Assembly: GCF_005889715.1 (NCBI RefSeq)
Contig: NZ_VCKW01000007.1
Span: forward strand, 1 to 64,000
Direction of reading: 5' to 3'
Origin: Actinomadura soli
GTDB taxonomy: Bacteria; Actinomycetota; Actinomycetes; Streptosporangiales; Streptosporangiaceae
Length of the DNA stretch: 64,000 nucleotides
Shown here piece after piece: positions 1-64,000 of the stretch. Both the position numbers and the translations under genes were made by a program. Each line of letters opens with the position of its first letter. Position 1 is the first letter of the stretch. The notes beneath the pieces were generated by a model that was not told the origin of the DNA, made no database searches, and saw only the letters and a list, made by a program, of their open reading frames with translations.

Positions 1-227
1 TCGGCCAGGACGAGCGGCTCACCCCCTACGAGGCGCTGGAGGTCTACACGGCCGGGTCGGCGGCGGCGTCCGGCGACCAGGACGACAAGGGCCGGATCAC
101 CGTGGGCCGCCTGGCCGACTTCACCGTACTCGGCCAGGACCCGCTGCACGCCGAGCCGGACGAACTGGCGCAGATCCCGGTCCTGTCCACATGGGTCGGC
201 GGCCGCCAGGTCTGGCACGCCGGATAG
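1..227 (+). CDS. Amidohydrolase, C-terminal end (YtcJ-like), cut by window edge
   Basis: The reading frame is open from base 3 to a TAG at 225-227 and gives 74 residues. It contains the elements typical of the end of amidohydrolase-family-3 (YtcJ-type) proteins: an LTPYEALEVYT helix, then GRITVGRLADFTVLGQDP, where the fold returns to its small beta-sandwich domain, and a final VGGRQVWHAG strand. The metal-binding barrel lies outside the window, so activity cannot be judged. The family hydrolyses cyclic or acyclic amides; the substrate is unknown. Confidence 0.8.
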   Translation, partial: GQDERLTPYEALEVYTAGSAAASGDQDDKGRITVGRLADFTVLGQDPLHAEPDELAQIPVLSTWVGGRQVWHAG

Positions 228-615
228 TCGAGCGTTCGACGTATGTCCCACGACCACTGCCATCGAACTCCACAGGGTTCGAACTGGAGCACACGTTCCG
301 GTGTAAAAAGCAGACGCTGAGCTGGACCGCACCCAAGTCCGCACCCCTGAAGCCGTTGGCAGGTGGACCTGGATCGTCATTGCCGCGCACCCAACTCTAG
401 ATCGCCCAGCCCTTGGCCGAAGATCTGCGCGATCCTTGGAAGCGTCCCGCCGCTCGGGCCGTCTCCTCCCGGCCCGTCGTCCGCCCGAGCACAGCAAAGG
501 CGTGCTCACGTGCACGGCACCAAGGGCGTTCCTAGCGGCCAGCGGTCCGGGCCGTACGTCCGTTTGAGGCCGCCACGCTCACCTCCGGGCCAGGCGACTG
601 CAAGGATGCGGAGCC
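228..615. other. Intergenic stretch without a recognisable gene
   Basis: Nothing here reads as a protein in any frame. The open frames that cross it are rich in Arg, Pro and Ser, as expected of non-coding GC-rich DNA. I found no convincing terminator hairpin or promoter. Confidence 0.5.
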
Positions 616-990
616 ATGGTCGGCTCCGAGAAGTGCGATCCCCGGACGATCAAGGCACATCAGGCGACCGTGACGCTGCACGCCGATCGCGTGGAAATCA
701 GCAGACGCGGTCTGGGGCGGGTGGCGAGCGACAAACACACCGTTATCCCGCTAGCCGAGATCGTCCAGGTGCAGTGGAAGGATCCGACCGTGTTGGTCAA
801 CGGGTGCCTGTTCCTGGCTACCGCCGAGGACGTCAAAACCGTGAAGCCGCTGGGTGCGTCCAAGGAGAAGGCGATCGGCGGGAACCCGCACGTCGTACTG
901 TTCACCAGCTTTCAGCGAAAGCGGTACGCCGAGCTGCGGGCAGCGGTGAAAGCCGCGGTGCCAGACGTGCCGACGGCGCCGGTCGGTTAA
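616..990 (+). CDS. DUF4429/PH-like domain protein (short)
   Basis: The 124-residue product starts at ATG 616. It reads as one small beta-rich domain of the DUF4429 type: a TVTLHADRVEI strand, an IPLAEIVQVQWKDP segment, then GGNPHVVLFTSFQRKRYAEL and a closing amphipathic helix. In the DUF4429 proteins I know, this domain is often repeated or followed by a short C-terminal SHOCT helix; here there is a single copy and no SHOCT segment. Codon use is strongly G/C-ending. Function is unknown. An open minus-strand frame overlaps its last 30 codons, so the end of one of the two may be decayed. Confidence 0.55.
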   Translation: MVGSEKCDPRTIKAHQATVTLHADRVEISRRGLGRVASDKHTVIPLAEIVQVQWKDPTVLVNGCLFLATAEDVKTVKPLGASKEKAIGGNPHVVLFTSFQRKRYAELRAAVKAAVPDVPTAPVG

Positions 991-1324
991 GAACCTCCGA
1001 CAGGGTGTTGCATGGCCTGTGTGCCGTCTCGGCGAGGCGGGCCGGCGAGACGAAGCCGTGCTCGGCGTACCAGACCGCTCGGCGCATGGGATCGACCTCC
1101 TGATCACCTTGGATCAGCTCGACGACGAGGCGGAGCGGGACGCGCCAGATGTCGGCGAGGGAGATCGCGTCGCGAAGAGCAGCCTCAGCGAAGCCCTGGC
1201 CGCAGAGGATGGGCACTGTGCGGATCAGGTCGAGGGTGACCGGCTCATCCGGGCCGGTCCAGACGAGATGGAGCTCGACATCCGGGCGTGCGGCCTGGAG
1301 CCGGGGACGTCCTGGCGGAACCGA
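902..1324 (-). pseudogene. Unrecognised minus-strand coding remnant
   Basis: A minus-strand frame runs open from a stop at 1325-1327 to a stop at 902-904. Its codon use is coding-like (third positions mostly G/C) and it contains helical stretches such as VELHLVWTGPDEPVTLDLI and ALRDAISLADIWRVPLRLVV. No start codon with a good ribosome-binding site lies at its 5' end, and quality drops after residue ~110, where it runs into the opposite-strand DUF4429 gene. I read it as an internal piece of a larger lost gene. I do not recognise the family. Confidence 0.35.
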
Positions 1325-1412
1325 TCACAGGTCGGCACATGCCCGCTCCGCCCCTAGAGAGTCGCTGGTCACAGACCACCACCTCGATCACAGGACGAGA
1401 CACGTGGGTCAA

Positions 1413-1432
1413 GTGTCAATCTGCATTGACAC
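1413..1432. promoter_or_regulatory. Perfect 8-bp inverted repeat, possible operator
   Basis: GTGTCAAT at 1413-1420 and ATTGACAC at 1425-1432 form a perfect inverted repeat around a 4-bp centre (ctgc). The size and spacing suit a dimeric TetR- or MarR-type regulator. No intact gene begins close by on either strand, so it may be an orphan operator left behind in decayed DNA. Confidence 0.4.
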
Positions 1433-1716
1433 GGGTTCCCGGACTGCCGCGCCGCCATGACTGCTCGACCTTCAGCAGCTCGTCCGCGGACGTGGTGGTC
1501 GGGTGTGCCCGCGGACTCACAGACGCCCTGGCGGCCGGATGTCACTGTACGTCACGCCAGTTCGAGCCATTCGACCTAAACAAGTATTGCTCTTCGCCAG
1601 CAGGACCCGTTCACGCACTTGGGCGGTCAGACCTGCCCCTGTCAAGCGGCGTCTTCCCAGGTCAACGACGCGCACGCCCCGGACGGCCGCGCTATCGGCG
1701 CCCTGGAGTCGGAGGG

Positions 1717-2332
1717 CTACGTCTGGGCGGTGCGGTGTGCGGGTTCTGGTCCGCGGGACGCTGGCGCGTGCGGGAGCTGGCCGTCCAGGTCGGGGACGGC
1801 GATGATCGCTGCCATTGACAGGAAGAAGCCGCCGATCACGATCCGCAGCGCGACGAACCACCAGCTGGGCGGCTTCACGCCGCGGGAGGCGCCCGCCGCG
1901 CGGTGTTCCTCGATTCCGGCCAGCACCGACAGGACCTCGGCGCCGCGCCATCCCACCCGCGTGGCGGTCAGGGCGTGCAGTCTGCGCAGGTACACCGCGC
2001 GCAGGCGCGGCACGGACGTGCGCGCGCAGGGATGTCGAAGGACGGCATGTCCAGCCGCTGTGTTTGCGGCCATTAGAGTCTCGTTTGGGGCGCTGACGGT
2101 CGGGCTGATGAGCCTGGCCAGCATCGTGCTGCCGCGAGCACAGATGGTCGGCGCCGGTGCGGGCCTTGCCGCCGCGGCCGAAGTCGGCGAGTTCGATGTT
2201 GCCGTACTGGCGGGTGGAGGCGATGACTGTCCATCCCAGGCCGGGCACTCGTTCGACGTACACGCCGGTGAGCTGGTCCGCGCACACAAGCCGGTCGGAC
2301 AGGTCGCGCACCCACACGCTGGAGGTCGCCAT
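1717..2332 (-). pseudogene. Frameshifted small membrane protein gene
   Basis: Two minus-strand frames carry successive parts of what looks like one gene. The first, from ATG 2332, begins MATSSVWVRDLSDRLV and stays protein-like through VIASTRQYGNIELADF (about 50 residues). The second frame becomes protein-like further down, with ATRVGWRGAEVLSVLAGIEE and then a hydrophobic membrane segment, WWFVALRIVIGGFFLSMAAI, near 1800-1860. A frameshift between about 2170 and 2010 separates the two. The family is not recognised. A start at 2332 has only a weak ribosome-binding site. Confidence 0.4.
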
Positions 2333-2870
2333 ACCGGCAGTGTGACCCTTGCGCGCCGATAGTGAACAGCCCCCCTTTGATGGCGACGCTCGACAGGACG
2401 AACCTTTCGACGGTCGCTCAGGATGCTGCGTTGGAGGTGTTGGCTGAGGCCGAATTCCCTTCGGGGTTGTTCGAGCTGCTGTTCGCGTTGTTGCTCGTCT
2501 TATCGCCCGGCAGCGTTGGCCTCATGCAGCCGGCCGCCGCTGTGTCAGCGGCGGCCGGGCTCGGTAACCAGGCATTCGGTGGGGGCTCCGCCGCCACTCT
2601 CAGATCTCAGGGCCGCGCTCGGGACCGCCAGGCTCAGCAGCAGGGCTGACCAACAGATCGAGATCGCCGTCTATGCGCCTTCCCAAATACGGGGTGGGTA
2701 CCCGGCATTCCTCCGCCGAAGCCGCGAGCCCCACCTCTGGTCGGCGCGACGAGCGGGAACACGGAGCCGCTGGCCGCGTCCACACGAAATCGCCTTCATT
2801 ACATGCCTGGCGGTCTTTGTCCGCCGCACGATGAGCGACCTCGGGGTGCGGTCGACACAATGACGTCCTG
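2333..2870. other. Gap with one strong hairpin, no supported gene
   Basis: A plus-strand open frame at 2362-2649 has a hydrophobic middle but no recognisable family and an Arg/Gln-rich end, so I do not call it. The only clear structure is the 13-bp hairpin at 2530-2558. The stretch looks like decayed DNA between two pseudogenes. Confidence 0.4.
2530..2558. terminator. Strong GC hairpin, candidate terminator
   Basis: Bases 2530-2542 and 2546-2558 are perfectly complementary (13 bp, all but one pair G-C) around a TGT loop. Actinomycete intrinsic terminators often lack a U-run, so this hairpin could end transcription in either direction. No intact gene reads directly into it, and a plain secondary-structure element is equally possible. 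Confidence 0.4.
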
Positions 2871-3453
2871 TCATCGGCATCTGAGTTTGTGGCCCAGCCG
2901 AAGCCGCGCCTCCCCCGCCACGCGTGATTTGACGCCGACCGCGGTCAGCACGGCTTGGACGTCCGCCTCGGGCCGGGGGGCGAGGCCGGCCCAGCGTGGG
3001 GGCGTCGTCGTCGCGGCGGGCGACGGGAGCACGGCGGCGCACGAAGGTCTCCAGGACCTCTACAACGTCGTCATGATGCGGACGGGAGTCGGCGGCGACG
3101 TGGGCCAGGGCGTAGATGCCGCCGAGCCGGGCGTCGATGTCGTCGGAGCTGAGGCGTTCCAAGGCCTTCGTAAAGCGGTCGGTGACCTGTCCGCGGTGGG
3201 AGAGCCGGTAGTTGCGTGCGGTGTACCGCAGGGAGATCGCCACCACGATCGCTCCGCCGGCCGAGACCACCAGCAGCCGCGCGTTGTGCCGATCACGGGG
3301 CTCCGACACCCCGATCCAGTCGGGCATCCGCCACATCGCCACCGCGTACACCGCCGCCAGCACGGCCAGGCCGAGCCCGGCCAGCACCACTCCCCCGGCC
3401 CGCACGGCCGGCGTGGCGAGTTCGTACTGTGCTCGTCGGCGAAGACGCGTCAT
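2871..3453 (-). pseudogene. Pentapeptide-repeat protein, N-terminal part only, frameshifted
   Basis: From ATG 3453 the frame gives an N-terminal region typical of actinomycete pentapeptide-repeat membrane proteins: a TM segment (VVLAGLGLAVLAAVYAVAMW), then LRYTARNYRLSHRGQVTDRF, the SSDDIDARLGGIYAL helix and DVVEVLETFVRRRAP. A frameshift in the G/C run near 2975 is needed to continue into EADVQAVLTAVG. The frame then ends at 2871-2873, before any pentapeptide repeats. The repeat domain is therefore missing and the gene is a truncated remnant. A related copy of the TM region lies at 47276-47430. Confidence 0.7.
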
Positions 3454-3657
3454 GCGATCCACAGCAGTCGGACGCTGCTGCCCTGCAGCCGGTTCGCAAG
3501 CCTCACAACCATCGTTTCTCGGACACTGCCCGAAGGCCTCTGTCCGATGTCGATGTCGTTGGCGGGAATGCGCCCGCAGTCGTTGACCTTGATACCGGCC
3601 CTCCTCGCCCATTCCCGATTCTCCGCGGACCGGTCCCGGTTGCCGGCCCCGTTGTCG

Positions 3658-4500
3658 TTAGGCGGACCGCTGGACGAAGTCGAGGGCGGTTTCGGCGACC
3701 TCTTGCCAGGCGTGGTCGATGGTGAGGGAGTGGCCCCGGTTGGGCATCTTCACGATCTCTGTGACGGCAGGGTTGCGCTTCTGCCGTTTGTAGGCGGCGT
3801 GCGCGATCGCCCAGGGAACCGTGTGGTCCTTTTCGCCGTCGATGATCAGCAGGGGACCGCGGTTGGGGCTCTTCGTGTTCACCTTCGCCTCGGTCCACGG
3901 ATTGAGATTCGCGTTGCCCATCTGCATGAGAGCGAGCCCAGAGCCGGCGACGTGGAAGTTGTCGTAGAGTTTCCGCGCCTCCCTATCGTCCAGCGCATTC
4001 GCCCATCCGTAGGCGAACTGGTCGAACGTGAGAGTGATCGCGCGATCGCGCGTCAGCGGGTTGACCAGGAACGGGCCCGCCACCTTGAGCACGGAGGCCG
4101 GCAGCGGCAGAACGCCCCGGAAGATCCCGGGGTCGATGGCCACCGTGGCCGCCGAGAGGCCCTGGCCCGCCAGCATTTCCGCCAGAAGACCCCCGGTCGA
4201 GTGCCCAATCAGCACTGGCCGCTTGTCCAGGGCGTTGACGATCTCGGTGGTGTGGTCGGCGATCTGCTTCAAGCTCTTCTTGGCGAGGACGCCCGGGTTC
4301 GCCCGGGCCGCTTCCACCGTTTCCGGATCGTCCGGCCAATCCGGTGTCAGCGGTGCGTAGCCTGCCTGCTTGAAGAAGGCCACCCAGTTGGCCCAGCTGC
4401 TCGGCAGCAGCCAGAGCCCGTGAATGAGGACGACCGGGGTGTTGTGAGAGGCGTTGGCCGCCTCGATCTCCCGGTACTCCCGCTCAGAAATTGACAGCAT
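3658..4500 (-). CDS. Alpha/beta hydrolase
   Basis: The 280-residue protein has a complete alpha/beta-hydrolase fold. The oxyanion-hole strand VVLIHGLW lies near residue 25, the nucleophile elbow GHSTGG has Ser101, an acidic residue sits in LIIDGEKDHTVPW near 225, and a late His lies in PNRGHSLTIDHAW near 258. No signal peptide is visible, so it is probably cytoplasmic. Length is normal for single-domain esterases. The substrate is unknown. It is followed upstream by a second hydrolase on the same strand (gap 165 bp), but the two are not closely related in sequence. Confidence 0.85.
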   Translation of the reverse strand: MLSISEREYREIEAANASHNTPVVLIHGLWLLPSSWANWVAFFKQAGYAPLTPDWPDDPETVEAARANPGVLAKKSLKQIADHTTEIVNALDKRPVLIGHSTGGLLAEMLAGQGLSAATVAIDPGIFRGVLPLPASVLKVAGPFLVNPLTRDRAITLTFDQFAYGWANALDDREARKLYDNFHVAGSGLALMQMGNANLNPWTEAKVNTKSPNRGPLLIIDGEKDHTVPWAIAHAAYKRQKRNPAVTEIVKMPNRGHSLTIDHAWQEVAETALDFVQRSA

Positions 4501-4665
4501 GCCGACCCCCCTTCGGTCGGGTGAAAGTCAACTCCACCCCGTTGTTGCCGGTCGAATTGTTCGTCGTTGCTCCTGTGAGTGAATATGGAAGCGCCGCTGG
4601 CGACTCCCCGACCGGGCCTCCTCCGCTCGCTGGCCGGCGGAAGGGCCCGGAGCCGGGTGTGCCGG

Positions 4666-5487
4666 TCAGCTTCGGAGGAAGGCCAGCAGTTCGGCGTTGA
4701 GCTGGTCTTGGTGGGTGGCTGTGATGCCGTGCGGAGCGCCGGGGTAGTAGACGTCCTTGGCGCCCTTGATCAGCCGGGCGGATTTGATCGCCGAGTTCTT
4801 GACCGGGACGATCTGGTCGTCCTCGCCGTGCAGCACCAAAGTTGGCACATCGAATTTGGTGAGGTCGTCGTGAAAGTCGGTCTCGGAAAAGGCCTTGATG
4901 CTCTCGTAGGCGTTGAGGAGACCCGATTGCATGCTCCACAGCCAGAACTGATCCAGCACTCCCTGGGAGATGCCGGCACCGGGCCGGTTGGCGCCATAGA
5001 ACTGGATGGCCAGATCCTGGTAGAACTGCGAACGGTCGTTGAAGAGGGCTTCGCGCATGTCGTCGAAGACCTCGATCGGGAGGCCTTCGGGGTTGGCTTC
5101 GGTCTTCACCATGAGCGGGGGCACCGCCGCGATCAGGACCGCCTTGGTGACCCGGCTCGTGCCGTGCCGGCCGATGTAGCGCGCGACCTCCCCGCCGCCG
5201 GTGGAGTGGCCCACCAGGGTGGCATCCTTGAGGTCGAGCGCCTCGATCACCGCGGCGAGATCGTCGGCGTAGCCGTCCATGTCATTTCTTGTGGGGGTCT
5301 GGCTGGATCGGCCGTGACCGCGCCGATCATGCGCGACCACCCGATAGCCGTGCTGGACGAGGAACAGCATCTGGCCGTCCCATGCGTCGGAGTTCAACGG
5401 CCAGCCGTGAGAGAACGTCACGGCCGGACCCTCGCCCCAATCCTTGTAATAGATCTCCGCACCGTCATGCGTAGTGATCGTGCTCAT
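4666..5487 (-). CDS. Alpha/beta hydrolase, non-heme chloroperoxidase/arylesterase type
   Basis: The 273-residue product from ATG 5487 has the hallmarks of the cofactor-free chloroperoxidase/arylesterase group: [15 protein letters not shown] at the N terminus, the SHGWPL oxyanion strand, [12 protein letters not shown], nucleophile elbow GHSTGGGE with Ser95, [12 protein letters not shown] carrying the acid and [10 protein letters not shown] carrying the His. Family members hydrolyse esters and can perhydrolyse carboxylic acids. ATG 5487 is preferred over an upstream in-frame start at 5565 because homologues begin at this strand. Cytoplasmic; regulation not visible. Confidence 0.88.
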
Positions 5488-6131
5488 GGCACCGGCTCCC
5501 CGTGGAAGGCGAGGTCGATACGGAACACCGTCGACCCCACCGGTCTCGTCGAGTCCGTAGAACACTCGGTCCCGTCCATGGCCCGCGACTTGCCATGCTG
5601 GGCATGGCTCATCCCCTCCCCCCGAAGGATGAGCTCTTAACTTCAGAGCGTGAAAGGCCTGGCAGATAGATGGTGAATTTCGCTTTACCTGATGCGTCCT
5701 GTATCAAGACGGCGCGTAACTCCAACCAGACGGCACGATGGGGTCGGATTGCTGCCGCTGCTTCACCAGCGCCGGCTGACTGACCATGCCTCCTTGACCG
5801 AAGGATGTGACATATTCGACAGCGAACCGGATGCCACGCTGGAGCCGTTCTCGTCTCCAGACGCGCCGCCGACGCCGAGGGCGTCGGCCGCCCGCCCCCC
5901 ACCTGAACCCAAGATGTCACCATATAATTACGTGCAGTGACAGTCTCTAGGTCGGGCGCGCTGAACAGTTTGCAGGAGGGGCTGGGTGGTGACCGGGAGG
6001 CTTGGGGCATCTCTGTTACCACCGGGGCCCACCAACCTGCCCGGGGTTCGTCCGCACCCACCGCCAACGCTCCGCGGAGAGTTGCATCCTGTGCCTGGGT
6101 GCAGGGCTTGCCGTCGGATTTGTGGCCCCCG
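5488..6131. other. Gene-free gap with an AT-rich promoter-like island
   Basis: No frame in this stretch is convincingly coding. It contains an unusual AT-rich island with a consensus-like TATAAT at 5923-5928. Flanking it, TGTCAC (5915-5920) and GTGACA (5937-5942) form a 6-bp inverted repeat 16 bp apart. A good -35 element is not obvious at the right distance. The island may be a promoter/operator of a lost gene. Confidence 0.35.
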
Positions 6132-6668
6132 TCAAGGCAGGCGGGACGAGGAACTGGGATGGCCGAGTCTGAGGTGCCGATCACGTGCACGCTGAGCGAG
6201 TTCCTCGGCGGGGCTCGTCGGGATGGTGGCGGCGGGTTCGGTCAATTCGCTCCCCTCGATGGCGGGCGGTAGTCGATGGGTCAGAGGTCGGTGATGCGGA
6301 TTGCGGGCGCGCGGGGCGATCAGCTGCGCACCGAAGACGTGCCTGGCCCTCGCGGCCCTCGCTGCGGCCTGTCGCAGCTCAGCCTCGCGTTGTTCCCTGT
6401 GCAGTGCCTCGCTCATGGCCGCATCGATGGCGCGCTCGTCCACCACGATCAACTCGCTGTCGGGCACGACCGGGGTGGCGATGACCTTGTACCGCCCCGA
6501 CAGGCCGCGCGCCGCGATCCAGCATTTGATACGGGACTCGTTCTCGTGTGAGCAGCAGATGGTGCGTTCGGCGTCGGTAAGGACCTGCGCCCAGAACTGG
6601 ATCTCGGTCCTTGAACACAGCCGGGACCGGGCCCTCGCCGTACTAGCCGATTCCGAAACCGTCCCCAT
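6132..6668 (-). CDS. Hypothetical protein
   Basis: The 178-residue protein starts at ATG 6668 after a GGAG element about 8 bases upstream. It has four cysteines in its first half (SRLCSRTEIQFW, then ERTICCSHENESRIKCW), a beta-rich middle (KVIATPVVPDSELIVVDE) and a long charged helix rich in Glu, Arg and Ala (DAAMSEALHREQREAELRQA). The C-terminal third is Pro/Ser/Arg-rich and low in complexity. Cysteine spacing is not a standard zinc ribbon. The family is not recognised and no function is proposed. Confidence 0.6.
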   Translation of the reverse strand: MGTVSESASTARARSRLCSRTEIQFWAQVLTDAERTICCSHENESRIKCWIAARGLSGRYKVIATPVVPDSELIVVDERAIDAAMSEALHREQREAELRQAAARAARARHVFGAQLIAPRARNPHHRPLTHRLPPAIEGSELTEPAATIPTSPAEELAQRARDRHLRLGHPSSSSRLP

Positions 6669-6869
6669 TGGTCGTCTCCACCCCGAGACGGGAGTGCAGG
6701 CTCTGGTCGATGAGGGAATGGACCGGCCTGAACAGCAGATCCTCGGCAGAATGGGGATCGCCGACGTAGACCATCCATCTGCACATCGCTACCTCGCATC
6801 GATTGGACGACGACGCACCTGTGAGCCTGGTCAGGTCGGCCGAAACCCGATGTCATCGCCCTTCGGATC

Positions 6870-6992
6870 AGGCCCATGTCCTTGCCGGCGCGATCAGGTA
6901 CACGAAGGCGCCCAGGAACGGCAGCACGATCACGAAGATCGTCCATCCCGCCTTGCCCCAGCCGCTTGTCAACGGCCACTCGTTCGTCCCCG
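6870..6992 (-). pseudogene. PLDc_N-type membrane domain fragment
   Basis: The minus strand reads EWPLTSGWGKAGWTIFVIV followed by LPFLGAFVYLIA, then (after a one-frame slip) RAGKDMGLIRR. This matches the short phospholipase-D-nuclease N-terminal (PLDc_N) membrane hairpin found in many small actinobacterial proteins: a TM helix, a loop with a conserved Gly, and a basic end. The upstream TM helix and start are missing and the frame is broken near 6895, so it is a remnant. Confidence 0.55.
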
Positions 6993-7125
6993 CTTGTGTG
7001 GTCCGGGGAGATGCTTGACGCAGTGTTCCTAGGACGTGCTTGACGGCGTCTCGCGTGATGCTTGCCGGTCCCAGGTGATGGTTGACGGTTAGCTTGTTCT
7101 TTACCTCAGCCGTCGTTCATGCTGG

Positions 7126-7491
7126 TCAGCACGTTGAATGGAAGAGGCCGCCGACGAGGTGGGTCTGGGCCAGATTGTTGTAGGACTCGACGGCTGCGGT
7201 CGTCTCTTCGATGTGCACCTCGATCCCGTGATCTTCCAAAATCTTCAAGGTCTCGGGCATGGTCTGCAGGCGTAGTTCCATGCCGCGGCTCAGCACGATC
7301 ACGGTGCAGCCGTTGTCGAGGAGTTCTTGGACGTCGGCGGGTTGGATGCCAGGTTCGTGACGGGTGCCGTGCTCGGACCAGTCCCAGGCGCGGCCGCCCC
7401 CCGGATACAGCTTGAAGTCCTTGCCGGATGCCAGGCCCTCGACCTCCATGCGGCCCCACGAGATGTGCGTGATCAGGGGCGACTTGTCCAT
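7126..7491 (-). CDS. Mth938-domain protein
   Basis: The 121-residue product starts at ATG 7491 and covers one complete Mth938-like (AAMDC-type) domain. It has ITHISWGRMEVEG at the N terminus, the KDFKLYPGGGRAWDWSEHGT loop, PADVQELLDNGCTVIVLSRG, then the GIEVHIEETTAAVESYNNLA helix. An earlier in-frame start at 7566 would add an Arg/Pro-rich extension that homologues lack. The family is small, cytoplasmic and of unknown biochemical role. It stands alone between decayed sequences. Confidence 0.85.
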   Translation of the reverse strand: MDKSPLITHISWGRMEVEGLASGKDFKLYPGGGRAWDWSEHGTRHEPGIQPADVQELLDNGCTVIVLSRGMELRLQTMPETLKILEDHGIEVHIEETTAAVESYNNLAQTHLVGGLFHSTC

Positions 7492-7829
7492 CGGCGGACT
7501 CCTTGTGGCTCGTACCAACCCTGGATCTTCTGGATCGTAGGCCCGGCCGAGGCGTTTCCCAGACATCAGACCGGCCTTGGCGCGATCATTTATGGATCAT
7601 TCAGCCCGTTCGTGACTCCGTCACCGTGAACCCCCCGCGAACGGCTTTGTGCCGCCGCCACGCCCGTCTCCGGCACCGCGGACTGCAGAAGATCGCCCCC
7701 GTCTACCGCTCGGCGCCGACCACCCACTCGGTTCGGCCCGCGAGGAAGCTGCTGAGTGCAGGAATTAACGGTAGGCGGGATGTCGGTAATGCTCGTGTCA
7801 CCTGGTAAGCGCCGCAGTCGAATATGCCC
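7492..7829. other. No supported gene
   Basis: Open frames cross this stretch on both strands but none has protein-like composition, a family signature or a ribosome-binding site. It lies between the Mth938-domain gene and a string of truncated genes and is probably decayed DNA. Confidence 0.4.
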
Positions 7830-7967
7830 CCCGGCATCCGCATCAACGCCGTGTGTCCCAGCCTCATAGAGACCCCGACGGTCGCCGACATGTTCGAAGG
7901 CCAAGCCGAGGCCATGGCCGACATCATGAAACAGCAGCCCATCGGCTGGCTGGGCACCGGGGCTTGA
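7810..7967 (+). pseudogene. Short-chain dehydrogenase C-terminal fragment
   Basis: The plus strand reads AAVEYAP, then after a slip in a C-run GIRINAVCPSLIETP, VADMFEGQAEAMAD and MKQQPIGWLGTG before a TGA at 7965-7967. This is the segment after the catalytic helix of a classical SDR (the RINAVCPG.I.TP motif). The Rossmann fold and the Tyr-Lys active site are absent, so this is an inert fragment. Confidence 0.7.
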
Positions 7968-8037
7968 GCAGCAACCGAACGGCCAGTCACGGTAGCCCAC
8001 GACGTCGTTACCATGCTCCAGCGCGACGGCCCACCCC

Positions 8038-8403
8038 ACCGCCCTCGGCGAGGCCATCCCCTCCTACGGCCGGATCTTCAAGACCCTGCACATCCTTCAG
8101 TTTATCGACGTCGACGAGACATACCGGCGCGACATCAAGGACATCCGCAACCTCCAGGAGAACCGCCACTCCCTGGCCCGCAAGATCTGCCACAGCAGGA
8201 AAGGCGAGCTCTATGACCGGTACGAACGCGGCCTTGAGAACCGGTTCGGCGCGCTCGGCCTGGTCCTCAACTGCGCCACTCTCTGGACGACCGTCTACCT
8301 GGACGCCGTCGTCCGCCAGCTCAAAGCCCAGGGCTACCCGGTCCGGGAGCAGGACATGGCCCGGCTCTCGCCGTTCGTCCACTCCCACCTCGGCGTTTAT
8401 CTG
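8038..8403 (+). pseudogene. Tn3-family transposase, C-terminal fragment
   Basis: The frame from ACC 8038 gives about 120 residues of the Tn3-family TnpA C-terminal region: a FKTLHILQFIDVDETYRRDI segment, then NRHSLARKICHSRKGELYD, FGALGLVLNCATLWTTVYLD, and RLSPFVHSHLGVY. The last is the near-terminal motif that normally continues HINMLGRY or a related end. The sequence breaks off there and runs into the truncated integrase region. The DDE residues lie upstream and are missing. No 38-bp terminal inverted repeat was found beside it. Confidence 0.85.
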
Positions 8404-8498
8404 GACAAGTTGCAGACTAGTTATGCGGCTGGATCAGCGAGGTCTGCGGCCTGGCCGCGGCAGGTGATGCCAAGACACCGGCCGCAGTCGTTCGTCGA

Positions 8499-9535
8499 TC
8501 AAAGGGCTCGTTCGTCGGGGTCGGCGGATTGGGTGCTCTCGCCGAGATCAGTGAGCAGCTCGCAAATGCGGCCGGATATGGCTGTGTGGCGTTCGGCCTC
8601 GCGGGGCCAGCCGCGTTCAACGGCGTCCTGGACGAGCTGCTGTTCGCGAACCAGCCGGGCCCGTAGCCGTGGGGCGTACTCGTTGGTGGTGAAGAATTTC
8701 GAGCAGCGCAGATAAAGGTCGCACTCGCACGGCCCCTCAGCGGGGTGCGCAGGCAGTGGCCGAGTTCAAGCTCGGTCTTGAAGTAGTTGGTCTTCAGCCA
8801 GTCGAGGGTGTCTTGATCCAGTTGGTTGGCCAGCAGGGCTTCGGCGGCGGGGCCGGCGACCCGGCCTCCGGCCGCGATCACCTTCTCGTACTGCTCCCGC
8901 AGCACCGGGTCGCTGATGTGGGAGTACGTCGCCGACATCGTCGCACTCCGGTGGCCGAGGATCGCCATGATGGTCTGGATCTGCGCGCCGCCTTCGGCGA
9001 GTTGCGTGCCGACGGTGTGCCGGAATCTGTGCGCGGACACGGTCGGCCGTCCTTGGGTGTCGAGGAGCCCGGCGGCGTGGCAGGCGATCTCCAACGGCTC
9101 GTCGAACAGGTATCCCTTGCCCATGGGCTGCCCGCGGTGCATGAACACCCATCGGACCGCCTGCTGGGCCCAGGTGTCGAAGCGGGCCGCTGGGGCGGCC
9201 GCCTTGGCGAGCTCGATCAGTTCCTGCAGCGCCTCGGCGGCCTGGGGGTGCAGCGGGATCATGCGTTCGGTGTAGGTCTTGCCGACTGGGATCCGCAGCC
9301 GTGGGTAGCCGTCAGGGTAGGTATCCAGGCAGTCGATGGTGAGACGGCGGACTTCGCCCTTGCGGGCGCCGCTCCAGCGCATCAGCAGCGACGCGGTGCG
9401 CTGGTAGGGGTTCTCCAGGCCTTCGATGGCCTTCATCAGCCGGTCCAGCTCGTCACGCGGGATGAACCGCGGCAGCCGGGCCGGCAGCTTCGGCAGGTCG
9501 GAACGGCCGAGCAGCGGGCGGGAGGGCACGTCGAC
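8499..9535 (-). pseudogene. Tyrosine integrase, N-terminally truncated and frameshifted
   Basis: The minus strand encodes a tyrosine recombinase catalytic domain. It starts around LPARLPRFIPRDELDRLM, has the first catalytic Arg in WSGARKGEVRRL, the HxxR box in SAHRFRHTVGTQLAE, GHRS before the final helix, and the nucleophile Tyr in SATYSHISD. A frameshift near 8740 is needed to join GHCLRTP to AEGPCECDLYLRCSKF, a Cys-containing tail typical of actinobacterial integrases, which ends at TGA 8499-8501. The SAM-like core-binding N-terminal domain is absent: the similarity stops at about 9535, where an acetyltransferase fragment begins on the other strand. Confidence 0.82.
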
Positions 9536-9540
9536 ACCCT

Positions 9541-9927
9541 CGCCGTGATGGCCTCGATGCCTGGCTTGAGGCCAAGCTGCTGACCAGAGAAGAAGACAGG
9601 TTCGTGCGTGTGGCCGATCTCGACGGAAGCGCGATCGGCTTCGTTGACGCGGTGTTGGCACGGCCGCATGAAGAGGCCGAACGTCAGTTGCTCCGCGAGC
9701 TTGCGCTTCCTCGGGTGTTGGTCAATGCGCTCGCCGTGCAGCGTGGCCACTGGCGGTCCGGCGCGGGTGCGGGGCTGATGACGGCGGTGGAGCAGTGGGC
9801 CCGTGCACGTGGGGCACATCTGATCACCTTGGACACCTACGCCACCAGCCCGGTATCGGTGCCGTTCTATGAGCGCCGGATGGGATATCACCGGCAGAGC
9901 ATCGTCTTTGCCAAGCGACTTCGCTGA
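9541..9927 (+). CDS. GNAT acetyltransferase, 5'-truncated
   Basis: The frame is protein-like from about 9541 (DAWLEAKLLTREEDRFVRVAD) through GFVDAVLARPHEEAERQLL, the coenzyme-A-binding region RGHWRSGAGAGLMTAVEQWA, ITLDTYATSPVSVPFYERRM and MGYHRQSIVFAKRL. This is a GNAT fold without its first strands. A GTG at 9604 could start a shortened 107-residue protein, but protein-like sequence upstream of it shows that the original gene was longer. The 5' end is cut exactly where the inverted integrase remnant ends. It is probably non-functional. Confidence 0.6.
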   Translation, partial: RRDGLDAWLEAKLLTREEDRFVRVADLDGSAIGFVDAVLARPHEEAERQLLRELALPRVLVNALAVQRGHWRSGAGAGLMTAVEQWARARGAHLITLDTYATSPVSVPFYERRMGYHRQSIVFAKRLR

Positions 9928-9975
9928 GCTTGACCTTTGACCCCTGAGCCTGATCGTTGGGCGATGCGTGCCTAG

Positions 9976-10188
9976 CAGGTCTGGGCCAAGGGCATCAAAC
10001 CGGTCATCGCCCGCCGTGGCAGCCCGCAGGTTCAGGGTTGGGTGTCCCGCTACGTCGTCGAGCACACGACCGGCCTGCTGCACTGGTTCGGCCGCTTGCG
10101 CATCCGCTGGGAGATCCGTGGCGACATCTACCAAGCGTGCATGGCCCTGACCGCAGCCATCATCTGCTGGCGACGCCTCATCCGCTGA
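9976..10188 (+). pseudogene. IS5-family transposase, C-terminal fragment
   Basis: Seventy codons in one frame end at TGA 10186-10188. They read KGIKPVIARRGSPQVQGW, then YVVEHTTGLLHWFGRLRIRW and a final helix ending in CWRRLI. This is the end of IS5/IS1647-type transposases, including the E of the DDE triad in RYVVEHT. The rest of the gene and the terminal repeats are missing. Confidence 0.8.
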
Positions 10189-10193
10189 TTCTG

Positions 10194-10841
10194 TTAGGAC
10201 CTTCTAAGGGGGACGGGGTTGCAGGGCTCCGCCGGGCCGCGCACCTGATAGGAGTTCGTTGCCACTGCCGTCGAGCCGTTGCCGCGGTGCACCGAGAGCG
10301 TCCACAGCAAAGTGTTCCCCGGCTTGATGCGGTCAGGGTGCACAAAGAAGACCGCGCGCTTTTTCCTGTCAGGGCGGAGCCACCCGTCATCCACCGCGCT
10401 CGTGCGGCTGTTGGTTCCCCGGTCGGCGTCGCCACGCGGGAAGACTGAACATCGCATGCCGAAAGGGAGGAGATCGATGTCCGCATTGATTCCCAGCGCG
10501 GCGAGCTTGCGTTCCACCCCGTTCAGCCGGTGCTGGACGGCCTCGGGTGGGCCGGTGAGGTCATCCATCGTCACCTTTATCCGGCCGTCCGGCAAGCGCT
10601 CGGCCGCGTACGCCTGGTCACTACCCGATTCGCCGGCGCCGATCGCGCTCAGGGGCACCGTCACGACCGCTGCGATTCCGACGGTTGCCGCGCCCAGCAC
10701 GTACCGCCGCCGCCACGCCCCGGGGAGGCGTTCCCGCGTCCGTGTCTTCTCCTCGAGCCGGGCTCGGGCCTCGACGACCGCCTCACGCGACGGACCGGGA
10801 CGGGCGTCGTGGTGCTTCCGCAGCATCTGCATCTCGTCCAT
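10194..10841 (-). CDS. Single-pass membrane protein coupled to ECF sigma factor
   Basis: The 215-residue protein starts at ATG 10841, which overlaps the sigma-factor stop (TGATG), so the two are translationally coupled. The N-terminal ~55 residues are charged and cytoplasmic-looking (MLRKHHDARPGPS..., RARLEEKTRTRERL). One TM helix follows (YVLGAATVGIAAVVTVPLSA, about residues 48-68), then an extracytoplasmic domain of about 145 residues. The layout resembles the CU044_5270-type proteins found after actinobacterial ECF sigma genes. It is a candidate anti-sigma or partner protein; no ZAS (HxxxCxxC) zinc motif is present. Confidence 0.75.
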   Translation of the reverse strand: MDEMQMLRKHHDARPGPSREAVVEARARLEEKTRTRERLPGAWRRRYVLGAATVGIAAVVTVPLSAIGAGESGSDQAYAAERLPDGRIKVTMDDLTGPPEAVQHRLNGVERKLAALGINADIDLLPFGMRCSVFPRGDADRGTNSRTSAVDDGWLRPDRKKRAVFFVHPDRIKPGNTLLWTLSVHRGNGSTAVATNSYQVRGPAEPCNPVPLRRS

Positions 10842-11425
10842 CACTCCACGTCTCCTTCGAGTGCCTTGCGCAGCTTGCGCCGCGCCCGATTGAGCCGGGA
10901 ACCGACCGTCCCGGCGCGGATACCGAGGGCTTGCGCGACCTCCTCGTAGCTCAGATCGCCATACGCGACCAGCAGCAAGACGTCGCGGTCTCCCGCGCCC
11001 AAGCCCGCCAGCACCGCCGCCAGCCGGGGCTGCATCCGCTGGGCGCTGACCATCTCGGCCACCCGGTCGGCGTGGTCGGTCTCGGCGGTCGCGCGTCCGG
11101 TCACCCGGTAGGCGCGCGTCTCGGAACGGCGATGCCGCCGAATGAGGTTGGTGGCGATGCCGTACAACCATGCGCGCGCCTGCGGCCGTCCGGCGTCGTA
11201 CTTGTGCCGCAGTGTGAAGGCGGTCAGGAACGTCTCGGCGGCCACGTCATCGGCCGAAGCATCGCCGAGACGGGACGCGACGTAGCGGTGGATCTCCACA
11301 AAGTACCGGTCGAAGATCTCCGAGAACCGCTCAGGAACATCACGGGACGCCACGATCACCTCGGCGTCGCTGGGCTCCGCGGGCACCCTAGCTGGCGCCG
11401 CGGACGTAGGAGCAGTGGCGGTCAT
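10841..11425 (-). CDS. ECF-type RNA polymerase sigma factor
   Basis: The 194-residue product has region 2 (RFSEIFDRYFVEIHRYV, DDVAAETFLTAF, ARAWLYGIATNLIRRHRR) and region 4 (LAGLGAGDRDVLLLVAYGD, LSYEEVAQALGIRAGTVGSR, LNRARRKLRKAL), which is the standard ECF arrangement without region 3. It would direct RNA polymerase to its own promoter set under control of the coupled downstream membrane protein. The first ~30 residues are a flexible Ala/Pro-rich leader. The target promoters are not visible in this window. Confidence 0.92.
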   Translation of the reverse strand: MTATAPTSAAPARVPAEPSDAEVIVASRDVPERFSEIFDRYFVEIHRYVASRLGDASADDVAAETFLTAFTLRHKYDAGRPQARAWLYGIATNLIRRHRRSETRAYRVTGRATAETDHADRVAEMVSAQRMQPRLAAVLAGLGAGDRDVLLLVAYGDLSYEEVAQALGIRAGTVGSRLNRARRKLRKALEGDVE

Positions 11426-11988
11426 GCATCGGCACCTTCCGTATCCCTACGCTGACACCTGTTATTGCCCGCCTGCTCGATCCGTCTTCACGGGAGCGGT
11501 CGAAATCCGGAAGGGGACGGAGGCAGGCTGGACGCCGTTCCGGGCGACCAACAAGATCCGGCACAACACCTTGCGGTCATCCAGCCGCCTACGCCGGGGT
11601 GGCGCTTACGGCGCTCGAGCCTCGGCAGCAGCGGCTCAACCCGCAGCTTGGAACGGTTGCTGAGCGTAGTCGATCTTCTCGGTCTAGCCGAGTGCGCCGT
11701 GCATGCCCCATGTGGCGTGGTTGATCGTGCCGTCGTGGCTGAAGGTGACCGCACGCACCTCGTTCAGGCCACTTTGCTATGCCGGTGAGAACCGGCACCG
11801 TTGTCGGTGAGTTCGGGCACCGGTTGGTGATCGACCGGCCGAAAATGTCGATGAGTTTGGGCACCACTTCGGCTCCGGTGAGTTCGGTGGGAGTGCCAGC
11901 GGTCCGCTGCCACCGCTGCTGGAGCACTGTCATCGGACCTCGGCTTATCCGTTGGTCCTTGCCGGTGGAGTTGAGGCAGGCTCTCTGT
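11426..11988. other. Mostly decayed DNA upstream of the zinc-ribbon gene
   Basis: No complete gene is present. The only recognisable coding trace is a WD40-like tail at 11684-11773 on the minus strand. A further minus-strand stretch near 11810-11930 (RTAGTPTELTGAEVVPKLID) looks coding but is unassigned. No clear promoter was found for the sigma factor gene that starts at 11425. Confidence 0.4.
11684..11773 (-). pseudogene. Possible WD40-repeat C-terminal scrap
   Basis: About 28 codons on the minus strand read SGLNEVRAVTFSHDGTIN followed by HATWGMHGALG and a TAG at 11684-11686. VRAVTFSHDG is the typical start of a WD40 blade, and a stop shortly after suits the last blade of a repeat protein. 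An in-frame stop lies directly upstream, so only this scrap survives. Confidence 0.35.
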
Positions 11989-12561
11989 GTGAACCGCTAC
12001 CACTACGTCGGCCCTGCCGAAATTCGCGAACGAGTTCGAACCAGCGGCCCCGGACGCGCGATCGCTTGCTATGGCGACCTCGCCGCCTGGCTAGAAGGTC
12101 AGACCCAGGACGATCGAGAGAACCCGTTCACCTTTGTCGTCGATGTGACCATGACACTGGTGCTCGCGCCGCAGCGAAGTGAACACGTTGCTTGCGCGGG
12201 CGGCGGCCCGGTCCTGAGCGCCGGTGAGGTGACGTTCGCTCGCGAGCGAGGCCAGTGGCTGGTCTTTGAGATCAGTAATCAGTCCACCGGTTACTGTCCC
12301 GACGTCACCTCGTGGGCAGCGGTCGAGGTCGCCCTCGATCGCATTGGCATCGATCATCCCCGCGCCTTTACTCACCCGATAGAGTTCCGCCGCTGTCCGC
12401 GATGCCGACAGCGCAACATCGTCAAGGATGATCACTTCGTCTGCGCTGTTTGCCAAGCGCCGCTGCCCAGCACCTGGAACGTGGACGAACCAGACGACGA
12501 GGCCACCGGGTTCGTTCACGATGCCCCAAGTTCGATGGCGACAAGGAACCGCCAGCCTTGA
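11989..12561 (+). CDS. Hypothetical protein with C-terminal zinc ribbon
   Basis: From GTG 11989 the frame gives 190 residues beginning NRYHYVGPAEIRERVRTS. A beta-rich middle follows (FTFVVDVTMTLVLAPQRSE, GEVTFARERGQWLVFEISNQ). Near the C terminus CPRCRQRNIVKDDHFVCAVC forms a CxxC-x12-CxxC zinc ribbon followed by a short PLPSTWN tail. ATG 11779 would add an unlikely extension, so GTG 11989 is preferred. The family recurs in actinomycetes as far as I can tell, but no function is known to me. Confidence 0.65.
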   Translation: MNRYHYVGPAEIRERVRTSGPGRAIACYGDLAAWLEGQTQDDRENPFTFVVDVTMTLVLAPQRSEHVACAGGGPVLSAGEVTFARERGQWLVFEISNQSTGYCPDVTSWAAVEVALDRIGIDHPRAFTHPIEFRRCPRCRQRNIVKDDHFVCAVCQAPLPSTWNVDEPDDEATGFVHDAPSSMATRNRQP

Positions 12562-12638
12562 TACTCGATCTGAGACACCGCAGGTCAGCACCCGCTCTGG
12601 GGGTCTTGTCTTCATCGACGCAGGACACCGGCTGCGGG

Positions 12639-12783
12639 TCAGCCGGCGACGCGTGCGGCCTGAGCGCGGGCCTGGGCGAGCCGGTAGGAGTCGGTGCCGG
12701 TTTCGATGATGGTCCCGTGGTAGGTGAGCCGGTCGACGATGGCGGAGCAGAGGCGGGGGTCGGTGAAGGTCTTCCAGACATAG
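12639..12783 (-). pseudogene. IS21 helper ATPase (IstB) C-terminal fragment
   Basis: The minus strand encodes the final 47 residues of an IstB-type protein: the FTDPRLCSAIVDRLTYHG segment and IIETGTDSYRLAQARAQ, ending at TGA 12639-12641. The C-terminal helix 'DRL.....I.E..GDSYR' is the conserved end of IS21-family helper proteins. The Walker A and B motifs lie upstream and are gone. Confidence 0.75.
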
Positions 12784-12854
12784 GAACAGCCTTCTCGTGA
12801 TCATGTACTCCGGCGTAGAAGACGTGATCGAGACGAAGACCGTGGGGGGTCGAT

Positions 12855-13095
12855 TCCGCTGGAGGCGCGTGCTGATGTCGATGGGCTGGGGGTGTTGTCC
12901 GGTTTCCGGATGGAGTTCTATGGGTGCCTGACAGCGCGGCGGGACGTGTTGTTCGAGCCGGCCGACGCGGTGTTGGCACCGACGGGCCGGTGAGGACGCT
13001 GGTCGATCTCACGCTCGCGCCCGAGCATCGGCGGGGTCATGGCGCACTGTATGACGCGATCAACTGCGGCCGACTCGATGTTGCCCGGCTGCGCT
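12855..13095 (+). pseudogene. Transposase N-terminal fragment (streptomycete DDE type)
   Basis: Two frames joined by one slip near 12970 read ADVDGLGVLSGFRMEFYGC, LTARRDVLFEPADAVL, then DGPVRTLVDLTLAPEHRRG, HGALYDAINCGRLDVARLRW. This is the start of a DDE transposase widespread in streptomycetes and relatives. The catalytic part is missing; at about 13091 the sequence changes abruptly into a piece of a different transposase. Confidence 0.7.
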
Positions 13096-13258
13096 GGAGA
13101 CGATCAGCGCGGCGCTGGAAGAGCTGGCCCGCGATGCCCCGCACCTTCTTGACGATCTGATCGACGAGGACTGGGCAAAGCAGTACGGTCGTCCGGTCCG
13201 CCTGGTCAGCCAGCCCTCCCGTCCGGCCACCGGCTCAAGCAGGCCAGCGGCGCAGACA
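13091..13258 (+). pseudogene. IS1182-family transposase internal fragment
   Basis: The frame reads ALETISAALEELARDAPHLL, DDLIDEDWAKQYGRPVRL and SQPSRPAT, which is the conserved interior of IS1182-family transposases. A one-base loss after GGCC at about 13230 breaks the frame (the family motif continues with RLKQAG). From 13313 a further coding-like frame runs towards 13495 and overlaps the end of the acyl-CoA synthetase gene; I could not identify it. Confidence 0.7.
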
Positions 13259-13460
13259 CAGGTTGCAACTCTCCACGCACCGCCCACCATGTCAAACCGC
13301 AGCTCAGCGACCGCGTGACGAGTATTGAAGCGGCACACGCTTGGGCGGACGTCGGTCCACACCGCTTCAACACGCTCAACACCCGGACGACCCGGGAGAT
13401 CTACGAGGCGGAAGCCCGCGCCCATCTCCACGCAGCAGCCATCGCTGCCGAGGGCTTTGA

Positions 13461-14993
13461 TCAGTTGACCCGGCGGGCACGCCCGGCCCAGTAGGGCTCC
13501 CGCAGCTTGTATTTCTGCAGCTTGCCGGTGGCGGTGCGGGCCAGTTCGGTACGGAACTCCACTGAGGTCGGCGCCTTGTAGCGGGCGAGTCGTTGCTTGC
13601 ACCAGTCGATCAGCTCGGCCTCGGTGACCTGCTCGGTCGCCGGCACCACCAGGGCTTTGATGGTCTCGCCCCATTTTTCATCGGGCACTCCGATCACCGC
13701 GACCTCGGTCACGGCGGGATGATCGAACAGTGCGTCCTCCACCTCGACCGAAGAAACGTTCTCACCCCCGGTGATGATCACGTCCTTCTCGCGGTCGCTG
13801 ATCGTCAGGTAGCCGTCCTGCCCCAGGCTGCCGCCGTCACCCGTGTGGAACCAACCGCCCTTCAACGCGTGCGAGGTCTCCTCGGGCTGCTGCCAGTACC
13901 CTTCCATCACCGTGTTCGACCGCGCCAGCACCTCGCCTGAGGCCGACGTCCGCAGTGTCACGCCGAGCACGGGTCCCCCGGCCCGCGCGAGTTTCTCCGC
14001 TCGTTGCCGCAGGTCGAGCCCATCCCACTCGGCGCGCGCCCGGTTGACCGTCAGCAGTGGTGAGGTCTCGGTCAGCCCGTAGATCTGGATGAACTCCCAC
14101 CCCAGCACAGTCTCGACGCGGGCGATGGTATGGGTGGGCGGTGGCGCCCCCGCGACGATGACGCGCAGCCGGTCGCGACCGGGTATCTCGCCGTCCCAGT
14201 CCTCGGCGGCGGCCAGTACGGCGTTGACCACGGCCGGGGCCGCGCACATCACCGTGACTCCGTGTTCGGCCACCCGCCGGAGGATCTCCGCGCCGTCGAC
14301 CTTGCGGAGCATGACGTGACGGGCGCCCATGCCGGTCATCCCGAAGACCATTCCCCACCCGTTGACATGGAACATCGGCAGGGTGTGCAGGTAGACATCG
14401 CGGTCGGTCACCCCGGTGTGGAGCGCGAAGGTGGTCGCATTCACCCAGATGTTGCGGTGGGTGAGCTGAACGCCCTTCGGGCGGGCGGTGGTGCCGCTGG
14501 TGTAGTTGATCGTGGCGGTGGCGTTCTCGTCCGGCTGCCACGGCTCTGGCTCGAAGCCGAACCGGTACAGCTCGGCGTCGGCGGTCTCACCGAGGGTGAA
14601 CCGATGCCGGCAGGACACCGGCGCTAGCGTGTCCGCCAGTTCCGGATCCATGAGGAGCACCTCAGCACCCGAGTCCTCCACGATGTAGGACGCCTCGTGG
14701 GCCGACAAGCGGAAATTGATCGGCACCAACACGCGGCCGTAGCCACTGACCCCGAAGAACGATGTCAGCAGCCGGGCGCTGTTGTGCGACACGATGGCCA
14801 CTCGTTTCCCGTGCCCGACCCCGAGGGCGTCCAGTCCGGCCGCTTGCGCCGCCGCGAGTTCCGCCACGCGCCGGTAGGTCAGCCGCTGCCACGCCTGCGC
14901 CGACCGGCCGGGCTCGTCGACAATGCCGATGCGATCTGGATAGACGGTCACGGCGCGGTCGAGAAAGTCACGAATCCCGAACGGGACGAGCAT
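13461..14993 (-). CDS. AMP-dependent acyl-CoA synthetase/ligase
   Basis: The 510-residue enzyme activates a carboxylic acid to its acyl-CoA via an acyl-adenylate. Motifs appear in the standard order: ATP-binding P-loop YTSGTTARPKGVQLTH near residue 165, FHVNGWG, IYGLTETSP near 300, TGDGGSLGQDGYLTISDREK near 390-410, and the C-terminal catalytic Lys in RTATGKLQKYKLRE. An AGGAGG site lies just upstream of ATG 14993. It is the last gene of the minus-strand arm, 138 bp after the SDR gene. The substrate is unknown; the acyl pocket suggests neither a clear fatty-acid nor a clear aryl-acid specialist. Confidence 0.9.
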   Translation of the reverse strand: MLVPFGIRDFLDRAVTVYPDRIGIVDEPGRSAQAWQRLTYRRVAELAAAQAAGLDALGVGHGKRVAIVSHNSARLLTSFFGVSGYGRVLVPINFRLSAHEASYIVEDSGAEVLLMDPELADTLAPVSCRHRFTLGETADAELYRFGFEPEPWQPDENATATINYTSGTTARPKGVQLTHRNIWVNATTFALHTGVTDRDVYLHTLPMFHVNGWGMVFGMTGMGARHVMLRKVDGAEILRRVAEHGVTVMCAAPAVVNAVLAAAEDWDGEIPGRDRLRVIVAGAPPPTHTIARVETVLGWEFIQIYGLTETSPLLTVNRARAEWDGLDLRQRAEKLARAGGPVLGVTLRTSASGEVLARSNTVMEGYWQQPEETSHALKGGWFHTGDGGSLGQDGYLTISDREKDVIITGGENVSSVEVEDALFDHPAVTEVAVIGVPDEKWGETIKALVVPATEQVTEAELIDWCKQRLARYKAPTSVEFRTELARTATGKLQKYKLREPYWAGRARRVN

Positions 14994-15131
14994 GCGGTCC
15001 TCCTGCTACCCGGATGATGACGGCGTTCCTGCCGACCCAGACCCCGCACGGCATCGCAGGCGCGGACCGCGAGGGCGTCCGCGTCCGCCGCGCCGCGTTG
15101 ATGTGCTTCATGCCGGGCCCTTGGCCAGCTC

Positions 15132-15884
15132 TCAGCTTTCCCGCGCTCCCTCGTCCTCTCGTCCAGAGAACGGAAGAATGGTGATCTCGCTGCAGCACAC
15201 TCCAGGGGGCTGCTCCAGCGCGAACCGCACCGCGCGCGCGACGTCGGCGGGATCGAGCAAGCCCGGATAGCCGTCGTAATAGGCGGCGGCCCTGGCCTCG
15301 TCGCCGTGCCAGCGCGCGGCGGCGAAGCCCGTCCGGGTCATGCCCGGAAGCACCTCCGTCACGCGCACCCCGATCTCGGCGCACTCCTCACGCAGCGCCT
15401 CGGTGAAACCGCGCACCGCGAACTTGCTGGCGCTGTAGGCGGCGAGCCCCGCCGCGGGCCGGACGCCGTTCACCGACCCGATGTTGACCACGTCCGCCGG
15501 ACTCGCCTTGGCCAGCGACGGCAGCATCGCGTGGGTGAGCCGGAGCAGGCCGACGGTGTTGGTTTCCAGCACCGAGACGGCGTCGTCGATGTCCGATCGG
15601 TGGAAGGGGGTCCGGCCGCCGATATCGTGCCCGGCGCAGTTGACGAGCGCGTGCAGGTCCATCGCGCCGTTCCGGACGGTTCGGGCGAGGCGGGCGACGG
15701 ACTCCGCGTCGGTGACGTCCACGGCGACGGGGACGCAGGCGGGGCCGAGCCGCTCAGCAAGGGCGGCCAGCGCATCCAGCCGGCGGGCTGCGATCGTGAC
15801 GTGCCAGCCGGAGCGCAGCAGGGTCTGCGCGACGGCCGCTCCGATGCCGCTCGACGCGCCCACCACCAGAGCGTGCCTGCTCAC
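15132..15884 (-). CDS. Short-chain dehydrogenase/reductase
   Basis: This is a classical SDR of 250 residues with the cofactor motif VVGASSGIG at the N terminus, NCAG (structural strand 4), the catalytic Ser in NIGSVNGVRP and the Tyr-Lys pair in YSASKFAV, then LPGMTRTGFA. A basic Arg-Arg after strand 2 (IAARRLDALAAL) suggests NADP(H) preference. I choose GTG 15884 because it overlaps the amidase stop as GTGA; an ATG at 15905 would overlap by 25 bases. It probably oxidises or reduces an alcohol/carbonyl intermediate made by the upstream enzymes. Confidence 0.9.
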   Translation of the reverse strand: MSRHALVVGASSGIGAAVAQTLLRSGWHVTIAARRLDALAALAERLGPACVPVAVDVTDAESVARLARTVRNGAMDLHALVNCAGHDIGGRTPFHRSDIDDAVSVLETNTVGLLRLTHAMLPSLAKASPADVVNIGSVNGVRPAAGLAAYSASKFAVRGFTEALREECAEIGVRVTEVLPGMTRTGFAAARWHGDEARAAAYYDGYPGLLDPADVARAVRFALEQPPGVCCSEITILPFSGREDEGARES

Positions 15885-17332
15885 CGGGCACCCCGCTGGG
15901 GGCACGCCGACCGGCCCGGCTCCTCGGGAAGCCCGGCGGGCCGGTCGAGGAGCGGGGGGTGCACCGGCCAGGGCCGGGCTTCCTCGAACCGCGCCGCCGC
16001 CGCTATCACCCGGTCGTCACGATGCCGATCGGCGACGATCTGCAGGCCCACGGGCAGCCCCGCATGGTCGAGGCCGCAGGGGACACTGGCCGCCGGATGC
16101 CCGGTGAGGTTGAACGGGTAGGTGAACGGCAACCGGTCGAACAGCGGGGTCTCCGGCTCCACGTCGGCCGGCCACGCGGTGGCCGGCATGGTGGGGGTGA
16201 GCAGCAGGTCGTAGGTGTCGAACAGTTGCCGTACGCGGTCGTAGAGCTCGGCCCGGCGGGCGAGGAGCCGCCGGTACTCCATCGCGCTGCGCCCGTGCCC
16301 GTCGCGCACGTACGCCAGAAGGCTCGGCTCGATCCAGTCGGGACGTTCCTCGGCACTCTCCGCGAAGCGGGCGACGAAGTGGATCGCCCAGGTGGGATGA
16401 ATGATCTCTCGGGCGAGACGCCCCCATCCGATTCGCACCTCCTCCACGGAGGCTCCGAGTCGCTCGAACAGCAGGGCGGCCCGCGCGCTGACCTCGCCGA
16501 CGGTGGCGTCCACCGTCGCGTGGCCGAGGTCGGGACTCCAGGCCACGCGCAGGCCACGCACAGATCCACGGCACGCCTCGATGAAGTCGGGCGGTTCCCG
16601 GTCGATCGACAGCGGATCCCGCCGGTCGGGGCCCGCGAGAACGTTGAGCATGAGAGCGGCGTCGGTCACGGTCGTGGTGAGCGTGCCGGCGGTGGCCAGC
16701 CCGGCGTACCAGTCACTGCTCGGCCACTTGGGGATCAGCCCGTTGGACGGCTTGACCCCGACCGCCCCGCAGAAGGAGGCGGGGATGCGGACCGAGCCCC
16801 CGCCGTCCCCGCCCTGTGCCAGCGAGCCGAGCCCCGCGGCGACCGCGGCGGCGGCGCCACCCGAGGACCCGCCCGGGGTACGGGTCGGATCCCAGGGATT
16901 CCTGGTGGGCGGGCCCAGCAGGTTGTCGGTCATGTCCTTGTAGCCGGCATGCGGCGTGTTCGTCTTGCCCAGCAGGGGCGAACCGGTGGCGCCCAGCCGC
17001 GCGACGACCAGCGAGTCGTGGCCGGGAACGTGGTCCTTGGCCCACATCGAGCCGCCGGTCGTGCGAATTCCGGCGGTGGGTTCCAGGTCCTTGATCGAGT
17101 GCGGGACGCCGTCAAGCGGGCCGAGGCGCTCCCCTCGCAGGGCACGGGCCTCCGCCGCCTTGGCGTCCCGGCGAGCCCGTTCCGGGGTGACCGTGATGAA
17201 CGCGTTGAGGTGCGGGTTCAGCTCGTCGATGCGCTCAAGGAGTGCCTCGGTGAGTTCGACCGGGGAGAGTTCTCTCGCCTCGATGAGCGTTCCGGACTCG
17301 TGCGCGGACAACCGCCACAATTCGCTGCTCAC
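15881..17332 (-). CDS. Amidase (amidase-signature family)
   Basis: The 483-residue protein carries the complete amidase signature: catalytic Lys in VPHSIKDLEPTAG, GTGSP..GKTNTPHAG-type spacing, the Ser-rich core PGGSSGGAAAAVAAGLGS with the cis-Ser, and the nucleophile Ser in GGDGGGSVRIPASFCG. It hydrolyses an amide to acid and ammonia or amine. GTG 17332 overlaps the aminotransferase stop (GTGA). The last ~15 residues are Arg-rich and overlap the SDR start. A second, distantly similar amidase lies at 32927-34357 in the other catabolic operon. Confidence 0.92.
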   Translation of the reverse strand: MSSELWRLSAHESGTLIEARELSPVELTEALLERIDELNPHLNAFITVTPERARRDAKAAEARALRGERLGPLDGVPHSIKDLEPTAGIRTTGGSMWAKDHVPGHDSLVVARLGATGSPLLGKTNTPHAGYKDMTDNLLGPPTRNPWDPTRTPGGSSGGAAAAVAAGLGSLAQGGDGGGSVRIPASFCGAVGVKPSNGLIPKWPSSDWYAGLATAGTLTTTVTDAALMLNVLAGPDRRDPLSIDREPPDFIEACRGSVRGLRVAWSPDLGHATVDATVGEVSARAALLFERLGASVEEVRIGWGRLAREIIHPTWAIHFVARFAESAEERPDWIEPSLLAYVRDGHGRSAMEYRRLLARRAELYDRVRQLFDTYDLLLTPTMPATAWPADVEPETPLFDRLPFTYPFNLTGHPAASVPCGLDHAGLPVGLQIVADRHRDDRVIAAAARFEEARPWPVHPPLLDRPAGLPEEPGRSACPQRGAR

Positions 17333-18612
17333 CGGTCACCTGCCGCGAAGGACGCGAGCACGTCGCGAAATCCCCGGAGCGTGGTCGAGATGTCGTCGTG
17401 GGTGTGCGCGGCCGACAGGTACCAGTTGCCGCGGGCACTGGCCCAGATGCCGCGGTCCACCAGCCCCGCCACAAGCCGGCGGTAGCCCGACATGTCGGGC
17501 GGTGCCGCCTCCTCCCAGGGCTCGCCGGGGTCCCGGTCGACCAACGCGATGTAGAACGCCGCCGGGAAGCCGCGCACGCGAAGCCGGACCCCGACCTTGT
17601 CGGCGATCTCGGCGAATCCCGACATGAGGCGCGAGCCGACCGCTTCGATGTGCCGGTGGACCTGGCCGTCGGCGATGGCGTCCACGGTGGCCACGACGGC
17701 GGCCATGCTCGCGGTCGAGCCGTTGTAGGTCCCGCGGTGGTTGACCGTTCCGTCCTCGACCATGCTGAGAGCCGCGCGGTGCCCGGCCACCGCCGCCACG
17801 GGCCAGCCCGCGGCGATGCCCTTGGCGTACATGGCGAGATCTGGAGTGACGCCGAACACCTCGGCCGCTCCGCCAGGTGCCAGGCGGGCGCCGGTCACGA
17901 TCTCGTCGAAGATCAGCTGCGCGCCGCACGCCTCGGTGAGGCGTCGGCACGCCCGCAAGTAGCCGGGCGCGGGAAGGGTACCTCCATGGTTGAACATCAC
18001 CGGCTCCATGATCACGGCGGCTATCCGCGTGCCACGGCGCTCCAGCAGCGTTCTCAGAGCGTGCTCGTCGTTCCACGGCAGCATGTGGGTCCACGGATCC
18101 ACTCCGGCCGGCCACCGTGCCGCCGTCTGATCGGCGCCGGGCGCGGGCGCGTCGTCCACCAGCCAGCCGTGGTAGTGACCTTCGAATCGGACGATCTCCT
18201 GACGGCCGGTGTACGCCCGCGCCACGCGGAGGGCCAGCTCGGCGGCTTCGCTGCCGGTGGTGGTGAACCGGAGCATGCCGGGCCATCCCAGCAGTGACCG
18301 AAGCTTCTCCGCGGCCAGCACCTCCAGCGGGTGCTGGGATCCGAGGCACATGCCCGACTCGGCGGCCGCGTTGGCGGCCTTGAGCACGGCCTGCGGCGCG
18401 TGGCCGAGCAGGTTGGGTCCCCGGCCGAGGACGTAGTCGATGTACCGCCGGCCCGTCACGTCCTGCACATGTGCCCCGCTGCCCCTTTCGAAGAACATCT
18501 CGGCGTGACCGAGCCGGGCGTTGGAATGCACCCCGCCCGGGGCGACGTCCAGGGCTCGCGGACGCAGATCGGTGGTCATGCCGTGGCCGTCATCGGCGCG
18601 GTCGTCGGTCAT
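17329..18612 (-). CDS. Class III aminotransferase, glutamate-1-semialdehyde-aminomutase type
   Basis: The 427-residue PLP enzyme starts at ATG 18612. It shows LGRGPNLLGHAPQAVLKA, the phosphate-binding TTTGSEAAELALRVARA, GHYHGW, the cofactor Asp in LIFDEIVTGAR and the Schiff-base Lys in LAMYAKGIAAGWPVAAVAG. This subgroup includes glutamate-1-semialdehyde aminomutases and beta-amino-acid aminotransferases. In this catabolic context a transaminase acting on a beta- or omega-amino acid is more likely than haem biosynthesis. It sits 26 bp after the TPP-enzyme gene and is coupled by GTGA to the amidase. Confidence 0.88.
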   Translation of the reverse strand: MTDDRADDGHGMTTDLRPRALDVAPGGVHSNARLGHAEMFFERGSGAHVQDVTGRRYIDYVLGRGPNLLGHAPQAVLKAANAAAESGMCLGSQHPLEVLAAEKLRSLLGWPGMLRFTTTGSEAAELALRVARAYTGRQEIVRFEGHYHGWLVDDAPAPGADQTAARWPAGVDPWTHMLPWNDEHALRTLLERRGTRIAAVIMEPVMFNHGGTLPAPGYLRACRRLTEACGAQLIFDEIVTGARLAPGGAAEVFGVTPDLAMYAKGIAAGWPVAAVAGHRAALSMVEDGTVNHRGTYNGSTASMAAVVATVDAIADGQVHRHIEAVGSRLMSGFAEIADKVGVRLRVRGFPAAFYIALVDRDPGEPWEEAAPPDMSGYRRLVAGLVDRGIWASARGNWYLSAAHTHDDISTTLRGFRDVLASFAAGDR

Positions 18613-18638
18613 CGAGTCGCCTCCCATTGCGGCGCGTC

Positions 18639-20360
18639 TCAGTAGGCGGTCATGGCTCGCCGGTCCTTCGGCTTGAGCACCGGGGACTCGGTCTTGGAGG
18701 AGATGACTTCGAGCACGACGGGACTGCCCGTGTGATCGGCGGCGGCCTTCGTCACGGCCTCCGCGAACTCGTCCGGCGTCGCGCAGCGGCGCCCGAGAGC
18801 GCCCATCGCGACGGCGGCCGCCGCGAAGTCCACGTCGGTGAAGTCCTGGGAGATCGGTTCGGTGTCCGGGTATCGCTGTTCGGCGGAGTGCCGGGTCCAG
18901 GCGAGCACCGAGTTGTTCAGGACCGTCGCCACGACCGGTAGTCGCAGCCGGGCGAGGGTCTCGAGCTCTGACTGGGAGTAGGCCCATCCGCCGTCCCCGG
19001 CGACGCAGTACACTCGCCCGTCCGTGCCTGTGTCCTTGAGCGCCAGCGCGCTGCCGATCGCCGCCGGCAGGCCCCAGCCGAGGCCGGCCAGTCCGCGCGG
19101 GGCGACAAAGGTCCGGCCCGACCGGCGGGTACGCCAGTGCGCGGCGCCCCAACCGGAGGAAAGGCTGGCATCGGTGACCAGCACGTCGTCCTGGCCCATG
19201 ACCGCGCCGAGAGCCCGCATCACCGCCTGGGGCTTTACCGCGCCGTGCCCGTCCACACCGCCGTCCAGGGCGCCGCGCCACCACTCCTCGACCAGCCGCC
19301 GGATACGTTCCAGGTCCCAGTCGCTGCGACCCCGCTCCGGAAGGGCGTCCGCGAGGGCCTTCGCGCCGAGTCTGGCGTCGCATTCCAGGCCAAGGCTCTG
19401 CGGGAAGTTCCGCCCGATCTCCGTCGCGTCCAGGTCGAGGTGCACGATCGGCGTTCCCGGCGGCGGCAGCGTCCAGTTCAGAGTGGCGCCTTGGGCGGCC
19501 TTCGTGCCGATGAACACAACGCAGTCGGCCTCAGCCAGCAGATCGTTGACCAGCGGTAGCCCGAAGGACCCTGCCGGCCCGACGGCCAGCGGATGGTGTT
19601 CGGAGAGCACGCCCTTGCCGTTCAGTGTCGTCGCGACGGGCGCCTCCAGGTTCTCGGCCAGCCGCTGGACCTGGTCTCCGGCTCCGGCGCTCAGCGCCCC
19701 GCCGCCGGCGAGCAGCAGCGGCTTCCGGCTACGCCGCAGGAGTTCGACGGCACGTTCCACGGAGGACGGATCCGGGCTCGTCCGTGACTGCGGGTAGGTG
19801 ACGCTCAGCCGGGCATGGGGCGCGAGCCCAGGGGCCGGTGCCGGGAAGTCCGCTGAGAAGACGTCGTCAGGTATCTCCAGGATGACGGGCCCCGGCCGCC
19901 CGGCGGTGGCGATCCGCAGCGCGGCGGCCAGAACGCCGTCCAGATTCTCGGGGAGCTCGACCCGGCCGTAGTACTTCACGCACGGTTCGAGGAACGAGCG
20001 CTGCTCGAAGCCTTGCGAGGCGGAGCCGAACCGGCGCCGGGTCTCCCAGTGCCGGGGGATATCGGCGATGATCGCCAGCATCGGGATGGAACTGGTGTAC
20101 GCCTCCAACAGTCCGGATATCAGGTTGCTCACGCCTGGCCCGACAGTCGCGTCGCAGACGCCGACCCTGCCGGACATCCGTGCGTACGCATCCGCCGCGA
20201 AGGCGGCGCTGCGCTCGTCTCTCATCAGGGTGTGCGTGATCGCCCCACGCTGCCGGGCGATCCCGTGGTAGAGCGGCGTCGTCTGGCCCCCTGGGACGCC
20301 GAACACACGCCGGACACCGGCGGCGACGAGAAGTTCGGAGAGGCGCTCACCAACATGCAA
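18639..20360 (-). CDS. Thiamine-pyrophosphate-dependent enzyme (acetolactate synthase-like)
   Basis: The 573-residue enzyme has the three-domain TPP fold. The N-terminal part has VFGVPGGQTTPLYHG and the catalytic Glu49 in RDERSAAFAADAYAR. A central FAD/NAD-like Rossmann domain follows. The C-terminal TPP motif is GDGGWAYSQSELETLAR continuing to VVATVLNN. It resembles acetolactate synthase and 2-oxo-acid decarboxylases; the reaction is decarboxylation or C-C cleavage of a 2-oxo acid. TTG 20360 is taken as the start, with GGGAG seven bases upstream and homologues beginning 'xVGERL'. It is the first gene of the minus-strand arm, divergent from the IclR regulator. Confidence 0.88.
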   Translation of the reverse strand: MHVGERLSELLVAAGVRRVFGVPGGQTTPLYHGIARQRGAITHTLMRDERSAAFAADAYARMSGRVGVCDATVGPGVSNLISGLLEAYTSSIPMLAIIADIPRHWETRRRFGSASQGFEQRSFLEPCVKYYGRVELPENLDGVLAAALRIATAGRPGPVILEIPDDVFSADFPAPAPGLAPHARLSVTYPQSRTSPDPSSVERAVELLRRSRKPLLLAGGGALSAGAGDQVQRLAENLEAPVATTLNGKGVLSEHHPLAVGPAGSFGLPLVNDLLAEADCVVFIGTKAAQGATLNWTLPPPGTPIVHLDLDATEIGRNFPQSLGLECDARLGAKALADALPERGRSDWDLERIRRLVEEWWRGALDGGVDGHGAVKPQAVMRALGAVMGQDDVLVTDASLSSGWGAAHWRTRRSGRTFVAPRGLAGLGWGLPAAIGSALALKDTGTDGRVYCVAGDGGWAYSQSELETLARLRLPVVATVLNNSVLAWTRHSAEQRYPDTEPISQDFTDVDFAAAAVAMGALGRRCATPDEFAEAVTKAAADHTGSPVVLEVISSKTESPVLKPKDRRAMTAY

Positions 20361-20413
20361 GGCATACTCCCAGGCCAGTCGTTCACATCATGGACGCCAT
20401 ATTCTCAATCCGG

Positions 20414-20443
20414 ACAGTAGAGTCTCGGTAGGGTGAGCGTCAA
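20414..20443 (-). promoter_or_regulatory. Candidate promoter of the minus-strand catabolic arm
   Basis: On the minus strand TTGACG (20443-20438) is followed after 18 bases by TACTGT (20419-20414). This is a plausible housekeeping-sigma promoter about 50 bases before the TPP-enzyme start at 20360. It lies in the 155-bp space between the divergent regulator and enzyme genes. Confidence 0.45.
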
Positions 20444-20515
20444 CCCATCGTGAACACGTCGACCACGACGTGGTCATCGGGCCGGAGCGCAGCATGTGGA
20501 ACGAAAGGTGCGACG

Positions 20516-21298
20516 ATGTCCATGGATCCGGCGAAGATCGGCACGATCAAGGTTCTCGACAAGGCCGCCGCGATCTTGCAGGTCCTTCGCGAGCACGAGC
20601 GGGTGACCCTGGCGGAACTGGTTTCAGCCGTCGGCGAGAGCCGGACGACGGTCGTGCGGATATGCGAAACCCTCGTCCGCCACGGGCTGCTGGAACGCGA
20701 GGACTCCACGCGCGTCAGCTACCGCCTTGGCCTGGCCCTGCTTGAGCTGGGCGCACTCACCAGGCAGCGGCTCAGCATCCGCGGCGTCGCCTATCCGATC
20801 CTGGCCGAGCTGTCGAAGAAGACGGGCGACTCGACCAACCTCGTGGTGGAGCGGGACGACGCGGCCGTCTGTCTCATCCGGATCGTCGGCTCTTACCCCG
20901 TCGTCAGCCAGGCCCTCTACGAAGGCGGCCGTCTCCCTTACCACCAGGGCGGATCGAGCCTCGCCCTGCTCGCCTTCGGCGGCGAGGAACTGCAGGAGGC
21001 CACGCTCGCGCGGCGGGCGGCCGACGAGCAACGTTCGCTCGCGGAGAGGCTCGAACAGATCCGCAAGCTCGGCTACTGCGTCAGCCGTGGCGAGTTCCTG
21101 CCGGAGACCGGCGCGGTCGGGGTTCCGGTCTTCGACGCTCTCGGTGCCACGGCGGTCGCCGGTATCAGCGTCAGCGGCGTGGTCGGCCGGCTCAGCGACT
21201 CCCGCCTACCGGAGTTGACGACCGCGGTCATGGCGGCGGGTGAGAGCATCAGCCGCGGGCTGGCCTACACCGGGCCTTATCCACGGCACCGAGCCTGA
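20516..21298 (+). CDS. IclR-family transcriptional regulator
   Basis: The 260-residue regulator has an N-terminal winged helix (VLDKAAAILQVLREHERVT, LAELVSAVGESRTTVVRICE, LVRHGLLERED) and a C-terminal IclR effector domain with GDSTNLVVERDDAAVCLIRI, RLPYHQGGSSLALLAF and EFLPETGAVGVPVFD. ATG 20516 follows an AAGG element. It is divergent from the TPP-enzyme arm and points towards the tct genes 276 bp downstream, so it is the obvious controller of both arms. The effector is presumably a carboxylate of the pathway. Confidence 0.93.
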   Translation: MSMDPAKIGTIKVLDKAAAILQVLREHERVTLAELVSAVGESRTTVVRICETLVRHGLLEREDSTRVSYRLGLALLELGALTRQRLSIRGVAYPILAELSKKTGDSTNLVVERDDAAVCLIRIVGSYPVVSQALYEGGRLPYHQGGSSLALLAFGGEELQEATLARRAADEQRSLAERLEQIRKLGYCVSRGEFLPETGAVGVPVFDALGATAVAGISVSGVVGRLSDSRLPELTTAVMAAGESISRGLAYTGPYPRHRA

Positions 21299-21455
21299 CG
21301 ACACGGACGGCCTGCCTTCCGAGGTTCACCACCGCAGGCGTCCCCTCCGGCGCCCATCCACACGCTCTGTCTCGCCGCTGATACACGTGTGCGTGCAGGC
21401 GTCCGCATGCGGGCGTCCCGTCGCAGGCCACGGCGTTCTCCCGGTCGCCAGGCCA

Positions 21456-21499
21456 TTGACAACCGTTCATGTCAACGCTCATAGTGTCCGCACACTATG
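21456..21499 (+). promoter_or_regulatory. Promoter overlapped by a perfect palindrome, candidate IclR operator
   Basis: A consensus -35 TTGACA (21456-21461) is followed 18 bases later by CATAGT (21480-21485). Overlapping this weak -10, CATAGTGT (21480-21487) and ACACTATG (21492-21499) form a perfect 8-bp inverted repeat around CCGC. The site is 76 bases before tctC. A regulator bound here would block or remodel the promoter; the neighbouring IclR protein is the natural candidate. Confidence 0.55.
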
Positions 21500-21574
21500 T
21501 GGTTACGGTCACCACGATGTGAACAGAAGTGGATGGCCGGGGAACCCCGGCCGTGAACCACGGGAGGCGTGATG

Positions 21575-22552
21575 ATGAGACGCAGCCGGATCACCGCAAT
21601 GCTCTGCGCGGTGCTCGCCTCTGCTGCCTGCGGCCTGGTGGGCGCCGGGTCCTCTGGCTCCGACGGCGAGGACTACCCCACCAAGGAAGTGCGCCTCCTG
21701 GTGCCGTTCGCGGCCGGCGGCCCCACGGACCTGCTGGACAGGACCATCGCGAAGGCACTGGAGCCGCGACTCGGGAAGCCGGTCGTCGTCGAGAACAAGC
21801 CCGGCGCGGGGGGCGGCAACGCCTACAACGAGATGCTGCGCGGCAAGGCGGACGGCTACACGCTCTGCGACCTGAGCCTGCCGTTCGCAGTCATCAGCTC
21901 GACCATGCAGGACGTCGGATACAAGATGGACAAGTTCCAGCCCATCGGCGTCACCTACCGCGGACCGGGCGTCATCGTCGTACCGGCCGGCTCTGAGTAC
22001 CGGAGCGCGAAGGATCTCTTCGACGCCGCGCGCGCCAAGCCCGGCGACGTCGAGATCGCGACAGCGGGTGCGACCGTGTCCGCGCATATCGAGTTCGAGC
22101 GCATGCGACGCGACTACAAGGTACCGATCAAACCGGTGCCATTCGAAGGGGTGGCACCGGCCCTGACCGCGCTCCTCGGCAAGAACGTCGACGCCGCGGC
22201 CATCGACGCCAACAAGGAGAACCTGCGGCGGATCGCATCGGGAGAGCTGCGCGCGCTGGCGATCACCTCCCCCGAGCGCGCTCCCTTCCTGCCCAGCGTC
22301 CCCTCGCTCAAGGAACTGGGGTTCACCGACCTGACGCTCAGCGTCAGCTTCGCCGGCCTCGCCGGCCCCAAGGGCATGCCGGACCCGGTGCTGCGCAAGC
22401 TCGAGACGGCGCTGCGGGCGGCCCTCCAAGACCCCAAGGTGATCGCCGCGATCGGGGAGAACTACATTCCCAAGCCGTTCCTCGGACCCGAACCGTACGC
22501 GCAGAAGATCACTGAACTCCAGCAAACCTACGGCCGAGTGCTCAATCGCTGA
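21575..22552 (+). CDS. Tripartite tricarboxylate transporter substrate-binding lipoprotein (TctC family)
   Basis: The protein (325 residues) starts at ATG 21575, seven bases after a GGGAGG site; ATG 21572 and GTG 21569 are alternatives. It has a basic N terminus, a hydrophobic core and a lipobox ending LASAAC, so it should be anchored outside the membrane. The mature part begins with the family pattern YPTKEVRLLVPFAAGGPTD, then PVVVENKPGAGGGNA and ADGYTL, followed by FEGVAPALTALLGKNVDAAA and FLPSVPSLKELG. It binds an organic acid for the TctAB channel encoded next door. Confidence 0.93.
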   Translation: MRRSRITAMLCAVLASAACGLVGAGSSGSDGEDYPTKEVRLLVPFAAGGPTDLLDRTIAKALEPRLGKPVVVENKPGAGGGNAYNEMLRGKADGYTLCDLSLPFAVISSTMQDVGYKMDKFQPIGVTYRGPGVIVVPAGSEYRSAKDLFDAARAKPGDVEIATAGATVSAHIEFERMRRDYKVPIKPVPFEGVAPALTALLGKNVDAAAIDANKENLRRIASGELRALAITSPERAPFLPSVPSLKELGFTDLTLSVSFAGLAGPKGMPDPVLRKLETALRAALQDPKVIAAIGENYIPKPFLGPEPYAQKITELQQTYGRVLNR

Positions 22553-22565
22553 TCGGGAGTCCGGC

Positions 22566-23021
22566 ATGGAGCAGCTTCTGAAGGTCGTTGGCCGGCGGGC
22601 CGCCGCCCTGTTCTCGCTCAGTGTGGGATGCGTGGGCATGGCGGGCTCGCTGGCCCTGGAGACCGGATCGTTGAGCGATCCGGGGGCGGGCATGTGGCCG
22701 CTGATCGTCAACTGCCTGACCGTCATCGGGTCGCTGGCGCTCCTGCTGCACCGCGACTTCCAAGACCACGAACCGTTCACCGGCGGATTCCGGGCGGTGG
22801 CCGCGGCCGTCGTGGGCATGATCGGTTACGCGGTGCTCTTTCCGTACACGGGATTCACGCTGCCGGCGTTCCTGCTGCTGGTGTTCTGGATCCGGGTGCT
22901 CGGCGGGGAGACCTGGCGTCTCACGGTCATCGTGTCCGCAGCCGCCCCCACCGCCTTCTTCTGCCTGTTCTCACTGGTACTGAACGTCCCGCTGCCCCGG
23001 GACATCATCTGGGGAATCTGA
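22566..23021 (+). CDS. Tripartite tricarboxylate transporter small membrane subunit (TctB)
   Basis: The 151-residue protein has four predicted membrane helices: about residues 11-30, 44-60, 76-96 and 118-140. It carries TctB features such as the SLSDPGAGMWPLIVNCLTVI segment, where a Pro-Gly-x-Trp/Phe-P motif is typical, and FPYTGFTLPAFLLLVFWIRV. It lies 13 bases after tctC and 12 before tctA. TctB is the small, poorly conserved partner of TctA. Confidence 0.85.
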   Translation: MEQLLKVVGRRAAALFSLSVGCVGMAGSLALETGSLSDPGAGMWPLIVNCLTVIGSLALLLHRDFQDHEPFTGGFRAVAAAVVGMIGYAVLFPYTGFTLPAFLLLVFWIRVLGGETWRLTVIVSAAAPTAFFCLFSLVLNVPLPRDIIWGI

Positions 23022-23033
23022 GGAAGGCTACAC

Positions 23034-24602
23034 ATGGGTCTTCTCGACGGCCTGGCCGTTGCACTCCAGCCCACGAACCTGGTGCTCGTCTTCTTCGGCG
23101 TGTTCGTCGGCATGGTCATCGGGGTGCTGCCCGGACTGGGACCGACGGCGACGATGTCCCTCCTGCTCCCGCTGACCTTCTCCATGGGTCCCGAGTCGGC
23201 GATCATCATGCTGGCCGGCATCTACTACGGCTCCATGTACGGCGGAACCATCACGTCCGTGCTGCTGCGGCTGCCCGGGGAGGCCGCGTCGATCGTCACC
23301 ACGTTCGACGGTTACCAGATGGCGCGGCAGGGCAGGGCGGGCCCGGCGCTCGGCATCGCGGCGGTGGGCTCCTTCCTCGGCGGCACGGTCTCGGTGATCG
23401 GCCTCACGCTGCTGTCCGGCCTGCTCGCCAAGGTCGCCCTGGCCGTGGGGCCGCCCGAGTTCGCGGCGCTCACAGTTCTCGGTATGGCAATGGTCGCGTT
23501 CCTGGGGACCAAGTCGTTCACCAAGAGCCTCGTCATGGTCGGGATCGGCCTGCTGATCGCCGCCGTGGGCCAGGATCCCATCACCGGGCAGGCGCGCCTG
23601 ACCTTCGGCTTCGGTGAACTGCTGGACGGCGTGGACTTGGTCGCCGTGGCCATGGGCCTGTTCGGCATCGGCGAGATGCTGCACAACCTGGAGCACCAGA
23701 CCACGACGCCGACCTCGCTGCCCTCGGTGTCCCGCGTCTGGCCGACGAGGCGCGACTGGCGGCAGGCCCGCGGATCGGTAGTGCGCGGCGGCGTGATCGG
23801 ATTCCTCATCGGCACCGTCCCAGGCGGCGGAGGTGTGGTCTCCTCTCTCGTCTCCTACGCGGTCGAGAAGCGCCGGGCGAAACAGCCCGAGAGGTTCGGC
23901 AAGGGGGCCATCGAGGGCGTGGCCGGGCCGGAGACCGCCAACAACGCCTCCTCAACCGCGGCGTTCATCCCGCTGCTCACCCTCGGCCTCCCCTCCAACG
24001 TCGTGATGGCGGTGATCTTCGGTGCGCTGCTGATCCACGACATCACTCCCGGCCCACAGCTCATCAGCGAGCACCCGCAGGTCTTCTGGGGCGTGATCGC
24101 CTCGATGTACGTCGGCAACCTCATGCTGCTGGTGCTCAACGTGCCGCTGGTCGGAATGTTCATCCGGCTGCTCAGCCTGCGGTTCACGCTGCTGGCGCCG
24201 CTGACCGTCACGGTGATCATGCTCGGCGTCTACACGATCAACAGCAGCACCTTCGACGTGTGGGTGGCGCTGGTCTGCGGGATCATCGGCTACCTGATGC
24301 GCAAGACCGGCTTCGACCCCGGACCACTGGTGCTCGCGCTGGCACTCGGCGCCATCCTGGAACGCTCCTTCCGCCAATCGTTGCTCATCTCGAACGGCAG
24401 CCTCGCCATCTTCGTCACCCGTCCGGGCTCGGCCGTCATCCTCGTTTTCGCCACCCTGCTCCTGTTCAGCCCGCTGATCGGCAACCTCTGGCGGCGTTCC
24501 AGGAAGCAGAGCGATCCGCCGGCGCTGACCGGCCTCCCAGAGGCCATCCCCCGTGCCCGCGAGAAGGCGGCCGGCTCGTCCGGCTCCGGCGTCGACGATT
24601 GA
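23034..24602 (+). CDS. Tripartite tricarboxylate transporter large membrane subunit (TctA)
   Basis: The 522-residue, strongly hydrophobic protein has about 11-12 TM helices and the TctA signatures: FFGVFVGMVIGVLPGLGPTA near the N terminus, GIYYGSMYGGTITSVLLRLP, GEAASIVTTFDGYQMARQG, and a second Gly-rich half beginning IGTVPGGGGVVSSLVSY. An EGVAGPETANNAS motif precedes FIPLLTLGLPS. It forms the cation-driven channel of the importer with TctB. The last ~35 residues are a polar cytoplasmic tail. Confidence 0.94.
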   Translation: MGLLDGLAVALQPTNLVLVFFGVFVGMVIGVLPGLGPTATMSLLLPLTFSMGPESAIIMLAGIYYGSMYGGTITSVLLRLPGEAASIVTTFDGYQMARQGRAGPALGIAAVGSFLGGTVSVIGLTLLSGLLAKVALAVGPPEFAALTVLGMAMVAFLGTKSFTKSLVMVGIGLLIAAVGQDPITGQARLTFGFGELLDGVDLVAVAMGLFGIGEMLHNLEHQTTTPTSLPSVSRVWPTRRDWRQARGSVVRGGVIGFLIGTVPGGGGVVSSLVSYAVEKRRAKQPERFGKGAIEGVAGPETANNASSTAAFIPLLTLGLPSNVVMAVIFGALLIHDITPGPQLISEHPQVFWGVIASMYVGNLMLLVLNVPLVGMFIRLLSLRFTLLAPLTVTVIMLGVYTINSSTFDVWVALVCGIIGYLMRKTGFDPGPLVLALALGAILERSFRQSLLISNGSLAIFVTRPGSAVILVFATLLLFSPLIGNLWRRSRKQSDPPALTGLPEAIPRAREKAAGSSGSGVDD

Positions 24603-24622
24603 GAGTTTCTCGGGAAGGTCCT

Positions 24623-25999
24623 ATGAGTTACCAGACAGGCGTCGTGAACGAATGCGACCTCATCATCTCCGGGGCGCTCATCGTGACGGCCGATGAGGCC
24701 GGCACGGTCATCTCCGGCAGTGTCGCGATCAAGGACGGGTTCATCGTCGGCCTGGGCCCCGACGGCGTGGTCGCCGGGCGGTACCGGGCGGATCGTGCGA
24801 TCGACGCCGCCGGGGCGGTCGTGCACCCCGGCTTCATCGACGCGCACATGCACATCAGCCAGTACACCGCCCGCTCTGCCCTCCCGGCCCTCGAACGCGC
24901 CGGAAAGACGATGGGGCACTGGAAAGCGCGGATCTCCACCGCCGACGAGGTGGCGAGCGCCCGCCTGGCCATTCTCGATTTGTTCCGCGCCGGCTATACC
25001 GGCTTCGTCGACCCGGGCACCGTCTACGATCCGGACGCCGTCGCCGAGACGGCCTCGCAGGCGGGAATCCGGGCGTGGCTGACCGACCCGTACGTCGCCG
25101 ACTTGGGACACGAACTCGCCGCGTCCTACCCAGAGCTTTTCGGCGGGGGCTTCCTCGAACGGTGGCCGCGCACCACCGACGAGGCCAAGTCCCGGGTCGG
25201 CGGCCAGCTCTTCCGGAACAAGGAGGACGGGCTCGTCCGAGGCTTCGTCGGACTGTACGGAGAGGCGAGCGACTCCTCCGAGTTGTACCGGCACGCCGTC
25301 GAGGTCGCCCGGAGTGGCGGCGTCACCGTCCAGGAGCATCTCGGCTACAGGCAAGCGGGGGCCATCTCGAAAGAGCAGCGGCACGGCCGCACTACCGTGC
25401 AACGGCTGGCCGACGCCGAGCTGCTCGACGAGCACACTTCGTTCGTGCACATGAACCGCGTCACCGCCGCGGACGCCGACCTGCTCGTCCACGCCGGAGC
25501 ATCGCTCGTATGGTGCCCATACGGGCAGATGCAGGCACTTTCCAGGCCCGGCGCCCAGCCGCGGATGCCTGAGCTCTGGCGCCGCGGGCTACCCGTCGGC
25601 ATCGGCAGCGACATCGCACGCATCGGCAACCTCGACGTCCTCGGAACTCTCGCGGTGTCGGCGTCGACCATGGCGGGTGACGCCGCCCGACCCGCCGAAG
25701 TGCTCCAGATGCGCTGCTCGGGCGCGGCCCGCACGGTCGGCGCCCGCGACCTCGGCGAGCTGCGAGTGGGGCTGCGCGCCGATCTCGTCATCCGGTGGCC
25801 GGCCGCCTCACAGGCGCTGGGAGCCGATACCGATCTTGAAACAGGCGTGCTCGGCGCGCGCGGATCAGTCCGCACCGTCATCGTCAACGGCGCGGTCGTC
25901 CTTGACGAAGATCAGCCCACGAGGTTCGACGCAGGCGAGACCGTGACACACGCCCGCGCATCGGCGCTCCGCCTGCGGGAGAGCATCGGGCTGGCGTGA
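24623..25999 (+). CDS. Metal-dependent amidohydrolase (ATZ/TRZ-like)
   Basis: The 458-residue enzyme starts at ATG 24623 after a GGGAAGG site. It has the amidohydrolase barrel ligands: the first-strand motif PGFIDAHMHISQYT with H-x-H, the mid-barrel His in VTVQEHLGYRQ, the next His in HTSFVHMNRV and the catalytic Asp in VGIGSDIARIG. The composite beta domain (GLRADLVIRWP, VRTVIVNGAVVLDE) is complete. The ATZ/TRZ-like group deaminates or hydrolyses C-N bonds in heterocycles and related compounds. As the last gene of the tct operon (20 bp after tctA) it probably acts early on the imported substrate. Confidence 0.9.
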   Translation: MSYQTGVVNECDLIISGALIVTADEAGTVISGSVAIKDGFIVGLGPDGVVAGRYRADRAIDAAGAVVHPGFIDAHMHISQYTARSALPALERAGKTMGHWKARISTADEVASARLAILDLFRAGYTGFVDPGTVYDPDAVAETASQAGIRAWLTDPYVADLGHELAASYPELFGGGFLERWPRTTDEAKSRVGGQLFRNKEDGLVRGFVGLYGEASDSSELYRHAVEVARSGGVTVQEHLGYRQAGAISKEQRHGRTTVQRLADAELLDEHTSFVHMNRVTAADADLLVHAGASLVWCPYGQMQALSRPGAQPRMPELWRRGLPVGIGSDIARIGNLDVLGTLAVSASTMAGDAARPAEVLQMRCSGAARTVGARDLGELRVGLRADLVIRWPAASQALGADTDLETGVLGARGSVRTVIVNGAVVLDEDQPTRFDAGETVTHARASALRLRESIGLA

Positions 26000-26263
26000 C
26001 CCCGCTTCTGCCGAAAACTCCATCCGCGCAGGTCAAGCAGCATGCTCGTCCTCGTTGAGGATTCCGCCCAGACGTGGGGCTCTTCGGATGCTCAGGTGGG
26101 CGATCTGGTCGGGTTCGGTGATCGGTAGGGGCCGTGGATGCAACCGGCGTATCGGAGGTGGTCCAGCGGCTGCGTCGGCACGCCTCCGTCCCAGCCGTGA
26201 TCGAGGTGATCGAGGTGATCGAGGTGATCGAGGTGATCGAGGTGATCGAGGTGATCGACCAGG
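26000..26263. other. Intergenic region with a 9-bp tandem repeat
   Basis: The only notable structure is the seven-copy repeat at 26197-26259, inside a short plus-strand open frame (about 26120-26286) that would encode VSEVVQRLRRHASVPA followed by a Val-Ile-Glu run. No family is recognised and there is no clear ribosome-binding site, so I do not call it a gene. Confidence 0.4.
26197..26259 (+). repeat. Seven tandem copies of a 9-bp unit (GTGATCGAG)
   Basis: Units begin at 26197, 26206, 26215, 26224, 26233, 26242 and 26251; the last ends in C instead of G. The repeat is a multiple of three and would encode (Val-Ile-Glu)n on the plus strand. It abuts the 3' end of the convergent cutA gene (stop at 26264). 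Perfect identity between copies suggests recent slippage expansion. Confidence 0.95.
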
Positions 26264-26584
26264 CTAGGGCGATGTCTCCCGCTTGAGCCACTGCAAGTAC
26301 GCTGCCGACCCGCCGTCGATCCGCGTGTACGTCACCTCAGGGTTGTCCCAGGAATGGTGTTCGATCAGGTGCGCTTCCAACTCGGCATATCGGTCGCTCG
26401 TCGTGCGCAGGAAGACCTGCCACTCCTCGCCTGTACCCAGCTCCTCAAGGTACCGGAATGCCGCCCCAGCGGGCCCGACCACCTGGCCGGATGCTGCGAG
26501 TCTCGCACCGACCGCGGAGCGGATGAGCGACATGCCGGCCTCACGGTTTGCGGTGGTGGTAGAGACCTGCAAGTAGTCGGTCAT
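26264..26584 (-). CDS. cutA: CutA-type divalent-ion tolerance protein
   Basis: The 106-residue protein starts at ATG 26584 and covers the whole CutA1 fold: YLQVSTTTANREAGMSLIRS, ARLAASGQVVGPAG, LEELGTGEEWQVFLRTTSDR, LEAHLIEHHSWDNPEVTYTR, then a short helix ending AYLQWLKRE. The -HxWDNPEV- stretch corresponds to the conserved H.Y..PE(I/V) motif. CutA proteins form stable trimers with PII-like folds; a role in copper tolerance was proposed but is not settled. An upstream in-frame start at 26776 would add a low-complexity extension and is rejected. Confidence 0.88.
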   Translation of the reverse strand: MTDYLQVSTTTANREAGMSLIRSAVGARLAASGQVVGPAGAAFRYLEELGTGEEWQVFLRTTSDRYAELEAHLIEHHSWDNPEVTYTRIDGGSAAYLQWLKRETSP

Positions 26585-26628
26585 GCGCCAGACCATACCG
26601 ACCCACGTCCATGCCGGGGAGCCGGCGC

Positions 26629-26979
26629 CTACGGCGCCTTGACAGTGCTGGTGGTTGCGGTATCGCGTGTTCGGCGTTGTGCGCTCAGTACAGAGTCGAG
26701 CAGGCCGGGGAACAGTGCGTCGAGGTCCTCTCGGCGCAGCCGTACCAGCCGGGATCGGCCCTGCACGGTCGTCCACGTCACGCCGGCCTCGCGCAACACC
26801 CGGTAGTGGTGCGACAGCGTCGTCTGGTGCACGTCGATTTCGGCGCCGATCGCGTTGCAGAAGTCCTCGCCCATCCGGTCGAGCCGCAGGACGAGGTCCA
26901 GCCGCACCGGATCGGCCAAAGCCCGCAGCACCTCCACCAGCCGGATGGCCTCGGTCGTCGGCTGTGACACCTTACGCAT
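26629..26979 (-). CDS. ArsR-family transcriptional regulator
   Basis: The 116-residue winged-helix protein has TTEAIRLVEVLRALADPVRL, the helix-turn-helix EIDVHQTTLSHHYRVLREAG, then WTTVQGRSRLVRLRREDLDA for the wing. I choose ATG 26979, with a G-rich site upstream; an ATG at 27036 would place the start inside a palindrome. It lacks the classic ELCVC metal motif; one Cys lies in MGEDFCNAIG. It is divergent from an MFS efflux gene and probably represses it and itself through the palindrome at 27021-27044. Confidence 0.88.
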   Translation of the reverse strand: MRKVSQPTTEAIRLVEVLRALADPVRLDLVLRLDRMGEDFCNAIGAEIDVHQTTLSHHYRVLREAGVTWTTVQGRSRLVRLRREDLDALFPGLLDSVLSAQRRTRDTATTSTVKAP

Positions 26980-27020
26980 CGCCGCCCCCGTGTTCCGCAC
27001 ACCCGCCACGCTATCAACCC

Positions 27021-27044
27021 ATGGATACATGGACAAGCATCCAT
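27021..27044. promoter_or_regulatory. Inverted repeat, candidate ArsR operator
   Basis: ATGGATACATG (27021-27031) and CAAGCATCCAT (27034-27044) form an 11-bp inverted repeat with 9 matches and a 2-bp centre. It lies in the 125-bp space between the divergent ArsR and MFS genes, where an ArsR dimer would be expected to bind. Confidence 0.6.
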
Positions 27045-27104
27045 ATGTTGCCTAGGGTTTCCCCTCGGTACTTCTGAGGTCCTCTGGAAAGGCGGCACCA
27101 CCCG

Positions 27105-28288
27105 GTGTTGAAGCGACTTCTTCCGCTGGCCCTGGCGACCTTCGCCGTCGGCACCGACAGCTACGTCATCGCGGGCCTGCTCCCGGCCATCGCCACCGAC
27201 CTGCAGGTCTCCACTCCCGCCGCCGGGCAGCTGGTGACGGTGTTCGCCCTGGTGATGGCCGTGTCGGCGCCTGTCATGGGCGCGCTCACCAGTGGACTGG
27301 ACAGACGGTCCGCGCTGCTGATCGCGTTGAGCGTCTTCGTGGCCGGCAACGCATTCACCGCCCTGGGCACCGGCTACGAGGTGATGATCGCCCGCGTCGT
27401 CACCGCAGTCGGCGCCGGGATGATCAACTCTGTCGCCTCCAGCGCTGCGGGGGCCATTGCGCCACCGGCACGCCGAGGCAGGGCACTGGCCTTCGTGCTC
27501 GGCGGGCTCACCTTGGCGACGGCGTTGGGCCTGCCTCTGGGCATGCTGATCGGCCGTACCGACTGGCGCATCACCCTGTGGGCCGTCGCCGGGGTCGGCC
27601 TCGTCGCCATCATCTGGATCGCCGCTGGCCTTCCGAAGGTGACACTTCCCGCCGCCTCACTGGGCGACCGGCTGCGCCCACTCAAACAAGGCCGGGTCCT
27701 CGCGCTGCTGGCCGTCACCACGCTGGTCTTCCTCGGCACCTACACCTCTACACCTACATCGGCCCGGCCCTGGAGGATGCGACCGGCGGCTCCCAATCGC
27801 TGTTCACCGTCATCCTGCTGGCCTGGGGAATCGGCATCCTGGCCGGAAACATCATCGCCGGACGGCTGGTCGACCGGCACGATCCCGCGCGGGTGTTGAC
27901 CGGGCCTCTCATCATCGCCGCCGTCGCCCTCGCCCTCACTTCGGTGGCGACCACCACGCTCGTGTCCACCCCGGCGTGGGCCGCAGTCTGGGGCGCGGCC
28001 CTGGGCGTCGTCGTCGTGCCCCAACAGCACCGACTCATCGCCCTCAGCCCGGCTGCGGCACCGATTCTGCTCGGCCTCAACTCCTCGGCCATCTACGTCG
28101 GAATGGCCCTCGGCGGCGCCCTGGGTGGACTGGCACAGGAGTGGCTCGCCATCGCGCCCGCCGCAATGGGGCCGCCAGCCGCCGGTGTCACGACCCTGGC
28201 GCTGCTCTACCACCTGACAACCGCACGCCGCCGTGCGCCCGCAGCACCTCAGCCGACCCCCTCCACCCCGGAGAAGGCCGAAACGTGA
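27105..28288 (+). pseudogene. MFS efflux transporter (DHA1 type) with one frameshift
   Basis: From GTG 27105 the frame encodes the first half of a 12-TM drug/sugar efflux MFS protein: TFAVGTDSYVIAGLLPAIA, the SGLDRRSALLIAL loop corresponding to motif A (D-R-R), and TAVGAGMINSVASSAAGAIA. Near 27750, in a CTACACCT repeat, the frame must step back by one base: the sequence as given turns into Ser/Arg/Trp noise, while the neighbouring frame continues YTYIGPALEDATGG and runs to TGA 28286-28288. A single-base deletion, a real mutation or a sequencing error, therefore inactivates it. It is divergent from an ArsR regulator. Confidence 0.82.
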
Positions 28289-28529
28289 GGCCCCTGCCGG
28301 GCCCCGCCACGAGCTCCGGAGTCGTTGCCGGTTCCGGGGCTCCCCGGCCTGGTGGTGCAAGTCACGGGGTGAGGCCGAGTTGGCACAGTTCCGCCGGGCG
28401 TAGCGGCCGCCAGCCGGATCCATCGAGTTCGGCAAGTTCGCCTTCCTTCGCAATCCCGATCCTTCCAGGCCAGAGGCACTTTTCTCATGTCAGCAGACAC
28501 ACTCCGCCCGCCCCAGGCGAAGCCCGAGG
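28289..28529. other. Convergent intergenic region
   Basis: The 240 bp separate the MFS gene from the end of the minus-strand catabolic operon. GCCCCG near 28305 and CGGGGC near 28336 could pair as a loose stem, which might help end both transcripts, but no clean terminator hairpin is visible. Confidence 0.3.
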
Positions 28530-29438
28530 TTAGATGACGCGGTGGAGGAGTTCGTCGCCGCGGGCGAGGCGGTGGCAGTTCCGCGCGGCCACTTCGAAGT
28601 ACCGAGCCCAGGTCTCACCGGTCAGCCAGGCGACGTGCGGCATCACGACGACGTTGCCGAGGGCGAGGAGCGGGTTGTCCGGTTCCACCGGTTCTTCCTC
28701 GAAGACGTCCAGCCCGGCGCCGCCCAGGTGCCCAGACGCCAGGGCGTCCATGAGGGCGGCCTCGTCGATCACCGCGCCGCGCGCCGTGTTCACCACGATC
28801 GCGTCCGGCGGCAGCAGGGCCAGCTTGTCCGCGTCCAGGAGATGGCGGGTTCGGCCGGTGAGCGGGACGTGCACCGACACGATGTCGCTCGCCCGCAGCA
28901 GGTCGTCCAGCTCCCTCCAGGAAGGGTCGTCGCGGCGCGGCCGGCGCGATGTGTAGACGACGTTCGCGCCGATCGCCTCCAGCATCCCGCGCAGCAGCCC
29001 CGCGATCTCCCCGCCGCCGAGCAGCCCGACCGTCCGGCCACCCAGCTCGCCGCCCACCAGCGCACGGTCGGCGTGCCAGCCCTCGCCGCGCCGCATCCGT
29101 GCGTCGAACGCCACGAGGCGGCGCAGCACCGCCAGCATCAGCAGCAGGCTCGTCTCCGCCACGGCCTGCGCGTTGCGGCCCGGCATGTTCGCCACCCGGA
29201 TCCCGCGCTCGGCGGCGGCGTCCAGGTCGATGGTGTTCACCCCGGTGCCGAGCTTCTGGATCAACTTCAGCTTCGGGGCCCGTTCCATGTCTGCGGCGGT
29301 GAGGGGACGCAACACGTGCCAGATGACCTCGGTGTCGGGCAGCAGCGCGGCAAAGCGCTCGTCGTCCCGCTCCGAGCAGCTCACGATGTCCAGGCCCGGT
29401 TCGGCATGGTCCATGTCGTAGTGCAGCAGTACCCGCAT
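28530..29438 (-). CDS. D-2-hydroxyacid dehydrogenase (NAD-dependent)
   Basis: The 302-residue protein has the two-domain 2-hydroxyacid dehydrogenase fold. It shows KLIQKLGTGVNTIDLDAA, the helix NAQAVAETSLLLMLAVLRR, the Rossmann motif TVGLLGGGEIAGLLRGMLEA, catalytic Arg in VVNTARGAVIDE, Glu in GLDVFEEEPVEPDNPLL and His in VMPHVAWLTGE. The usual GxGxxG is GGGEIA, a minor variant. It interconverts a 2-oxo and a D-2-hydroxy acid with NAD(P). It has its own GGAGGG site after a 405-bp gap, so it may be an operon extension rather than strictly co-transcribed. Confidence 0.9.
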   Translation of the reverse strand: MRVLLHYDMDHAEPGLDIVSCSERDDERFAALLPDTEVIWHVLRPLTAADMERAPKLKLIQKLGTGVNTIDLDAAAERGIRVANMPGRNAQAVAETSLLLMLAVLRRLVAFDARMRRGEGWHADRALVGGELGGRTVGLLGGGEIAGLLRGMLEAIGANVVYTSRRPRRDDPSWRELDDLLRASDIVSVHVPLTGRTRHLLDADKLALLPPDAIVVNTARGAVIDEAALMDALASGHLGGAGLDVFEEEPVEPDNPLLALGNVVVMPHVAWLTGETWARYFEVAARNCHRLARGDELLHRVI

Positions 29439-29843
29439 CCGGATTCCCTCCGCTCAGCGCCGGTTCATGACTCGTGGATCCGGGCGCGCCGCCTGGGTGT
29501 TCCGCGGGGCCGTCCCGCCCTCCGCCCAACGGCGGCCGAACCGCCCCCGGGCCGCTGGGACCGCCCTGTGTGCTGCCGTCGTCTTCGCATCCTGCGGCAC
29601 GCGCGCCGATCGAGCGTCCAACTCAGCCTTCCGCGCGGTGACAGCGGCGTCGCCGACCGGACCGACGGGAGTGTCAGAGGACCGTACCTCGGACGGCCGG
29701 AGGTCCGCCGCCCCCCAGACCGGCGGCTCCGCCAGCTTGGGTGGCATGGCTGCGCCGGGAGAAAACACCGTGAGGCGGGGCTTCCAGCACGATCTGCGCC
29801 GCAGACCTGCCTGCCGGCAGGCTACTGGAACAGGGTCGAAGGG
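29439..29843. other. 405-bp gap inside the operon, no supported gene
   Basis: A plus-strand frame from about 29467 begins with a basic segment and a hydrophobic TALCAAVVFASC stretch that mimics a lipoprotein signal. The remainder is Ser/Pro/Arg-rich and has no homologous look, so I do not call it. No terminator or promoter was recognised for the flanking minus-strand genes. Confidence 0.35.
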
Positions 29844-31169
29844 TCAGCAGCCGGCGCTGACCCGCAGCAGGCCGCCGGTGCCGACCGCGTTCTCGTCTCT
29901 ACCGGCACGGGCGGACGACGGCAGGGCGTCCGGGCCGTCCAACTCGTCCACGAAGAACTGATGGCCGGGGATCAGCTTGCCTAGTTCCCGCCGGGTGAAG
30001 CACCGGCCGGCGAGGAAGGTGTACCGCGTGCGTCCCAGATCGAGCAGGTCGCGGTCGGGGGCGCCCTCGACGAGGACCAGGTCGGCTCGGGTGCCCGGGG
30101 TCAGGGTTCCGACGCCCGCTCCCTGGCGCACGATCTGCGCGCCGTTCCGCGTCGCGGCAGCCAGGGCGGCGGCGCGTGAGGCACCGCCGTACTTGTGCAG
30201 CAACCAGGCCTCCTGCGCGACGGTGCCGAGCGTGTCGGTCCCGGTGCCGATCAGCACGCCCGCGTCCACGGCGTTGCCGATCGTCCTCTGGTGGACGTTC
30301 CATAGCGCCGCGTAACGCGGCTGCCAGGACCGTCCCCAGAACTCGCGGCTGTTCTCGAAGAACCCCGACAGCGTCGGAGTGAGAGCGATGCCCCGTTCGG
30401 CCATGGCGGACGCATGGTCGGCCGAAAGGTAGATCCCGTGCTCGATCGTGTCGACGCCGGCCTCGATGCACCGCTCAAGGGCCCGCGACCCGTTCGCGTG
30501 GGCGGCGATGGGCAGGCCGCACTCGTGCGCGGTCTCCACCGCCACCTGGACGGCCTTCGCGGAGAACCAGGGCACCGTCAGCTCGTCGCCGGGCGGGTGC
30601 GGAAGGTCCTCGTTGCTGGCGATGATCTTGATGAGGTCGGCGCCCTCGTGGGCCTGCCGGCGGATGGTCTCCACCAGGCCGTCCAGCGTCGCGACACTCT
30701 CGGCGACGAAGTATGCGTGGCCGTATGACATCCCGATCGCGGCGCCCGAGACGGTCGCCCGGGGGCCGACCATGACCCCGTCGCGAATCGCGTCGCGGAC
30801 GTGCAACCGGGAGTCGTCGTTGTGGCCGAGGTCCCGGACACTGGTGACGCCCTCGCGGAGAAGGTTGAAGGCGGTCCGCGTGGACTTGAGGGCGTCCAGC
30901 GCCACGGGCCCGAGGATGTTCGGCCCGACCGGACCGCCGAGACGCCGGTAGTGAAAGTGCATGTGCGCGTTCACCAGGCCAGGGAGAACGGTGAGGCCGG
31001 TGCCGTCGATCACTTCGGCCGCATGTGCCGGCACCATCCCGTCGTCCATCGGCCCGAACGCATCTGTCTTCCCGCCGCGGACGGCCAGATATCCCCGGTC
31101 GATGACCGTGTTGTCGGCGTCGCAGGCGACGATTCTGACGTCCTTGATGAGCACATCGATCGAACTCAT
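29844..31169 (-). CDS. Metal-dependent amidohydrolase (imidazolonepropionase/prolidase-like)
   Basis: The 441-residue protein begins at ATG 31169, about 8 bases after a GGAG site; TTG 31181 and ATG 31175 are alternatives. Metal-site motifs are complete: PGLVNAHMHFHYRR with H-x-H, a Lys candidate for carboxylation in GADLIKIIASNED, His in LPIAAHANG, His in DTIEHGIYLS, Asp in LIGTGTDTLG. The end LTPGTRADLVLVEG is the usual small domain. The arrangement resembles the amidohydrolase group that includes prolidases and imidazolonepropionase-like enzymes. Its substrate is unknown. It lies 22 bp after the SDR gene. Confidence 0.9.
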   Translation of the reverse strand: MSSIDVLIKDVRIVACDADNTVIDRGYLAVRGGKTDAFGPMDDGMVPAHAAEVIDGTGLTVLPGLVNAHMHFHYRRLGGPVGPNILGPVALDALKSTRTAFNLLREGVTSVRDLGHNDDSRLHVRDAIRDGVMVGPRATVSGAAIGMSYGHAYFVAESVATLDGLVETIRRQAHEGADLIKIIASNEDLPHPPGDELTVPWFSAKAVQVAVETAHECGLPIAAHANGSRALERCIEAGVDTIEHGIYLSADHASAMAERGIALTPTLSGFFENSREFWGRSWQPRYAALWNVHQRTIGNAVDAGVLIGTGTDTLGTVAQEAWLLHKYGGASRAAALAAATRNGAQIVRQGAGVGTLTPGTRADLVLVEGAPDRDLLDLGRTRYTFLAGRCFTRRELGKLIPGHQFFVDELDGPDALPSSARAGRDENAVGTGGLLRVSAGC

Positions 31170-31191
31170 GGGCATCTCCAATTCCTTACGG

Positions 31192-31968
31192 TCACGTCAT
31201 CGCCATCCAGCCGTTGTCGGCCACCAGCGCGGCGCCGTTGACGATCGCGGTGTCGTCGCTCACCAGGGCGAGCGCCGCCGCGGCAATCTCCTCGGGCTCG
31301 CAGAGGCGGCCCTGCCGGCCGGCGATCTCTTCCTCGACGTCGCCGGCGCCGTGGGCGACGAGCTCGTCGATCTCGCGCCGCCCGTGCGCGGTCCTGATGA
31401 ACCCGGGGCAGAGCGCGTTCGCGCGGATCCCGTGCGCGCGGTACTCGACGGCGATGGCCCGCGTGAGCTGCAGGACGGCGCCCTTGGTGACGCAGTAGGC
31501 GCTCTCATTGGGGGACGCGGTGAGACCCGAGATCGACGACGTGTTGAGGATCACTCCGTGGCCGGCCGCCATCATGTGGGGCAGCACCTCCCGGCACATC
31601 AGGAACATGCTAGTGACGTTGATCGCCAGGAGCCGGTTCCAGTCCTCCTCAGAGGTGTCGATCAGTCGCTCGACCAGCACCGTTCCCGCGTGGTTGAACA
31701 GGATGTCGACGCCTCCGAGCCGTTCGGCGGCGGTCGCGACGTACCGCCGCACATCGTCCGCCCGTGAGACGTCGGCCTCGATGAGGTGGGCCTGCCCGCC
31801 CGCCGACCCGATCTCGGCCTCAAGCGCCCGGCCGGCCGGCCCGTCCACGTCCGCGAACAGGACATGCGCGCCTTCGCGGGCGAAGCGGCGGACGCTCGCC
31901 GCCCCGGCTCCGCCGGCACCGCCTGTGACGAGCACGCGGCGCCCGGCCAGTCGGCCCATGCCCGTCAT
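31192..31968 (-). CDS. Short-chain dehydrogenase/reductase
   Basis: The 258-residue SDR has the nucleotide-binding VLVTGGAGGAGAA, an acidic Asp-Val-Asp after strand 2 (LFADVDGPAGRA) that predicts NAD preference, the strand-4 motif as FNHAG instead of NNAG, Ser in NTSSISGLTAS, the YCVTKGA Tyr-Lys pair and CPGFIRTAHG. ATG 31968 overlaps the preceding gene's stop (ATGA). A second SDR with an NADP-type motif sits in the other catabolic cluster. Confidence 0.9.
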   Translation of the reverse strand: MTGMGRLAGRRVLVTGGAGGAGAASVRRFAREGAHVLFADVDGPAGRALEAEIGSAGGQAHLIEADVSRADDVRRYVATAAERLGGVDILFNHAGTVLVERLIDTSEEDWNRLLAINVTSMFLMCREVLPHMMAAGHGVILNTSSISGLTASPNESAYCVTKGAVLQLTRAIAVEYRAHGIRANALCPGFIRTAHGRREIDELVAHGAGDVEEEIAGRQGRLCEPEEIAAAALALVSDDTAIVNGAALVADNGWMAMT

Positions 31969-32897
31969 CCGGACGCCGCGACGGGGAGCGACTGGCCGGC
32001 CTGTTCCGCGAAGAAGGGAAGCGCCTCGGTGACGTCCCGTTCGGCGTGCCCCTGGAGCACCATCAGCTCGTACAGGTGTATCGCCTGCTCGTTGAGCGAC
32101 AATGTCACGCGGTGTTCGTCACCGAGGTCGGCTGCAAGACGGTGGTCCTTCAACTGCAGTGCCACGCTGAATCCGGGATCGAGGTCCCCGCGAAGCAGGC
32201 GTGGCACCAGATAATCCGTCATGAAGTAGGACTTGGCGTCGGTATGCTGGAACACCTCCAGCAGGCGTTCGGGCGAGAGCCCGACGGCCGCGCCGAGCGC
32301 GAACGCCTCCGCCGTGACGAGCGTGTAGACGCCGGACATCATGTTGCTGATGAGTTTGATCGTGCTTCCGCTACCGGACGGGCCGATGTGGAGGTACACC
32401 TTGCCCAGTGCGTCCATGACCGGCTTGGCCTTCTCGAAGGCATCGGCGTCCCCGCCGACCATGAAGGTGATCGTTCGCGCGGCCGCACCCTCGACGCCCC
32501 CGTTCATCGGCGCGCCGCCGCTGACCGGCGTGTCGAGGTAGGCGACGCCGTGCTCGGCCGCTGCCGCGTACATCCGGCGGCTCGTGACGGGTGACACGGT
32601 GCTCAGATCCAGGACGACCGTCCCGGGGGCGGCGCCCGCCAGGATTCCGTCGTCGGCCAGGAACGCCTGTTCGACGGCCGGCGGGTTGGGCAGCGACACG
32701 ACGATGACTTCGCTCGCGGCGGCCAGGTCCCGAGCGCTGCGGGCCCCGGTCGCGCCATCGCGCGCGACCGCGTCGACGCGCGCCCGGTCGAGGTCGAACA
32801 CACTCACCTCCTCGGCGGCGTCGAGGAGGTGCCGGGCATAGATCCGGCCGATCGAGCCCAGCCCGACCTGCCCGATGCGCTGCTTCAGTTTCCGCAC
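31965..32897 (-). CDS. 3-hydroxyisobutyrate dehydrogenase-like oxidoreductase
   Basis: The 310-residue protein starts at GTG 32897 after a GAGG site. It has the beta-hydroxyacid-dehydrogenase order: Rossmann motif GQVGLGSIGRIYARHLL, LDLSTVSPVTSRRMY, the substrate motif YLDTPVSGGAPMNGGVEGA, TFMVGGDADAF, and the catalytic Lys in STIKLISNMMSGVYTLV. It oxidises a beta-hydroxy acid or reduces the corresponding semialdehyde. The usual GxxGxG at the N terminus is GLGSIG, intact. Confidence 0.9.
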   Translation of the reverse strand: MRKLKQRIGQVGLGSIGRIYARHLLDAAEEVSVFDLDRARVDAVARDGATGARSARDLAAASEVIVVSLPNPPAVEQAFLADDGILAGAAPGTVVLDLSTVSPVTSRRMYAAAAEHGVAYLDTPVSGGAPMNGGVEGAAARTITFMVGGDADAFEKAKPVMDALGKVYLHIGPSGSGSTIKLISNMMSGVYTLVTAEAFALGAAVGLSPERLLEVFQHTDAKSYFMTDYLVPRLLRGDLDPGFSVALQLKDHRLAADLGDEHRVTLSLNEQAIHLYELMVLQGHAERDVTEALPFFAEQAGQSLPVAASG

Positions 32898-32926
32898 GGA
32901 GATCCTCTTTCCGGTTGACCGTGCCC

Positions 32927-34357
32927 TCAGAAGAGAGCAGGGAATTCCAGTCGTTCCTCGAACCGCCGCGCCGCCCAGAGAACCTCGGGGTCCAGGCCCG
33001 GCCGGCCGACGAGCAGGAGCCCGATCGGCACCCCATCGCGGTCCAGGCCGCAGGGAATACTGACGCTGGGAGGGCCGCCATTGGCCCACCCGACGTGCGG
33101 GCACGCCCCGGACGTCCACCCGTAGGCGAGCTCTTCGATCACGGCGCATTCGTCGTGCCAGGGCAGCTCGGCGTCGAAGGACGGGTAGTAATTGCAGGCG
33201 AGTACCAGCAGGTCATAGCGTTCGAACGTGGACGTGAGGCGGCGGCCGAACCGCTCTGTGAGCTCGCGGACCACCCTGTCGGCCTGGTCCGCGGATCCGG
33301 CCGAGGCGCGCGCCCGCGCGACCGTCTCCCGTACCACCGGGTGCAGGCGTTCGGCGAACTCCGGCGGCCTGCCGTCCAGCGACCGGCCGATCCGCGCGAA
33401 GGCCGCGGCGACGGCAGCCTCCCACATCGGGCCTTCGAAGATCGGCTCTGGGATCTCCTCGATGCGGACCGTCCCGCTCAGCCGGTCGAGTGCAGCCTCG
33501 ACCGCCGCCCGCACGACGGGATGGACGTCGCCGACGCCCGGGTCGGCGCTCGCGTTCGGCAGGTACCCGACGCGCAGGTCGCCGAGCGACTCCCAGCGCG
33601 GGGCTCCGGCCGGCCCGGCGACCTCGTCGAACACGAAGATGTGGTCGTCGACGTCCCGGCTGATGAACCCCCGCATACCGCTGGACCGGGGAACATCGCC
33701 GGGCGGATGGCCGAACGGCCCGGACTGCGCGGTGGCCTTCAGCGCGACGCACCCGCAGCCGCCCGCGGGCGACCGCAGCGACCCGCCGCCGTCGGTGCCC
33801 AGGTGGACGGGGCCGAGGTGCGCGGCGGCCGCCGCCGCGCCGCCGGAGGTAGAACCGCCCGTGCTCTTGGCCAGGTTCCACGGGTTGCGCACCGGCCCGT
33901 ACAGGGCGCTGAAGCTCCCTGAGAACAGGCCGGTCTCCACCATCGTCGACTTGGCGAACAGGACGGCGCCGCGGTCGAGGAACGCACCGACCAGCGGATC
34001 CCGCTTCGCCGGAAAGCGCGTGAACAGATTCGTCCGGGATCCCAGGTACGTCGGCGCGCCCGGCACGTCCATGTTGTCCTTGACGGTGATCGGCAGCCCG
34101 TCGAGGCGGCTGAGGGGCGTGCCGCGCAGCCAGCGACGTTCCGACGCGGCGGCGGCCGTCCACGCGGACTCGTCGAAGCGCCAGTACAGCGCCGATAGAT
34201 AAGGATCGACCCGCTCGGCGCGGGCGAGCACTGCCTCCAGCACCTCGACGGGCGACAACTCCCCCGCCGCGTACGCGGCGCGGATCTCACAGGCGGACAT
34301 CCGGCAGATCGGGTCGGGTGGAATCGCCAGCCGTCTCGGCTCGTTCGCCACGGTCAC
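32927..34357 (-). CDS. Amidase (amidase-signature family)
   Basis: This amidase-signature enzyme of 476 residues has the catalytic Lys in LPITVKDNMDVPGAP, the Ser-rich stretch STGGSTSGGAAAAAA and the nucleophile Ser in GTDGGGSLRSPAGGCGC. I choose GTG 34357, which follows AGGAAGG; homologues begin near here. CGLDRDGVPIGLLLVGRPG near the C terminus is the usual small beta element. It lies 29 bp after the beta-hydroxyacid dehydrogenase gene and 95 bp before the VOC gene. It differs clearly from the amidase at 15881-17332, so it is not a recent duplicate. Confidence 0.9.
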   Translation of the reverse strand: MTVANEPRRLAIPPDPICRMSACEIRAAYAAGELSPVEVLEAVLARAERVDPYLSALYWRFDESAWTAAAASERRWLRGTPLSRLDGLPITVKDNMDVPGAPTYLGSRTNLFTRFPAKRDPLVGAFLDRGAVLFAKSTMVETGLFSGSFSALYGPVRNPWNLAKSTGGSTSGGAAAAAAHLGPVHLGTDGGGSLRSPAGGCGCVALKATAQSGPFGHPPGDVPRSSGMRGFISRDVDDHIFVFDEVAGPAGAPRWESLGDLRVGYLPNASADPGVGDVHPVVRAAVEAALDRLSGTVRIEEIPEPIFEGPMWEAAVAAAFARIGRSLDGRPPEFAERLHPVVRETVARARASAGSADQADRVVRELTERFGRRLTSTFERYDLLVLACNYYPSFDAELPWHDECAVIEELAYGWTSGACPHVGWANGGPPSVSIPCGLDRDGVPIGLLLVGRPGLDPEVLWAARRFEERLEFPALF

Positions 34358-34451
34358 GGCTTCCTTCCTGTCATCCGGTTGTCGCCGTCGGCCGGCGGAG
34401 CGACGCCGCCCGGCCGCCGGATTCGCGCTTGCCCGCAGATCCGGGGCCGGC

Positions 34452-35240
34452 TCATCCGGCCCACCGGTCGAGACGCAGGGAGAACGGCCTGCCGACCGCG
34501 GGGCCGGCGGTGAAGGATTCGTTCCCGGACAGGCGTACCGCGCAGACGCCGGCCCCATGCGAGGCCAGCGCCTCGGCCGCGCCCGCGCCGGACGACGGCC
34601 CGCCGAGCCGCAACTCCACGCCGCCGAGGCCGATCACGCCGCGGTCCTCCTCGCCATGCGCGACCGCCTCGAATCCGAGCGCGCGGTAGTGCCGCATGTG
34701 CGGCTCCACCCGCGGCACGAGGACGTCGAGGGCGGTGATGTCCGTGGCGCCGTTCGGGTGGTCGCCGGGCACGGCCGCCGGCAGGGGGGCGTCACCCCAG
34801 TCGATGAACGAGGGAAAGCCCCGCCGCCACGGACCGGCGCCCGGCTGCAGCACCGAGAAGGCCACGGCCCGGCCCGCCGGATCGTCGCGGGACAGCCGGT
34901 CCGGCCCACCCATGGCGATACCGGCGGAATCCAGCCGCGCGCGGACGTCCTCCAGGTCTCCGGCGCGCAGCACGAAGATCAGGGGAATCTCGTCATAGGC
35001 GTCCACGAGTTCCACGAACCGGGCGCCTTCGTTGAGGCGCCGTCTCGCCGCGACCGCGTCGCGCACGCCGATCAGCTCGATGTAGCGCCCGGCCCGGAAC
35101 GGGATGATCACGTTCTCCGTGCCGAGGGCGTGGTGCCGACCGCCCGCCCGAACGTCGAAACCAAGCCCCCGGTACCGCGCCGCAGCGGTGTCGAGGTCGG
35201 CGACGGCGATCATCAGGTGGTCGAACTCAGGTCTGCTCAT
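34452..35240 (-). CDS. VOC-family (glyoxalase-like) protein
   Basis: The 262-residue protein has two related halves of the vicinal-oxygen-chelate fold. The first opens EFDHLMIAVADLDTAAARYR with RGLGFDVRAGGRHHALGTEN and IELIGV; the second opens ITALDVLVPRVEPHMRHYRA. The candidate metal ligands are His in the first strand, the HHALGT pair and Glu in the strand RYIELIG. It resembles glyoxalase-like-domain proteins (Glyoxalase_3). In the operon it may open or isomerise a ring or act as a dioxygenase/hydrolase, but the chemistry cannot be assigned. It overlaps the hydrolase gene by 14 bases. Confidence 0.8.
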   Translation of the reverse strand: MSRPEFDHLMIAVADLDTAAARYRGLGFDVRAGGRHHALGTENVIIPFRAGRYIELIGVRDAVAARRRLNEGARFVELVDAYDEIPLIFVLRAGDLEDVRARLDSAGIAMGGPDRLSRDDPAGRAVAFSVLQPGAGPWRRGFPSFIDWGDAPLPAAVPGDHPNGATDITALDVLVPRVEPHMRHYRALGFEAVAHGEEDRGVIGLGGVELRLGGPSSGAGAAEALASHGAGVCAVRLSGNESFTAGPAVGRPFSLRLDRWAG

Positions 35241-36063
35241 CGGCAGCCGCCTTCACCAGAAGATCGACGAAGATCTCGGGCTCGCTCAGGTGCGGTGTGT
35301 GACCCTGCCCGGGCAGCACCTGGTGGGACCAGCCCCCGCTTGCCCGGAGGGCGGCGGCAACGTGGCGCAGGAACGACGGACTCTCCGATCCGACGGTCAG
35401 CCGCACGAGCGGCGCGAGACGGGCGAGTTCGCCGTCGGAGAACCGCCGCAGGGCGATGAGCGGCAGGTCGTCGCGGATGAAGGCCTCCGCGTTCCTCGCC
35501 TCCATCGCCCAGCGGCCGGGCGCCATCCGGGCGATGGAGCCCTCGCCGTTCACCGCCTCCATCAGTGCGGCGTAGGCGCCGGCGTGATCTCCGGGCGTCC
35601 CGGCGAGGGCGTGCCGGACGGTGCCGTCGAGACGCTCGAACTCCTCCATCCCGTAGCCGACGTGTCGGAACGCGGGGGGTTCGTGCACGTGGGCCCGAAC
35701 GACCGACGCCGGTGCGCGCAGGGCGAGTTCCAGCGCGACCATCGCTCCCGAGCTCACGCCCAGGACGGTCACCTCGGCGAGGTCCAGTGCCGTCAGCAGC
35801 GTAACGGCGTCGCGCGCATGCCCCGGGGCCCCGTCGACCGGCCACCCGTCCCGCCCGCTGCGGCCGGTGCCGCGCCGGTCGTAGACGAACGCCTCGTACC
35901 CGGCCGCGGCGAGCGCCTCGGCCTGCGAAACCCATCCGGTGGAGTCCTCCGCGCCGGCGTGCACCAGTAGAACCGGTCGGCCGACGCCGCGGCGCTCGAC
36001 GTAGAGGGGGCATCCGTCCGGCATGATCACGTGCTCGGCGGTGTACTCCGAAGCGCCGCTCAC
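35227..36063 (-). CDS. Alpha/beta hydrolase
   Basis: This 278-residue hydrolase starts at GTG 36063, which overlaps the ABC-ATPase stop as GTGA. It shows RPVLLVHAGAEDSTGW (oxyanion strand), AFVYDRRGTGRSGRDGW, the nucleophile elbow in LGVSSGAMVALELAL with Ser and no Gly before it in the usual place (GVSSGA), and GHTPHLSEPEIF for the His. An acidic residue follows VRLTVGSES. It is a typical soluble hydrolase that may cleave an ester or lactone produced by the operon's enzymes. Confidence 0.85.
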   Translation of the reverse strand: MSGASEYTAEHVIMPDGCPLYVERRGVGRPVLLVHAGAEDSTGWVSQAEALAAAGYEAFVYDRRGTGRSGRDGWPVDGAPGHARDAVTLLTALDLAEVTVLGVSSGAMVALELALRAPASVVRAHVHEPPAFRHVGYGMEEFERLDGTVRHALAGTPGDHAGAYAALMEAVNGEGSIARMAPGRWAMEARNAEAFIRDDLPLIALRRFSDGELARLAPLVRLTVGSESPSFLRHVAAALRASGGWSHQVLPGQGHTPHLSEPEIFVDLLVKAAADEQT

Positions 36064-37712
36064 TTGGCGACCCCCGCTCCGTCGGCCGGTCTGGTGGAGG
36101 CGACCAGGGCCTCCGACAGTGAAGGCGCCGCCTCGACCAAACGGCACGTGTAGGGGTCCTGCGGCGTGCGCAGCACCTCGCCGGCCGGCCCGTACTCCCG
36201 GCACCGGCCGCGCTCGACCACCATGATCGTGTCGGCGACGACGCTGACCGCACCGAGGTCGTGCGAGATGAACAGGAGCGCCAGGTCCAGGTCACGGCGC
36301 AGCTCGTTGATCAGTTCGAGCACCGAGGCCTGCACCGAAACGTCCAGCGCCGAGGTGATCTCATCGCACACGAGCAGGTCCGGGGAGGAGGCCAGGCCCC
36401 GGGCGATGGCGACGCGCTGGCACTCGCCGCCCGAGAGCTCCCCGGGATACGCGGCGGCGATGTCCTTCCGGATCCGCACCCGCTCGAGCAGCCGCGCGAC
36501 CTCAGCGCGGGCCTCGCGCTCGGGCATCCCCCGCAGGACGCGCAACGGCCGCCGGATGGAGTCCCCGACCGTCCGGCGCGGGTTCAGCGACGCGAAGGGG
36601 TCCTGGAAGATGTACTGGATCCGGCGGAGCTCGTCCCTGCCGCGCGCGGTGGCCGAAGGCGGGAGCGGCGAGCCGTCCAGGAGGACGGCCCCGTGGTCCG
36701 CCCGGTGCAGGCCGACCACGGTGCGGGCGATCGTCGTCTTACCCGAGCCGGACTGCCCGACGATCGCCAGGCACTCTCCCGCGCGGATCTCGAACGAGAT
36801 CCCCTCCGCCGCGACGATCGCGCGGCCCTTCGTACGGTGGCTCGCATGGAGATCTTTGACGGCCAGCAGCGACACCGGCCCGATGGCCGGGGGACCATCC
36901 GGCGCCGCGGAGATGACGGCACGGGCCGGTGATCCGCCGAGGGCACGATGGTCGACGACCGCGGCGACGAGGCCGCGGGTGTACTCGTGCGACGGCCGGG
37001 CGAGCAGGCTCCGGCTGAAGCCCGCCTCGACGACGCGGCCCTGGTACATCACGACGACGCGGTCGGTGTGCGCGGCGACCAGCGCGAGGTCGTGCGACAC
37101 CAGGATCACCCCCACCTTCAGATCCCGCCGGATCCGGTCGAGGTGTGCGAGGACCGCCGCCTGGGTGATCACGTCCAGGCCGGTGGTCGGCTCGTCGAGG
37201 ACGAGGACCTTGGGGCGGTTCGCCAGTGCGAGGGCCAGGCAGAGCCGCTGCTGCTGGCCGCCGGACAGCTGGTGCGGGAATTTGCGCCGGAAATCCTCGT
37301 CGTCCGGCAGCTCGACGAGGTCGAGCGTCTCCGCGACGCGTGCCGCCCGCTCGGCCGCCGTCATGCCGGTGAGGATCTCGGTGATCTGGTCGCCCACCCG
37401 CATCAGGGGGCTGAGCGCGGAGGCGGGGCTCTGCGGGACGTAGGCGACGAGCCGCCCGCGCGCCGCACGGGCTTCCTTCTCCGGCCGCCCGGTGAGTTCG
37501 GCATCCGCGACCCGCACCCGGCCGGAGACGACCCGGAGCCCGTGTCGCACCCACCCGAGAAGCGTCAGCGCGGTGGTCGTCTTCCCCGACCCCGACTCCC
37601 CGACAACGCCGACCGCCTCGCCGGCGCCGACCGAGAACGAAACCTCATGCAGGATCGTCCGGCCCGCATGATCTTCGATGGTCAGGCCTTCGACTTCAAC
37701 CAGGGGATTCAC
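36060..37712 (-). CDS. ABC importer ATPase, two fused nucleotide-binding domains (DppD-DppF type)
   Basis: This 550-residue protein fuses two ATPase domains on one chain, with a linker near residues 265-285. Domain 1 has Walker A GESGSGKTT, signature LSGGQQQR and Walker B VLVLDEPTTGLD. Domain 2 has GQSGSGKTT, LSGGECQR and LLVCDEITSALD. Peptide/opine/nickel importers usually have two separate ATPases, so fused chains are a known variant. GTG 37712 overlaps the DppC-type permease stop. The domains power the two permeases encoded directly upstream. Confidence 0.93.
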   Translation of the reverse strand: MNPLVEVEGLTIEDHAGRTILHEVSFSVGAGEAVGVVGESGSGKTTTALTLLGWVRHGLRVVSGRVRVADAELTGRPEKEARAARGRLVAYVPQSPASALSPLMRVGDQITEILTGMTAAERAARVAETLDLVELPDDEDFRRKFPHQLSGGQQQRLCLALALANRPKVLVLDEPTTGLDVITQAAVLAHLDRIRRDLKVGVILVSHDLALVAAHTDRVVVMYQGRVVEAGFSRSLLARPSHEYTRGLVAAVVDHRALGGSPARAVISAAPDGPPAIGPVSLLAVKDLHASHRTKGRAIVAAEGISFEIRAGECLAIVGQSGSGKTTIARTVVGLHRADHGAVLLDGSPLPPSATARGRDELRRIQYIFQDPFASLNPRRTVGDSIRRPLRVLRGMPEREARAEVARLLERVRIRKDIAAAYPGELSGGECQRVAIARGLASSPDLLVCDEITSALDVSVQASVLELINELRRDLDLALLFISHDLGAVSVVADTIMVVERGRCREYGPAGEVLRTPQDPYTCRLVEAAPSLSEALVASTRPADGAGVAK

Positions 37713-38638
37713 GCGCCGTCCCGTCCTGCTCGGCCACCGGCGATACGCCGGTGCAGGCCGTCGGAGAAGATGTTCACGGAGACGGCCAGGGCGATGATGG
37801 CCAGTGCGGGGAAAGCCACCGGCCACGGGCTCAGGGTGACGCCCGGCATGTTCTCCTTGATCATGAGCGCCCAGTCCGCTGCCGGCGGCTGGGTGCCGAC
37901 GCCGAGGAAGCCGGCCGAGGCGATCACGAAGATCGAATAGATCAGGAGCAGTCCGGTGATGGCGAGCACCGGACCGGCGATGTTCGGCAGGATCTCCCGC
38001 AGGAGGATCGCCCGGCGTGACTCACCGCGCAGGACCGCGGCCTCGACGAACGGGCTGCGCACGACGCCGAGCGTCGCCGTGCGGACGATCCTGGCGATGT
38101 ACGGCGCGGCCGAAATCATGATCGTCGGGATGAGGATCGTCGTTCCCCGGGCCGAGCCGGACGTGAGCACGAGCAGGACGACCAGCGGGGGAAGGATGAG
38201 GAAGAGGTCGACGACCCGGTTCAGGACGGCCGCGGCGACCCCGCGGATGTAGCCGAGCAGGAGCCCGAGCGCCGTGCCGAGGACACCGGCCGCGATCGTG
38301 CAGGCCGCCGCCAGCAGCATCAGCGATCGACCGCCGGCCAGCAACCGGCTCAGCAGGTCCCGCCCGAGGTAGTCGGTGCCGAGGACGCCGGCCTCCCCCG
38401 GCCCGGCATAGGGCGCGCCGATGACCTCCCGGACGGGATGCGGCGCCAGGAAGGGCGCCAGCTGCGTGAAGAGGACAACGGCCAGGACGACACATCCGCT
38501 GGCCGACGGGACGGCGGAGGCGAAGTGCCGCCTCGCCGGGGACGCCCCGCCGCCGAGTTCCCGCGCGAACTCGTCGCCGGGCTGCAGCACGGTCGCCGTC
38601 GGGCGGTCCCCGGCCCCGTGTTCGGTGATCGCTTTCAT
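37709..38638 (-). CDS. ABC importer permease (DppC family)
   Basis: The 309-residue permease has an N-terminal cytoplasmic segment, about six TM helices and the DppC signatures: LGTDYLGRDLLSRLLAGGRS after helix 1, and the EAA loop with VRSPFVEAAVLRGESRRAIL and REILPNIAGPV. ATG 38638 overlaps the stop of the DppB-type gene (ATGA). The substrate family is peptide, opine or nickel; a small polar organic solute fits the operon better than a true peptide. Confidence 0.92.
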   Translation of the reverse strand: MKAITEHGAGDRPTATVLQPGDEFARELGGGASPARRHFASAVPSASGCVVLAVVLFTQLAPFLAPHPVREVIGAPYAGPGEAGVLGTDYLGRDLLSRLLAGGRSLMLLAAACTIAAGVLGTALGLLLGYIRGVAAAVLNRVVDLFLILPPLVVLLVLTSGSARGTTILIPTIMISAAPYIARIVRTATLGVVRSPFVEAAVLRGESRRAILLREILPNIAGPVLAITGLLLIYSIFVIASAGFLGVGTQPPAADWALMIKENMPGVTLSPWPVAFPALAIIALAVSVNIFSDGLHRRIAGGRAGRDGA

Positions 38639-39591
38639 AGCGCCGTCCGCAACTTCGGAGTGAGAAGGCTGACCGCCAGATCGGCGGCGGTGTAGGCGAT
38701 GATCAGTGCCGCCGCGAGGACCATCACGATGCCCTCTACAAGAGCGAAGTCCCGTGTCGTGACGGCCGCGGCGAGCGCCGAGCCGAGCCCCGGGTAGGAG
38801 AACACGGTCTCGACGATCACCGATCCCCCGATGACGACGCCGACGCTGCCGGCCAAGACCTGCAGCGACGGGCCGACGGCGTTGGGGATCACGTGCCGCA
38901 GAACGACCCGCCTCTCCGGCAGGCCTTTCAGGCGCGCCAACTCGACGTAACGGGAGCGCATCACGTCGGCGACGCCCACTCGCACCTGCCGCGATGCGCC
39001 GCTCGCGGCGACCAGGGTCAGCGTCGCCACCGGGAGCACGAGCACGGTCGGATGCATCAGCGGGGAGTCCTCCACCGGGAAGATCGACGTGGCCGGCAGG
39101 AGCTTCAACCCGAAACCGAAGATGACGATCAGGGCGGCGGCCAGCACGAACTCGGGGATGGCGACGAGGCACAGCGTGATCAGCGAGAAGACACGGTCAC
39201 CGATACGGCCCTCCCGGGTTCCGGCGAAGACTCCGACGGCCAGGGCCAGCGGGACCATGAGGAGGATCACCAGGACGCCGAGGATCACCGTGTTCCCGAT
39301 CCGGCCTTCGATCACCGCGGACACCGACTGCCCGTTGATCGCCGAACGGCCCATGTCTGCCTGCAGCAGCCCGGAGAACCAGTCGAGATACCGCTCGGGC
39401 GGTGACCGGTCCAGGCCGAGTCGGTGCCGCGTCTCGGCCATCAGTTCCGCGGACGGGTTCTGACCGGCGAGCGCGTAGACCGCCGCGTCGCCGGGCAGCA
39501 CCTCGATCGCGGCGAACACCAGGACCGACAGCGGCGGCAGCATCGCCAGGCCGCCCAGGGTCCGGAGGAACAGGAAGCGCGCGACCCGCAT
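38635..39591 (-). CDS. ABC importer permease (DppB family)
   Basis: The 318-residue protein has the DppB hallmarks. The N-terminal helix is RFLFLRTLGGLAMLPPLSV followed by LPGDAAVYALAG, then RLGLDRSPPERYLDWFSGLL and the EAA loop with RSRYVELARLKGLPERRVVL. The end reads VFSYPGLGSALAAAVTTRD. About six TM helices. ATG 39591 is 4 bases after the substrate-binding-protein stop. It pairs with DppC to form the channel. Confidence 0.92.
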   Translation of the reverse strand: MRVARFLFLRTLGGLAMLPPLSVLVFAAIEVLPGDAAVYALAGQNPSAELMAETRHRLGLDRSPPERYLDWFSGLLQADMGRSAINGQSVSAVIEGRIGNTVILGVLVILLMVPLALAVGVFAGTREGRIGDRVFSLITLCLVAIPEFVLAAALIVIFGFGLKLLPATSIFPVEDSPLMHPTVLVLPVATLTLVAASGASRQVRVGVADVMRSRYVELARLKGLPERRVVLRHVIPNAVGPSLQVLAGSVGVVIGGSVIVETVFSYPGLGSALAAAVTTRDFALVEGIVMVLAAALIIAYTAADLAVSLLTPKLRTAL

Positions 39592-39595
39592 CCCC

Positions 39596-41245
39596 CTAGG
39601 ACTTCCATGCCTTGCGGACGCTCGGCGCGTCCTCGACGCCAGCAAGACTGACCCCGTGCACGGAGGAGGCCGTGCCGTTGACGATGGTCTGGTAGCCCCA
39701 CACGATCCAGCCGCTGTCGTCCCAGAACTCCGATTGGAGCCGGAACATCAACTTCTTGCGTTTCGCCTGGTCGGTGGTGGCCCGGGCGGCGAGAAGGCGC
39801 CGGTCCCAGTCGCGGTCGAGCCAGCCGGCGACGTTGAACGTCGACTTGGAGACCAGTGACCGCGGCGCCACCGAGGTCGCGAACGGCTGGTTCCCCGGAA
39901 CCGCCACGGCGAGGACCTGAATGTTGCTGAACGTCGGGAAGTTCTTGAACAGCTCGGGGGGCGTGATCTCGCGGACCCGCGCCTTCATCCCCACCTTGCC
40001 CAGCTGCTCCGCGTAGATCTGTGCCGCCGCCGCGGTTCCGACACCGGGGAACACGGAGATCTCGACGGTCTCACCGGCGACGCCGGCCTGCCGCAGCAAC
40101 GCCTGGGCCTGTGCGGGATCGTAGGCGCGCTGGGGCAACTCGTCACCGTAGTAGTCCGGGAACCCGATGCCCTGCAGGTCGTTGGCGACCGAGCCGTAGC
40201 CGAGCAGGGCGCCCTTGACGAGGGCTTCGCGCTGGCAGGCGAGCTTGAACGCGAGCCGCACGCGCGGGTCGTCGAACGGCTTCTTCCTCGAGTTCATGAT
40301 GAAGCAGCCCTCGTTCGCGTAGACACGATCGGTCTTGGTGAACGAGAAGGCCGAGTTCGAGGCGTTCACTTTCGCTCCGGCGTAGTCGAGCTTCGCCGCG
40401 AGGTCGGCCTGCCCGCCAAGAAGCGCGTTGAGCCGCGCCGTCGGGTCGGGGATGTTGAAGACCTCGATCTCGCTGAAGTACGGGCCTCCGCCCAGGAGCC
40501 CGCGGCCCCAGTAGTTCTCGTTCATCGCAAGCTTGGCTGACTGGCCCACCTTCAGGTCGGCCAAGGTGTACGGACCTGACCCGACGACGTTGTCGACCGT
40601 GAAGCTCTCCGGCTTGCTGAGGTGGGAGCCGGCTTTGATCACATAGACCTTGCCGGCGTAGATCTGCGTGTCCATGTCGGCGAGCGGTTCCGTCAGGCGC
40701 AGTTCCACCACGTCCTTGCCCACCGTACGGGACGCCTTGAAGTCGATCGACGCCGCCGCGGCGCTCAGCAACCCGCCGCCGATCTTCGGATCGCTGGCCG
40801 AGCGCAGCGAGAACAGGACGTCGGCCGCCGTGACCGGTGAACCGTCGGAGAACCGCGCCTCCTTGTGGATCCGCATGCGCCACCGGCTGACGTCGTCCGC
40901 CGGCTCGATCGACTCGACGATGTACGGGACGGGCTCGCCGCCCTCCATGTAGCCGACCCAGTCGAAGAGGTGCCGGTTGCGGGCGATCTCCTGCGGCGAG
41001 TTGGTGTTGAAGACGTTCTTCGTCTCCGACTGGACGCCGGCGCCGGCGAAGCGCAGCCGACCGCCACGCTGAGGTGTCAGCGCGGGTGCGGCGTCGCTCT
41101 TGCACGCGGCCAGGAAGGGGCTGAGCGCCAGCATGCCTCCGCTGAGAGCACCGAAGCTGAGAACGTCCCGACGTCCGAACACCGGAGCCTTCCCGTCGGT
41201 GGCCGTGCGGGGATCTGTGGCGTTTCGACTGTCGACGTTGGACAT
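39596..41245 (-). CDS. ABC importer substrate-binding lipoprotein (family 5)
   Basis: The 549-residue protein starts at ATG 41245 behind GAGGAG. The N terminus has a twin-arginine-like FGRRDVLSFGALSGG segment and a lipobox (PFLAAC), so it may be exported by Tat and lipid-anchored. The mature part is family-5: an RGGRLRFAGAG start, IVESIEPADDVSRWRMRIHK, DGSPVTAADVLFSLRSASDP, GSGPYTLADLKVGQSAKLAM and later DDPRVRLAFKLACQREALV. This first gene of the operon would capture the imported compound outside the cell. Confidence 0.93.
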   Translation of the reverse strand: MSNVDSRNATDPRTATDGKAPVFGRRDVLSFGALSGGMLALSPFLAACKSDAAPALTPQRGGRLRFAGAGVQSETKNVFNTNSPQEIARNRHLFDWVGYMEGGEPVPYIVESIEPADDVSRWRMRIHKEARFSDGSPVTAADVLFSLRSASDPKIGGGLLSAAAASIDFKASRTVGKDVVELRLTEPLADMDTQIYAGKVYVIKAGSHLSKPESFTVDNVVGSGPYTLADLKVGQSAKLAMNENYWGRGLLGGGPYFSEIEVFNIPDPTARLNALLGGQADLAAKLDYAGAKVNASNSAFSFTKTDRVYANEGCFIMNSRKKPFDDPRVRLAFKLACQREALVKGALLGYGSVANDLQGIGFPDYYGDELPQRAYDPAQAQALLRQAGVAGETVEISVFPGVGTAAAAQIYAEQLGKVGMKARVREITPPELFKNFPTFSNIQVLAVAVPGNQPFATSVAPRSLVSKSTFNVAGWLDRDWDRRLLAARATTDQAKRKKLMFRLQSEFWDDSGWIVWGYQTIVNGTASSVHGVSLAGVEDAPSVRKAWKS

Positions 41246-41287
41246 GACTGGCTCCTCGGGTCACTCGCCAGTTTTGACGTTCCGTGT

Positions 41288-41317
41288 ACGGTATTCCATA
41301 TCTGATATGACGGTCAA
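41288..41317 (-). promoter_or_regulatory. Candidate operon promoter with palindrome
   Basis: On the minus strand TTGACC (41317-41312) and TACCGT (41293-41288) are 18 bases apart, about 45 bases before the SBP start. A perfect dyad CATATC-T-GATATG (41297-41309) lies between them. The adjoining GTATTCCATA (41291-41300) overlaps the -10 and matches the GntR-gene element at 42390-42399 in nine of ten positions. A GntR/FCD dimer binding here could repress the importer operon. Confidence 0.5.
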
Positions 41318-41443
41318 TACTCCCCATGCGGACGTTTGCGGAGGTAGAGCAGGGGTTCGATGACTCAAGGCGGCGGTGGCGGTGCGGGCGCTCAACCGCC
41401 CCTGGGGCCGGAACCGGATGCCCGGCGTCGAAACCAGCTCGAT

Positions 41444-41640
41444 TCAAGCGGCGTCGGCGGCCTTCGCGAACGCGCCTTGGAGGGTCGTCCAACGCATGGT
41501 GCCGTGCCTGATCGACTGGTGCCGTGACTTGAGGAGCGAGCCCGGATCGGCCGATTCGGTTACTGGGATGTAGTGCTCGACCCAAGTGTCGAGGGCTGTG
41601 TGTGTTGGTCGTTGGTCCGCTCGGCGAGAAGTGCGACGGC
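41444..41640 (-). pseudogene. Unassigned coding fragment
   Basis: A minus-strand frame ending at TGA 41444-41446 reads HTALDTWVEHYIPVTESADP, then GSLLKSRHQSIRHGT and TLQGAFAKAADAA. Codon use is coding-like and the end is a plausible C-terminus. The 5' part changes to Arg/Pro-rich noise before 41640. I do not recognise the family. Confidence 0.3.
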
Positions 41641-41714
41641 ACGCCGCCGCGCTCTGGAACACGCTGTCGGCCGGTCCACCGGACCGGTCACCGACGGCGA
41701 CGGGTGGGTGACGT

Positions 41715-42386
41715 TCAGGCGGACGCGGACGGCCGGTCGCGGTCGTTGAAGAGCTCCTCGACTGCGGCGAGATGGTCGCGCATGTGCCTGGCGGCCGAAG
41801 CCTCGTCGCGCCGGGCCAGTGCCTCGGCGATGGCGACGTGCTGGTACGCGGATGCGACGATCCCGGCCTGGGCGAGGGCCTCAACGTGCCGCAGCGCACG
41901 CATCAGGGTCGCCGCGTCGTGGATGAGGCCGGCGATCCGCTGGTTGCCGGACGCTTCGGCGATCGCCGCGTGGAACTCCCGGTCCAGGCCGAAATAGCCG
42001 TCGAGATCACCGGCCTGCGCGGCCGTCAGGGACCCTTCGGCGAGGTCCCTGATGTGGGCGAGGGCATCGTCGGAGCCACGCTCTGCGGCGGCCGTCACGG
42101 CGAATGCCTCAAGCGCCTGCCGCGTCTCGTAGGCGTCACGCAGGACCTGCTCGGAGCGTTTGATCACGCGGTTGCCGCGGAGTCCGTCCGGCTCGATCAA
42201 GCCCACCTGCCGGAGGCGCAGCAGCGCCTCGCGCACAGGGGTCTTGCTCACCTGGAGCTGCTGGGCGACACCCGCTTCGGTTAGCCGCGCGCCAGGAGAC
42301 AGCGCACGCGTCGCGATCGCGTCGTGCAGCTGGGTGTACACCACGTCTGCGAGCGTGTCTGTTCTGGAAACCGGATCAAGTGCCAT
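41715..42386 (-). CDS. GntR-family (FCD) transcriptional regulator
   Basis: The 223-residue regulator starts at ATG 42386 and has the FadR/FCD layout. The winged helix has TLADVVYTQLHDAIATRALS, PGARLTEAGVAQQLQVSKTP and VREALLRLRQVGLIEPDG. The FCD domain has the helix ending EAFAVTAAAERG, FGLDREFHAAIAEASGNQRI with metal-type D and H residues, and ASAYQHVAIAEALARRDEA with a further His. FCD proteins often bind carboxylate metabolites. It lies directly upstream of the importer operon on the same strand and is its likely regulator. Confidence 0.92.
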   Translation of the reverse strand: MALDPVSRTDTLADVVYTQLHDAIATRALSPGARLTEAGVAQQLQVSKTPVREALLRLRQVGLIEPDGLRGNRVIKRSEQVLRDAYETRQALEAFAVTAAAERGSDDALAHIRDLAEGSLTAAQAGDLDGYFGLDREFHAAIAEASGNQRIAGLIHDAATLMRALRHVEALAQAGIVASAYQHVAIAEALARRDEASAARHMRDHLAAVEELFNDRDRPSASA

Positions 42387-42389
42387 CTC

Positions 42390-42399
42390 GTATACCATA
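42390..42399. promoter_or_regulatory. Candidate GntR operator (GTATACCATA)
   Basis: GTATACCATA sits just 4 bases upstream of the GntR start codon (42386). GTATTCCATA at 41291-41300, near the operon promoter, differs by one base. It contains the 6-bp palindrome GTATAC. FCD-type GntR regulators typically bind short AT-rich palindromes such as these, so autoregulation is plausible. Confidence 0.45.
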
Positions 42400-42468
42400 C
42401 ACCGAGTATGCCGAAGGGCGCCCTGCGGGAAGCCGTTGGCCACGTTGTGCCGCGAGCGCAGGAGGCGA

Positions 42469-43422
42469 TCACGGCCGCGCCTCGCGTGAGCGTACAAGAG
42501 CTTCCGTGAGTGCCGTGGTGTGCTCGGCCAGCGCCGCGACCAGGGCAGGCGGCGACCTGATGGTGAACCGCCAGGGCAGCCCGGTCAGGAGGCGGGCCAT
42601 GGCCGGCAGGTCCTCTGCGCCGCTGACCAGGAGCACGCCACCCTCGGGGCACAAGTGCAACTCGCCGAAGGTGACCGGCAGCCGCGCCCGCGCGGTATCC
42701 GGGTCGGTGTCGAGCCACACCTCCGTGCGGTGCGTCCACGCGCCGAGTGTCAGCGTCCGCAGGACGTGCTCCACCGGGTCGACCCCGCTGGGCGGGGAGA
42801 ATCGGCGCGGCAACTCGGCGGCGTCGGCGATCCTGTCCAGACGGAAGACGCGGAGATCGCCGCGGAGGTGATCGTGGCCGACCAGGTACCAGCGGCGGCT
42901 GTGCACCACGAGGCCGTACGGATCCACGTCGCGGACGCCGCGGGCGTGCTCGATCCGGACGGTGCGGTGCCCGTGCACGGCGGCCGCCAGTATCAGGGCC
43001 AGATCCGGATCCGGTGTCAGCGCGCCGGCGGCCGTGGCGCCGGTCGTGGCGAGAAGCATCATGACGCGCTCGCGGAGCGCGCCGGGCAGGAGACGGTTGA
43101 GCTTGAGGAGCGCACGGTCGGTGGCGCTGGGCTCGCCGGTCTTCTCGCGCTCGCCCGCGGCGGCCAGCGCGATGGCCACGGCGACGGCCTCGTCGTCGCC
43201 GAGCATGAGCGGGGGCAGCCGGTAGCCGCGGGCGAGCCGGTAGCCGCCGTACCGTCCGCGGACCGACTCGACCGGGATTTCGAGCTCGCGGAGGGCGGTG
43301 ACGTAGCGGCGGACCGCCCGGGGGTCGACCCCGAGCCGACCGGCCAGTTCCCCGGCGGACACGAGCCCGCGGTCCTGCAGCAGTTCGAGCAATGCTAGGA
43401 CGCGAGTCGCCGGACGTGACAC
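42469..43422 (-). CDS. WYL-domain transcriptional regulator (YafY type)
   Basis: The 317-residue protein starts at GTG 43422. It has an HTH (RPATRVLALLELLQDRGLVS, AGELAGRLGVDPRAVRRYVT), then RGRYGGYRLARGYRLPPLML, a middle helical region, and a WYL domain (YGLVVHSRRWYLVGHDHLRG, DLRVFRLDRIADAAELPRRF). The WYL motif itself is RRWYLVG. It is divergent from the hydrolase/epoxide-hydrolase pair and probably controls it. An ATG at 43458 would give a 12-residue extension not seen in homologues. Confidence 0.9.
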   Translation of the reverse strand: MSRPATRVLALLELLQDRGLVSAGELAGRLGVDPRAVRRYVTALRELEIPVESVRGRYGGYRLARGYRLPPLMLGDDEAVAVAIALAAAGEREKTGEPSATDRALLKLNRLLPGALRERVMMLLATTGATAAGALTPDPDLALILAAAVHGHRTVRIEHARGVRDVDPYGLVVHSRRWYLVGHDHLRGDLRVFRLDRIADAAELPRRFSPPSGVDPVEHVLRTLTLGAWTHRTEVWLDTDPDTARARLPVTFGELHLCPEGGVLLVSGAEDLPAMARLLTGLPWRFTIRSPPALVAALAEHTTALTEALVRSREARP

Positions 43423-43506
43423 GGCCCACAGTCTAATGAGGGCAGAAAGCGTCCACAATCCTCCCTAGCCTTTGCTTCCCCGAAGCTCTCTCGAAAGGAA
43501 GCAGGC

Positions 43507-44205
43507 ATGTCCACCATCGTTCTGGTCGGCGGATCGTTCCTCGGCGCCTGGGCCTGGGAACGGGTCACGCCGATCCTCATCGCCGCCGACCACGACGTGC
43601 ACCCGCTGACGCTCACCGGTTTCGGCGATCGCGCGCACCTCGGCTCGGCGGCGACAACGCTCGGCACGCACGCCACCGACATCGTCGCCGCGATCGAATT
43701 CGCCGGGCTGCGCGACGTGGTGCTCGTCGCGCACTCATACGGAGGCGCTCCGGCGACGGTCGCCGCCAGCAGAATTCCGGACCGCGTCGCCCGAATCGTC
43801 TACGTCGCCGCCACCATTCCACAGGCGGGGAAGTCGCTGTTCGGCATCCTCCCGCCAGATGCGGAAGAGGCGATCATGCAAACCGTCGAGGACGGTCTGA
43901 TCCCCGTGCTCAGCGATGAGGTGCTCGACGCCAACTTCGGCCGGCACGAGCTCACCCCCGGCGACCGCGCGTGGCTGCGCGCCCGGGGAACCGGCCAGCC
44001 CGTCAACACCTACCGCGACCCCGCGCCCGCCGACCTGAGCGCCGTGGACGGGATACCGCGCACCTATGTCGCCTGCTCCGGCGACCCAGGCGACCCGGCC
44101 GCTCCCCCGGGCCACGAGCTGGTCACCCTCGACAGCGGCCACTGGCCGATGATCAGCCGGCCCGGGGAACTGGCCGGGGTCCTCGACAAGGCGGCCAGGT
44201 CGTGA
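43507..44205 (+). CDS. Alpha/beta hydrolase (salicylate-esterase/MES-like)
   Basis: The 232-residue protein starts at ATG 43507 behind GAAAGGAAG. It shows the compact fold of esterase/lyase-type hydrolases: TIVLVGGSFLGAWAWERVTP, LTGFGDRAHLGSAATTLGTH, the nucleophile elbow VAHSYGGAPATVAA, RIVYVAATIPQAGKSLFGIL and the late His in LDSGHWPMISRPGELA. This resembles plant-MES-like/methylesterase proteins. Stop TGA 44203-44205 overlaps the next start (GTGA), so the pair is coupled. Confidence 0.88.
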   Translation: MSTIVLVGGSFLGAWAWERVTPILIAADHDVHPLTLTGFGDRAHLGSAATTLGTHATDIVAAIEFAGLRDVVLVAHSYGGAPATVAASRIPDRVARIVYVAATIPQAGKSLFGILPPDAEEAIMQTVEDGLIPVLSDEVLDANFGRHELTPGDRAWLRARGTGQPVNTYRDPAPADLSAVDGIPRTYVACSGDPGDPAAPPGHELVTLDSGHWPMISRPGELAGVLDKAARS

Positions 44206-45272
44206 TCCGGCCGTTCCGGGTGGAGATTCCGCAGCACCGGCTGGACGACCTGATCGGCCGCCTTGCCGCGACCCGGTTCACCCGGCCGCTGCCCGGCGAC
44301 GGGCTCGGCGTGCCGACCGCCCGCCTCCGGAAGTTGGTGGAGTACTGGCGCGACGGGTACGACTGGCGGGCGTGGGAGTCCCGGATCAACGCCCACCCGC
44401 AGTTCATCACCGAGATCGACGGGCTGGAGATCCACTTCCTGCACGTCCGCTCGGCGCGGCCGGACGCCGTCCCACTGATCCTTACGCACGGCTGGCCGAT
44501 GTCGGTAGCGGAATACCTGCCGCTCATCGGCCGGCTGAGCGGCCAGTTCCACCTAGTGATCCCCTCCATTCCCGGTTTCGGGTTCTCCGGCGCGCCGGAC
44601 GAGCCCGGCTGGAACCACCACCGCATCGCCCGGACATGGGCGGAGCTCATGCGGCGGCTCGGATATGACCGCTACGGCGTGCACGGCAATGACGTCGGCT
44701 CGCTCATCTCCGTGGAACTGGGCCGCGTTGACCCCGAGCACGTCGCCGGGGTGCACGTCACTCAGATCTTCTCCCTGCCCTCAGGAGATCCGGCGGAGTC
44801 GGCGCCGCTGAACCGGGAGGACGTGGCACGGCTTCGCGCGCTGGAGGGGTTCGTGGCGCACAAGGGCGCTTATCTCCGACTCCAGGCCACACAGCCGCAG
44901 ACGCTCGCGCACGCGCTGGCCGACTCCCCCGCCGGCCAACTCGCCTGGAACCTGCAGCTGTTCGGCGAGACGGTCGGCGACGACTACGTCCTCACCAACG
45001 CCACGATCTACTGGCTCACCGACAGCGCGGGCTCCGCGGCCCTGTCCGGCTACCACGGAAACCAGCCTCCGGCAGAACCCTCATCGTTCCCCCTCGGCCT
45101 GGCCCGCTTCGCCGGCGACTTCTTCCCTTCGATCCGCGCCCTCGCGGAACGGGACCACCGGCGCATCGTGCATTGGAGCGACTTCGATAGCGGCGGGCAC
45201 CACCCCTCACACGAGGCCCCCGACCTGCTCGCCGGCGACATCCGCGCCTTCTTCACCTCAAGCATGACGTAA
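44202..45272 (+). CDS. Epoxide hydrolase
   Basis: The 356-residue protein has the N-terminal epoxide-hydrolase domain (RPFRVEIPQHRLDDLIGRLA, RLRKLVEYWRDGYDWRAWES) and the alpha/beta core: HGWPMSVAEYLP oxyanion region, the GFGFSGAPDEPGW strand, nucleophile Asp in GVHGNDVGSLISVELG, and the distal acid/His region in IRALAERDHRRIVHWSDF. GTG 44202 overlaps the hydrolase stop. It opens an epoxide to a diol. The pair may serve detoxification or catabolism, controlled by the divergent WYL regulator. Confidence 0.92.
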   Translation: MIRPFRVEIPQHRLDDLIGRLAATRFTRPLPGDGLGVPTARLRKLVEYWRDGYDWRAWESRINAHPQFITEIDGLEIHFLHVRSARPDAVPLILTHGWPMSVAEYLPLIGRLSGQFHLVIPSIPGFGFSGAPDEPGWNHHRIARTWAELMRRLGYDRYGVHGNDVGSLISVELGRVDPEHVAGVHVTQIFSLPSGDPAESAPLNREDVARLRALEGFVAHKGAYLRLQATQPQTLAHALADSPAGQLAWNLQLFGETVGDDYVLTNATIYWLTDSAGSAALSGYHGNQPPAEPSSFPLGLARFAGDFFPSIRALAERDHRRIVHWSDFDSGGHHPSHEAPDLLAGDIRAFFTSSMT

Positions 45273-45315
45273 ACCCTCGTCGCCCCCTTGCCCTGGGCGA
45301 ACTCGTTCGGTCGGC

Positions 45316-45606
45316 ATGCTCCTCACGGCGCATACCGAGGCGTTCCACCCCCACGCGCGGGACACGACAGTTCGGCCCTCGGTCTGGATCGGGCAGCTCA
45401 TCGAGGAGCGCCGCCAGGCGTTCAAGGCCCGCACTGGGCAGGAGATGAGCTGCGTCAACGTGTGGTTGGCCGGGCACCTGCAGGAACAGGACGCGCTCGG
45501 CCGTATCATCGTCAAGATCGAGCAGACCCGACTCGCCGACGGGACCGTCCAGGCCATCCGCGGCGCGGGAGTCGCCGCTCGCACCGACGCCATCCCACTC
45601 ATCTAG
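45316..45606 (+). CDS. Hypothetical protein
   Basis: The 96-residue product starts at ATG 45316, 43 bp after the epoxide hydrolase. It has a mainly helical look (PSVWIGQLIEERRQAFKART, IIVKIEQTRLADGTV) with a single Cys in GQEMSCVNVWLAGHLQEQD. There is no signal peptide. I do not recognise the family. Codon use is actinobacterial. It may be an independent small gene or a fragment of a larger one. Confidence 0.45.
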   Translation: MLLTAHTEAFHPHARDTTVRPSVWIGQLIEERRQAFKARTGQEMSCVNVWLAGHLQEQDALGRIIVKIEQTRLADGTVQAIRGAGVAARTDAIPLI

Positions 45607-45672
45607 TTGCCGGGGCGACCGAGGTACCGTCGCCGTTCAGCAGCACCCGTGGAGTGCCCGCCCGCGACGTGC

Positions 45673-45933
45673 TCATGCCTGTTCCTCTTGCGTGCCGTGG
45701 GTGTCGGGGAGCAGTGGGGTCATCCGTTCGATGAACGCCTCCAGCCGACGTAGCAGGTCGCGCTCTCGCTCCTTGACCACGATCTCCGGAATGGCCGCCG
45801 CCGCGCCGCGGACCGGGACGGGCAGGCACTGGGCGTCCAACGCGTCGTTGCCGCACCGCAACTGCTCGTGGGCGGCCGGTGTCCATCCACCGTGCTCGCG
45901 CAGCACCTCAGCGGTAGCCGCCGTAGCCAGCAC
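45673..45933 (-). CDS. Hypothetical protein, probably 5'-truncated
   Basis: The frame from GTG 45933 gives 86 residues: NYVLATAATAEVLREHGGWT, LRCGNDALDAQCLPVPV, IPEIVVKERERDLLRRLEAF and a polar tail. Protein-like acidic sequence continues upstream of the GTG in the same frame but without a start codon, so the gene probably lost its 5' end. Family unknown. It lies antisense to the start of the dehydratase-like remnant. Confidence 0.45.
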   Translation of the reverse strand: MLATAATAEVLREHGGWTPAAHEQLRCGNDALDAQCLPVPVRGAAAAIPEIVVKERERDLLRRLEAFIERMTPLLPDTHGTQEEQA

Positions 45934-46064
45934 GTAGTTGCCGAGTGAATCGCCCCCGTCGTCGGGCCGGTCGTCCGCGTCATCTTGGCCGTGCCCGTAC
46001 TCGCGTTCGTCATGGCGGCGACGCTGCCACCGTTCGCGCGGTGGTGGTGGGGAATCGGCGCTCC

Positions 46065-46512
46065 AGTCCCTATGCCGACTTGCCCACCGTCAAGCCCGGC
46101 GCGGAGCATGCGCAGCTGTCCTTCCACGCCGCCCGCGTTCAGGCCGACCTGCTCACCCGCGCCCCGCAGGCGCTGCCCCGGCTGGTCAACGTCGGCGAGT
46201 TCCGGCAGCGCGGCCAGGGGTTCTGTTCCCGTGTGATATGACCGTCGGCGTCCGCGACCGGCGCCTCTACCTCGCTGAGGCCGTCATTGGCACGCGCCTG
46301 GAATTCCTCGCCCCCACCACGATCAACTTCCTGTGGAACAACCACACTCCACCCCTGGCGCCGCTCCTGGCCGAGATCAGCCGGGCCCAATAGCGCAAGT
46401 GACCTGGTTCCACTGGGGCGCAGCCTGGACCTTGCCGTTCACCCCAGCGCTGCACTACCGGCGCTCGATTTTGGGCCCGCGCGAAGGAGACTGCCAGCCC
46501 GGTACCTGTTAT
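46065..46512 (+). pseudogene. Possible lantibiotic/thiopeptide dehydratase (LanB-type) fragment
   Basis: Three plus-strand frames, separated by slips near 46215 and 46392, read consecutively as one protein. The pieces are HAQLSFHAARVQADLLTRAP with LPRLVNVGEFRQRG, then MTVGVRDRRLYLAEAVIGTR with PTTINFLWNNHTPPLAPLLA, then AQVTWFHWGAAWTLPFTPAL with HYRRSIL. The succession 'VGVRDGRLYL ... HTPPLARFLAEI ... F.WGAA..LPFLPR(V/L).YGR..L' is what I know from the glutamyl/Ser-Thr dehydratase domain of LanB-type RiPP enzymes. It is disrupted and incomplete, so not functional. The assignment is tentative. Confidence 0.45.
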
Positions 46513-47115
46513 TGAGAGAATTCCGGGCGTGGGTTGCGCGCTTGGTTGAACTCCTCCAGCGTGGCGCCGGCCTGGGCCAGGAGGGAGATCAGTGCCTGTT
46601 CGCCAAGCTTCAACTCGCCCTGGTCGCGACGGGCGATCAGGTCGGGGACTGACACCTTGCCCGGCATGATGTCGTAGTCGCTGAAGTAGACGAACTTGGG
46701 CGGCATGCCGTGCAGGTGCTCGTCGATCAGGTGGCAGTCGATGCTCTGATCCCGCCAGACCCGGATCCATCTGATCATTTCCCGGACGGTGCCGGGCGGC
46801 TCATCGATCGCTTCGATCGCCTTGCGGAATTGGGCCATGGAGGTAGCGTCCGCCAGCTCGGGGGAGGCGTCGAGCACCAGCCCCAGCTCGTCCCGGAGGT
46901 GCCGGACGATCGCCACTTCGTCAGCATCGAAGTCGTAGGTGCGGCCGGAGTAGCGGTAGCCGTAGTTGACGGTGATGGTGCGGCCGGTGAGGGTGCCGGG
47001 ACCCGAGGTCGTCCTCGATCTTGGCGATCTCCTCGTCCGTCAGCCGGAACGTGGTCTTGATCGCGGTGATCTTCTCGTTCGCGGGCGTCTTCTTGAAAAA
47101 TCCGGAAAGAGTGGG
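46509..47115 (-). pseudogene. AAA-family ATPase, C-terminal remnant
   Basis: The minus strand encodes the C-terminal part of an AAA/OLD-like ATPase: KITAIKTTFRLTDEEIAKIE, then after a slip near 46998 GTLTGRTITVNYGYRYSGRT, DADEVAIVRHLRDELGLVLD, and FVYFSDYDIMPGKVSVPDLI, ARRDQGELKLGEQALISLLA. A stretch like KFVYFSDYDIMPGKVS is typical of large ATP-dependent nuclease-like proteins, where the ATPase domain is split. Walker A is missing and the frame is broken. It is the tail of a defence- or repair-type ATPase whose remainder is lost. Confidence 0.55.
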
Positions 47116-47275
47116 CAATGCACTCTGCCCTGAAGAGTTCCGACCAGGAAATCCAACAATCCCTCCTGGTAATGCCACCAGCGTCCCCGGACGATCATGA
47201 CCGTCCATCTATCGGAGTCTGGATGCGTCAGCAACATACATTTGTCGCCATTGTAGGTATTGCCTCACTGCAGTA

Positions 47276-47430
47276 CGGGGCTCGGACACCCCGATCCAGT
47301 CGGGCATCCGCCATATCGCCACCGCGTATACCGCCGCCAGCACGGCCAGACCGAGCCCGGTCAGGGCCACTCCCCCGGCCTGCGCAGCCGGTTTCGCGAG
47401 TTCGTGCTGTGCTCTGCGCTGAAGGGCGCC
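47276..47430 (-). pseudogene. Pentapeptide-repeat protein N-terminal fragment (second copy)
   Basis: The minus strand reads AQHELAKPAAQAGGVALTGL, then GLAVLAAVYAVAIWRMPDW and IGVSEPR, the same TM region as in the copy at 2871-3453. Over 144 aligned bases (3301-3444 against 47281-47424) I count 18 differences and no gaps. The similarity ends abruptly after SEPR, so only the membrane-anchor segment survives. Confidence 0.7.
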
Positions 47431-47553
47431 CCATCCGGTTCACGGCGGACCAGTCAAACGGGAACCGTCTCGACCCTGCTCGCAAGTCACCGCATCCGGC
47501 CGACATCCACCGCATCCGACACCCCCGGGACGGGGCGCGGCTACCATCGCTCG

Positions 47554-48021
47554 GTGGCGTGGATCGACCCAGTGACCTGGTACGCAACGCTACCCGGCTG
47601 CTACCTGGCGACCGGCATGCTGCTCACCGATCCCCAGGGCCGCGTGCTGCTGGTCAAGACCCACTACCGCAAGGACTGGGGGCTGCCCGGCGGCGTCGCC
47701 GAAGAAGGCGAACCCCCGCACCTGGCCTGCCGCCGGGAAATCCGTGAAGAACTCGGCCTGGACCGCCCCGCCGGCCCGCTGCTGGCCGTCGACTTCGCCG
47801 CCGCCGACGGCAACCGGCTCCGCTCGATGATCTACCTGATCTTCGACGGCGGAACCCTCACCGACGCCCCCGCCATCACCGTGCAGGAAGACGAGATCGC
47901 CGCCTACGCCTTCCTGCCACCAACCGGCGCCGCCGCGCACATGGCGGCCACCACCGCCCACCGGCTGCCGCGAGCGCTGGCAGCGCGCCGCACCGGCCAC
48001 GTGGCCTACCTGCCGTCCTGA
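47554..48021 (+). CDS. Nudix hydrolase
   Basis: The 155-residue protein starts at GTG 47554. It has the complete Nudix fold: LPGCYLATGMLLTDPQGRVL, then the Nudix box GGVAEEGEPPHLACRREIRE running into ELGL, matching G-x5-E-x7-REUXEEXGU. The C-terminal part has MIYLIFDGGTLTDAPAITVQ and DEIAAYAFLPP. It hydrolyses a nucleoside-diphosphate derivative; the substrate is unknown. It lies between two pentapeptide-gene fragments on the other strand and appears to be a complete survivor in a decayed region. Confidence 0.9.
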   Translation: MAWIDPVTWYATLPGCYLATGMLLTDPQGRVLLVKTHYRKDWGLPGGVAEEGEPPHLACRREIREELGLDRPAGPLLAVDFAAADGNRLRSMIYLIFDGGTLTDAPAITVQEDEIAAYAFLPPTGAAAHMAATTAHRLPRALAARRTGHVAYLPS

Positions 48022-48046
48022 CCGAACCATCGATTCCCGGACACCT

Positions 48047-48150
48047 CAGAACCGGGTGCGTGCGTCCACGCGCGCCACCGCCTGGATCTCCTGCTCCGAC
48101 ACCCGATCGCCCCGCGCAGGTCCGCGCCGCTGAGGTGCGTAGGTTGCGTC
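48047..48150 (-). pseudogene. Pentapeptide-repeat protein C-terminal fragment
   Basis: On the minus strand the last ~35 codons read THLSGADLRGAIG, then after a one-frame slip VSEQEIQAVARVDARTRF before TGA 48047-48049. The A(D/N)LRGA-type repeats followed by a short Q/E-rich end ('...EIRAVA..D..TRF') are typical of the C terminus of pentapeptide-repeat proteins. It lies upstream, in minus-strand order, of the N-terminal fragment at 47276-47430, so the two cannot be a simple interrupted gene. Confidence 0.5.
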
Positions 48151-48349
48151 CACGGAGGTGGTGTACGAGTTTCCGCAGGTGAAGAGCGTGGCGTCGTGAC
48201 GTGAGACGGCCACCGCGTAGATCCTTCGAATCGACCAAGATCAGAAAGAAGGAACGCGATGGCCGTGGACAACAGTGTGGACCCTAATGACGTCCTTCGC
48301 CTCCAGGTTCTCCACTCCGACTGGCCATAACGCTCTGTCACTGGCGGAG

Positions 48350-49225
48350 CTACTGGGCGCAGACCGCCGCCACGCCGACGGTCCAGTCGCCCGCAGTACC
48401 GGTCTCGTCCTCGACCGCGCCGATAGTGACCTGATTCAGCGCGGGGTCGACGACGACACGATCGACCACCAGATGGGACAGGATGGCGTTGGTCGCGGCC
48501 GACACGCCCGGACCAGCGCCGTGCACGCGCGTGCCGGGCGGGCAGGTGACAGTCGCGGACTTTCCGGCCGAGCTCGCCGCGGAGCTGCCGTACACGATCT
48601 GCAGGCCGGGGACGGGCACCGCGCACACCGCATAGGACGTCAGGCTCCAATTCCCGGCGAAGCCGTTGGAGTCTTCGATCGCGGCGACGTTGTTGGCGAT
48701 CGGCGGATCGAAGAAGAAGTTCGCCTCGGCGGTGATGTGCACCTGGCCCGATCCGTTATTGACCTGGACGCCCAATCCCAGCATGTTCGTACCGGACGGA
48801 CAGAACGCGAAGAGGTTCCGCGTCTGGTCGGACGATGTGGCCGACGTGGCGGCGACGATCTGGAGCCCCGGCAGCGGGTCGGCGCACACGGCGTACGCAC
48901 GCAGGCTCCAATTTCCAGTGAAACCGGTCTCGTCCTCCCGCCCGGCCACCACATAGCGACCACCGGCGCCGTCTTGAACCGGCCGGAGCTGGGTGAGCAC
49001 CACCTGTCCGCCACCACCGATGATCTCACCCCCGCCGCCGACGACCCGTTTACCGACCGGGCAGGAGGCCGCGATGCTCTTTTGCGTCAGCGAGTCCGAC
49101 GCGCCAGTGGCGACCACACGGCCCAACCCGCCCACCGCCGAGGCCGCGGGCGCCACCGCCACGCCCGCCACCGTCATGCCCAACAGGGCGGCACCACATG
49201 CCGCCCCTTTCCGCCACCATCGCAT
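48350..49225 (-). CDS. Secreted protein with three Cys-containing repeats
   Basis: The 291-residue protein begins at ATG 49225, which has AGGAG seven bases upstream (ATG 49240 is an alternative without one). It has a Sec signal peptide (GAALLGMTVAGVAVAPAASA, cleavage near residue 30). The mature part contains three similar units of about 80 residues, each with a 'CP.G....G.G' start and a 'GNWSL.AYAVCA.PLPGLQIV' end; the third ends with GTAGDWTVGVAAVCAQ. Each unit has two conserved cysteines that could form a disulphide. The function is unknown; I would call it an extracytoplasmic repeat protein. Confidence 0.8.
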   Translation of the reverse strand: MRWWRKGAACGAALLGMTVAGVAVAPAASAVGGLGRVVATGASDSLTQKSIAASCPVGKRVVGGGGEIIGGGGQVVLTQLRPVQDGAGGRYVVAGREDETGFTGNWSLRAYAVCADPLPGLQIVAATSATSSDQTRNLFAFCPSGTNMLGLGVQVNNGSGQVHITAEANFFFDPPIANNVAAIEDSNGFAGNWSLTSYAVCAVPVPGLQIVYGSSAASSAGKSATVTCPPGTRVHGAGPGVSAATNAILSHLVVDRVVVDPALNQVTIGAVEDETGTAGDWTVGVAAVCAQ

Positions 49226-49553
49226 TGACCGACTCCTCATCGTGGACAACAGGTTCCGACGTGCATTCGCCGCACCCCACCCCCCGGATGAGCAAAGAGC
49301 CCGAGCATCTTCAACGATCCGCTGTGGCAACCCCGCATGGGGGGAATACGCCCCGATGAGCGGTCCGAGAGGCCGGGCGAGACGCACCAGTGGTAGCCGC
49401 CGAGCTCGGCCCGGTGATCGCGCGACGCGGGCGGCGGGCACCCGTCGGCGGTGACACGTCGATGTCCGGCTTCAGGGAGGACCCGAGGGATGGTTTCCTA
49501 CTTAATTGGTAGATATAGTTCAATCAATGTCGAGGCCCCGCGAGGAGGACGCG
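49226..49553. other. Divergent intergenic region with AT-rich promoter-like stretch
   Basis: The 328-bp region separates two divergently transcribed genes. Around 49495-49530 the DNA is unusually AT-rich with TAGATA and TATAGT motifs upstream of the sulfotransferase, suggesting a promoter, but no consensus -35 at standard distance was confirmed. I see no palindrome of clear significance. Confidence 0.4.
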
Positions 49554-50543
49554 ATGGCCCTGCCGGACTTCCTGGTGGTCGGTGCTCCGAAGGCCGGGAC
49601 CACCGCGCTGCACGCGGCGCTGGCCGGTCACCCCGCGCTGCACTTGTCGGCGGTGAAAGAGCCCAAGTTCTTTCTCACTGACGGCGCGCCTCCGACCCGG
49701 GGCGGGCCGGGCGACGCGCAGACCTACCGGGAGCATGTCTGGCGCAGGATGGAGTACGATGCGCTGTTCGCGGACGCCCCGCCCGGCACGCTGCGCGGGG
49801 AGTCGACCCCGTTCTACCTGTACGACCGCGCCGCCCAGCGGCGCATTCACAAGCTGATCCCCGAGGCTCGGCTGATCGCCGTCCTGCGCGACCCGGTGGA
49901 GCGGGCCCACTCCAACTGGACGCATCTGTGGTCGGCCGGGCTGGAGCCCATCGACGATGTGGTCCGCGCCTGCCGGGAGGAGGAGCGGCGGATCGACGCG
50001 GGCTGGGCAGCCTTCTGGCACTACGTCCGGCTGGGCCGGTACGGCGAGCAGTTAGAGCACCTGTACGGGTTGTTCCCTCGCGACCAGGTCTTGGTCTTCC
50101 GGTATCGCGAGCTGCTGGAGCGCCCGGCACCGACGCTGGACCGCATCTGCTCGTTCCTGGGCGTCGAGCCGGGCGTGCTCACCGAGGTGCCGCGGGAGAA
50201 CGTCACCGTGCATCCCGGCCGCACGATGCGTCATCGCGTCCTGTCGCGGGTGCTGCGGACCGGCGTGGCGGCGGGCGCGGTGCTGCCCGTCGACCTGGCC
50301 ACCCGGGTCACCACGCCGCTGGAACGCGCCCTGCAGCGGGGCGGCCCGTCCCGGCGGCCGCTGACCTGGGAGCAGCGCGAGGCCCTCATCCCCTGCTTCG
50401 AAGCGGACCTCAAGCTGCTGGAGGAGGTCACCGGGGAGGACTTCGGCGACTGGCTGGAGCCGAAGCCGGCCTCCGGCGGCCGGGTGGGCGCCCGGCCCAA
50501 CGGGCAGCACCAGGCCCGCAACGGCCGTCCGCGTTCACGCTGA
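49554..50543 (+). CDS. PAPS-dependent sulfotransferase
   Basis: The 329-residue protein starts at ATG 49554 behind GAGGAGG. It has the sulfotransferase 5'-phosphosulfate loop DFLVVGAPKAGTTALHAAL and the 3'-phosphate site LIAVLRDPVERAHSNWTHLW. Between them lie EPKFFLTDG and GESTPFYLYDRAAQRRIHKL; a C-terminal ERALQRGGPSRRPLTWEQRE helix follows. It transfers a sulfo group from PAPS to an alcohol or amine of an unknown acceptor such as a glycan, lipid or secondary metabolite. It converges on the beta-propeller gene 15 bp downstream. Confidence 0.9.
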   Translation: MALPDFLVVGAPKAGTTALHAALAGHPALHLSAVKEPKFFLTDGAPPTRGGPGDAQTYREHVWRRMEYDALFADAPPGTLRGESTPFYLYDRAAQRRIHKLIPEARLIAVLRDPVERAHSNWTHLWSAGLEPIDDVVRACREEERRIDAGWAAFWHYVRLGRYGEQLEHLYGLFPRDQVLVFRYRELLERPAPTLDRICSFLGVEPGVLTEVPRENVTVHPGRTMRHRVLSRVLRTGVAAGAVLPVDLATRVTTPLERALQRGGPSRRPLTWEQREALIPCFEADLKLLEEVTGEDFGDWLEPKPASGGRVGARPNGQHQARNGRPRSR

Positions 50544-50557
50544 AGATGCGGGACGGG

Positions 50558-51487
50558 TCAGCGCGACTCGGTTCGCAGTTCGTGTGCTCCATCCGCACGG
50601 GTCACCTCGTAGAACAGACGGAGGCGACCGTCCTGAGTGGTGAGGACCTCCAGGTAGCGCAACCCGCCACCGAGATAGGGCGAGGACGCCCATGGGGCGG
50701 ATCCGATGGCCGAGAGCGCACCAGGGTCGTCGCCGATGGCGAAGCCGGTGCGCTCCTCGAAGTTCTCCGCCGCGCCGGCCCGGCCGTCATAGGCCGCCAC
50801 GATCCCGTCGGGCGTGAAGCGCACCGCGCTGACCCGGACGCCCCGGGCGTCCCACTCGCCGGCCCGGGGGTTGAGAGCCGTCCCGTGCCAGACCCACTCC
50901 AGGCCGTCCGCGCTGGTGGCGTACTCGGTGGCCATCTGGTCGGCCTCGGCGGCGTCGGCCAGCGGATGGCACGAGGCCCACAGGTGCCAGCGGCCGCCGT
51001 GCTGGACGATCACCGGATCCTTCACACCCGTCTTCTCGTCGCCGGGCAGGACGACCCGCCGGTCACGGGGGCTGAACCCGTCCGGGGCGTCGGACTGGAG
51101 CACCTCCACACGCCAGTGCTTGGTTCCCGGCGTGGCACAGCTCAGGTAGAGCCGCCACGTTCCCTCGGGGGTCCGGACGAGAGTGGGCCGCTCCAGGGAC
51201 TCGGCCTCCATCGCGTCCTTGCTGATCACTACCAGCGGTTCGAAGCGCTCCCCATCGGCGGAGCGGGCGACGACCACCGCGTAACCCCGCCCCTTCCCGA
51301 TGGGGCGGCGTAGCCGGTAGGCCAGGTAGATCCAGCCCTCGCTCTCGACCGCGCTGGGCGCTCCGGCCCAGTACCCGTCGCCGTCGCCCGGCGGTTCGAC
51401 GGCGACCACCGAACGGTCCGGGCGCGGCAGCAGAGCGGCGACCCGCCGATCAAATTCCCCCATTTCCATGTCGGAATAATAGGGCAT
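50558..51487 (-). CDS. Five-bladed beta-propeller protein (GH43/GH32-like)
   Basis: The 309-residue protein starts at ATG 51487 (GTG or ATG alternatives exist; the site is weak). Repeated strands with Asp-box-like and YW/Trp-rich motifs occur: WAGAPSAVESEGWIYLAYRL, RPTLVRTPEGTWRLYLSC, VKDPVIVQHGGRWHLWASCH, ATSADGLEWVWHGTAL. These match five-bladed propeller families that include GH43, GH32/68 and GH130. Catalytic acids expected for GH43 cannot be assigned with confidence. It may bind or cleave a glycan; no signal peptide is visible. Confidence 0.7.
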   Translation of the reverse strand: MPYYSDMEMGEFDRRVAALLPRPDRSVVAVEPPGDGDGYWAGAPSAVESEGWIYLAYRLRRPIGKGRGYAVVVARSADGERFEPLVVISKDAMEAESLERPTLVRTPEGTWRLYLSCATPGTKHWRVEVLQSDAPDGFSPRDRRVVLPGDEKTGVKDPVIVQHGGRWHLWASCHPLADAAEADQMATEYATSADGLEWVWHGTALNPRAGEWDARGVRVSAVRFTPDGIVAAYDGRAGAAENFEERTGFAIGDDPGALSAIGSAPWASSPYLGGGLRYLEVLTTQDGRLRLFYEVTRADGAHELRTESR

Positions 51488-51502
51488 GGTGCCCCGGCCC
51501 AA

Positions 51503-51770
51503 GGTCCAGCCATCCGGCGCGTCCAGGATGGCGGCGCGCCCGCGGCGGCCCGGCGCGTGACACGCGAGACGACCAAGGTTGTCGCATCATCTTCAGAGTC
51601 ATCGCCGCGACCACGACAACCTCAGAGGACGCCTGGCGGCCAGGGCTGCGCGAACGCGTTCGATCCCGGAAATGCGCAGCGGGCGACGGCCGACGAGCAG
51701 ACCCAGCACGAGCGTGCCCGCGAGTGCCACGCGCAGCCGGGCGTCCTCACCGATCAGGGCCCGTCGGCGA
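51503..51770. other. No supported gene
   Basis: The stretch has an 8-bp inverted repeat, GGTTGTCG (51577-51584) and CGACAACC (51614-51621), separated by 29 bases, otherwise nothing. A minus-strand frame crosses it but shows no protein-like features. Confidence 0.35.
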
Positions 51771-52034
51771 CTAGGGCGTCGTCGAGGTGGGCGGCCGACC
51801 CGTCTGGCCCGTCCGTGGCCGTGCCCAGCGCCGGCCGCCGCTGGTGGACGTGAGCGAGATCGCCCGGGACTGGCAGAGCCGCTCGGCGCGATCGACGACC
51901 TGCCGGTCGCCGTCCTCGGGTTCGGGCGTCAGGACGACGACCAGGCCGTCGTCCCCGTTGTCGAAGACGCCGGGAGCGGTGATCGCGCAATGGCCGGCGC
52001 CGATGCAGCGTTCCCTGCCGGCGGACACCTTCAT
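51771..52034 (-). CDS. Ferredoxin, [3Fe-4S]/[4Fe-4S] type
   Basis: The 87-residue product starts at ATG 52034. It has KVSAGRERCIGAGHCAITAP, with the Cys-x5-Cys cluster motif, GVFDNGDDGLVVVLTPEPED and a final LCQSRAISLT. That end carries the fourth-position Cys and the A-I ending of the cluster loop. Such ferredoxins deliver electrons to cytochromes P450, but no P450 gene lies nearby. The C-terminal ~20 residues are a basic tail. Three cysteines of cluster type are visible, favouring a [3Fe-4S] cluster. Confidence 0.85.
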   Translation of the reverse strand: MKVSAGRERCIGAGHCAITAPGVFDNGDDGLVVVLTPEPEDGDRQVVDRAERLCQSRAISLTSTSGGRRWARPRTGQTGRPPTSTTP

Positions 52035-52230
52035 GCCGTTCCTGACGGCGCAGCGGCTGGGGTTCACCTTGGAGGAGGTCGCCGAGCTGCTGGAGGCCGG
52101 CACGCACCGGCCATCGGCGCCCCGACGCCGCGTTGGGAGAACGCGCGCGCGGCAAGCTGGCCGAGGTCGAGGCCAAGATCGGTGGCCTGGAGGTCATCGC
52201 GGGTACGCTGCGCCAGGCCTTGGTTATTGG
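52028..52230 (+). pseudogene. MerR-family regulator C-terminal fragment
   Basis: The plus strand reads PFLTAQRLGFTLEEVAELLE and AGTHR, then after a slip ALGERARGKLAEVEAKIGGL and EVIAGTLRQALVIG. This is the dimerisation helix region of a MerR regulator (the 'RLGFTL.EI.ELL' motif plus the coiled-coil helix). The HTH is absent, and the fragment begins at the first codons of the ferredoxin on the opposite strand, marking a junction. Confidence 0.6.
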
Positions 52231-52258
52231 TCGACGGGTCGAGCCTGCCGGCTTCCGC

Positions 52259-55200
52259 TTACCAATTGTTTACCTGCTCGACCAGATCACATATCTCGGA
52301 CGGGCTCAGCGTGCGCCCTTGGGCGAATGCCTTGTCGAATGCCTCGTCGCCGAGCGCCGCCCAGACCGTCCTCTCTGTCTCGTCGATGTCGTGCTGATCG
52401 GCCGGGGGGACGATCGTGTCCGTCGCCTCGCGTGCGCCGGCGGCGGCACCGAGCAGGAGGGCAGCGTGGGCTGGCCGTTCCGCAGCGGCGGTGGTGGCCA
52501 GTCCAGTGAGCGCCTCAGCCGTGTCGCGGACGGCGCCCAGCCGTCCCGCCGCGGTGAACGCCTCGCGGTGATGTCGCCGGGCCGACGCGGTGTCGCCGTA
52601 CAGCATCTCGATGTGTCCGAGTTCGACGAGCACGCTCGGCAGGTACAGCGGCAGACCGGGACCGTCGTCGCTACAGTCCGCGAGGTCCAGCAGGGTCGTC
52701 AGCTCTCGTTCGGCGGTGCCGAGATCGCCTTGCCGCCGGGCCGCGTACGCCACTCCCAGCCGTGCGAAGATCACGCACAGGTGGGCGTCCTGCCGGACGG
52801 CGAGCCGCAGGCCCTGCCCGCTGAGGTCGAGCGCCGCCGCATGCGCACCGCGTTGCATGGCGTTCCAGCCGAGCCAGCACAACTGCCCGGCGACCTCCGA
52901 CCACAGCCCGAGCTCTTCGGCGATCGCCAGCGACTCGCGGTGTATCCGGGCGGCCCGGTCGTGGTCGCCGCGCAGGGCGGCCGAGGCGGCGAGCCACTCG
53001 GTGGCCTGGAGCAGACCCCACCGGTCGCCGAGGCGGCGGAACAGGGCCGCGCTCCGTTCGCCCGCCGCGTCCAGAGCGGGGAAGTCGCCCCGGATGTGCG
53101 CGTGCTTGGCGCGCAGGGCGAGCGCGGCGGCCTGCGTCCACTCGTCACCGGCGGCCTCGGCGGCGGACAGGACGCGGTCGATCAGCGCGCCGGTGGCGCC
53201 GACGTCACCGAGGTCGATCTCCGCGTATGCGAGCAGCCACTCGGCCCGCACCCGTCCCACCGGATCATCGGACGAGTCGGACGAGTCGGAGGCGTCGTCA
53301 TGGCCGCGCAGGGCGGCGGCGTGGCGGTCGGGCCACCCGCCGATGTCGCCGAGCAGGAACGAGACGGCCGTGTGCCAGGTCAGGGCCGTGGCGCGGGCGG
53401 CCTGGGGCGCATCGCCCGGCATGTCCAGCGCCGCCTGGATCGACCGGCGCGCTTCAGCGAGCCGGCCGCGCAGGAACCAGTACCTGGCCAGCGCGTTGAC
53501 AACGCGCAGCGCCGCCCCGGCCGCGCCGTCCCGGATCGCGCCGTCCCGGATCGCGCCGTCCCGGATCGCGCCGTCGAGCGCGGCGCGCAGGTTGGCGCCC
53601 TCCGCATCCAGCCGGGACAGCCAGTCTCGCTGCCCGTGCCCGTACAGGTGCTCCTGCGCCCGCTCGGCGAGACGGACGTAGTACTCGCGGTGCCGGAGCC
53701 GGATCTCCTCCAGCTCTCCGGCGTCGGCCATGCGCGCTACGCAGTAGGCGGCCACGGACTCCAGGAGGCGGAAGCGCGGCCCGTCCGGGCCGTGGTCGGC
53801 CACAACGAGGGAGCGGTCCACCAGCCGGGACAGGACGTCGAGCACCTCGCCGTCCGGGGCGGACACCGCTGCGGCGGCCTCCGCCGTGCACCCGTCGGCA
53901 TGCACCGCCAGCCGGCGCAGCACGACGCGTTCGGCGTCGGTGAGCAGCCGCCAGCTCCAGTCGATCACGGCGACCAGGGTCTGCTGGCGTGCCGGGGCGC
54001 CCCGGTATCCCGCGCCGAGCATGCGGAACCGGTCGTCGAGGCCAGCCACGAGACCGTGCACGCCGAGGGTCCGCACGCGGGTCGCGGCCAGCTCCAGCGC
54101 CAGCGGCAGCCCGTCGAGGCGGCGGCACAGCACGGCGACCGCGTCGGCGTTGTCGCCGGTCAGCGCGAAACCGCGCAGCGCCGCCGACGCCCGCGCCACG
54201 AAGAGCCGGACCGCGCCGTAACGCTCCAGCGCGTCCGATCCGATCGCCTCGCGGGGGAAGTCCAGCGGCGGCACCGACCACACGACCTCCCCGGCCAGCC
54301 CGAGCGGTTCCCTGCCGGTGGCCAGGACGCGCAGGCCGGGCACGGCGCCCAGCAGCCGCCTCACCAGTTCGGCCACCGGCTCGACCACGTGCTCGCAGTT
54401 GTCCAGGACGAGCAGGATCCGCCGGGCGCGCAACGCGCGGGCGAGCCGGCCCACGGCCGTCGAGGAGTCGCCGGCGTCCTGGATTGCGAGCACCGTCATG
54501 ATCACGTCGGCCAGCGCGTCGAGCGCGTCCGGCCGGTCCGCGCAGTCGAACGAGGCCAGCTCGACGAGCCACACCCCGTCGGCGAACGCATCGATCCGGC
54601 GCGCGGCCACCTCGGCCGCCAACCGGGTCTTGCCGACTCCGCCGACGCCGGTCAGCGTGACCAGGCGCTCTTCCGCCAGCAGCGCGCCCACCTCGGCGGC
54701 GGCCTCGTCGCGTCCGATCAGCGGGGCGAGCGCTGCGGGCAGGTTCGTCGTCGGCGGTGTCACCGAGACGGTCCGCGTACACGGGGCCTCCAGCGCGCCG
54801 TCCTGGCGCAGGATGGCCTGGCGCAGGGCCACGAGTTCCGTGCCGGGGTCCAGGCCCAGTTCGTCGGCGAGCCGCTCGCGGGTCGTGGCGAAGCCGGCCA
54901 GCGCGTCGGCCTGCCTGCCGGACCGGTAGAGGGCGAGCATGTGCAGGGCACGTGCGCGCTCACGCAGCGGCTGGTCGGCGAGCAGCCCGTCCAGCTCGGC
55001 CACGACCGCGGCGTGCTCACCCAGCGCGAGCCGCGCCTCCGCCAGGTCTTCCACCGCGGTGAACCGCTGCTCGGTGAGGCGGGCAATCACCGGCCCCGTG
55101 AAGGGTTCATCGGCGACGTCGGCATAGGCCGGGCCGCGCCACAGGGCGAGCGCGTCGGACAGCAGCGTCGCCTTCGGCCCGGGCTCGCCGGTCCGTCCGG

Positions 55201-55531
55201 CGGCCTCAACCAGCCGGGTGAACCGGCGCGCGTCGAGGGCGGCGGCGGCGAGGCGGTAGCCGGGCGGCGGCGACCGGATGAGCGCACGGCCGCCCGGCTC
55301 CGCGTCCTCCAGCACGCGGCGCAACTGGGACACCTTCACCGCCAGCGCGGAGGCCGGGCCGACCGGCGGCGCGTCCCGCCACAGGAAGTCGATCAGCCGG
55401 TCGCCGGAGACAGGATCACCGTTGTGCACCAGGAGCGCGGCCAGAAGGGTGCGAATCTTGGCGCCCGGCACCCTGACCGGGCGACCGTCGTCGGTCCAGA
55501 CGGAGATCGTCCCGAGCACCCCGAATCGCAT
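52259..55531 (-). CDS. SARP/AfsR-type transcriptional regulator (BTAD-NB-ARC-TPR)
   Basis: The 1090-residue protein starts at ATG 55531. The N terminus is a SARP DNA-binding domain (MRFGVLGTISVWTDDGRPVR, LAALLVHNGDPVSGDRLIDF, SQLRRVLEDAEPGGRALIRS) and a BTAD segment ending near residue 240. A P-loop NTPase follows: LVTLTGVGGVGKTRLAAEVA (Walker A), RILLVLDNCEHVVEP (Walker B), EPLGLAGEVVWSVPPL and GLPLALELAATRVRTL. A long TPR-like C-terminal half ends the protein. Such proteins activate antibiotic clusters or secreted-enzyme genes in response to ATP. It is divergent from the SGNH lipase gene; its -10/-35 region is not clear. Confidence 0.93.
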   Translation of the reverse strand: MRFGVLGTISVWTDDGRPVRVPGAKIRTLLAALLVHNGDPVSGDRLIDFLWRDAPPVGPASALAVKVSQLRRVLEDAEPGGRALIRSPPPGYRLAAAALDARRFTRLVEAAGRTGEPGPKATLLSDALALWRGPAYADVADEPFTGPVIARLTEQRFTAVEDLAEARLALGEHAAVVAELDGLLADQPLRERARALHMLALYRSGRQADALAGFATTRERLADELGLDPGTELVALRQAILRQDGALEAPCTRTVSVTPPTTNLPAALAPLIGRDEAAAEVGALLAEERLVTLTGVGGVGKTRLAAEVAARRIDAFADGVWLVELASFDCADRPDALDALADVIMTVLAIQDAGDSSTAVGRLARALRARRILLVLDNCEHVVEPVAELVRRLLGAVPGLRVLATGREPLGLAGEVVWSVPPLDFPREAIGSDALERYGAVRLFVARASAALRGFALTGDNADAVAVLCRRLDGLPLALELAATRVRTLGVHGLVAGLDDRFRMLGAGYRGAPARQQTLVAVIDWSWRLLTDAERVVLRRLAVHADGCTAEAAAAVSAPDGEVLDVLSRLVDRSLVVADHGPDGPRFRLLESVAAYCVARMADAGELEEIRLRHREYYVRLAERAQEHLYGHGQRDWLSRLDAEGANLRAALDGAIRDGAIRDGAIRDGAAGAALRVVNALARYWFLRGRLAEARRSIQAALDMPGDAPQAARATALTWHTAVSFLLGDIGGWPDRHAAALRGHDDASDSSDSSDDPVGRVRAEWLLAYAEIDLGDVGATGALIDRVLSAAEAAGDEWTQAAALALRAKHAHIRGDFPALDAAGERSAALFRRLGDRWGLLQATEWLAASAALRGDHDRAARIHRESLAIAEELGLWSEVAGQLCWLGWNAMQRGAHAAALDLSGQGLRLAVRQDAHLCVIFARLGVAYAARRQGDLGTAERELTTLLDLADCSDDGPGLPLYLPSVLVELGHIEMLYGDTASARRHHREAFTAAGRLGAVRDTAEALTGLATTAAAERPAHAALLLGAAAGAREATDTIVPPADQHDIDETERTVWAALGDEAFDKAFAQGRTLSPSEICDLVEQVNNW
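53524..53568 (-). repeat. In-frame 15-bp tandem repeat in the SARP gene (3 copies)
   Basis: Three identical units of GCGCCGTCCCGGATC begin at 53524, 53539 and 53554, followed by a partial copy. They encode tandem Asp-Gly-Ala-Ile-Arg units in the linker before the TPR region. Exact identity suggests recent expansion by slippage; the unit is a multiple of three, so the frame is kept. Confidence 0.9.
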
Positions 55532-55718
55532 GGCCGCACTATAAGGCGGGGCGGCGTCTCCCTGGTCTGGAGACCGGTGCACGCCAGGCTGGCCGCGGGC
55601 GCAGGGGTCCTGACGTAATCGGGCTGTAAACAAATCGTAAGGCACTCCCCGCAGAGTCTTCGGCACCGGCCGGCCGACCGGATCGGCCGACGTCACCGAC
55701 CGCCGGAAGGACGCCTCC
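55532..55718. promoter_or_regulatory. Divergent promoter region, SARP and lipase
   Basis: The 187-bp space between the divergent SARP gene and the lipase gene contains an AT-rich GTAAACAAATCGTAAGG stretch at about 55626-55642, 75-90 bases upstream of the lipase start, that may be part of its promoter. No direct repeats of SARP type (heptamers at 11-bp spacing) were recognised with certainty. Confidence 0.35.
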
Positions 55719-56993
55719 ATGATCCGTCCGCAACACCGAATCGCCGCCCTCGTCGCCGTGGCCGTGCTCGCCGCCCCGGCCGGGGTCGCCTCCGCGTCCG
55801 CGGGTCACGCCGACACGCGTGCCCGATGGCACGGCACCTGGGGTGCCGCCCCGCACCGTCCGGTGCCCGGCAACGACTGGGACGGGCCCAACTGGTCCCT
55901 CGACGGGTTCGCCGCGCAGTCCCTGCGGCAGGTGGTCCGGATCAGCGCGGGCGGCTCCCGCGTGCGGATCCGGCTGTCCAACGCCTACGGGACGAGACCG
56001 CTCCGCATCGCGGGCGCCACCATCGCCAAGAGCGGCACGGGCGCGGCCCTGCGGCCCGGCACCCTGCGGACGCTGCGCTTCGGACACCGCACAACGGCCA
56101 CCGTCCCGGCCGGTGCGGCGGCGATGTCCGACCCGGCGTCCCTGCCGGTGGCGCCGCTGGAGTCGCTGACGGTCACGCTCTACTTCGCCGAGCCGACCGG
56201 CCCCGCGACCTTCCATCAGGACGGCCTCACCACCACCTACCGCGCCGCCGGAGACCACAGGTCCGACACCGCCCCGGCCGCGTTCGCCGGCGAGACCAGC
56301 CACTCGCGCTACTTCCTCAGCGGCATCGACGTCGCCGGAGACCCGCGCGCCCGGGGCACGGTGGTCGCCTTCGGCGACTCCATCACCGACGGGCACGGCT
56401 CCACCGCCGGCGCGGACGACCGTTACCCGGACCGGCTCGCCGAGCGGCTCGCCGCCGCCAGCAAGCGGCTCGGCGTCGTCAACGCCGGCATCAGCGGCAA
56501 CAAACTCCTGACCGACTCGCTCTGCTACGGGGAGAAGGGCCTCGCCCGCTTCCGGCGGGACGTCCTCGCCCAACCCGGTGTGCGCACCGTCATCGTCTTC
56601 GAAGGCATCAACGACCTCGGCACCGGCGGATTCCCCGACTACTTCGGCTGCGGCGCCTCACCAAAAGTGACCGCCCAGCGGCTCATCGCCGGGCACCGCG
56701 CGCTCATCCAGACCGCGCACGCCCGCGGCATCACCGTCGTCGGCGCCACTATCACGCCGATGAAGGGCTTCCAGGGCTACGACACGCCAGAGAAGGAGAA
56801 GGTCCGCGACGACGTCAACCACTGGATCCGCACCAGCGGCGCCTACGACGCCGTGGCCGACCTCGACCGGGCGCTCGCCGACCCCGACGTGCCGGACGCG
56901 CTGCGACCCGCGTTCGACTCCGGCGACCACCTGCACCCCAACGACGCGGGCGCGAACGCCCTGGCCGCGGCCATCGACCTCGCAACCCTCTGA
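55719..56993 (+). CDS. Secreted SGNH/GDSL-family hydrolase
   Basis: The 424-residue protein starts at ATG 55719 behind CGGAAGGA. It has a Sec signal peptide (AALVAVAVLAAPAGVASASA; cleavage near residue 28). A beta-rich N-terminal domain follows (RVRIRLSNAYGTRPLRI, FHQDGLTTTYRAAGDH). The SGNH core has block I FGDSITDGHGSTAG with the catalytic Ser, block II with NAGISGNKL (Gly), block III FEGINDLGTGG (Asn), and the Asp-x-x-His in DHLHPND near the C-terminus. It is an extracellular esterase/lipase and probably a target of the divergent SARP. Confidence 0.93.
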   Translation: MIRPQHRIAALVAVAVLAAPAGVASASAGHADTRARWHGTWGAAPHRPVPGNDWDGPNWSLDGFAAQSLRQVVRISAGGSRVRIRLSNAYGTRPLRIAGATIAKSGTGAALRPGTLRTLRFGHRTTATVPAGAAAMSDPASLPVAPLESLTVTLYFAEPTGPATFHQDGLTTTYRAAGDHRSDTAPAAFAGETSHSRYFLSGIDVAGDPRARGTVVAFGDSITDGHGSTAGADDRYPDRLAERLAAASKRLGVVNAGISGNKLLTDSLCYGEKGLARFRRDVLAQPGVRTVIVFEGINDLGTGGFPDYFGCGASPKVTAQRLIAGHRALIQTAHARGITVVGATITPMKGFQGYDTPEKEKVRDDVNHWIRTSGAYDAVADLDRALADPDVPDALRPAFDSGDHLHPNDAGANALAAAIDLATL

Positions 56994-57018
56994 CCACCCA
57001 ACACAACAAGAGGCGATC

Positions 57019-57369
57019 ATGACCGACAACGAGATCGACGAATACATGAAGGCGTATCTGCCGCCGCGGCACCAGGAGATCGTGACGATCGTGCGGACCC
57101 TGATGAGCCAGGAGGCACCGCAGGCAGAGGAAACGATCAGCCGCGGCTCACCCGCCTGGAAGGCCGGGAAGCTCCTGGCGATCATCAGCCGCAGCAAGAC
57201 CCAAATCACCCTGGCGTTCGCCCGCGGCGCCGAGTTCACCGACCCCCACGGCCTGCTGGGAGGCATCGGCAAGACCACCAGGCACGTCCGCCTCAAAGAC
57301 CCCGACACCATCGACACCGAAGCGATACGCGACTACATCAGGCAGGCCGTCGCACTCGACCGAGAATGA
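57019..57369 (+). CDS. DUF1801 family protein
   Basis: The 116-residue product starts at ATG 57019, 25 bp after the lipase, with an AGAGG site. It has the YdhG/DUF1801 pattern: IDEYMKAYLPPRHQEIVTIV, RTLMSQEAPQAEETISRGSP and AWKAGKLLAIISRSKTQITL, then TDPHGLLGGIGKTTRHVRL and a final helix. The fold is a small iron-chaperone-like domain of unknown role. It may be co-transcribed with the lipase. Confidence 0.8.
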   Translation: MTDNEIDEYMKAYLPPRHQEIVTIVRTLMSQEAPQAEETISRGSPAWKAGKLLAIISRSKTQITLAFARGAEFTDPHGLLGGIGKTTRHVRLKDPDTIDTEAIRDYIRQAVALDRE

Positions 57370-57597
57370 ACATCGCCCGCGGCTGTCGCTCTACAGAAGC
57401 AAACAGGATGTCGTTCGAGCAGTACAGGTTCGCCCCCATCGGGGATCCTCGTAGTGGACCGGCCGCCGGGCCCGACTCCGGGTGTATGGAGCATCGTTCC
57501 GGCTCGCGGGTTTGTCGGCGGTTGCGTTCGCTGGCTTTGCTGGAGGTTTTTGAGGACTGCGAGCGGCTACTTCGGTTTGTTCTCCGAAGTCGGGGCC

Positions 57598-58333
57598 TCA
57601 ACTGTTGGCCAGGGCACGGTGAAGGAAGGGGAGCAGGCGGTCCCAGTGGCGCTGCAGTGCGGAGGGGTTGAAGGCGTCGGTGTCGGACATGGTGAAGCCG
57701 TGGACGGTGCCGGGGTAGATCTCGGAGGTGTAGTCGGGACCTGCGGCGTCCAGGGCTTGGTTGAGTTCGCTGAGGGCCTCGGGCGTCATGTCGGTTTCGG
57801 CGTGGCCGAGGTGGACCTGGGCGGTGAGCTTGGAGAGGCCGCAGGGCTCGTCGGCGGCCACGGGGCCGTGGAATCCGGCGACGGCTGCCACCTGGCCGGG
57901 GTGGGCCGCGGCGGTGCGCATTGCCAGGAGGCCGCCGATGCAGTATCCGGTCACCGCGACCGGTCCGGCGCTGACCTCGGGCTGGGTGGTGAGGAACCTA
58001 AGGTAGGCGTCGGCGTCGTTCAGGACACGTTCGGTGGTGTCCGCCTCGATTAAGGGCATCAGCTGTGCGAAAACCGCGGGCCGGGCCTCTTCCGTGATGT
58101 ATTCGGGAAGTTCGATCACCGGTGCCGGGCCGTGCCGGTAGAAGAAGTTGGGGACGAGCACGTAGTAGCCGTGCCCGGCCAGTTCGCGGGCCATCTCCCG
58201 CAGCACGGGCCGGATGCCGGAGCCGTCCGCGTACATCAGCACCCCCGGGTGCCGCTCGCCGTGGTCAGGGAAGGCGGCGAAGGCGTCGGCCCGGGCCGTC
58301 CGTGGTGGGAATCTGCAGAGTCTTGGTGGGCAT
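57598..58333 (-). pseudogene. Dienelactone hydrolase-family protein, frameshifted
   Basis: The C-terminal 214 codons from 58242 are intact: GVLMYADGSGIRPVLREMAR, LAGHGYYVLVPNFFYRHGPA, the nucleophile elbow in VAVTGYCIGGLLAMRTAAAH with Cys, AVAGFHGPVAADEPCGL and the His in PGTVHGFTMSDTDAFNP. The first ~30 codons, MPTKTLQIPTTDG from ATG 58333, are in another frame: an extra base in the run GGCCCGGGCC near 58291 puts the following DAFAAFPDHGERHPG out of phase. A single-base insertion or sequencing error therefore breaks an otherwise normal gene. Confidence 0.85.
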
Positions 58334-59157
58334 CATCTCTCCTGTCGTGGTTGATGTGTCGAGCCTCTGATCAACACGACGGAGGCGGAGCCCGCGCGGC
58401 GGCGCAAGATCCTCGATCGAAGAGCGGCCCCGCACCGGCCCGTACGGCGCTCAGAAGAGCACCGGGTCACCAATCCGTGTGTGGCGCAATGCCGTCCCGG
58501 TAGTCATCGCCGCTCAGCGTAGCCCACCGGACAAAGCCGACGCGCCCTCGGCTCCGGCAGATCGCGACGGGCTGCGTGTTCCTGTCTGGAGTCGGGGTTT
58601 CCTCGGTGGCCCCTGTGGCGAAAGCGGTCGTTTCAGCCTGCGCCCCCACACTCTGGACTACATGTGTCTGAAAGGTCACGGTTGTGCGGCCCGGGAGGTT
58701 CGGCGCACCACCGAGCGCTGACGTTCCAGGCAGGGCACAGTTCCGGGCAAGAACGCGATGTGGGTCTCTACCAGTTCCGCCCGTCCGCCGTCGGCGCCGA
58801 CGTAAACAGTCGCGCCGTCACCCGTTCGCCTTGCAGGTAGGCGAACGCCACCGCCTCTCTCGCAGGAAGCCCCGGACGGGCGGGCCCTACACCACATCCG
58901 GGGCCACCTGGGACTCGGAACCGCGACCCTTCACGCACAGGTTCCATACGCGCGCGGAACCTTGATCGGCGGTCCGCGAGGACCGTCCGGTGATGGCACC
59001 GTGATGACACAAACGGCACCTTCCTGCGCCCCACAAGACCCCACTGGCCCACACGAAGGACCCCCGCGCAGCCACGCTGACCTCACCAAACCCACCACGG
59101 CCAACCTGCGCCCCACGACAGAGATGGCGCTGCTAATGCGGTTCGGAGTGGAGACCC
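58334..59157. other. Decayed region with coding traces
   Basis: Apart from a weak minus-strand frame at 58467-58679, the only trace is a minus-strand pair of frames near 58676-58860 reading PGLPAREAVAFAYLQGERV in one frame and VYVGADGGRAELVETHI in another, which could be one frameshifted gene. Nothing can be assigned to a family. Confidence 0.35.
58467..58679 (-). CDS. Hypothetical short protein (weak)
   Basis: The 70-residue frame from ATG 58679 ends RNTQPVAICRSRGRVGFVRW, ATLSGDDYRDGIAPHTDW. The C-terminal half looks coding, the N-terminal half is less convincing. No family is recognised and there is no clear ribosome-binding site, so it is listed with low confidence. Confidence 0.3.
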   Translation of the reverse strand: MTFQTHVVQSVGAQAETTAFATGATEETPTPDRNTQPVAICRSRGRVGFVRWATLSGDDYRDGIAPHTDW

Positions 59158-59394
59158 ATGCGGGAAGCAGGTCCCCGTCCTCCCGTCACAACCGAGTTGA
59201 GCACTGCAGCAAGCACCCCGGCAGAGAGCGACGAACTGGCCGCTGAGGTCAAAGCACCACGACGCCTTTATGCACCTGACGACAGCCCGCTGCCGGACGT
59301 TGACCACGACGCACTGAGGGACGAGCTGGCGGCACTCGTCGCCGAGGCCCCACCTCGAACCGGCGGGCAGCCGCAGAACGGCGCACCCGTGTAA
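59158..59394 (+). CDS. Hypothetical small acidic protein
   Basis: The 78-residue frame from ATG 59158, with GGAGTGGAG upstream, reads REAGPRPPVTTELSTAASTP, ESDELAAEVKAPRRLYAPDD and SPLPDVDHDALRDELAALVA. It is Asp/Glu- and Pro-rich, helical near the end and lacks cysteines. Family unknown. It lies in the element-like region before the dead integrase and may be an element gene. Confidence 0.4.
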   Translation: MREAGPRPPVTTELSTAASTPAESDELAAEVKAPRRLYAPDDSPLPDVDHDALRDELAALVAEAPPRTGGQPQNGAPV

Positions 59395-59533
59395 GGCCCC
59401 CGGACGAGCGACTTCGTCGCCACCTCCAGGGCCCGGAGACGTGAGGCCAGGACGCTTCACGCGCAGCCTCCAGGTACACGTCGGACCTTGATCTCGGTCC
59501 TCGCATCAGAATTTTGTACCTGTGCATATTCTA

Positions 59534-59562
59534 TTGACACCCCCATAGGCTGCTTTGATACT
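59534..59562 (+). promoter_or_regulatory. Strong promoter for a probable leaderless transcript
   Basis: TTGACA (59534-59539) and GATACT (59557-59562) are separated by 17 bases, a near-consensus housekeeping promoter. The predicted start point lies about 7 bases downstream, at or next to ATG 59570, so the mRNA would be leaderless, which is common in actinobacteria. Confidence 0.65.
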
Positions 59563-59569
59563 GGTGGGG

Positions 59570-59926
59570 ATGGAGACACTGAAGACATCGTCCGCTGAGC
59601 ACGCGCTAGCTCGCTTCCTGCGTACCGTGAGCGCAGCCGCGCTCGAGTTGGCCCGGGAATTGGAGAACGCATCCTCCGATCGAGGACGGCGGAGTCTCGA
59701 CGACGCTGCGCTGGGGTCCCTGCAACGCCAGGTAGCGGAAGCGCCGGGAATGGACACCCAGGACGGCGTCTCCCCGCGGCAGATCGCCGGGCATTTGAAA
59801 CGTGACGACGAGCCAAACATCCGTACGGCCCTGGCCGCTATGCAGAAACGTGGGGTGACCGAGAGGGTGCCCGAGGTCAAACCGCAACGATGGCGCCTGG
59901 CGCCGCCGTACCGGTCGATTGCATAG
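59570..59926 (+). CDS. Small winged-helix-like hypothetical protein
   Basis: The 118-residue protein starts at ATG 59570 directly downstream of a strong promoter, with no ribosome-binding site; it is probably translated from a leaderless mRNA. It begins with a helical region (HALARFLRTVSAAALELARE) and ends with a winged-helix-like module: DGVSPRQIAGHLKRDDEPNI, RTALAAMQKRGVTERVPEVK and PQRWRLAP. This resembles MarR-type 'condition-dependent helix plus wing' ends. It lies between the region's scraps and the integrase remnant and may be an element-borne regulator. Confidence 0.6.
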   Translation: METLKTSSAEHALARFLRTVSAAALELARELENASSDRGRRSLDDAALGSLQRQVAEAPGMDTQDGVSPRQIAGHLKRDDEPNIRTALAAMQKRGVTERVPEVKPQRWRLAPPYRSIA

Positions 59927-60158
59927 TCTGCAGTCAACGCACCCGCCCAACGACCCAATCCCCAAGCCGCGACGGCGCCGTTGCCCACCTGATCACATAC
60001 GAAGATTGATTATGAATGACCTTGACCATTCGATCCGCATCCTGATCGATGGGGCCCCTCTCGCGCGCCTCCTCACTTTTCGCACGCCATAGGCTGCGCA
60101 TTGCACGAATCGCCAACCGCAAGCCGAGAAAAAAGACTGATCTCAGCAAGGGCAATTT
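59927..60158. other. Intergenic region before the integrase remnant
   Basis: No xis- or rep-like gene fits here. An AT-rich GATTGATTATGAATGACC stretch near 60005 might be a promoter trace. I see no excisionase-like reading frame. Confidence 0.4.
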
Positions 60159-61680
60159 ATGGCCTATACAGAAAAGCGCGGCAACGGATCAAACGCCTAC
60201 TACATCGGCCGCTTTTCCGACGGGCGCGGCAAATGGCCCACGGTGACGAGCGCCGACGGAGTGACGCTCCGCTTCAAGAAGAGGCTCGATGCCGAAAGGG
60301 CGGCCGACGACGCCGAGGCGGAGGTGCGCGGCGGACGCTGGCAGGACCCGAACGCGGGCCGCGAGACGTTCGGCCAGTGGGCGAACACCTGGTTCGCGCG
60401 GCAGGACCTCGCGCCGCGGACGATGGGCAATTACAAGCTGAGCCTCGAAACGATCCTGCTGCCGGAGTTCGAGGACGACCCGCTCGGCGACATCGACGCA
60501 GACCGGGTCCGGGAATGGGAGCGCGGTCTCGTCCGGAACGGCTACAAGCCGGACAGCATCCGGACATATCGCGGCGTCTTGAGCGTGTGCCTCGCCGACG
60601 CGGCCGAGGAGAAGAAGATCGCCACGAACCCGGTACCAAGGCCGCGGGGGACGCGGTCGGCGGACCGGAAAGGCGCGGCACCGCGCACCGGAGAAGCCGA
60701 TCGTCTCCCCCACCGGCGCTCTGCTGCTCGCCGAGCGCGGCGCCATCCTGTCCGGCCGGAGCGACGAATTCATTCTCGTCACGGCAAAGGCGTACACGGG
60801 CGCCAGGTGGGCCGAGCTCCTCGGCCTGGAGCGGCCGGTTCCTCCGGATGTCGACGATGCGCGTCGAGCAGCAGCTCGAAGAGTTGGACGACGGCACCTG
60901 GGCGCTGTGCCCGCCAAAGGAGGACAGCCGCCGGGACGTCGACCTTCCGCCGTTCCTGTCCGGCCTGTTGGCCCGCCAGGTCGCCGCGACGCAGGCCGCC
61001 CGCGTGCCGGAGTGCTCCTGCTTCCGGGACGGCGGTGAGTCCGAGCCGCACCACGGCGGGACGTTCGTGTTCACCGGCCGGACGACCCGACGCCGGGACG
61101 CGAAGAAGAAGCTCGTCCCGGTGACGGCGGCGCACTGGCGCCGGTCCGGGTTCGAGTCCATGATTTTCAAGCCTGCAGCAGAAGCCTGGTACCCGAAGAA
61201 GGCGCCCCGCCCCCGCCGGCCGGTGCCGATCGAGGCTGACCCGTTCCCCGGCATCCCGGTCCGCGGCCGGAACTACGTCGAGCGGTCCACGGCGTGCTGG
61301 GTGCCGATCGCGGACGGGCTGACGCCGCACCTCCTGCGGCACACCCACAAGGCGTGGATGAATGAGGACCGCATCGACCTGAAGCTCGCTTACGAGCGCC
61401 TCGGCCACGAGATGGGCGGCGTGGGCGCGGTACAGCCACATCACCGACGGGATGCGAGCGGAGCTATGCGAGGCCCTGACGGCGCGGTAGGACGCCGCGC
61501 TCGACGCCCGCCTGGAGCTGTCGGACGGGTCGCCGGTCGCCGTCCTGGACGAGCTGATGAAGGCCCGCCGGGAAAAGAAGAACGGCGGCGCGAACGCCGC
61601 CGATTCCATGATCGTCCCACAGAATTCCCACAGCGGGACGGTTGTGGGACTACGAGCGAGGCCCCGAAAGCGGGCCTGAC
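60159..61680 (+). pseudogene. Tyrosine integrase of an integrated element, with frameshifts and a nonsense codon
   Basis: From ATG 60159 (AAGGG upstream) the frame gives an Arm/SAM-like N-terminal part, with GRFSDGRGKWPTVTSADG, then AERAADDAEAEVRGGRW, NPVPRPRG. Frameshifts near 60650, 60830 and 61430 break the catalytic domain, whose pieces are recognisable: YTGARWAELLGLERP with the first Arg, LTPHLLRHTHKAWMNEDRID with HxxR, YERLGHEMGGVGA and YSHITDGMRAELCEALTAR with the nucleophile Tyr. A codon expected to be Trp is TAG at 61488-61490. Reading on, the frame stays open through ALDARLELSDGSPVAVLDEL to TGA 61678-61680, 6 bp before the tRNA-Ala end. It is a dead element integrase. Confidence 0.85.
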
Positions 61681-61686
61681 CTTGGG

Positions 61687-61760
61687 TGGAGCTGAGGGGA
61701 TTTGAACCCCTGACCCCCTCGATGCGAACGAGGTGCGCTACCGGACTGCGCTACAGCCCC
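61687..61760 (-). tRNA. tRNA-Ala (CGC anticodon)
   Basis: The minus strand folds as a complete 74-nt tRNA: acceptor stem GGGGCTG paired with CAGCTCC (one G-U pair), a D-arm with GTAGCGCAG..CGC, anticodon stem CCTCG/CGAGG with loop TTCGCAT (anticodon CGC for GCG codons), a five-base variable region and a T-arm with GGTTCAAATCC. CCA is not encoded. It reads in the opposite direction to the integrase remnant, whose stop is 6 bp from the tRNA 3' end, so the 3' part is probably the attachment site of the lost element. Confidence 0.96.
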
Positions 61761-61827
61761 GAGGACTCCGTAAGGTTAGCAAACTTCGGGGGGTGGTCGC
61801 GCACGGGTTATCGGGCGGCTGCAAGGG

Positions 61828-62385
61828 TCATTCGCCGACGGCGCGGCGGTCGGCGGCGTACTGGTCGAAGACCTCCTCGGGGGTGGGGAGTTCGATGACC
61901 TCCGCGGGCTCGGTGATCTCGGCGGCGGCCTCGGCGGCGCGGCGGGCTTCGAGGGCCTTGGCGCGGGCCTGGGCGGCGGCGCGGTGGCGGGCGGTGTCCA
62001 TGCCCACGGCGACGCGGAGGAGGGCCAGGTGGCCGGCCAGGAGGACGGCCGGTGGCATGGTGATCCACCAGGGGGCGAAGCCGGACGCGACGACGATCCC
62101 GGCGGTGAGGACGAGGGCCGTGAGGCCGGTGGTACGGCGGCGGCGCCGGGCGATCACGGTGGCGCGGGTCGTCCGGCGGCGGGGCCGCGGCTCCGGGATC
62201 TCCTCGGGCTCGTCGGGCCGGCCCTCGGCCGGTGCCTCTTCCTCGTCCTCGACGAGGGTCTCGTCGGTGCGCTTGTGGAGGAGCCGGGTGATGCCGGTCG
62301 TCTCGGTGTCGCGGCGCAGCCACATGGGTACGAGGACGATGCCCCAGACGGCGACAATGGCGAGGTACAGGACCGCGCTGCTCAT
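61828..62385 (-). CDS. SepX/GlpR-family divisome membrane protein
   Basis: The 185-residue protein starts at ATG 62385. It has an N-terminal TM helix (SSAVLYLAIVAVWGIVLVPM), WLRR, then a long acidic/basic linker with Pro-Glu-Pro-Arg repeats. A double TM region follows (TGLTALVLTAGIVVASGFAP, ITMPPAVLLAGHLALLRVAV), and a charged C-terminal helix ends the protein. This layout fits the actinobacterial SepX/GlpR proteins that associate with the Z-ring in streptomycetes. Its place beside a RimJ-type acetyltransferase and tRNA-Ala agrees with what I recall of that locus. Confidence 0.7.
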   Translation of the reverse strand: MSSAVLYLAIVAVWGIVLVPMWLRRDTETTGITRLLHKRTDETLVEDEEEAPAEGRPDEPEEIPEPRPRRRTTRATVIARRRRRTTGLTALVLTAGIVVASGFAPWWITMPPAVLLAGHLALLRVAVGMDTARHRAAAQARAKALEARRAAEAAAEITEPAEVIELPTPEEVFDQYAADRRAVGE

Positions 62386-62600
62386 CGGCCCCACCGTCCC
62401 AGGGCACGCTCGACCGGCGGGCCGACTTTCGGCGCGCGAACGTGCAATGGGAGCAGGGCCACGCCCCGCACGGTACGAGGGGCTGTCAGAGGTTGACGAG
62501 CATAAGGGGCGGTGTGTCGCGAGATCGATCTCGCCGTTACTCTCCGTTTGCCCGGCCTTGTCGATCGCAGGATTCTTACGGAGAGAAAGTCATAGCGGAC

Positions 62601-63230
62601 TCAAGTGCGCCGGGGAAATGCCTGCTTGCGCTCGGCGAGCCAGCGTGCGCGCAGGCCGCCGGGAACGTCCTCGACGGTCAGGGCGTAGCAGATGTGGTCC
62701 CGCCACGCTCCGTCGATGTGCAGATGGCGGCGGCGAATTCCCTCTTCCCGGAATCCGAGCTTTTCGACGACGCGGCGGCTGGCCGTGTTCTCGGGGCGGA
62801 TATTGGCTTCCAGGCGGTGGAGGCCGACGGTGAAGAAACAGTGGTCGACGGCGAGCGCGACGGCGGTGGGAATGACGCCGCGGCCGGCGACCTGCCGGTC
62901 GACCCAGTAGCCGATCTGGGCGGAGCGGGCCGATCCCCAGACGACCGCGCCTATGGTGAGCTGACCGGCGAATTCGTCCTCGTGGGTGACGACCCAGGGA
63001 AGGGCGAGGCCCTGGCGGGCTTCGCGGCGCATGGTGTGGACCATGCTGAGGTACGGCCCGAGGCCACTGCGGAAAAGTGGTGTCTCCGGATTGGTCGGCT
63101 CCCAGGGGCGGAGCCAGTCGGCGTTGCGCACGCGCAGCTCCCGCCAGACGGCGGCGTCGCGGTGCCGGAGCGGGCGCAGCCCGACAGCCCCCTCCGTCAG
63201 GGTGACCGGCCATCCCCGCAAACGTTCCAC
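62601..63230 (-). CDS. GNAT acetyltransferase (RimJ/RimL type)
   Basis: The 209-residue protein starts at ATG 63230. It shows VGLRPLRHRDAAVWRELRVR at the N terminus, IGYWVDRQVAGRGVIPTAVA with the coenzyme-A-binding RGV/I loop, FFTVGLHRLEANIRPENTAS and RRVVEKLGFREEGIRRRHLH. This matches ribosomal-protein-alanine N-acetyltransferases. It uses acetyl-CoA to acetylate an N-terminal or amine group; the ribosomal target is inferred. A 215-bp gap separates it from the SepX gene. Confidence 0.88.
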   Translation of the reverse strand: MERLRGWPVTLTEGAVGLRPLRHRDAAVWRELRVRNADWLRPWEPTNPETPLFRSGLGPYLSMVHTMRREARQGLALPWVVTHEDEFAGQLTIGAVVWGSARSAQIGYWVDRQVAGRGVIPTAVALAVDHCFFTVGLHRLEANIRPENTASRRVVEKLGFREEGIRRRHLHIDGAWRDHICYALTVEDVPGGLRARWLAERKQAFPRRT

Positions 63231-63315
63231 GCTTCCATGATTCCCTGGTCGGACGTCTGGACGCCATCAATTGTCACCGAGAAATCGGGCAGGCGGGACG
63301 TTCGTGCTCCGTTCG

Positions 63316-64000
63316 TCACACCCGGATGCCGCGCTTCATCACCCAGGCGACGCGGAGGTCGTCGTCCAGGACGATGAGATCGGCGTCCTTGCCGGGTTCC
63401 AGCGACCCGACCCGCGAGGAGATGCCGAGCGCGCGCGCCGGGGTGAGGGACGCGGCCTCGGCCGCTTGGTGGACCGGAACGCCGACGTCTCGCACCGCTC
63501 TGCGGAACGCGTCCGCCATCGTGATGGTGCTGCCCGCTATGGACGTCCCGCCGGCGAGGAGGGCGCGGCCGTCGCGGACCTCGACGTCCATGCCCCCGAG
63601 GCTGTAGTCGCCGTCGCCCATCCCGGCCGCCGCCATCGCGTCGGTGATCAGCGCGACGCGGGACGGCCCGGCGGCCGCGAACGCGAGGCGGACGACGGCG
63701 GGCTCGACATGGACGCCGTCGTTGATCAGCTCGACGGTGACGCGGGGATCGTTGACCGCGGCGGCGACGGGTCCGCCCTCACGGTGGTGCAGCGGCCGCA
63801 TCGCGTTGAACAGGTGCGTCGCCACGCGCGCTCCCGCGTCGAACGCGGCCCGGGCGGTCGCGCCGGGGGCGTCGGTGTGGCCGACCGCGGCGATCACGCC
63901 GGTGTCCGCGGCCTCCCGGACGAGGTCGAGCCCGCCCGGCAGTTCCGGCGCCAGAGTGATCATGCGGAGGTGACCGCGCCCGAGCCGGACGAGGCGGCGG
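63316..64000 (-). CDS. nagA: N-acetylglucosamine-6-phosphate deacetylase, partial
   Basis: The C-terminal ~228 codons of the enzyme lie in the window and the gene continues past base 64000. The visible part has VRMITLAPELPGG, GVIAAVGHTDAPGATARAAF with a metal-ligand His, VATHLFNAMRPLHHREGG with the second ligand, VELINDGVHVEPAVVRLAFA, ALITDAMAAAGMGDGDYSLG with the catalytic Asp, and ending GSLEPGKDADLIVLDDDLRV. It deacetylates GlcNAc-6-phosphate to glucosamine-6-phosphate during amino-sugar use. An in-frame Met at 63963 is internal, not the true start. Confidence 0.93.
   Translation of the reverse strand, partial: RRLVRLGRGHLRMITLAPELPGGLDLVREAADTGVIAAVGHTDAPGATARAAFDAGARVATHLFNAMRPLHHREGGPVAAAVNDPRVTVELINDGVHVEPAVVRLAFAAAGPSRVALITDAMAAAGMGDGDYSLGGMDVEVRDGRALLAGGTSIAGSTITMADAFRRAVRDVGVPVHQAAEAASLTPARALGISSRVGSLEPGKDADLIVLDDDLRVAWVMKRGIRV

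Follow-up and report, generated by a model that had tools for sequence, protein, structure and literature searches.

A likely import-and-catabolism operon for a small amide-linked compound in Actinomadura soli

Layout of the twelve-gene unit

The stretch of the Actinomadura soli genome analyzed here (64,000 nucleotides of contig NZ_VCKW01000007.1, hereafter the window) carries 11 co-directional minus-strand genes between positions 41245 and 28530, the first encoding a peptide-type binding protein and the last a D-2-hydroxyacid dehydrogenase (Table 1). All 11 had been claimed by the initial annotation, and the overlaps that it listed, including the 14-bp overlap, are each present. A GntR/FCD regulator gene was described as lying "just upstream"; it is indeed upstream and on the same strand, but at a distance of 469 bp from the binding-protein gene, so this wording is slightly generous. 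The four 4-bp overlaps are also found in Actinomadura chibensis, and the fifth junction overlaps in both species.

Table 1. Genes, junctions, and predicted control sites of the unit (positions in the window)
Feature	Coordinates	Strand	Remarks
Candidate operator, also possible -10, at regulator start	42390..42399	-	TATGGTATAC
GntR/FCD regulator gene	41715..42386	-	ATG 42386; Pfam GntR and FCD above cut-off
Likely operon promoter TTGACC-18-TACCGT	41288..41317	-	Inside conserved island
Candidate operator within operon promoter	41291..41300	-	TATGGAATAC; identical in A. chibensis
Substrate-binding protein SBP_bac_5	39596..41245	-	Pfam PF00496; N terminus with twin arginine and lipobox-like LAAC
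DppB-type permease (B)	38635..39591	-	PF00528, PF19300
Permease C start over permease B stop	38635-38638	-	4-bp overlap, ATGA
DppC-type permease (C)	37709..38638	-	PF00528
ATPase start over permease C stop	37709-37712	-	4-bp overlap
Fused two-domain DppDF-type ATPase	36060..37712	-	Two ABC_tran stretches; 2 Walker A and 2 LSGG motifs
a/b-Hydrolase start over ATPase stop	36060-36063	-	4-bp overlap
a/b-Hydrolase	35227..36063	-	PF00561; GVSSG and GH also in A. chibensis
VOC start within a/b-hydrolase end	35227-35240	-	14-bp overlap
VOC protein, Glyoxalase_3	34452..35240	-	PF13468, E 1.1e-36; FDH, IEL, GGxHxxxGTxN kept
Amidase-signature amidase	32927..34357	-	GTG 34357 start assumed; PF01425, E 1.6e-54
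3-Hydroxyisobutyrate-dehydrogenase-like beta-hydroxyacid dehydrogenase (HIBADH)	31965..32897	-	PF03446, PF14833; Lys motif GSxxK in both species
SDR start over HIBADH stop	31965-31968	-	4-bp overlap
Short-chain dehydrogenase (SDR)	31192..31968	-	PF13561; TGGxGGxG and YxxxK
PF01979 amidohydrolase, prolidase/ochratoxinase-like	29844..31169	-	ATG 31169; ATG 31175 or TTG 31181 possible
D-2-hydroxyacid dehydrogenase	28530..29438	-	PF02826, PF00389; R, E, H motifs in both species

Two junctions are loose in A. soli, with 94 bp ahead of the amidase (taking its GTG as the start) and 405 bp ahead of the last gene, compared to a 4-bp overlap and 32 bp, respectively, in A. chibensis. This difference raises the possibility, doubtful but compatible with our main reading below, that the A. 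soli unit is transcribed as two or three pieces with their own promoters ahead of the amidase and the last gene. A strict E. coli-type promoter scan reported no site in either gap; however, it likewise failed to pick up the conserved operon promoter. An insertion element was considered for the 405-bp gap, but the stretch from 29439 to 29900 matched elsewhere in the genome over only 41 bases at 84% (40 of 213 candidates scored). No Rfam RNA element reached gathering level between 27000 and 44000.

Conservation and distribution

The initial annotation proposed looking for a conserved neighborhood, and the whole block was found in one relative: A. chibensis NBRC 106107 carries all 12 genes in the same order, with 74 to 90% protein identity (85% for the binding protein, 88% for the regulator, and 90% for the amidohydrolase, the most conserved protein of the unit). 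DNA similarity ends at the unit borders (28533 and 42411), beyond which the flanks are unrelated. All 12 genes show purifying selection in this single comparison of A. soli with A. chibensis (dN/dS 0.13 to 0.41), and the active-site motifs of the unit's enzymes are present in both species. The shared gene order between unrelated flanks, together with purifying selection, indicates an arrangement beyond chance, although with one other carrier species the block rests on a single comparison.

Synonymous divergence did not support recent transfer between the two species (cassette dS of 0.32 to 0.49, versus 0.18 for uvrA). The cassette values overlap those of four putative frames beside uvrA (0.34 to 0.60) and lie below those of a WYL/hydrolase/epoxide-hydrolase trio of the window (0.54 to 0.63); two probable shadow frames were left out of this set, one of 1293 aa (dS 0.26) and one of 481 aa on the reverse strand (dS 0.05; dN/dS 1.8).

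The unit is rare in the genus: an ortholog of the amidohydrolase was found in 2 of 65 genomes, and the nearest uvrA relatives of both carriers lack the unit. Searching genomes of the phylum with the VOC protein gave matches in 19 of 396 at E 1e-8, including A. soli's own, and the best-scoring foreign match reached 37%. Within at most 1.5 kb on each side, the 18 foreign VOC loci held only a relative of the SDR (2 loci) or of HIBADH (1 locus) among the cassette proteins; 10 of the 18, taken as stretches of 4.9 to 20 kb, yielded SDRs, one ABC ATPase, and one hydrolase match, but no cassette. Likewise, none of seven plasmid regions around homologs of the amidase, amidohydrolase, or VOC protein (one of them without annotation, and all screened with the cassette proteins) held the set, the best plasmid homolog of the amidase being 34% identical. 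A full-text literature search, with most subscription papers outside its reach, returned no description of such an operon.

Sharp boundaries at unrelated Actinomadura sites would fit a self-contained, relocatable cassette for a hydroxy-acid amide outside described pathways, an idea that we put forward tentatively and hold to be unlikely as a whole. The importer, three hydrolases, two hydroxyacid dehydrogenases, SDR, VOC enzyme, and regulator are kept together in the block.

Regulator, promoter, and shared box

By its domains (GntR helix-turn-helix plus FCD), the regulator belongs to the FadR subfamily of GntR proteins. The initial annotation placed its end at 42386, which falls on an in-frame ATG and may mark a leaderless start; alternatively, translation could begin at another in-frame ATG, 42398. 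Ahead of the operon, ungapped alignment of the 100 bp upstream of the binding-protein ATG with A. chibensis gives 83 identical positions, compared to 38 in the next 100 bp, and the likely promoter lies inside this island. The promoter pattern occurs twice in 64 kb versus 0.19 expected, a count reached by 3 of 100 shuffled sequences.

Exact matches to TATGGWATAC in the 64-kb window number only two, one in the operon promoter island and one at the regulator start. At the latter, A. chibensis has TATGGTATTC, with one mismatch, also within a conserved island. Judging from the sequence, this box, which was picked after both sites had been seen, is a likely operator. According to the accessible part of PMC4494728, FadR-subfamily regulators bind carboxylic acids and recognize TKGT/ACMA boxes in which GT and AC are separated by 2 or 3 nt; one of the two window sites agrees with TKGT-N2/3-ACMA at 7 positions out of 8 and the other at 6, with the box chosen after the fact.

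Importer, enzymes, and likely function

All parts of a peptide-type ABC importer are present (binding protein, two permeases, and two ATPase domains). Among solved relatives, the binding protein is closest to AapF, followed by dipeptide and opine binders, with nickel-binding proteins also represented; by entry names, solved members of its family also bind nickel, agrocinopines, and chitin oligosaccharides. NCBIfam models were scanned with 10 proteins (all except the binding protein and regulator), considering up to 25 best matches for each. Among the matches listed, equivalog cut-offs were passed by the fused ATPase alone, for the nickel models NikD and NikE (365.5 and 357.4 bits; cut-offs of 318.7 and 332.55), but these scores sum two ATPase domains. 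An importer for a nickel complex or metallophore, with enzymes that process the chelator, would account for these scores, for the nickel-type models among the best matches of both permeases, and for the nickel binders related to the binding protein. We nevertheless consider it extremely improbable, since both permeases fall below the NikB/NikC cut-offs among the matches listed, the binding protein's closest solved relatives are of other kinds, and seven catabolic-type enzymes are attached.

To what, then, is the importer linked? Around the best amidohydrolase paralogs of the genus Actinomadura, 12 regions were examined and 10 contained permeases related to DppB and DppC, compared to 0 of 37 control regions (0/7 and 0/30), which were mostly shorter. 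The 12 regions, drawn from the best 13 of 71 non-cassette amidohydrolase matches, are not independent; they fall into eight groups that share less than 60% identity, and Dpp permeases occur in six of these groups. The 30 uvrA controls represent one locus in 30 genomes, at about 5.6 kb versus 20 kb. An amidase also adjoins Dpp-type genes on two of the plasmids examined, one from Rhizobium and one from Agrobacterium. Given the recurrence of importer permeases beside its paralogs, the amidohydrolase probably acts on a compound brought in by the importer, and the 12 regions examined suggest that the cargo of a nearby peptide-type importer is the substrate of many prolidase/ochratoxinase-like amidohydrolases in Actinomadura. 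Such a link gives a starting point for work on a large group of enzymes that are usually annotated just "amidohydrolase."

That Dpp genes repeatedly lie close to PF01979 genes in Actinomadura could also reflect plain peptide scavenging by a Dpp importer and a dipeptidase, with the other enzymes loosely attached. This reading appears quite improbable, given that six further enzymes keep their order under selection in both species, that the amidohydrolase lacks the post-GHA insert of the four aligned solved relatives, and that it scores 151.5 bits against the cut-off of 500 for the Xaa-Pro dipeptidase equivalog NF051886.

The amidohydrolase has the residues of a subtype I binuclear center (HxH, bridging Lys, H, H, and Asp, aligned with solved relatives), and these motifs are also present in A. 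chibensis. Its closest solved relatives by sequence include the amide hydrolase LlADH and ochratoxinase, and those of the a/b-hydrolase are an arylesterase and zearalenone hydrolases/lactonases (E about 1e-12). These relationships would suit a detoxification unit, in which the importer and hydrolases would take in a mycotoxin or a peptide-like antibiotic to break it down, not to feed on it; ochratoxin activity is described for the enzyme group of the amidohydrolase (accessible part of PMC11342369). However, both enzymes are distant from these relatives (E 1e-31 and 1e-12), the combination of a dedicated importer with three dehydrogenases is more in keeping with nutrition than with protection, and the same paper places plain dipeptidases in the amidohydrolase's group; we therefore regard detoxification as unlikely.

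None of the enzymes passes an NCBIfam equivalog cut-off among the matches listed; HIBADH, for example, scores 190.4 bits against 291.6 for 3-hydroxyisobutyrate dehydrogenase (TIGR01692), with the domains of that family and its Lys motif in place. Many natural products come from Actinomadura species, and sequence comparison of the SDR with solved proteins puts dihydroanticapsin 7-dehydrogenase nearest; both points would favor a role in tailoring or supply within a secondary-metabolite pathway. Instead of a synthase, ligase, carrier protein, or exporter, the conserved block holds an importer and a FadR-type regulator, and we consider this role very unlikely.

The initial annotation saw a set for the uptake and breakdown of an amide- or lactone-containing compound. 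The importer, GntR/FCD gene, hydrolases, three dehydrogenases, and block in a second species agree with this, and the amide part is backed by amidase-signature motifs and the PF01979 metal motif set; the lactone part has only a generic a/b-hydrolase behind it. Taken together, we regard the unit as real and under selection, a catabolic operon of a familiar type that is probably regulated, and we have good confidence that it is an inducible operon for importing and catabolizing a small amide-linked compound. We infer co-transcription, substrate class, order of steps, redox direction, and repression. The membrane-anchored binding protein would catch the compound and the Dpp/Opp-type importer would carry it inside, where the PF01979 metalloenzyme and/or the amidase would cut amide bonds and the a/b-hydrolase may cleave an ester, lactone, or additional amide. 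The three dehydrogenases would then oxidize the freed 2-hydroxy, 3-hydroxy, and other alcohol groups toward central metabolites, with the VOC protein serving an accessory step. Bound to the shared box at either start site, the GntR/FCD protein would repress its own gene and the operon until released by an acidic pathway compound. As for the substrate, pantothenate-like amides are one guess among others, drawn from general chemistry. With its likely operator and exact boundaries, this complete pathway unit lends itself to substrate discovery, since identifying a ligand for the binding protein could reveal a new catabolic route.

Several known systems resemble parts of this operon. The amidase scores 186.1 bits against a cut-off of 27 for the amidase-signature family (PF01425) and shares its Lys, GGSTSGG, and GTDGGGS motifs, but it reaches none of the NCBIfam amidase cut-offs in the 25 matches listed. 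The prolidase/ochratoxinase group (2QS8, 3MTW, 3MKV, 4C5Y, LlADH 9L2T, and 8IHQ) has the same metal motif set as the amidohydrolase, which is distant from it (best E 1.1e-31) and shorter, lacking the insert that follows GHA in all four aligned solved relatives. As far as the accessible part of PMC4494728 goes, the regulator shares GntR and FCD domains with FadR-subfamily catabolic regulators that have 2-nt spaced boxes (e.g., HypR and UxuR), and the predicted boxes, TGGT-AT-ACGA and TGGA-AT-ACCG, resemble the subfamily's TKGT-N2-ACMA; unlike in those systems, the sites here are two predicted ones only. Finally, although among the matches listed its permeases reach no equivalog cut-off and its fused ATPase passes only nickel models and none for Dpp/Opp/Gsi/Yej, the importer has all components of Dpp/Opp/Gsi-type peptide ABC importers in a usual order, its ATPase being fused like GsiA and YejF.

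A twelve-gene unit shared by two Actinomadura species

The window comes from a draft genome (9.04 Mb, 622 contigs), and its analysis bore out the initial annotation: eleven minus-strand genes run from the binding protein to the D-2-hydroxyacid dehydrogenase, and a base-by-base reading showed all of the claimed overlaps to be correct. To ask whether this order is kept in other actinobacteria had been one proposed check. A scan of genome contigs with the amidase, which detects close relatives only, gave 17 pattern matches and one relative, A. chibensis NBRC 106107, in which all twelve proteins were found with order and orientation unchanged (74 to 90% protein identity). Blastn blocks between the two species span 28533-42411 and are interrupted at 29456-29919, 34334-34448, and 41345-41724; beyond either limit, only short matches (≤190 bp) turned up in the segments of A. 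chibensis sequence that surround the cassette. Four 4-bp overlaps are kept in both species; at a fifth junction, the genes overlap by 14 bp in the window and by 4 bp in A. chibensis. Two junctions are looser in the window than in A. chibensis (94 versus -4 bp; 405 versus 32 bp). The 405-bp gap precedes the last gene (29439-29843) and had no other match in its own genome except 41 bases at 84%. Across all 12 genes, dN/dS between the species was 0.13 to 0.41. The unit is genuine and, in the single comparison at hand, maintained by selection.

Features of the window and the A. chibensis counterpart
Feature	Position	Strand	Remarks
Eleven-gene run	41245-28530	minus	from 41245: binding protein, DppB, DppC, fused DppDF, α/β-hydrolase, VOC (Glyoxalase_3), amidase, HIBADH-like, SDR, PF01979 amidohydrolase, D-2-hydroxyacid dehydrogenase
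GntR/FCD gene		minus	469 bp upstream of run
TTGACC-18-TACCGT	41317-41288		promoter-like; in conserved island
TATGGAATAC			same island, upstream of binding protein; the other exact TATGGWATAC
Second exact TATGGWATAC	42399-42390		regulator start; no further exact match in 64 kb
Second catabolic group	13461-25999	minus	acyl-CoA-ligase-type AMP-binding enzyme, SDR, amidase, TPP enzyme
Second catabolic group, continued	13461-25999	plus	after minus-strand genes: IclR regulator, TctC, TctA, PF01979 amidohydrolase
A. chibensis amidohydrolase/cassette	NZ_BCQP01000036.1 (contig 36)		

Promoter island and candidate operator

In ungapped comparison with A. chibensis, 83 of the 100 bases directly upstream of the binding-protein gene are identical; in the 100 bases beyond these, 38 are. 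The candidate operator at the regulator start also lies within a conserved island, and the A. chibensis sequence has a single mismatch to it. By chance, 0.01 occurrences of the box would be expected in the window, and none of 100 shuffles held two, the box having been picked after both sites were seen. If TATGGT at the regulator site were a -10 element, the ATG at 42386 would begin a leaderless message. The unit is probably under the control of its own GntR protein.

Distribution and genomic setting

Of 65 genus genomes, two carried the amidohydrolase orthologue; the match ranked after these reached only E 9e-40. Under strict limits, samples of 396 phylum genomes (amidohydrolase, E 1e-60) and 150 family genomes (amidase, E 1e-90) each returned only the window's own genome. 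A single-gene uvrA tree was built from the 30 genus genomes, out of 65, that gave the best matches. It places the window in a group with drafts G587 and G589 (support 100/97; the pairing with G589 alone has 93/89); for A. chibensis, the partner is draft G598 (100/100). Only distant amidohydrolases were found in these three drafts (one gene; 26 of 46 to 47 candidates scored per genome), so either several losses or separate gains took place. Synonymous divergence gave no pointer to recent transfer between the two species, and no transposase or integrase was recognized among 26 neighboring frames scanned in the two species (7 without a family match).

The window's neighboring WYL regulator, α/β-hydrolase, and epoxide hydrolase (42469-45272; 72 to 75% protein identity) are grouped on A. 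chibensis contig C25 rather than on the cassette contig, and bases 8001-45000 of C25 hold no cassette. Ten kilobases of the cassette contig, from ~2.2 kb past the regulator, gave only short matches (≤373 bp) in the window's genome (40 of 1,854 candidates scored). A sulfotransferase gene and a gene without a Pfam match (49494-51489) align with the beginnings of two A. chibensis contigs, and their DNA identity of 90 to 91% exceeds that of the cassette (84 to 88%) and of the WYL trio (78%).

Enzymes, importer, and known relatives

Motifs of the amidase, HIBADH-like enzyme, SDR, D-2-hydroxyacid dehydrogenase, α/β-hydrolase, and VOC protein are present in both species. The amidase of the window's second catabolic group is 36% identical to that of the cassette. 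On a Rhizobium tumorigenes plasmid, a VOC relative directly follows genes for a TIGR04028-type importer, luciferase-like monooxygenase, CMD, and alkylhydroperoxidase. Among the NCBIfam matches listed for ten of the proteins, the fused ATPase alone exceeds equivalog cutoffs, those of nickel importers (two domains summed).

The amidohydrolase has 71 other matches in the genus, and we took 20-kb regions around 12 of the top 13. DppB and DppC relatives accompanied these prolidase/ochratoxinase-like genes in 10 of 12, at ~0.2 kb or less in four, 2 to 3 kb in four, and 6 to 7 kb in two; with paralogues below 60% identity counted separately, 6 of 8 groups had both. None occurred in seven control regions (125 kb) or 30 uvrA loci (168 kb), imperfect controls in that the latter represent one locus in 30 genomes at ~5.6 kb each versus 20 kb. 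The importer and enzymes are best explained as a system for uptake and degradation of an amide-linked compound, an explanation in which we have reasonable confidence.

Full-text literature searches found no description of such a unit; it belongs to a familiar kind. Aligned with its solved relatives LlADH, 2QS8, and 8IHQ, the amidohydrolase keeps all of HxH, K, H, H, and D. Activities described for this group are hydrolysis of dipeptides, N-acyl-amino-acids, and ochratoxin (PMC11342369). The cassette enzyme lacks an insert present after GHA in the four aligned relatives and falls below the Xaa-Pro dipeptidase cutoff; its likely substrate is therefore a different amide.
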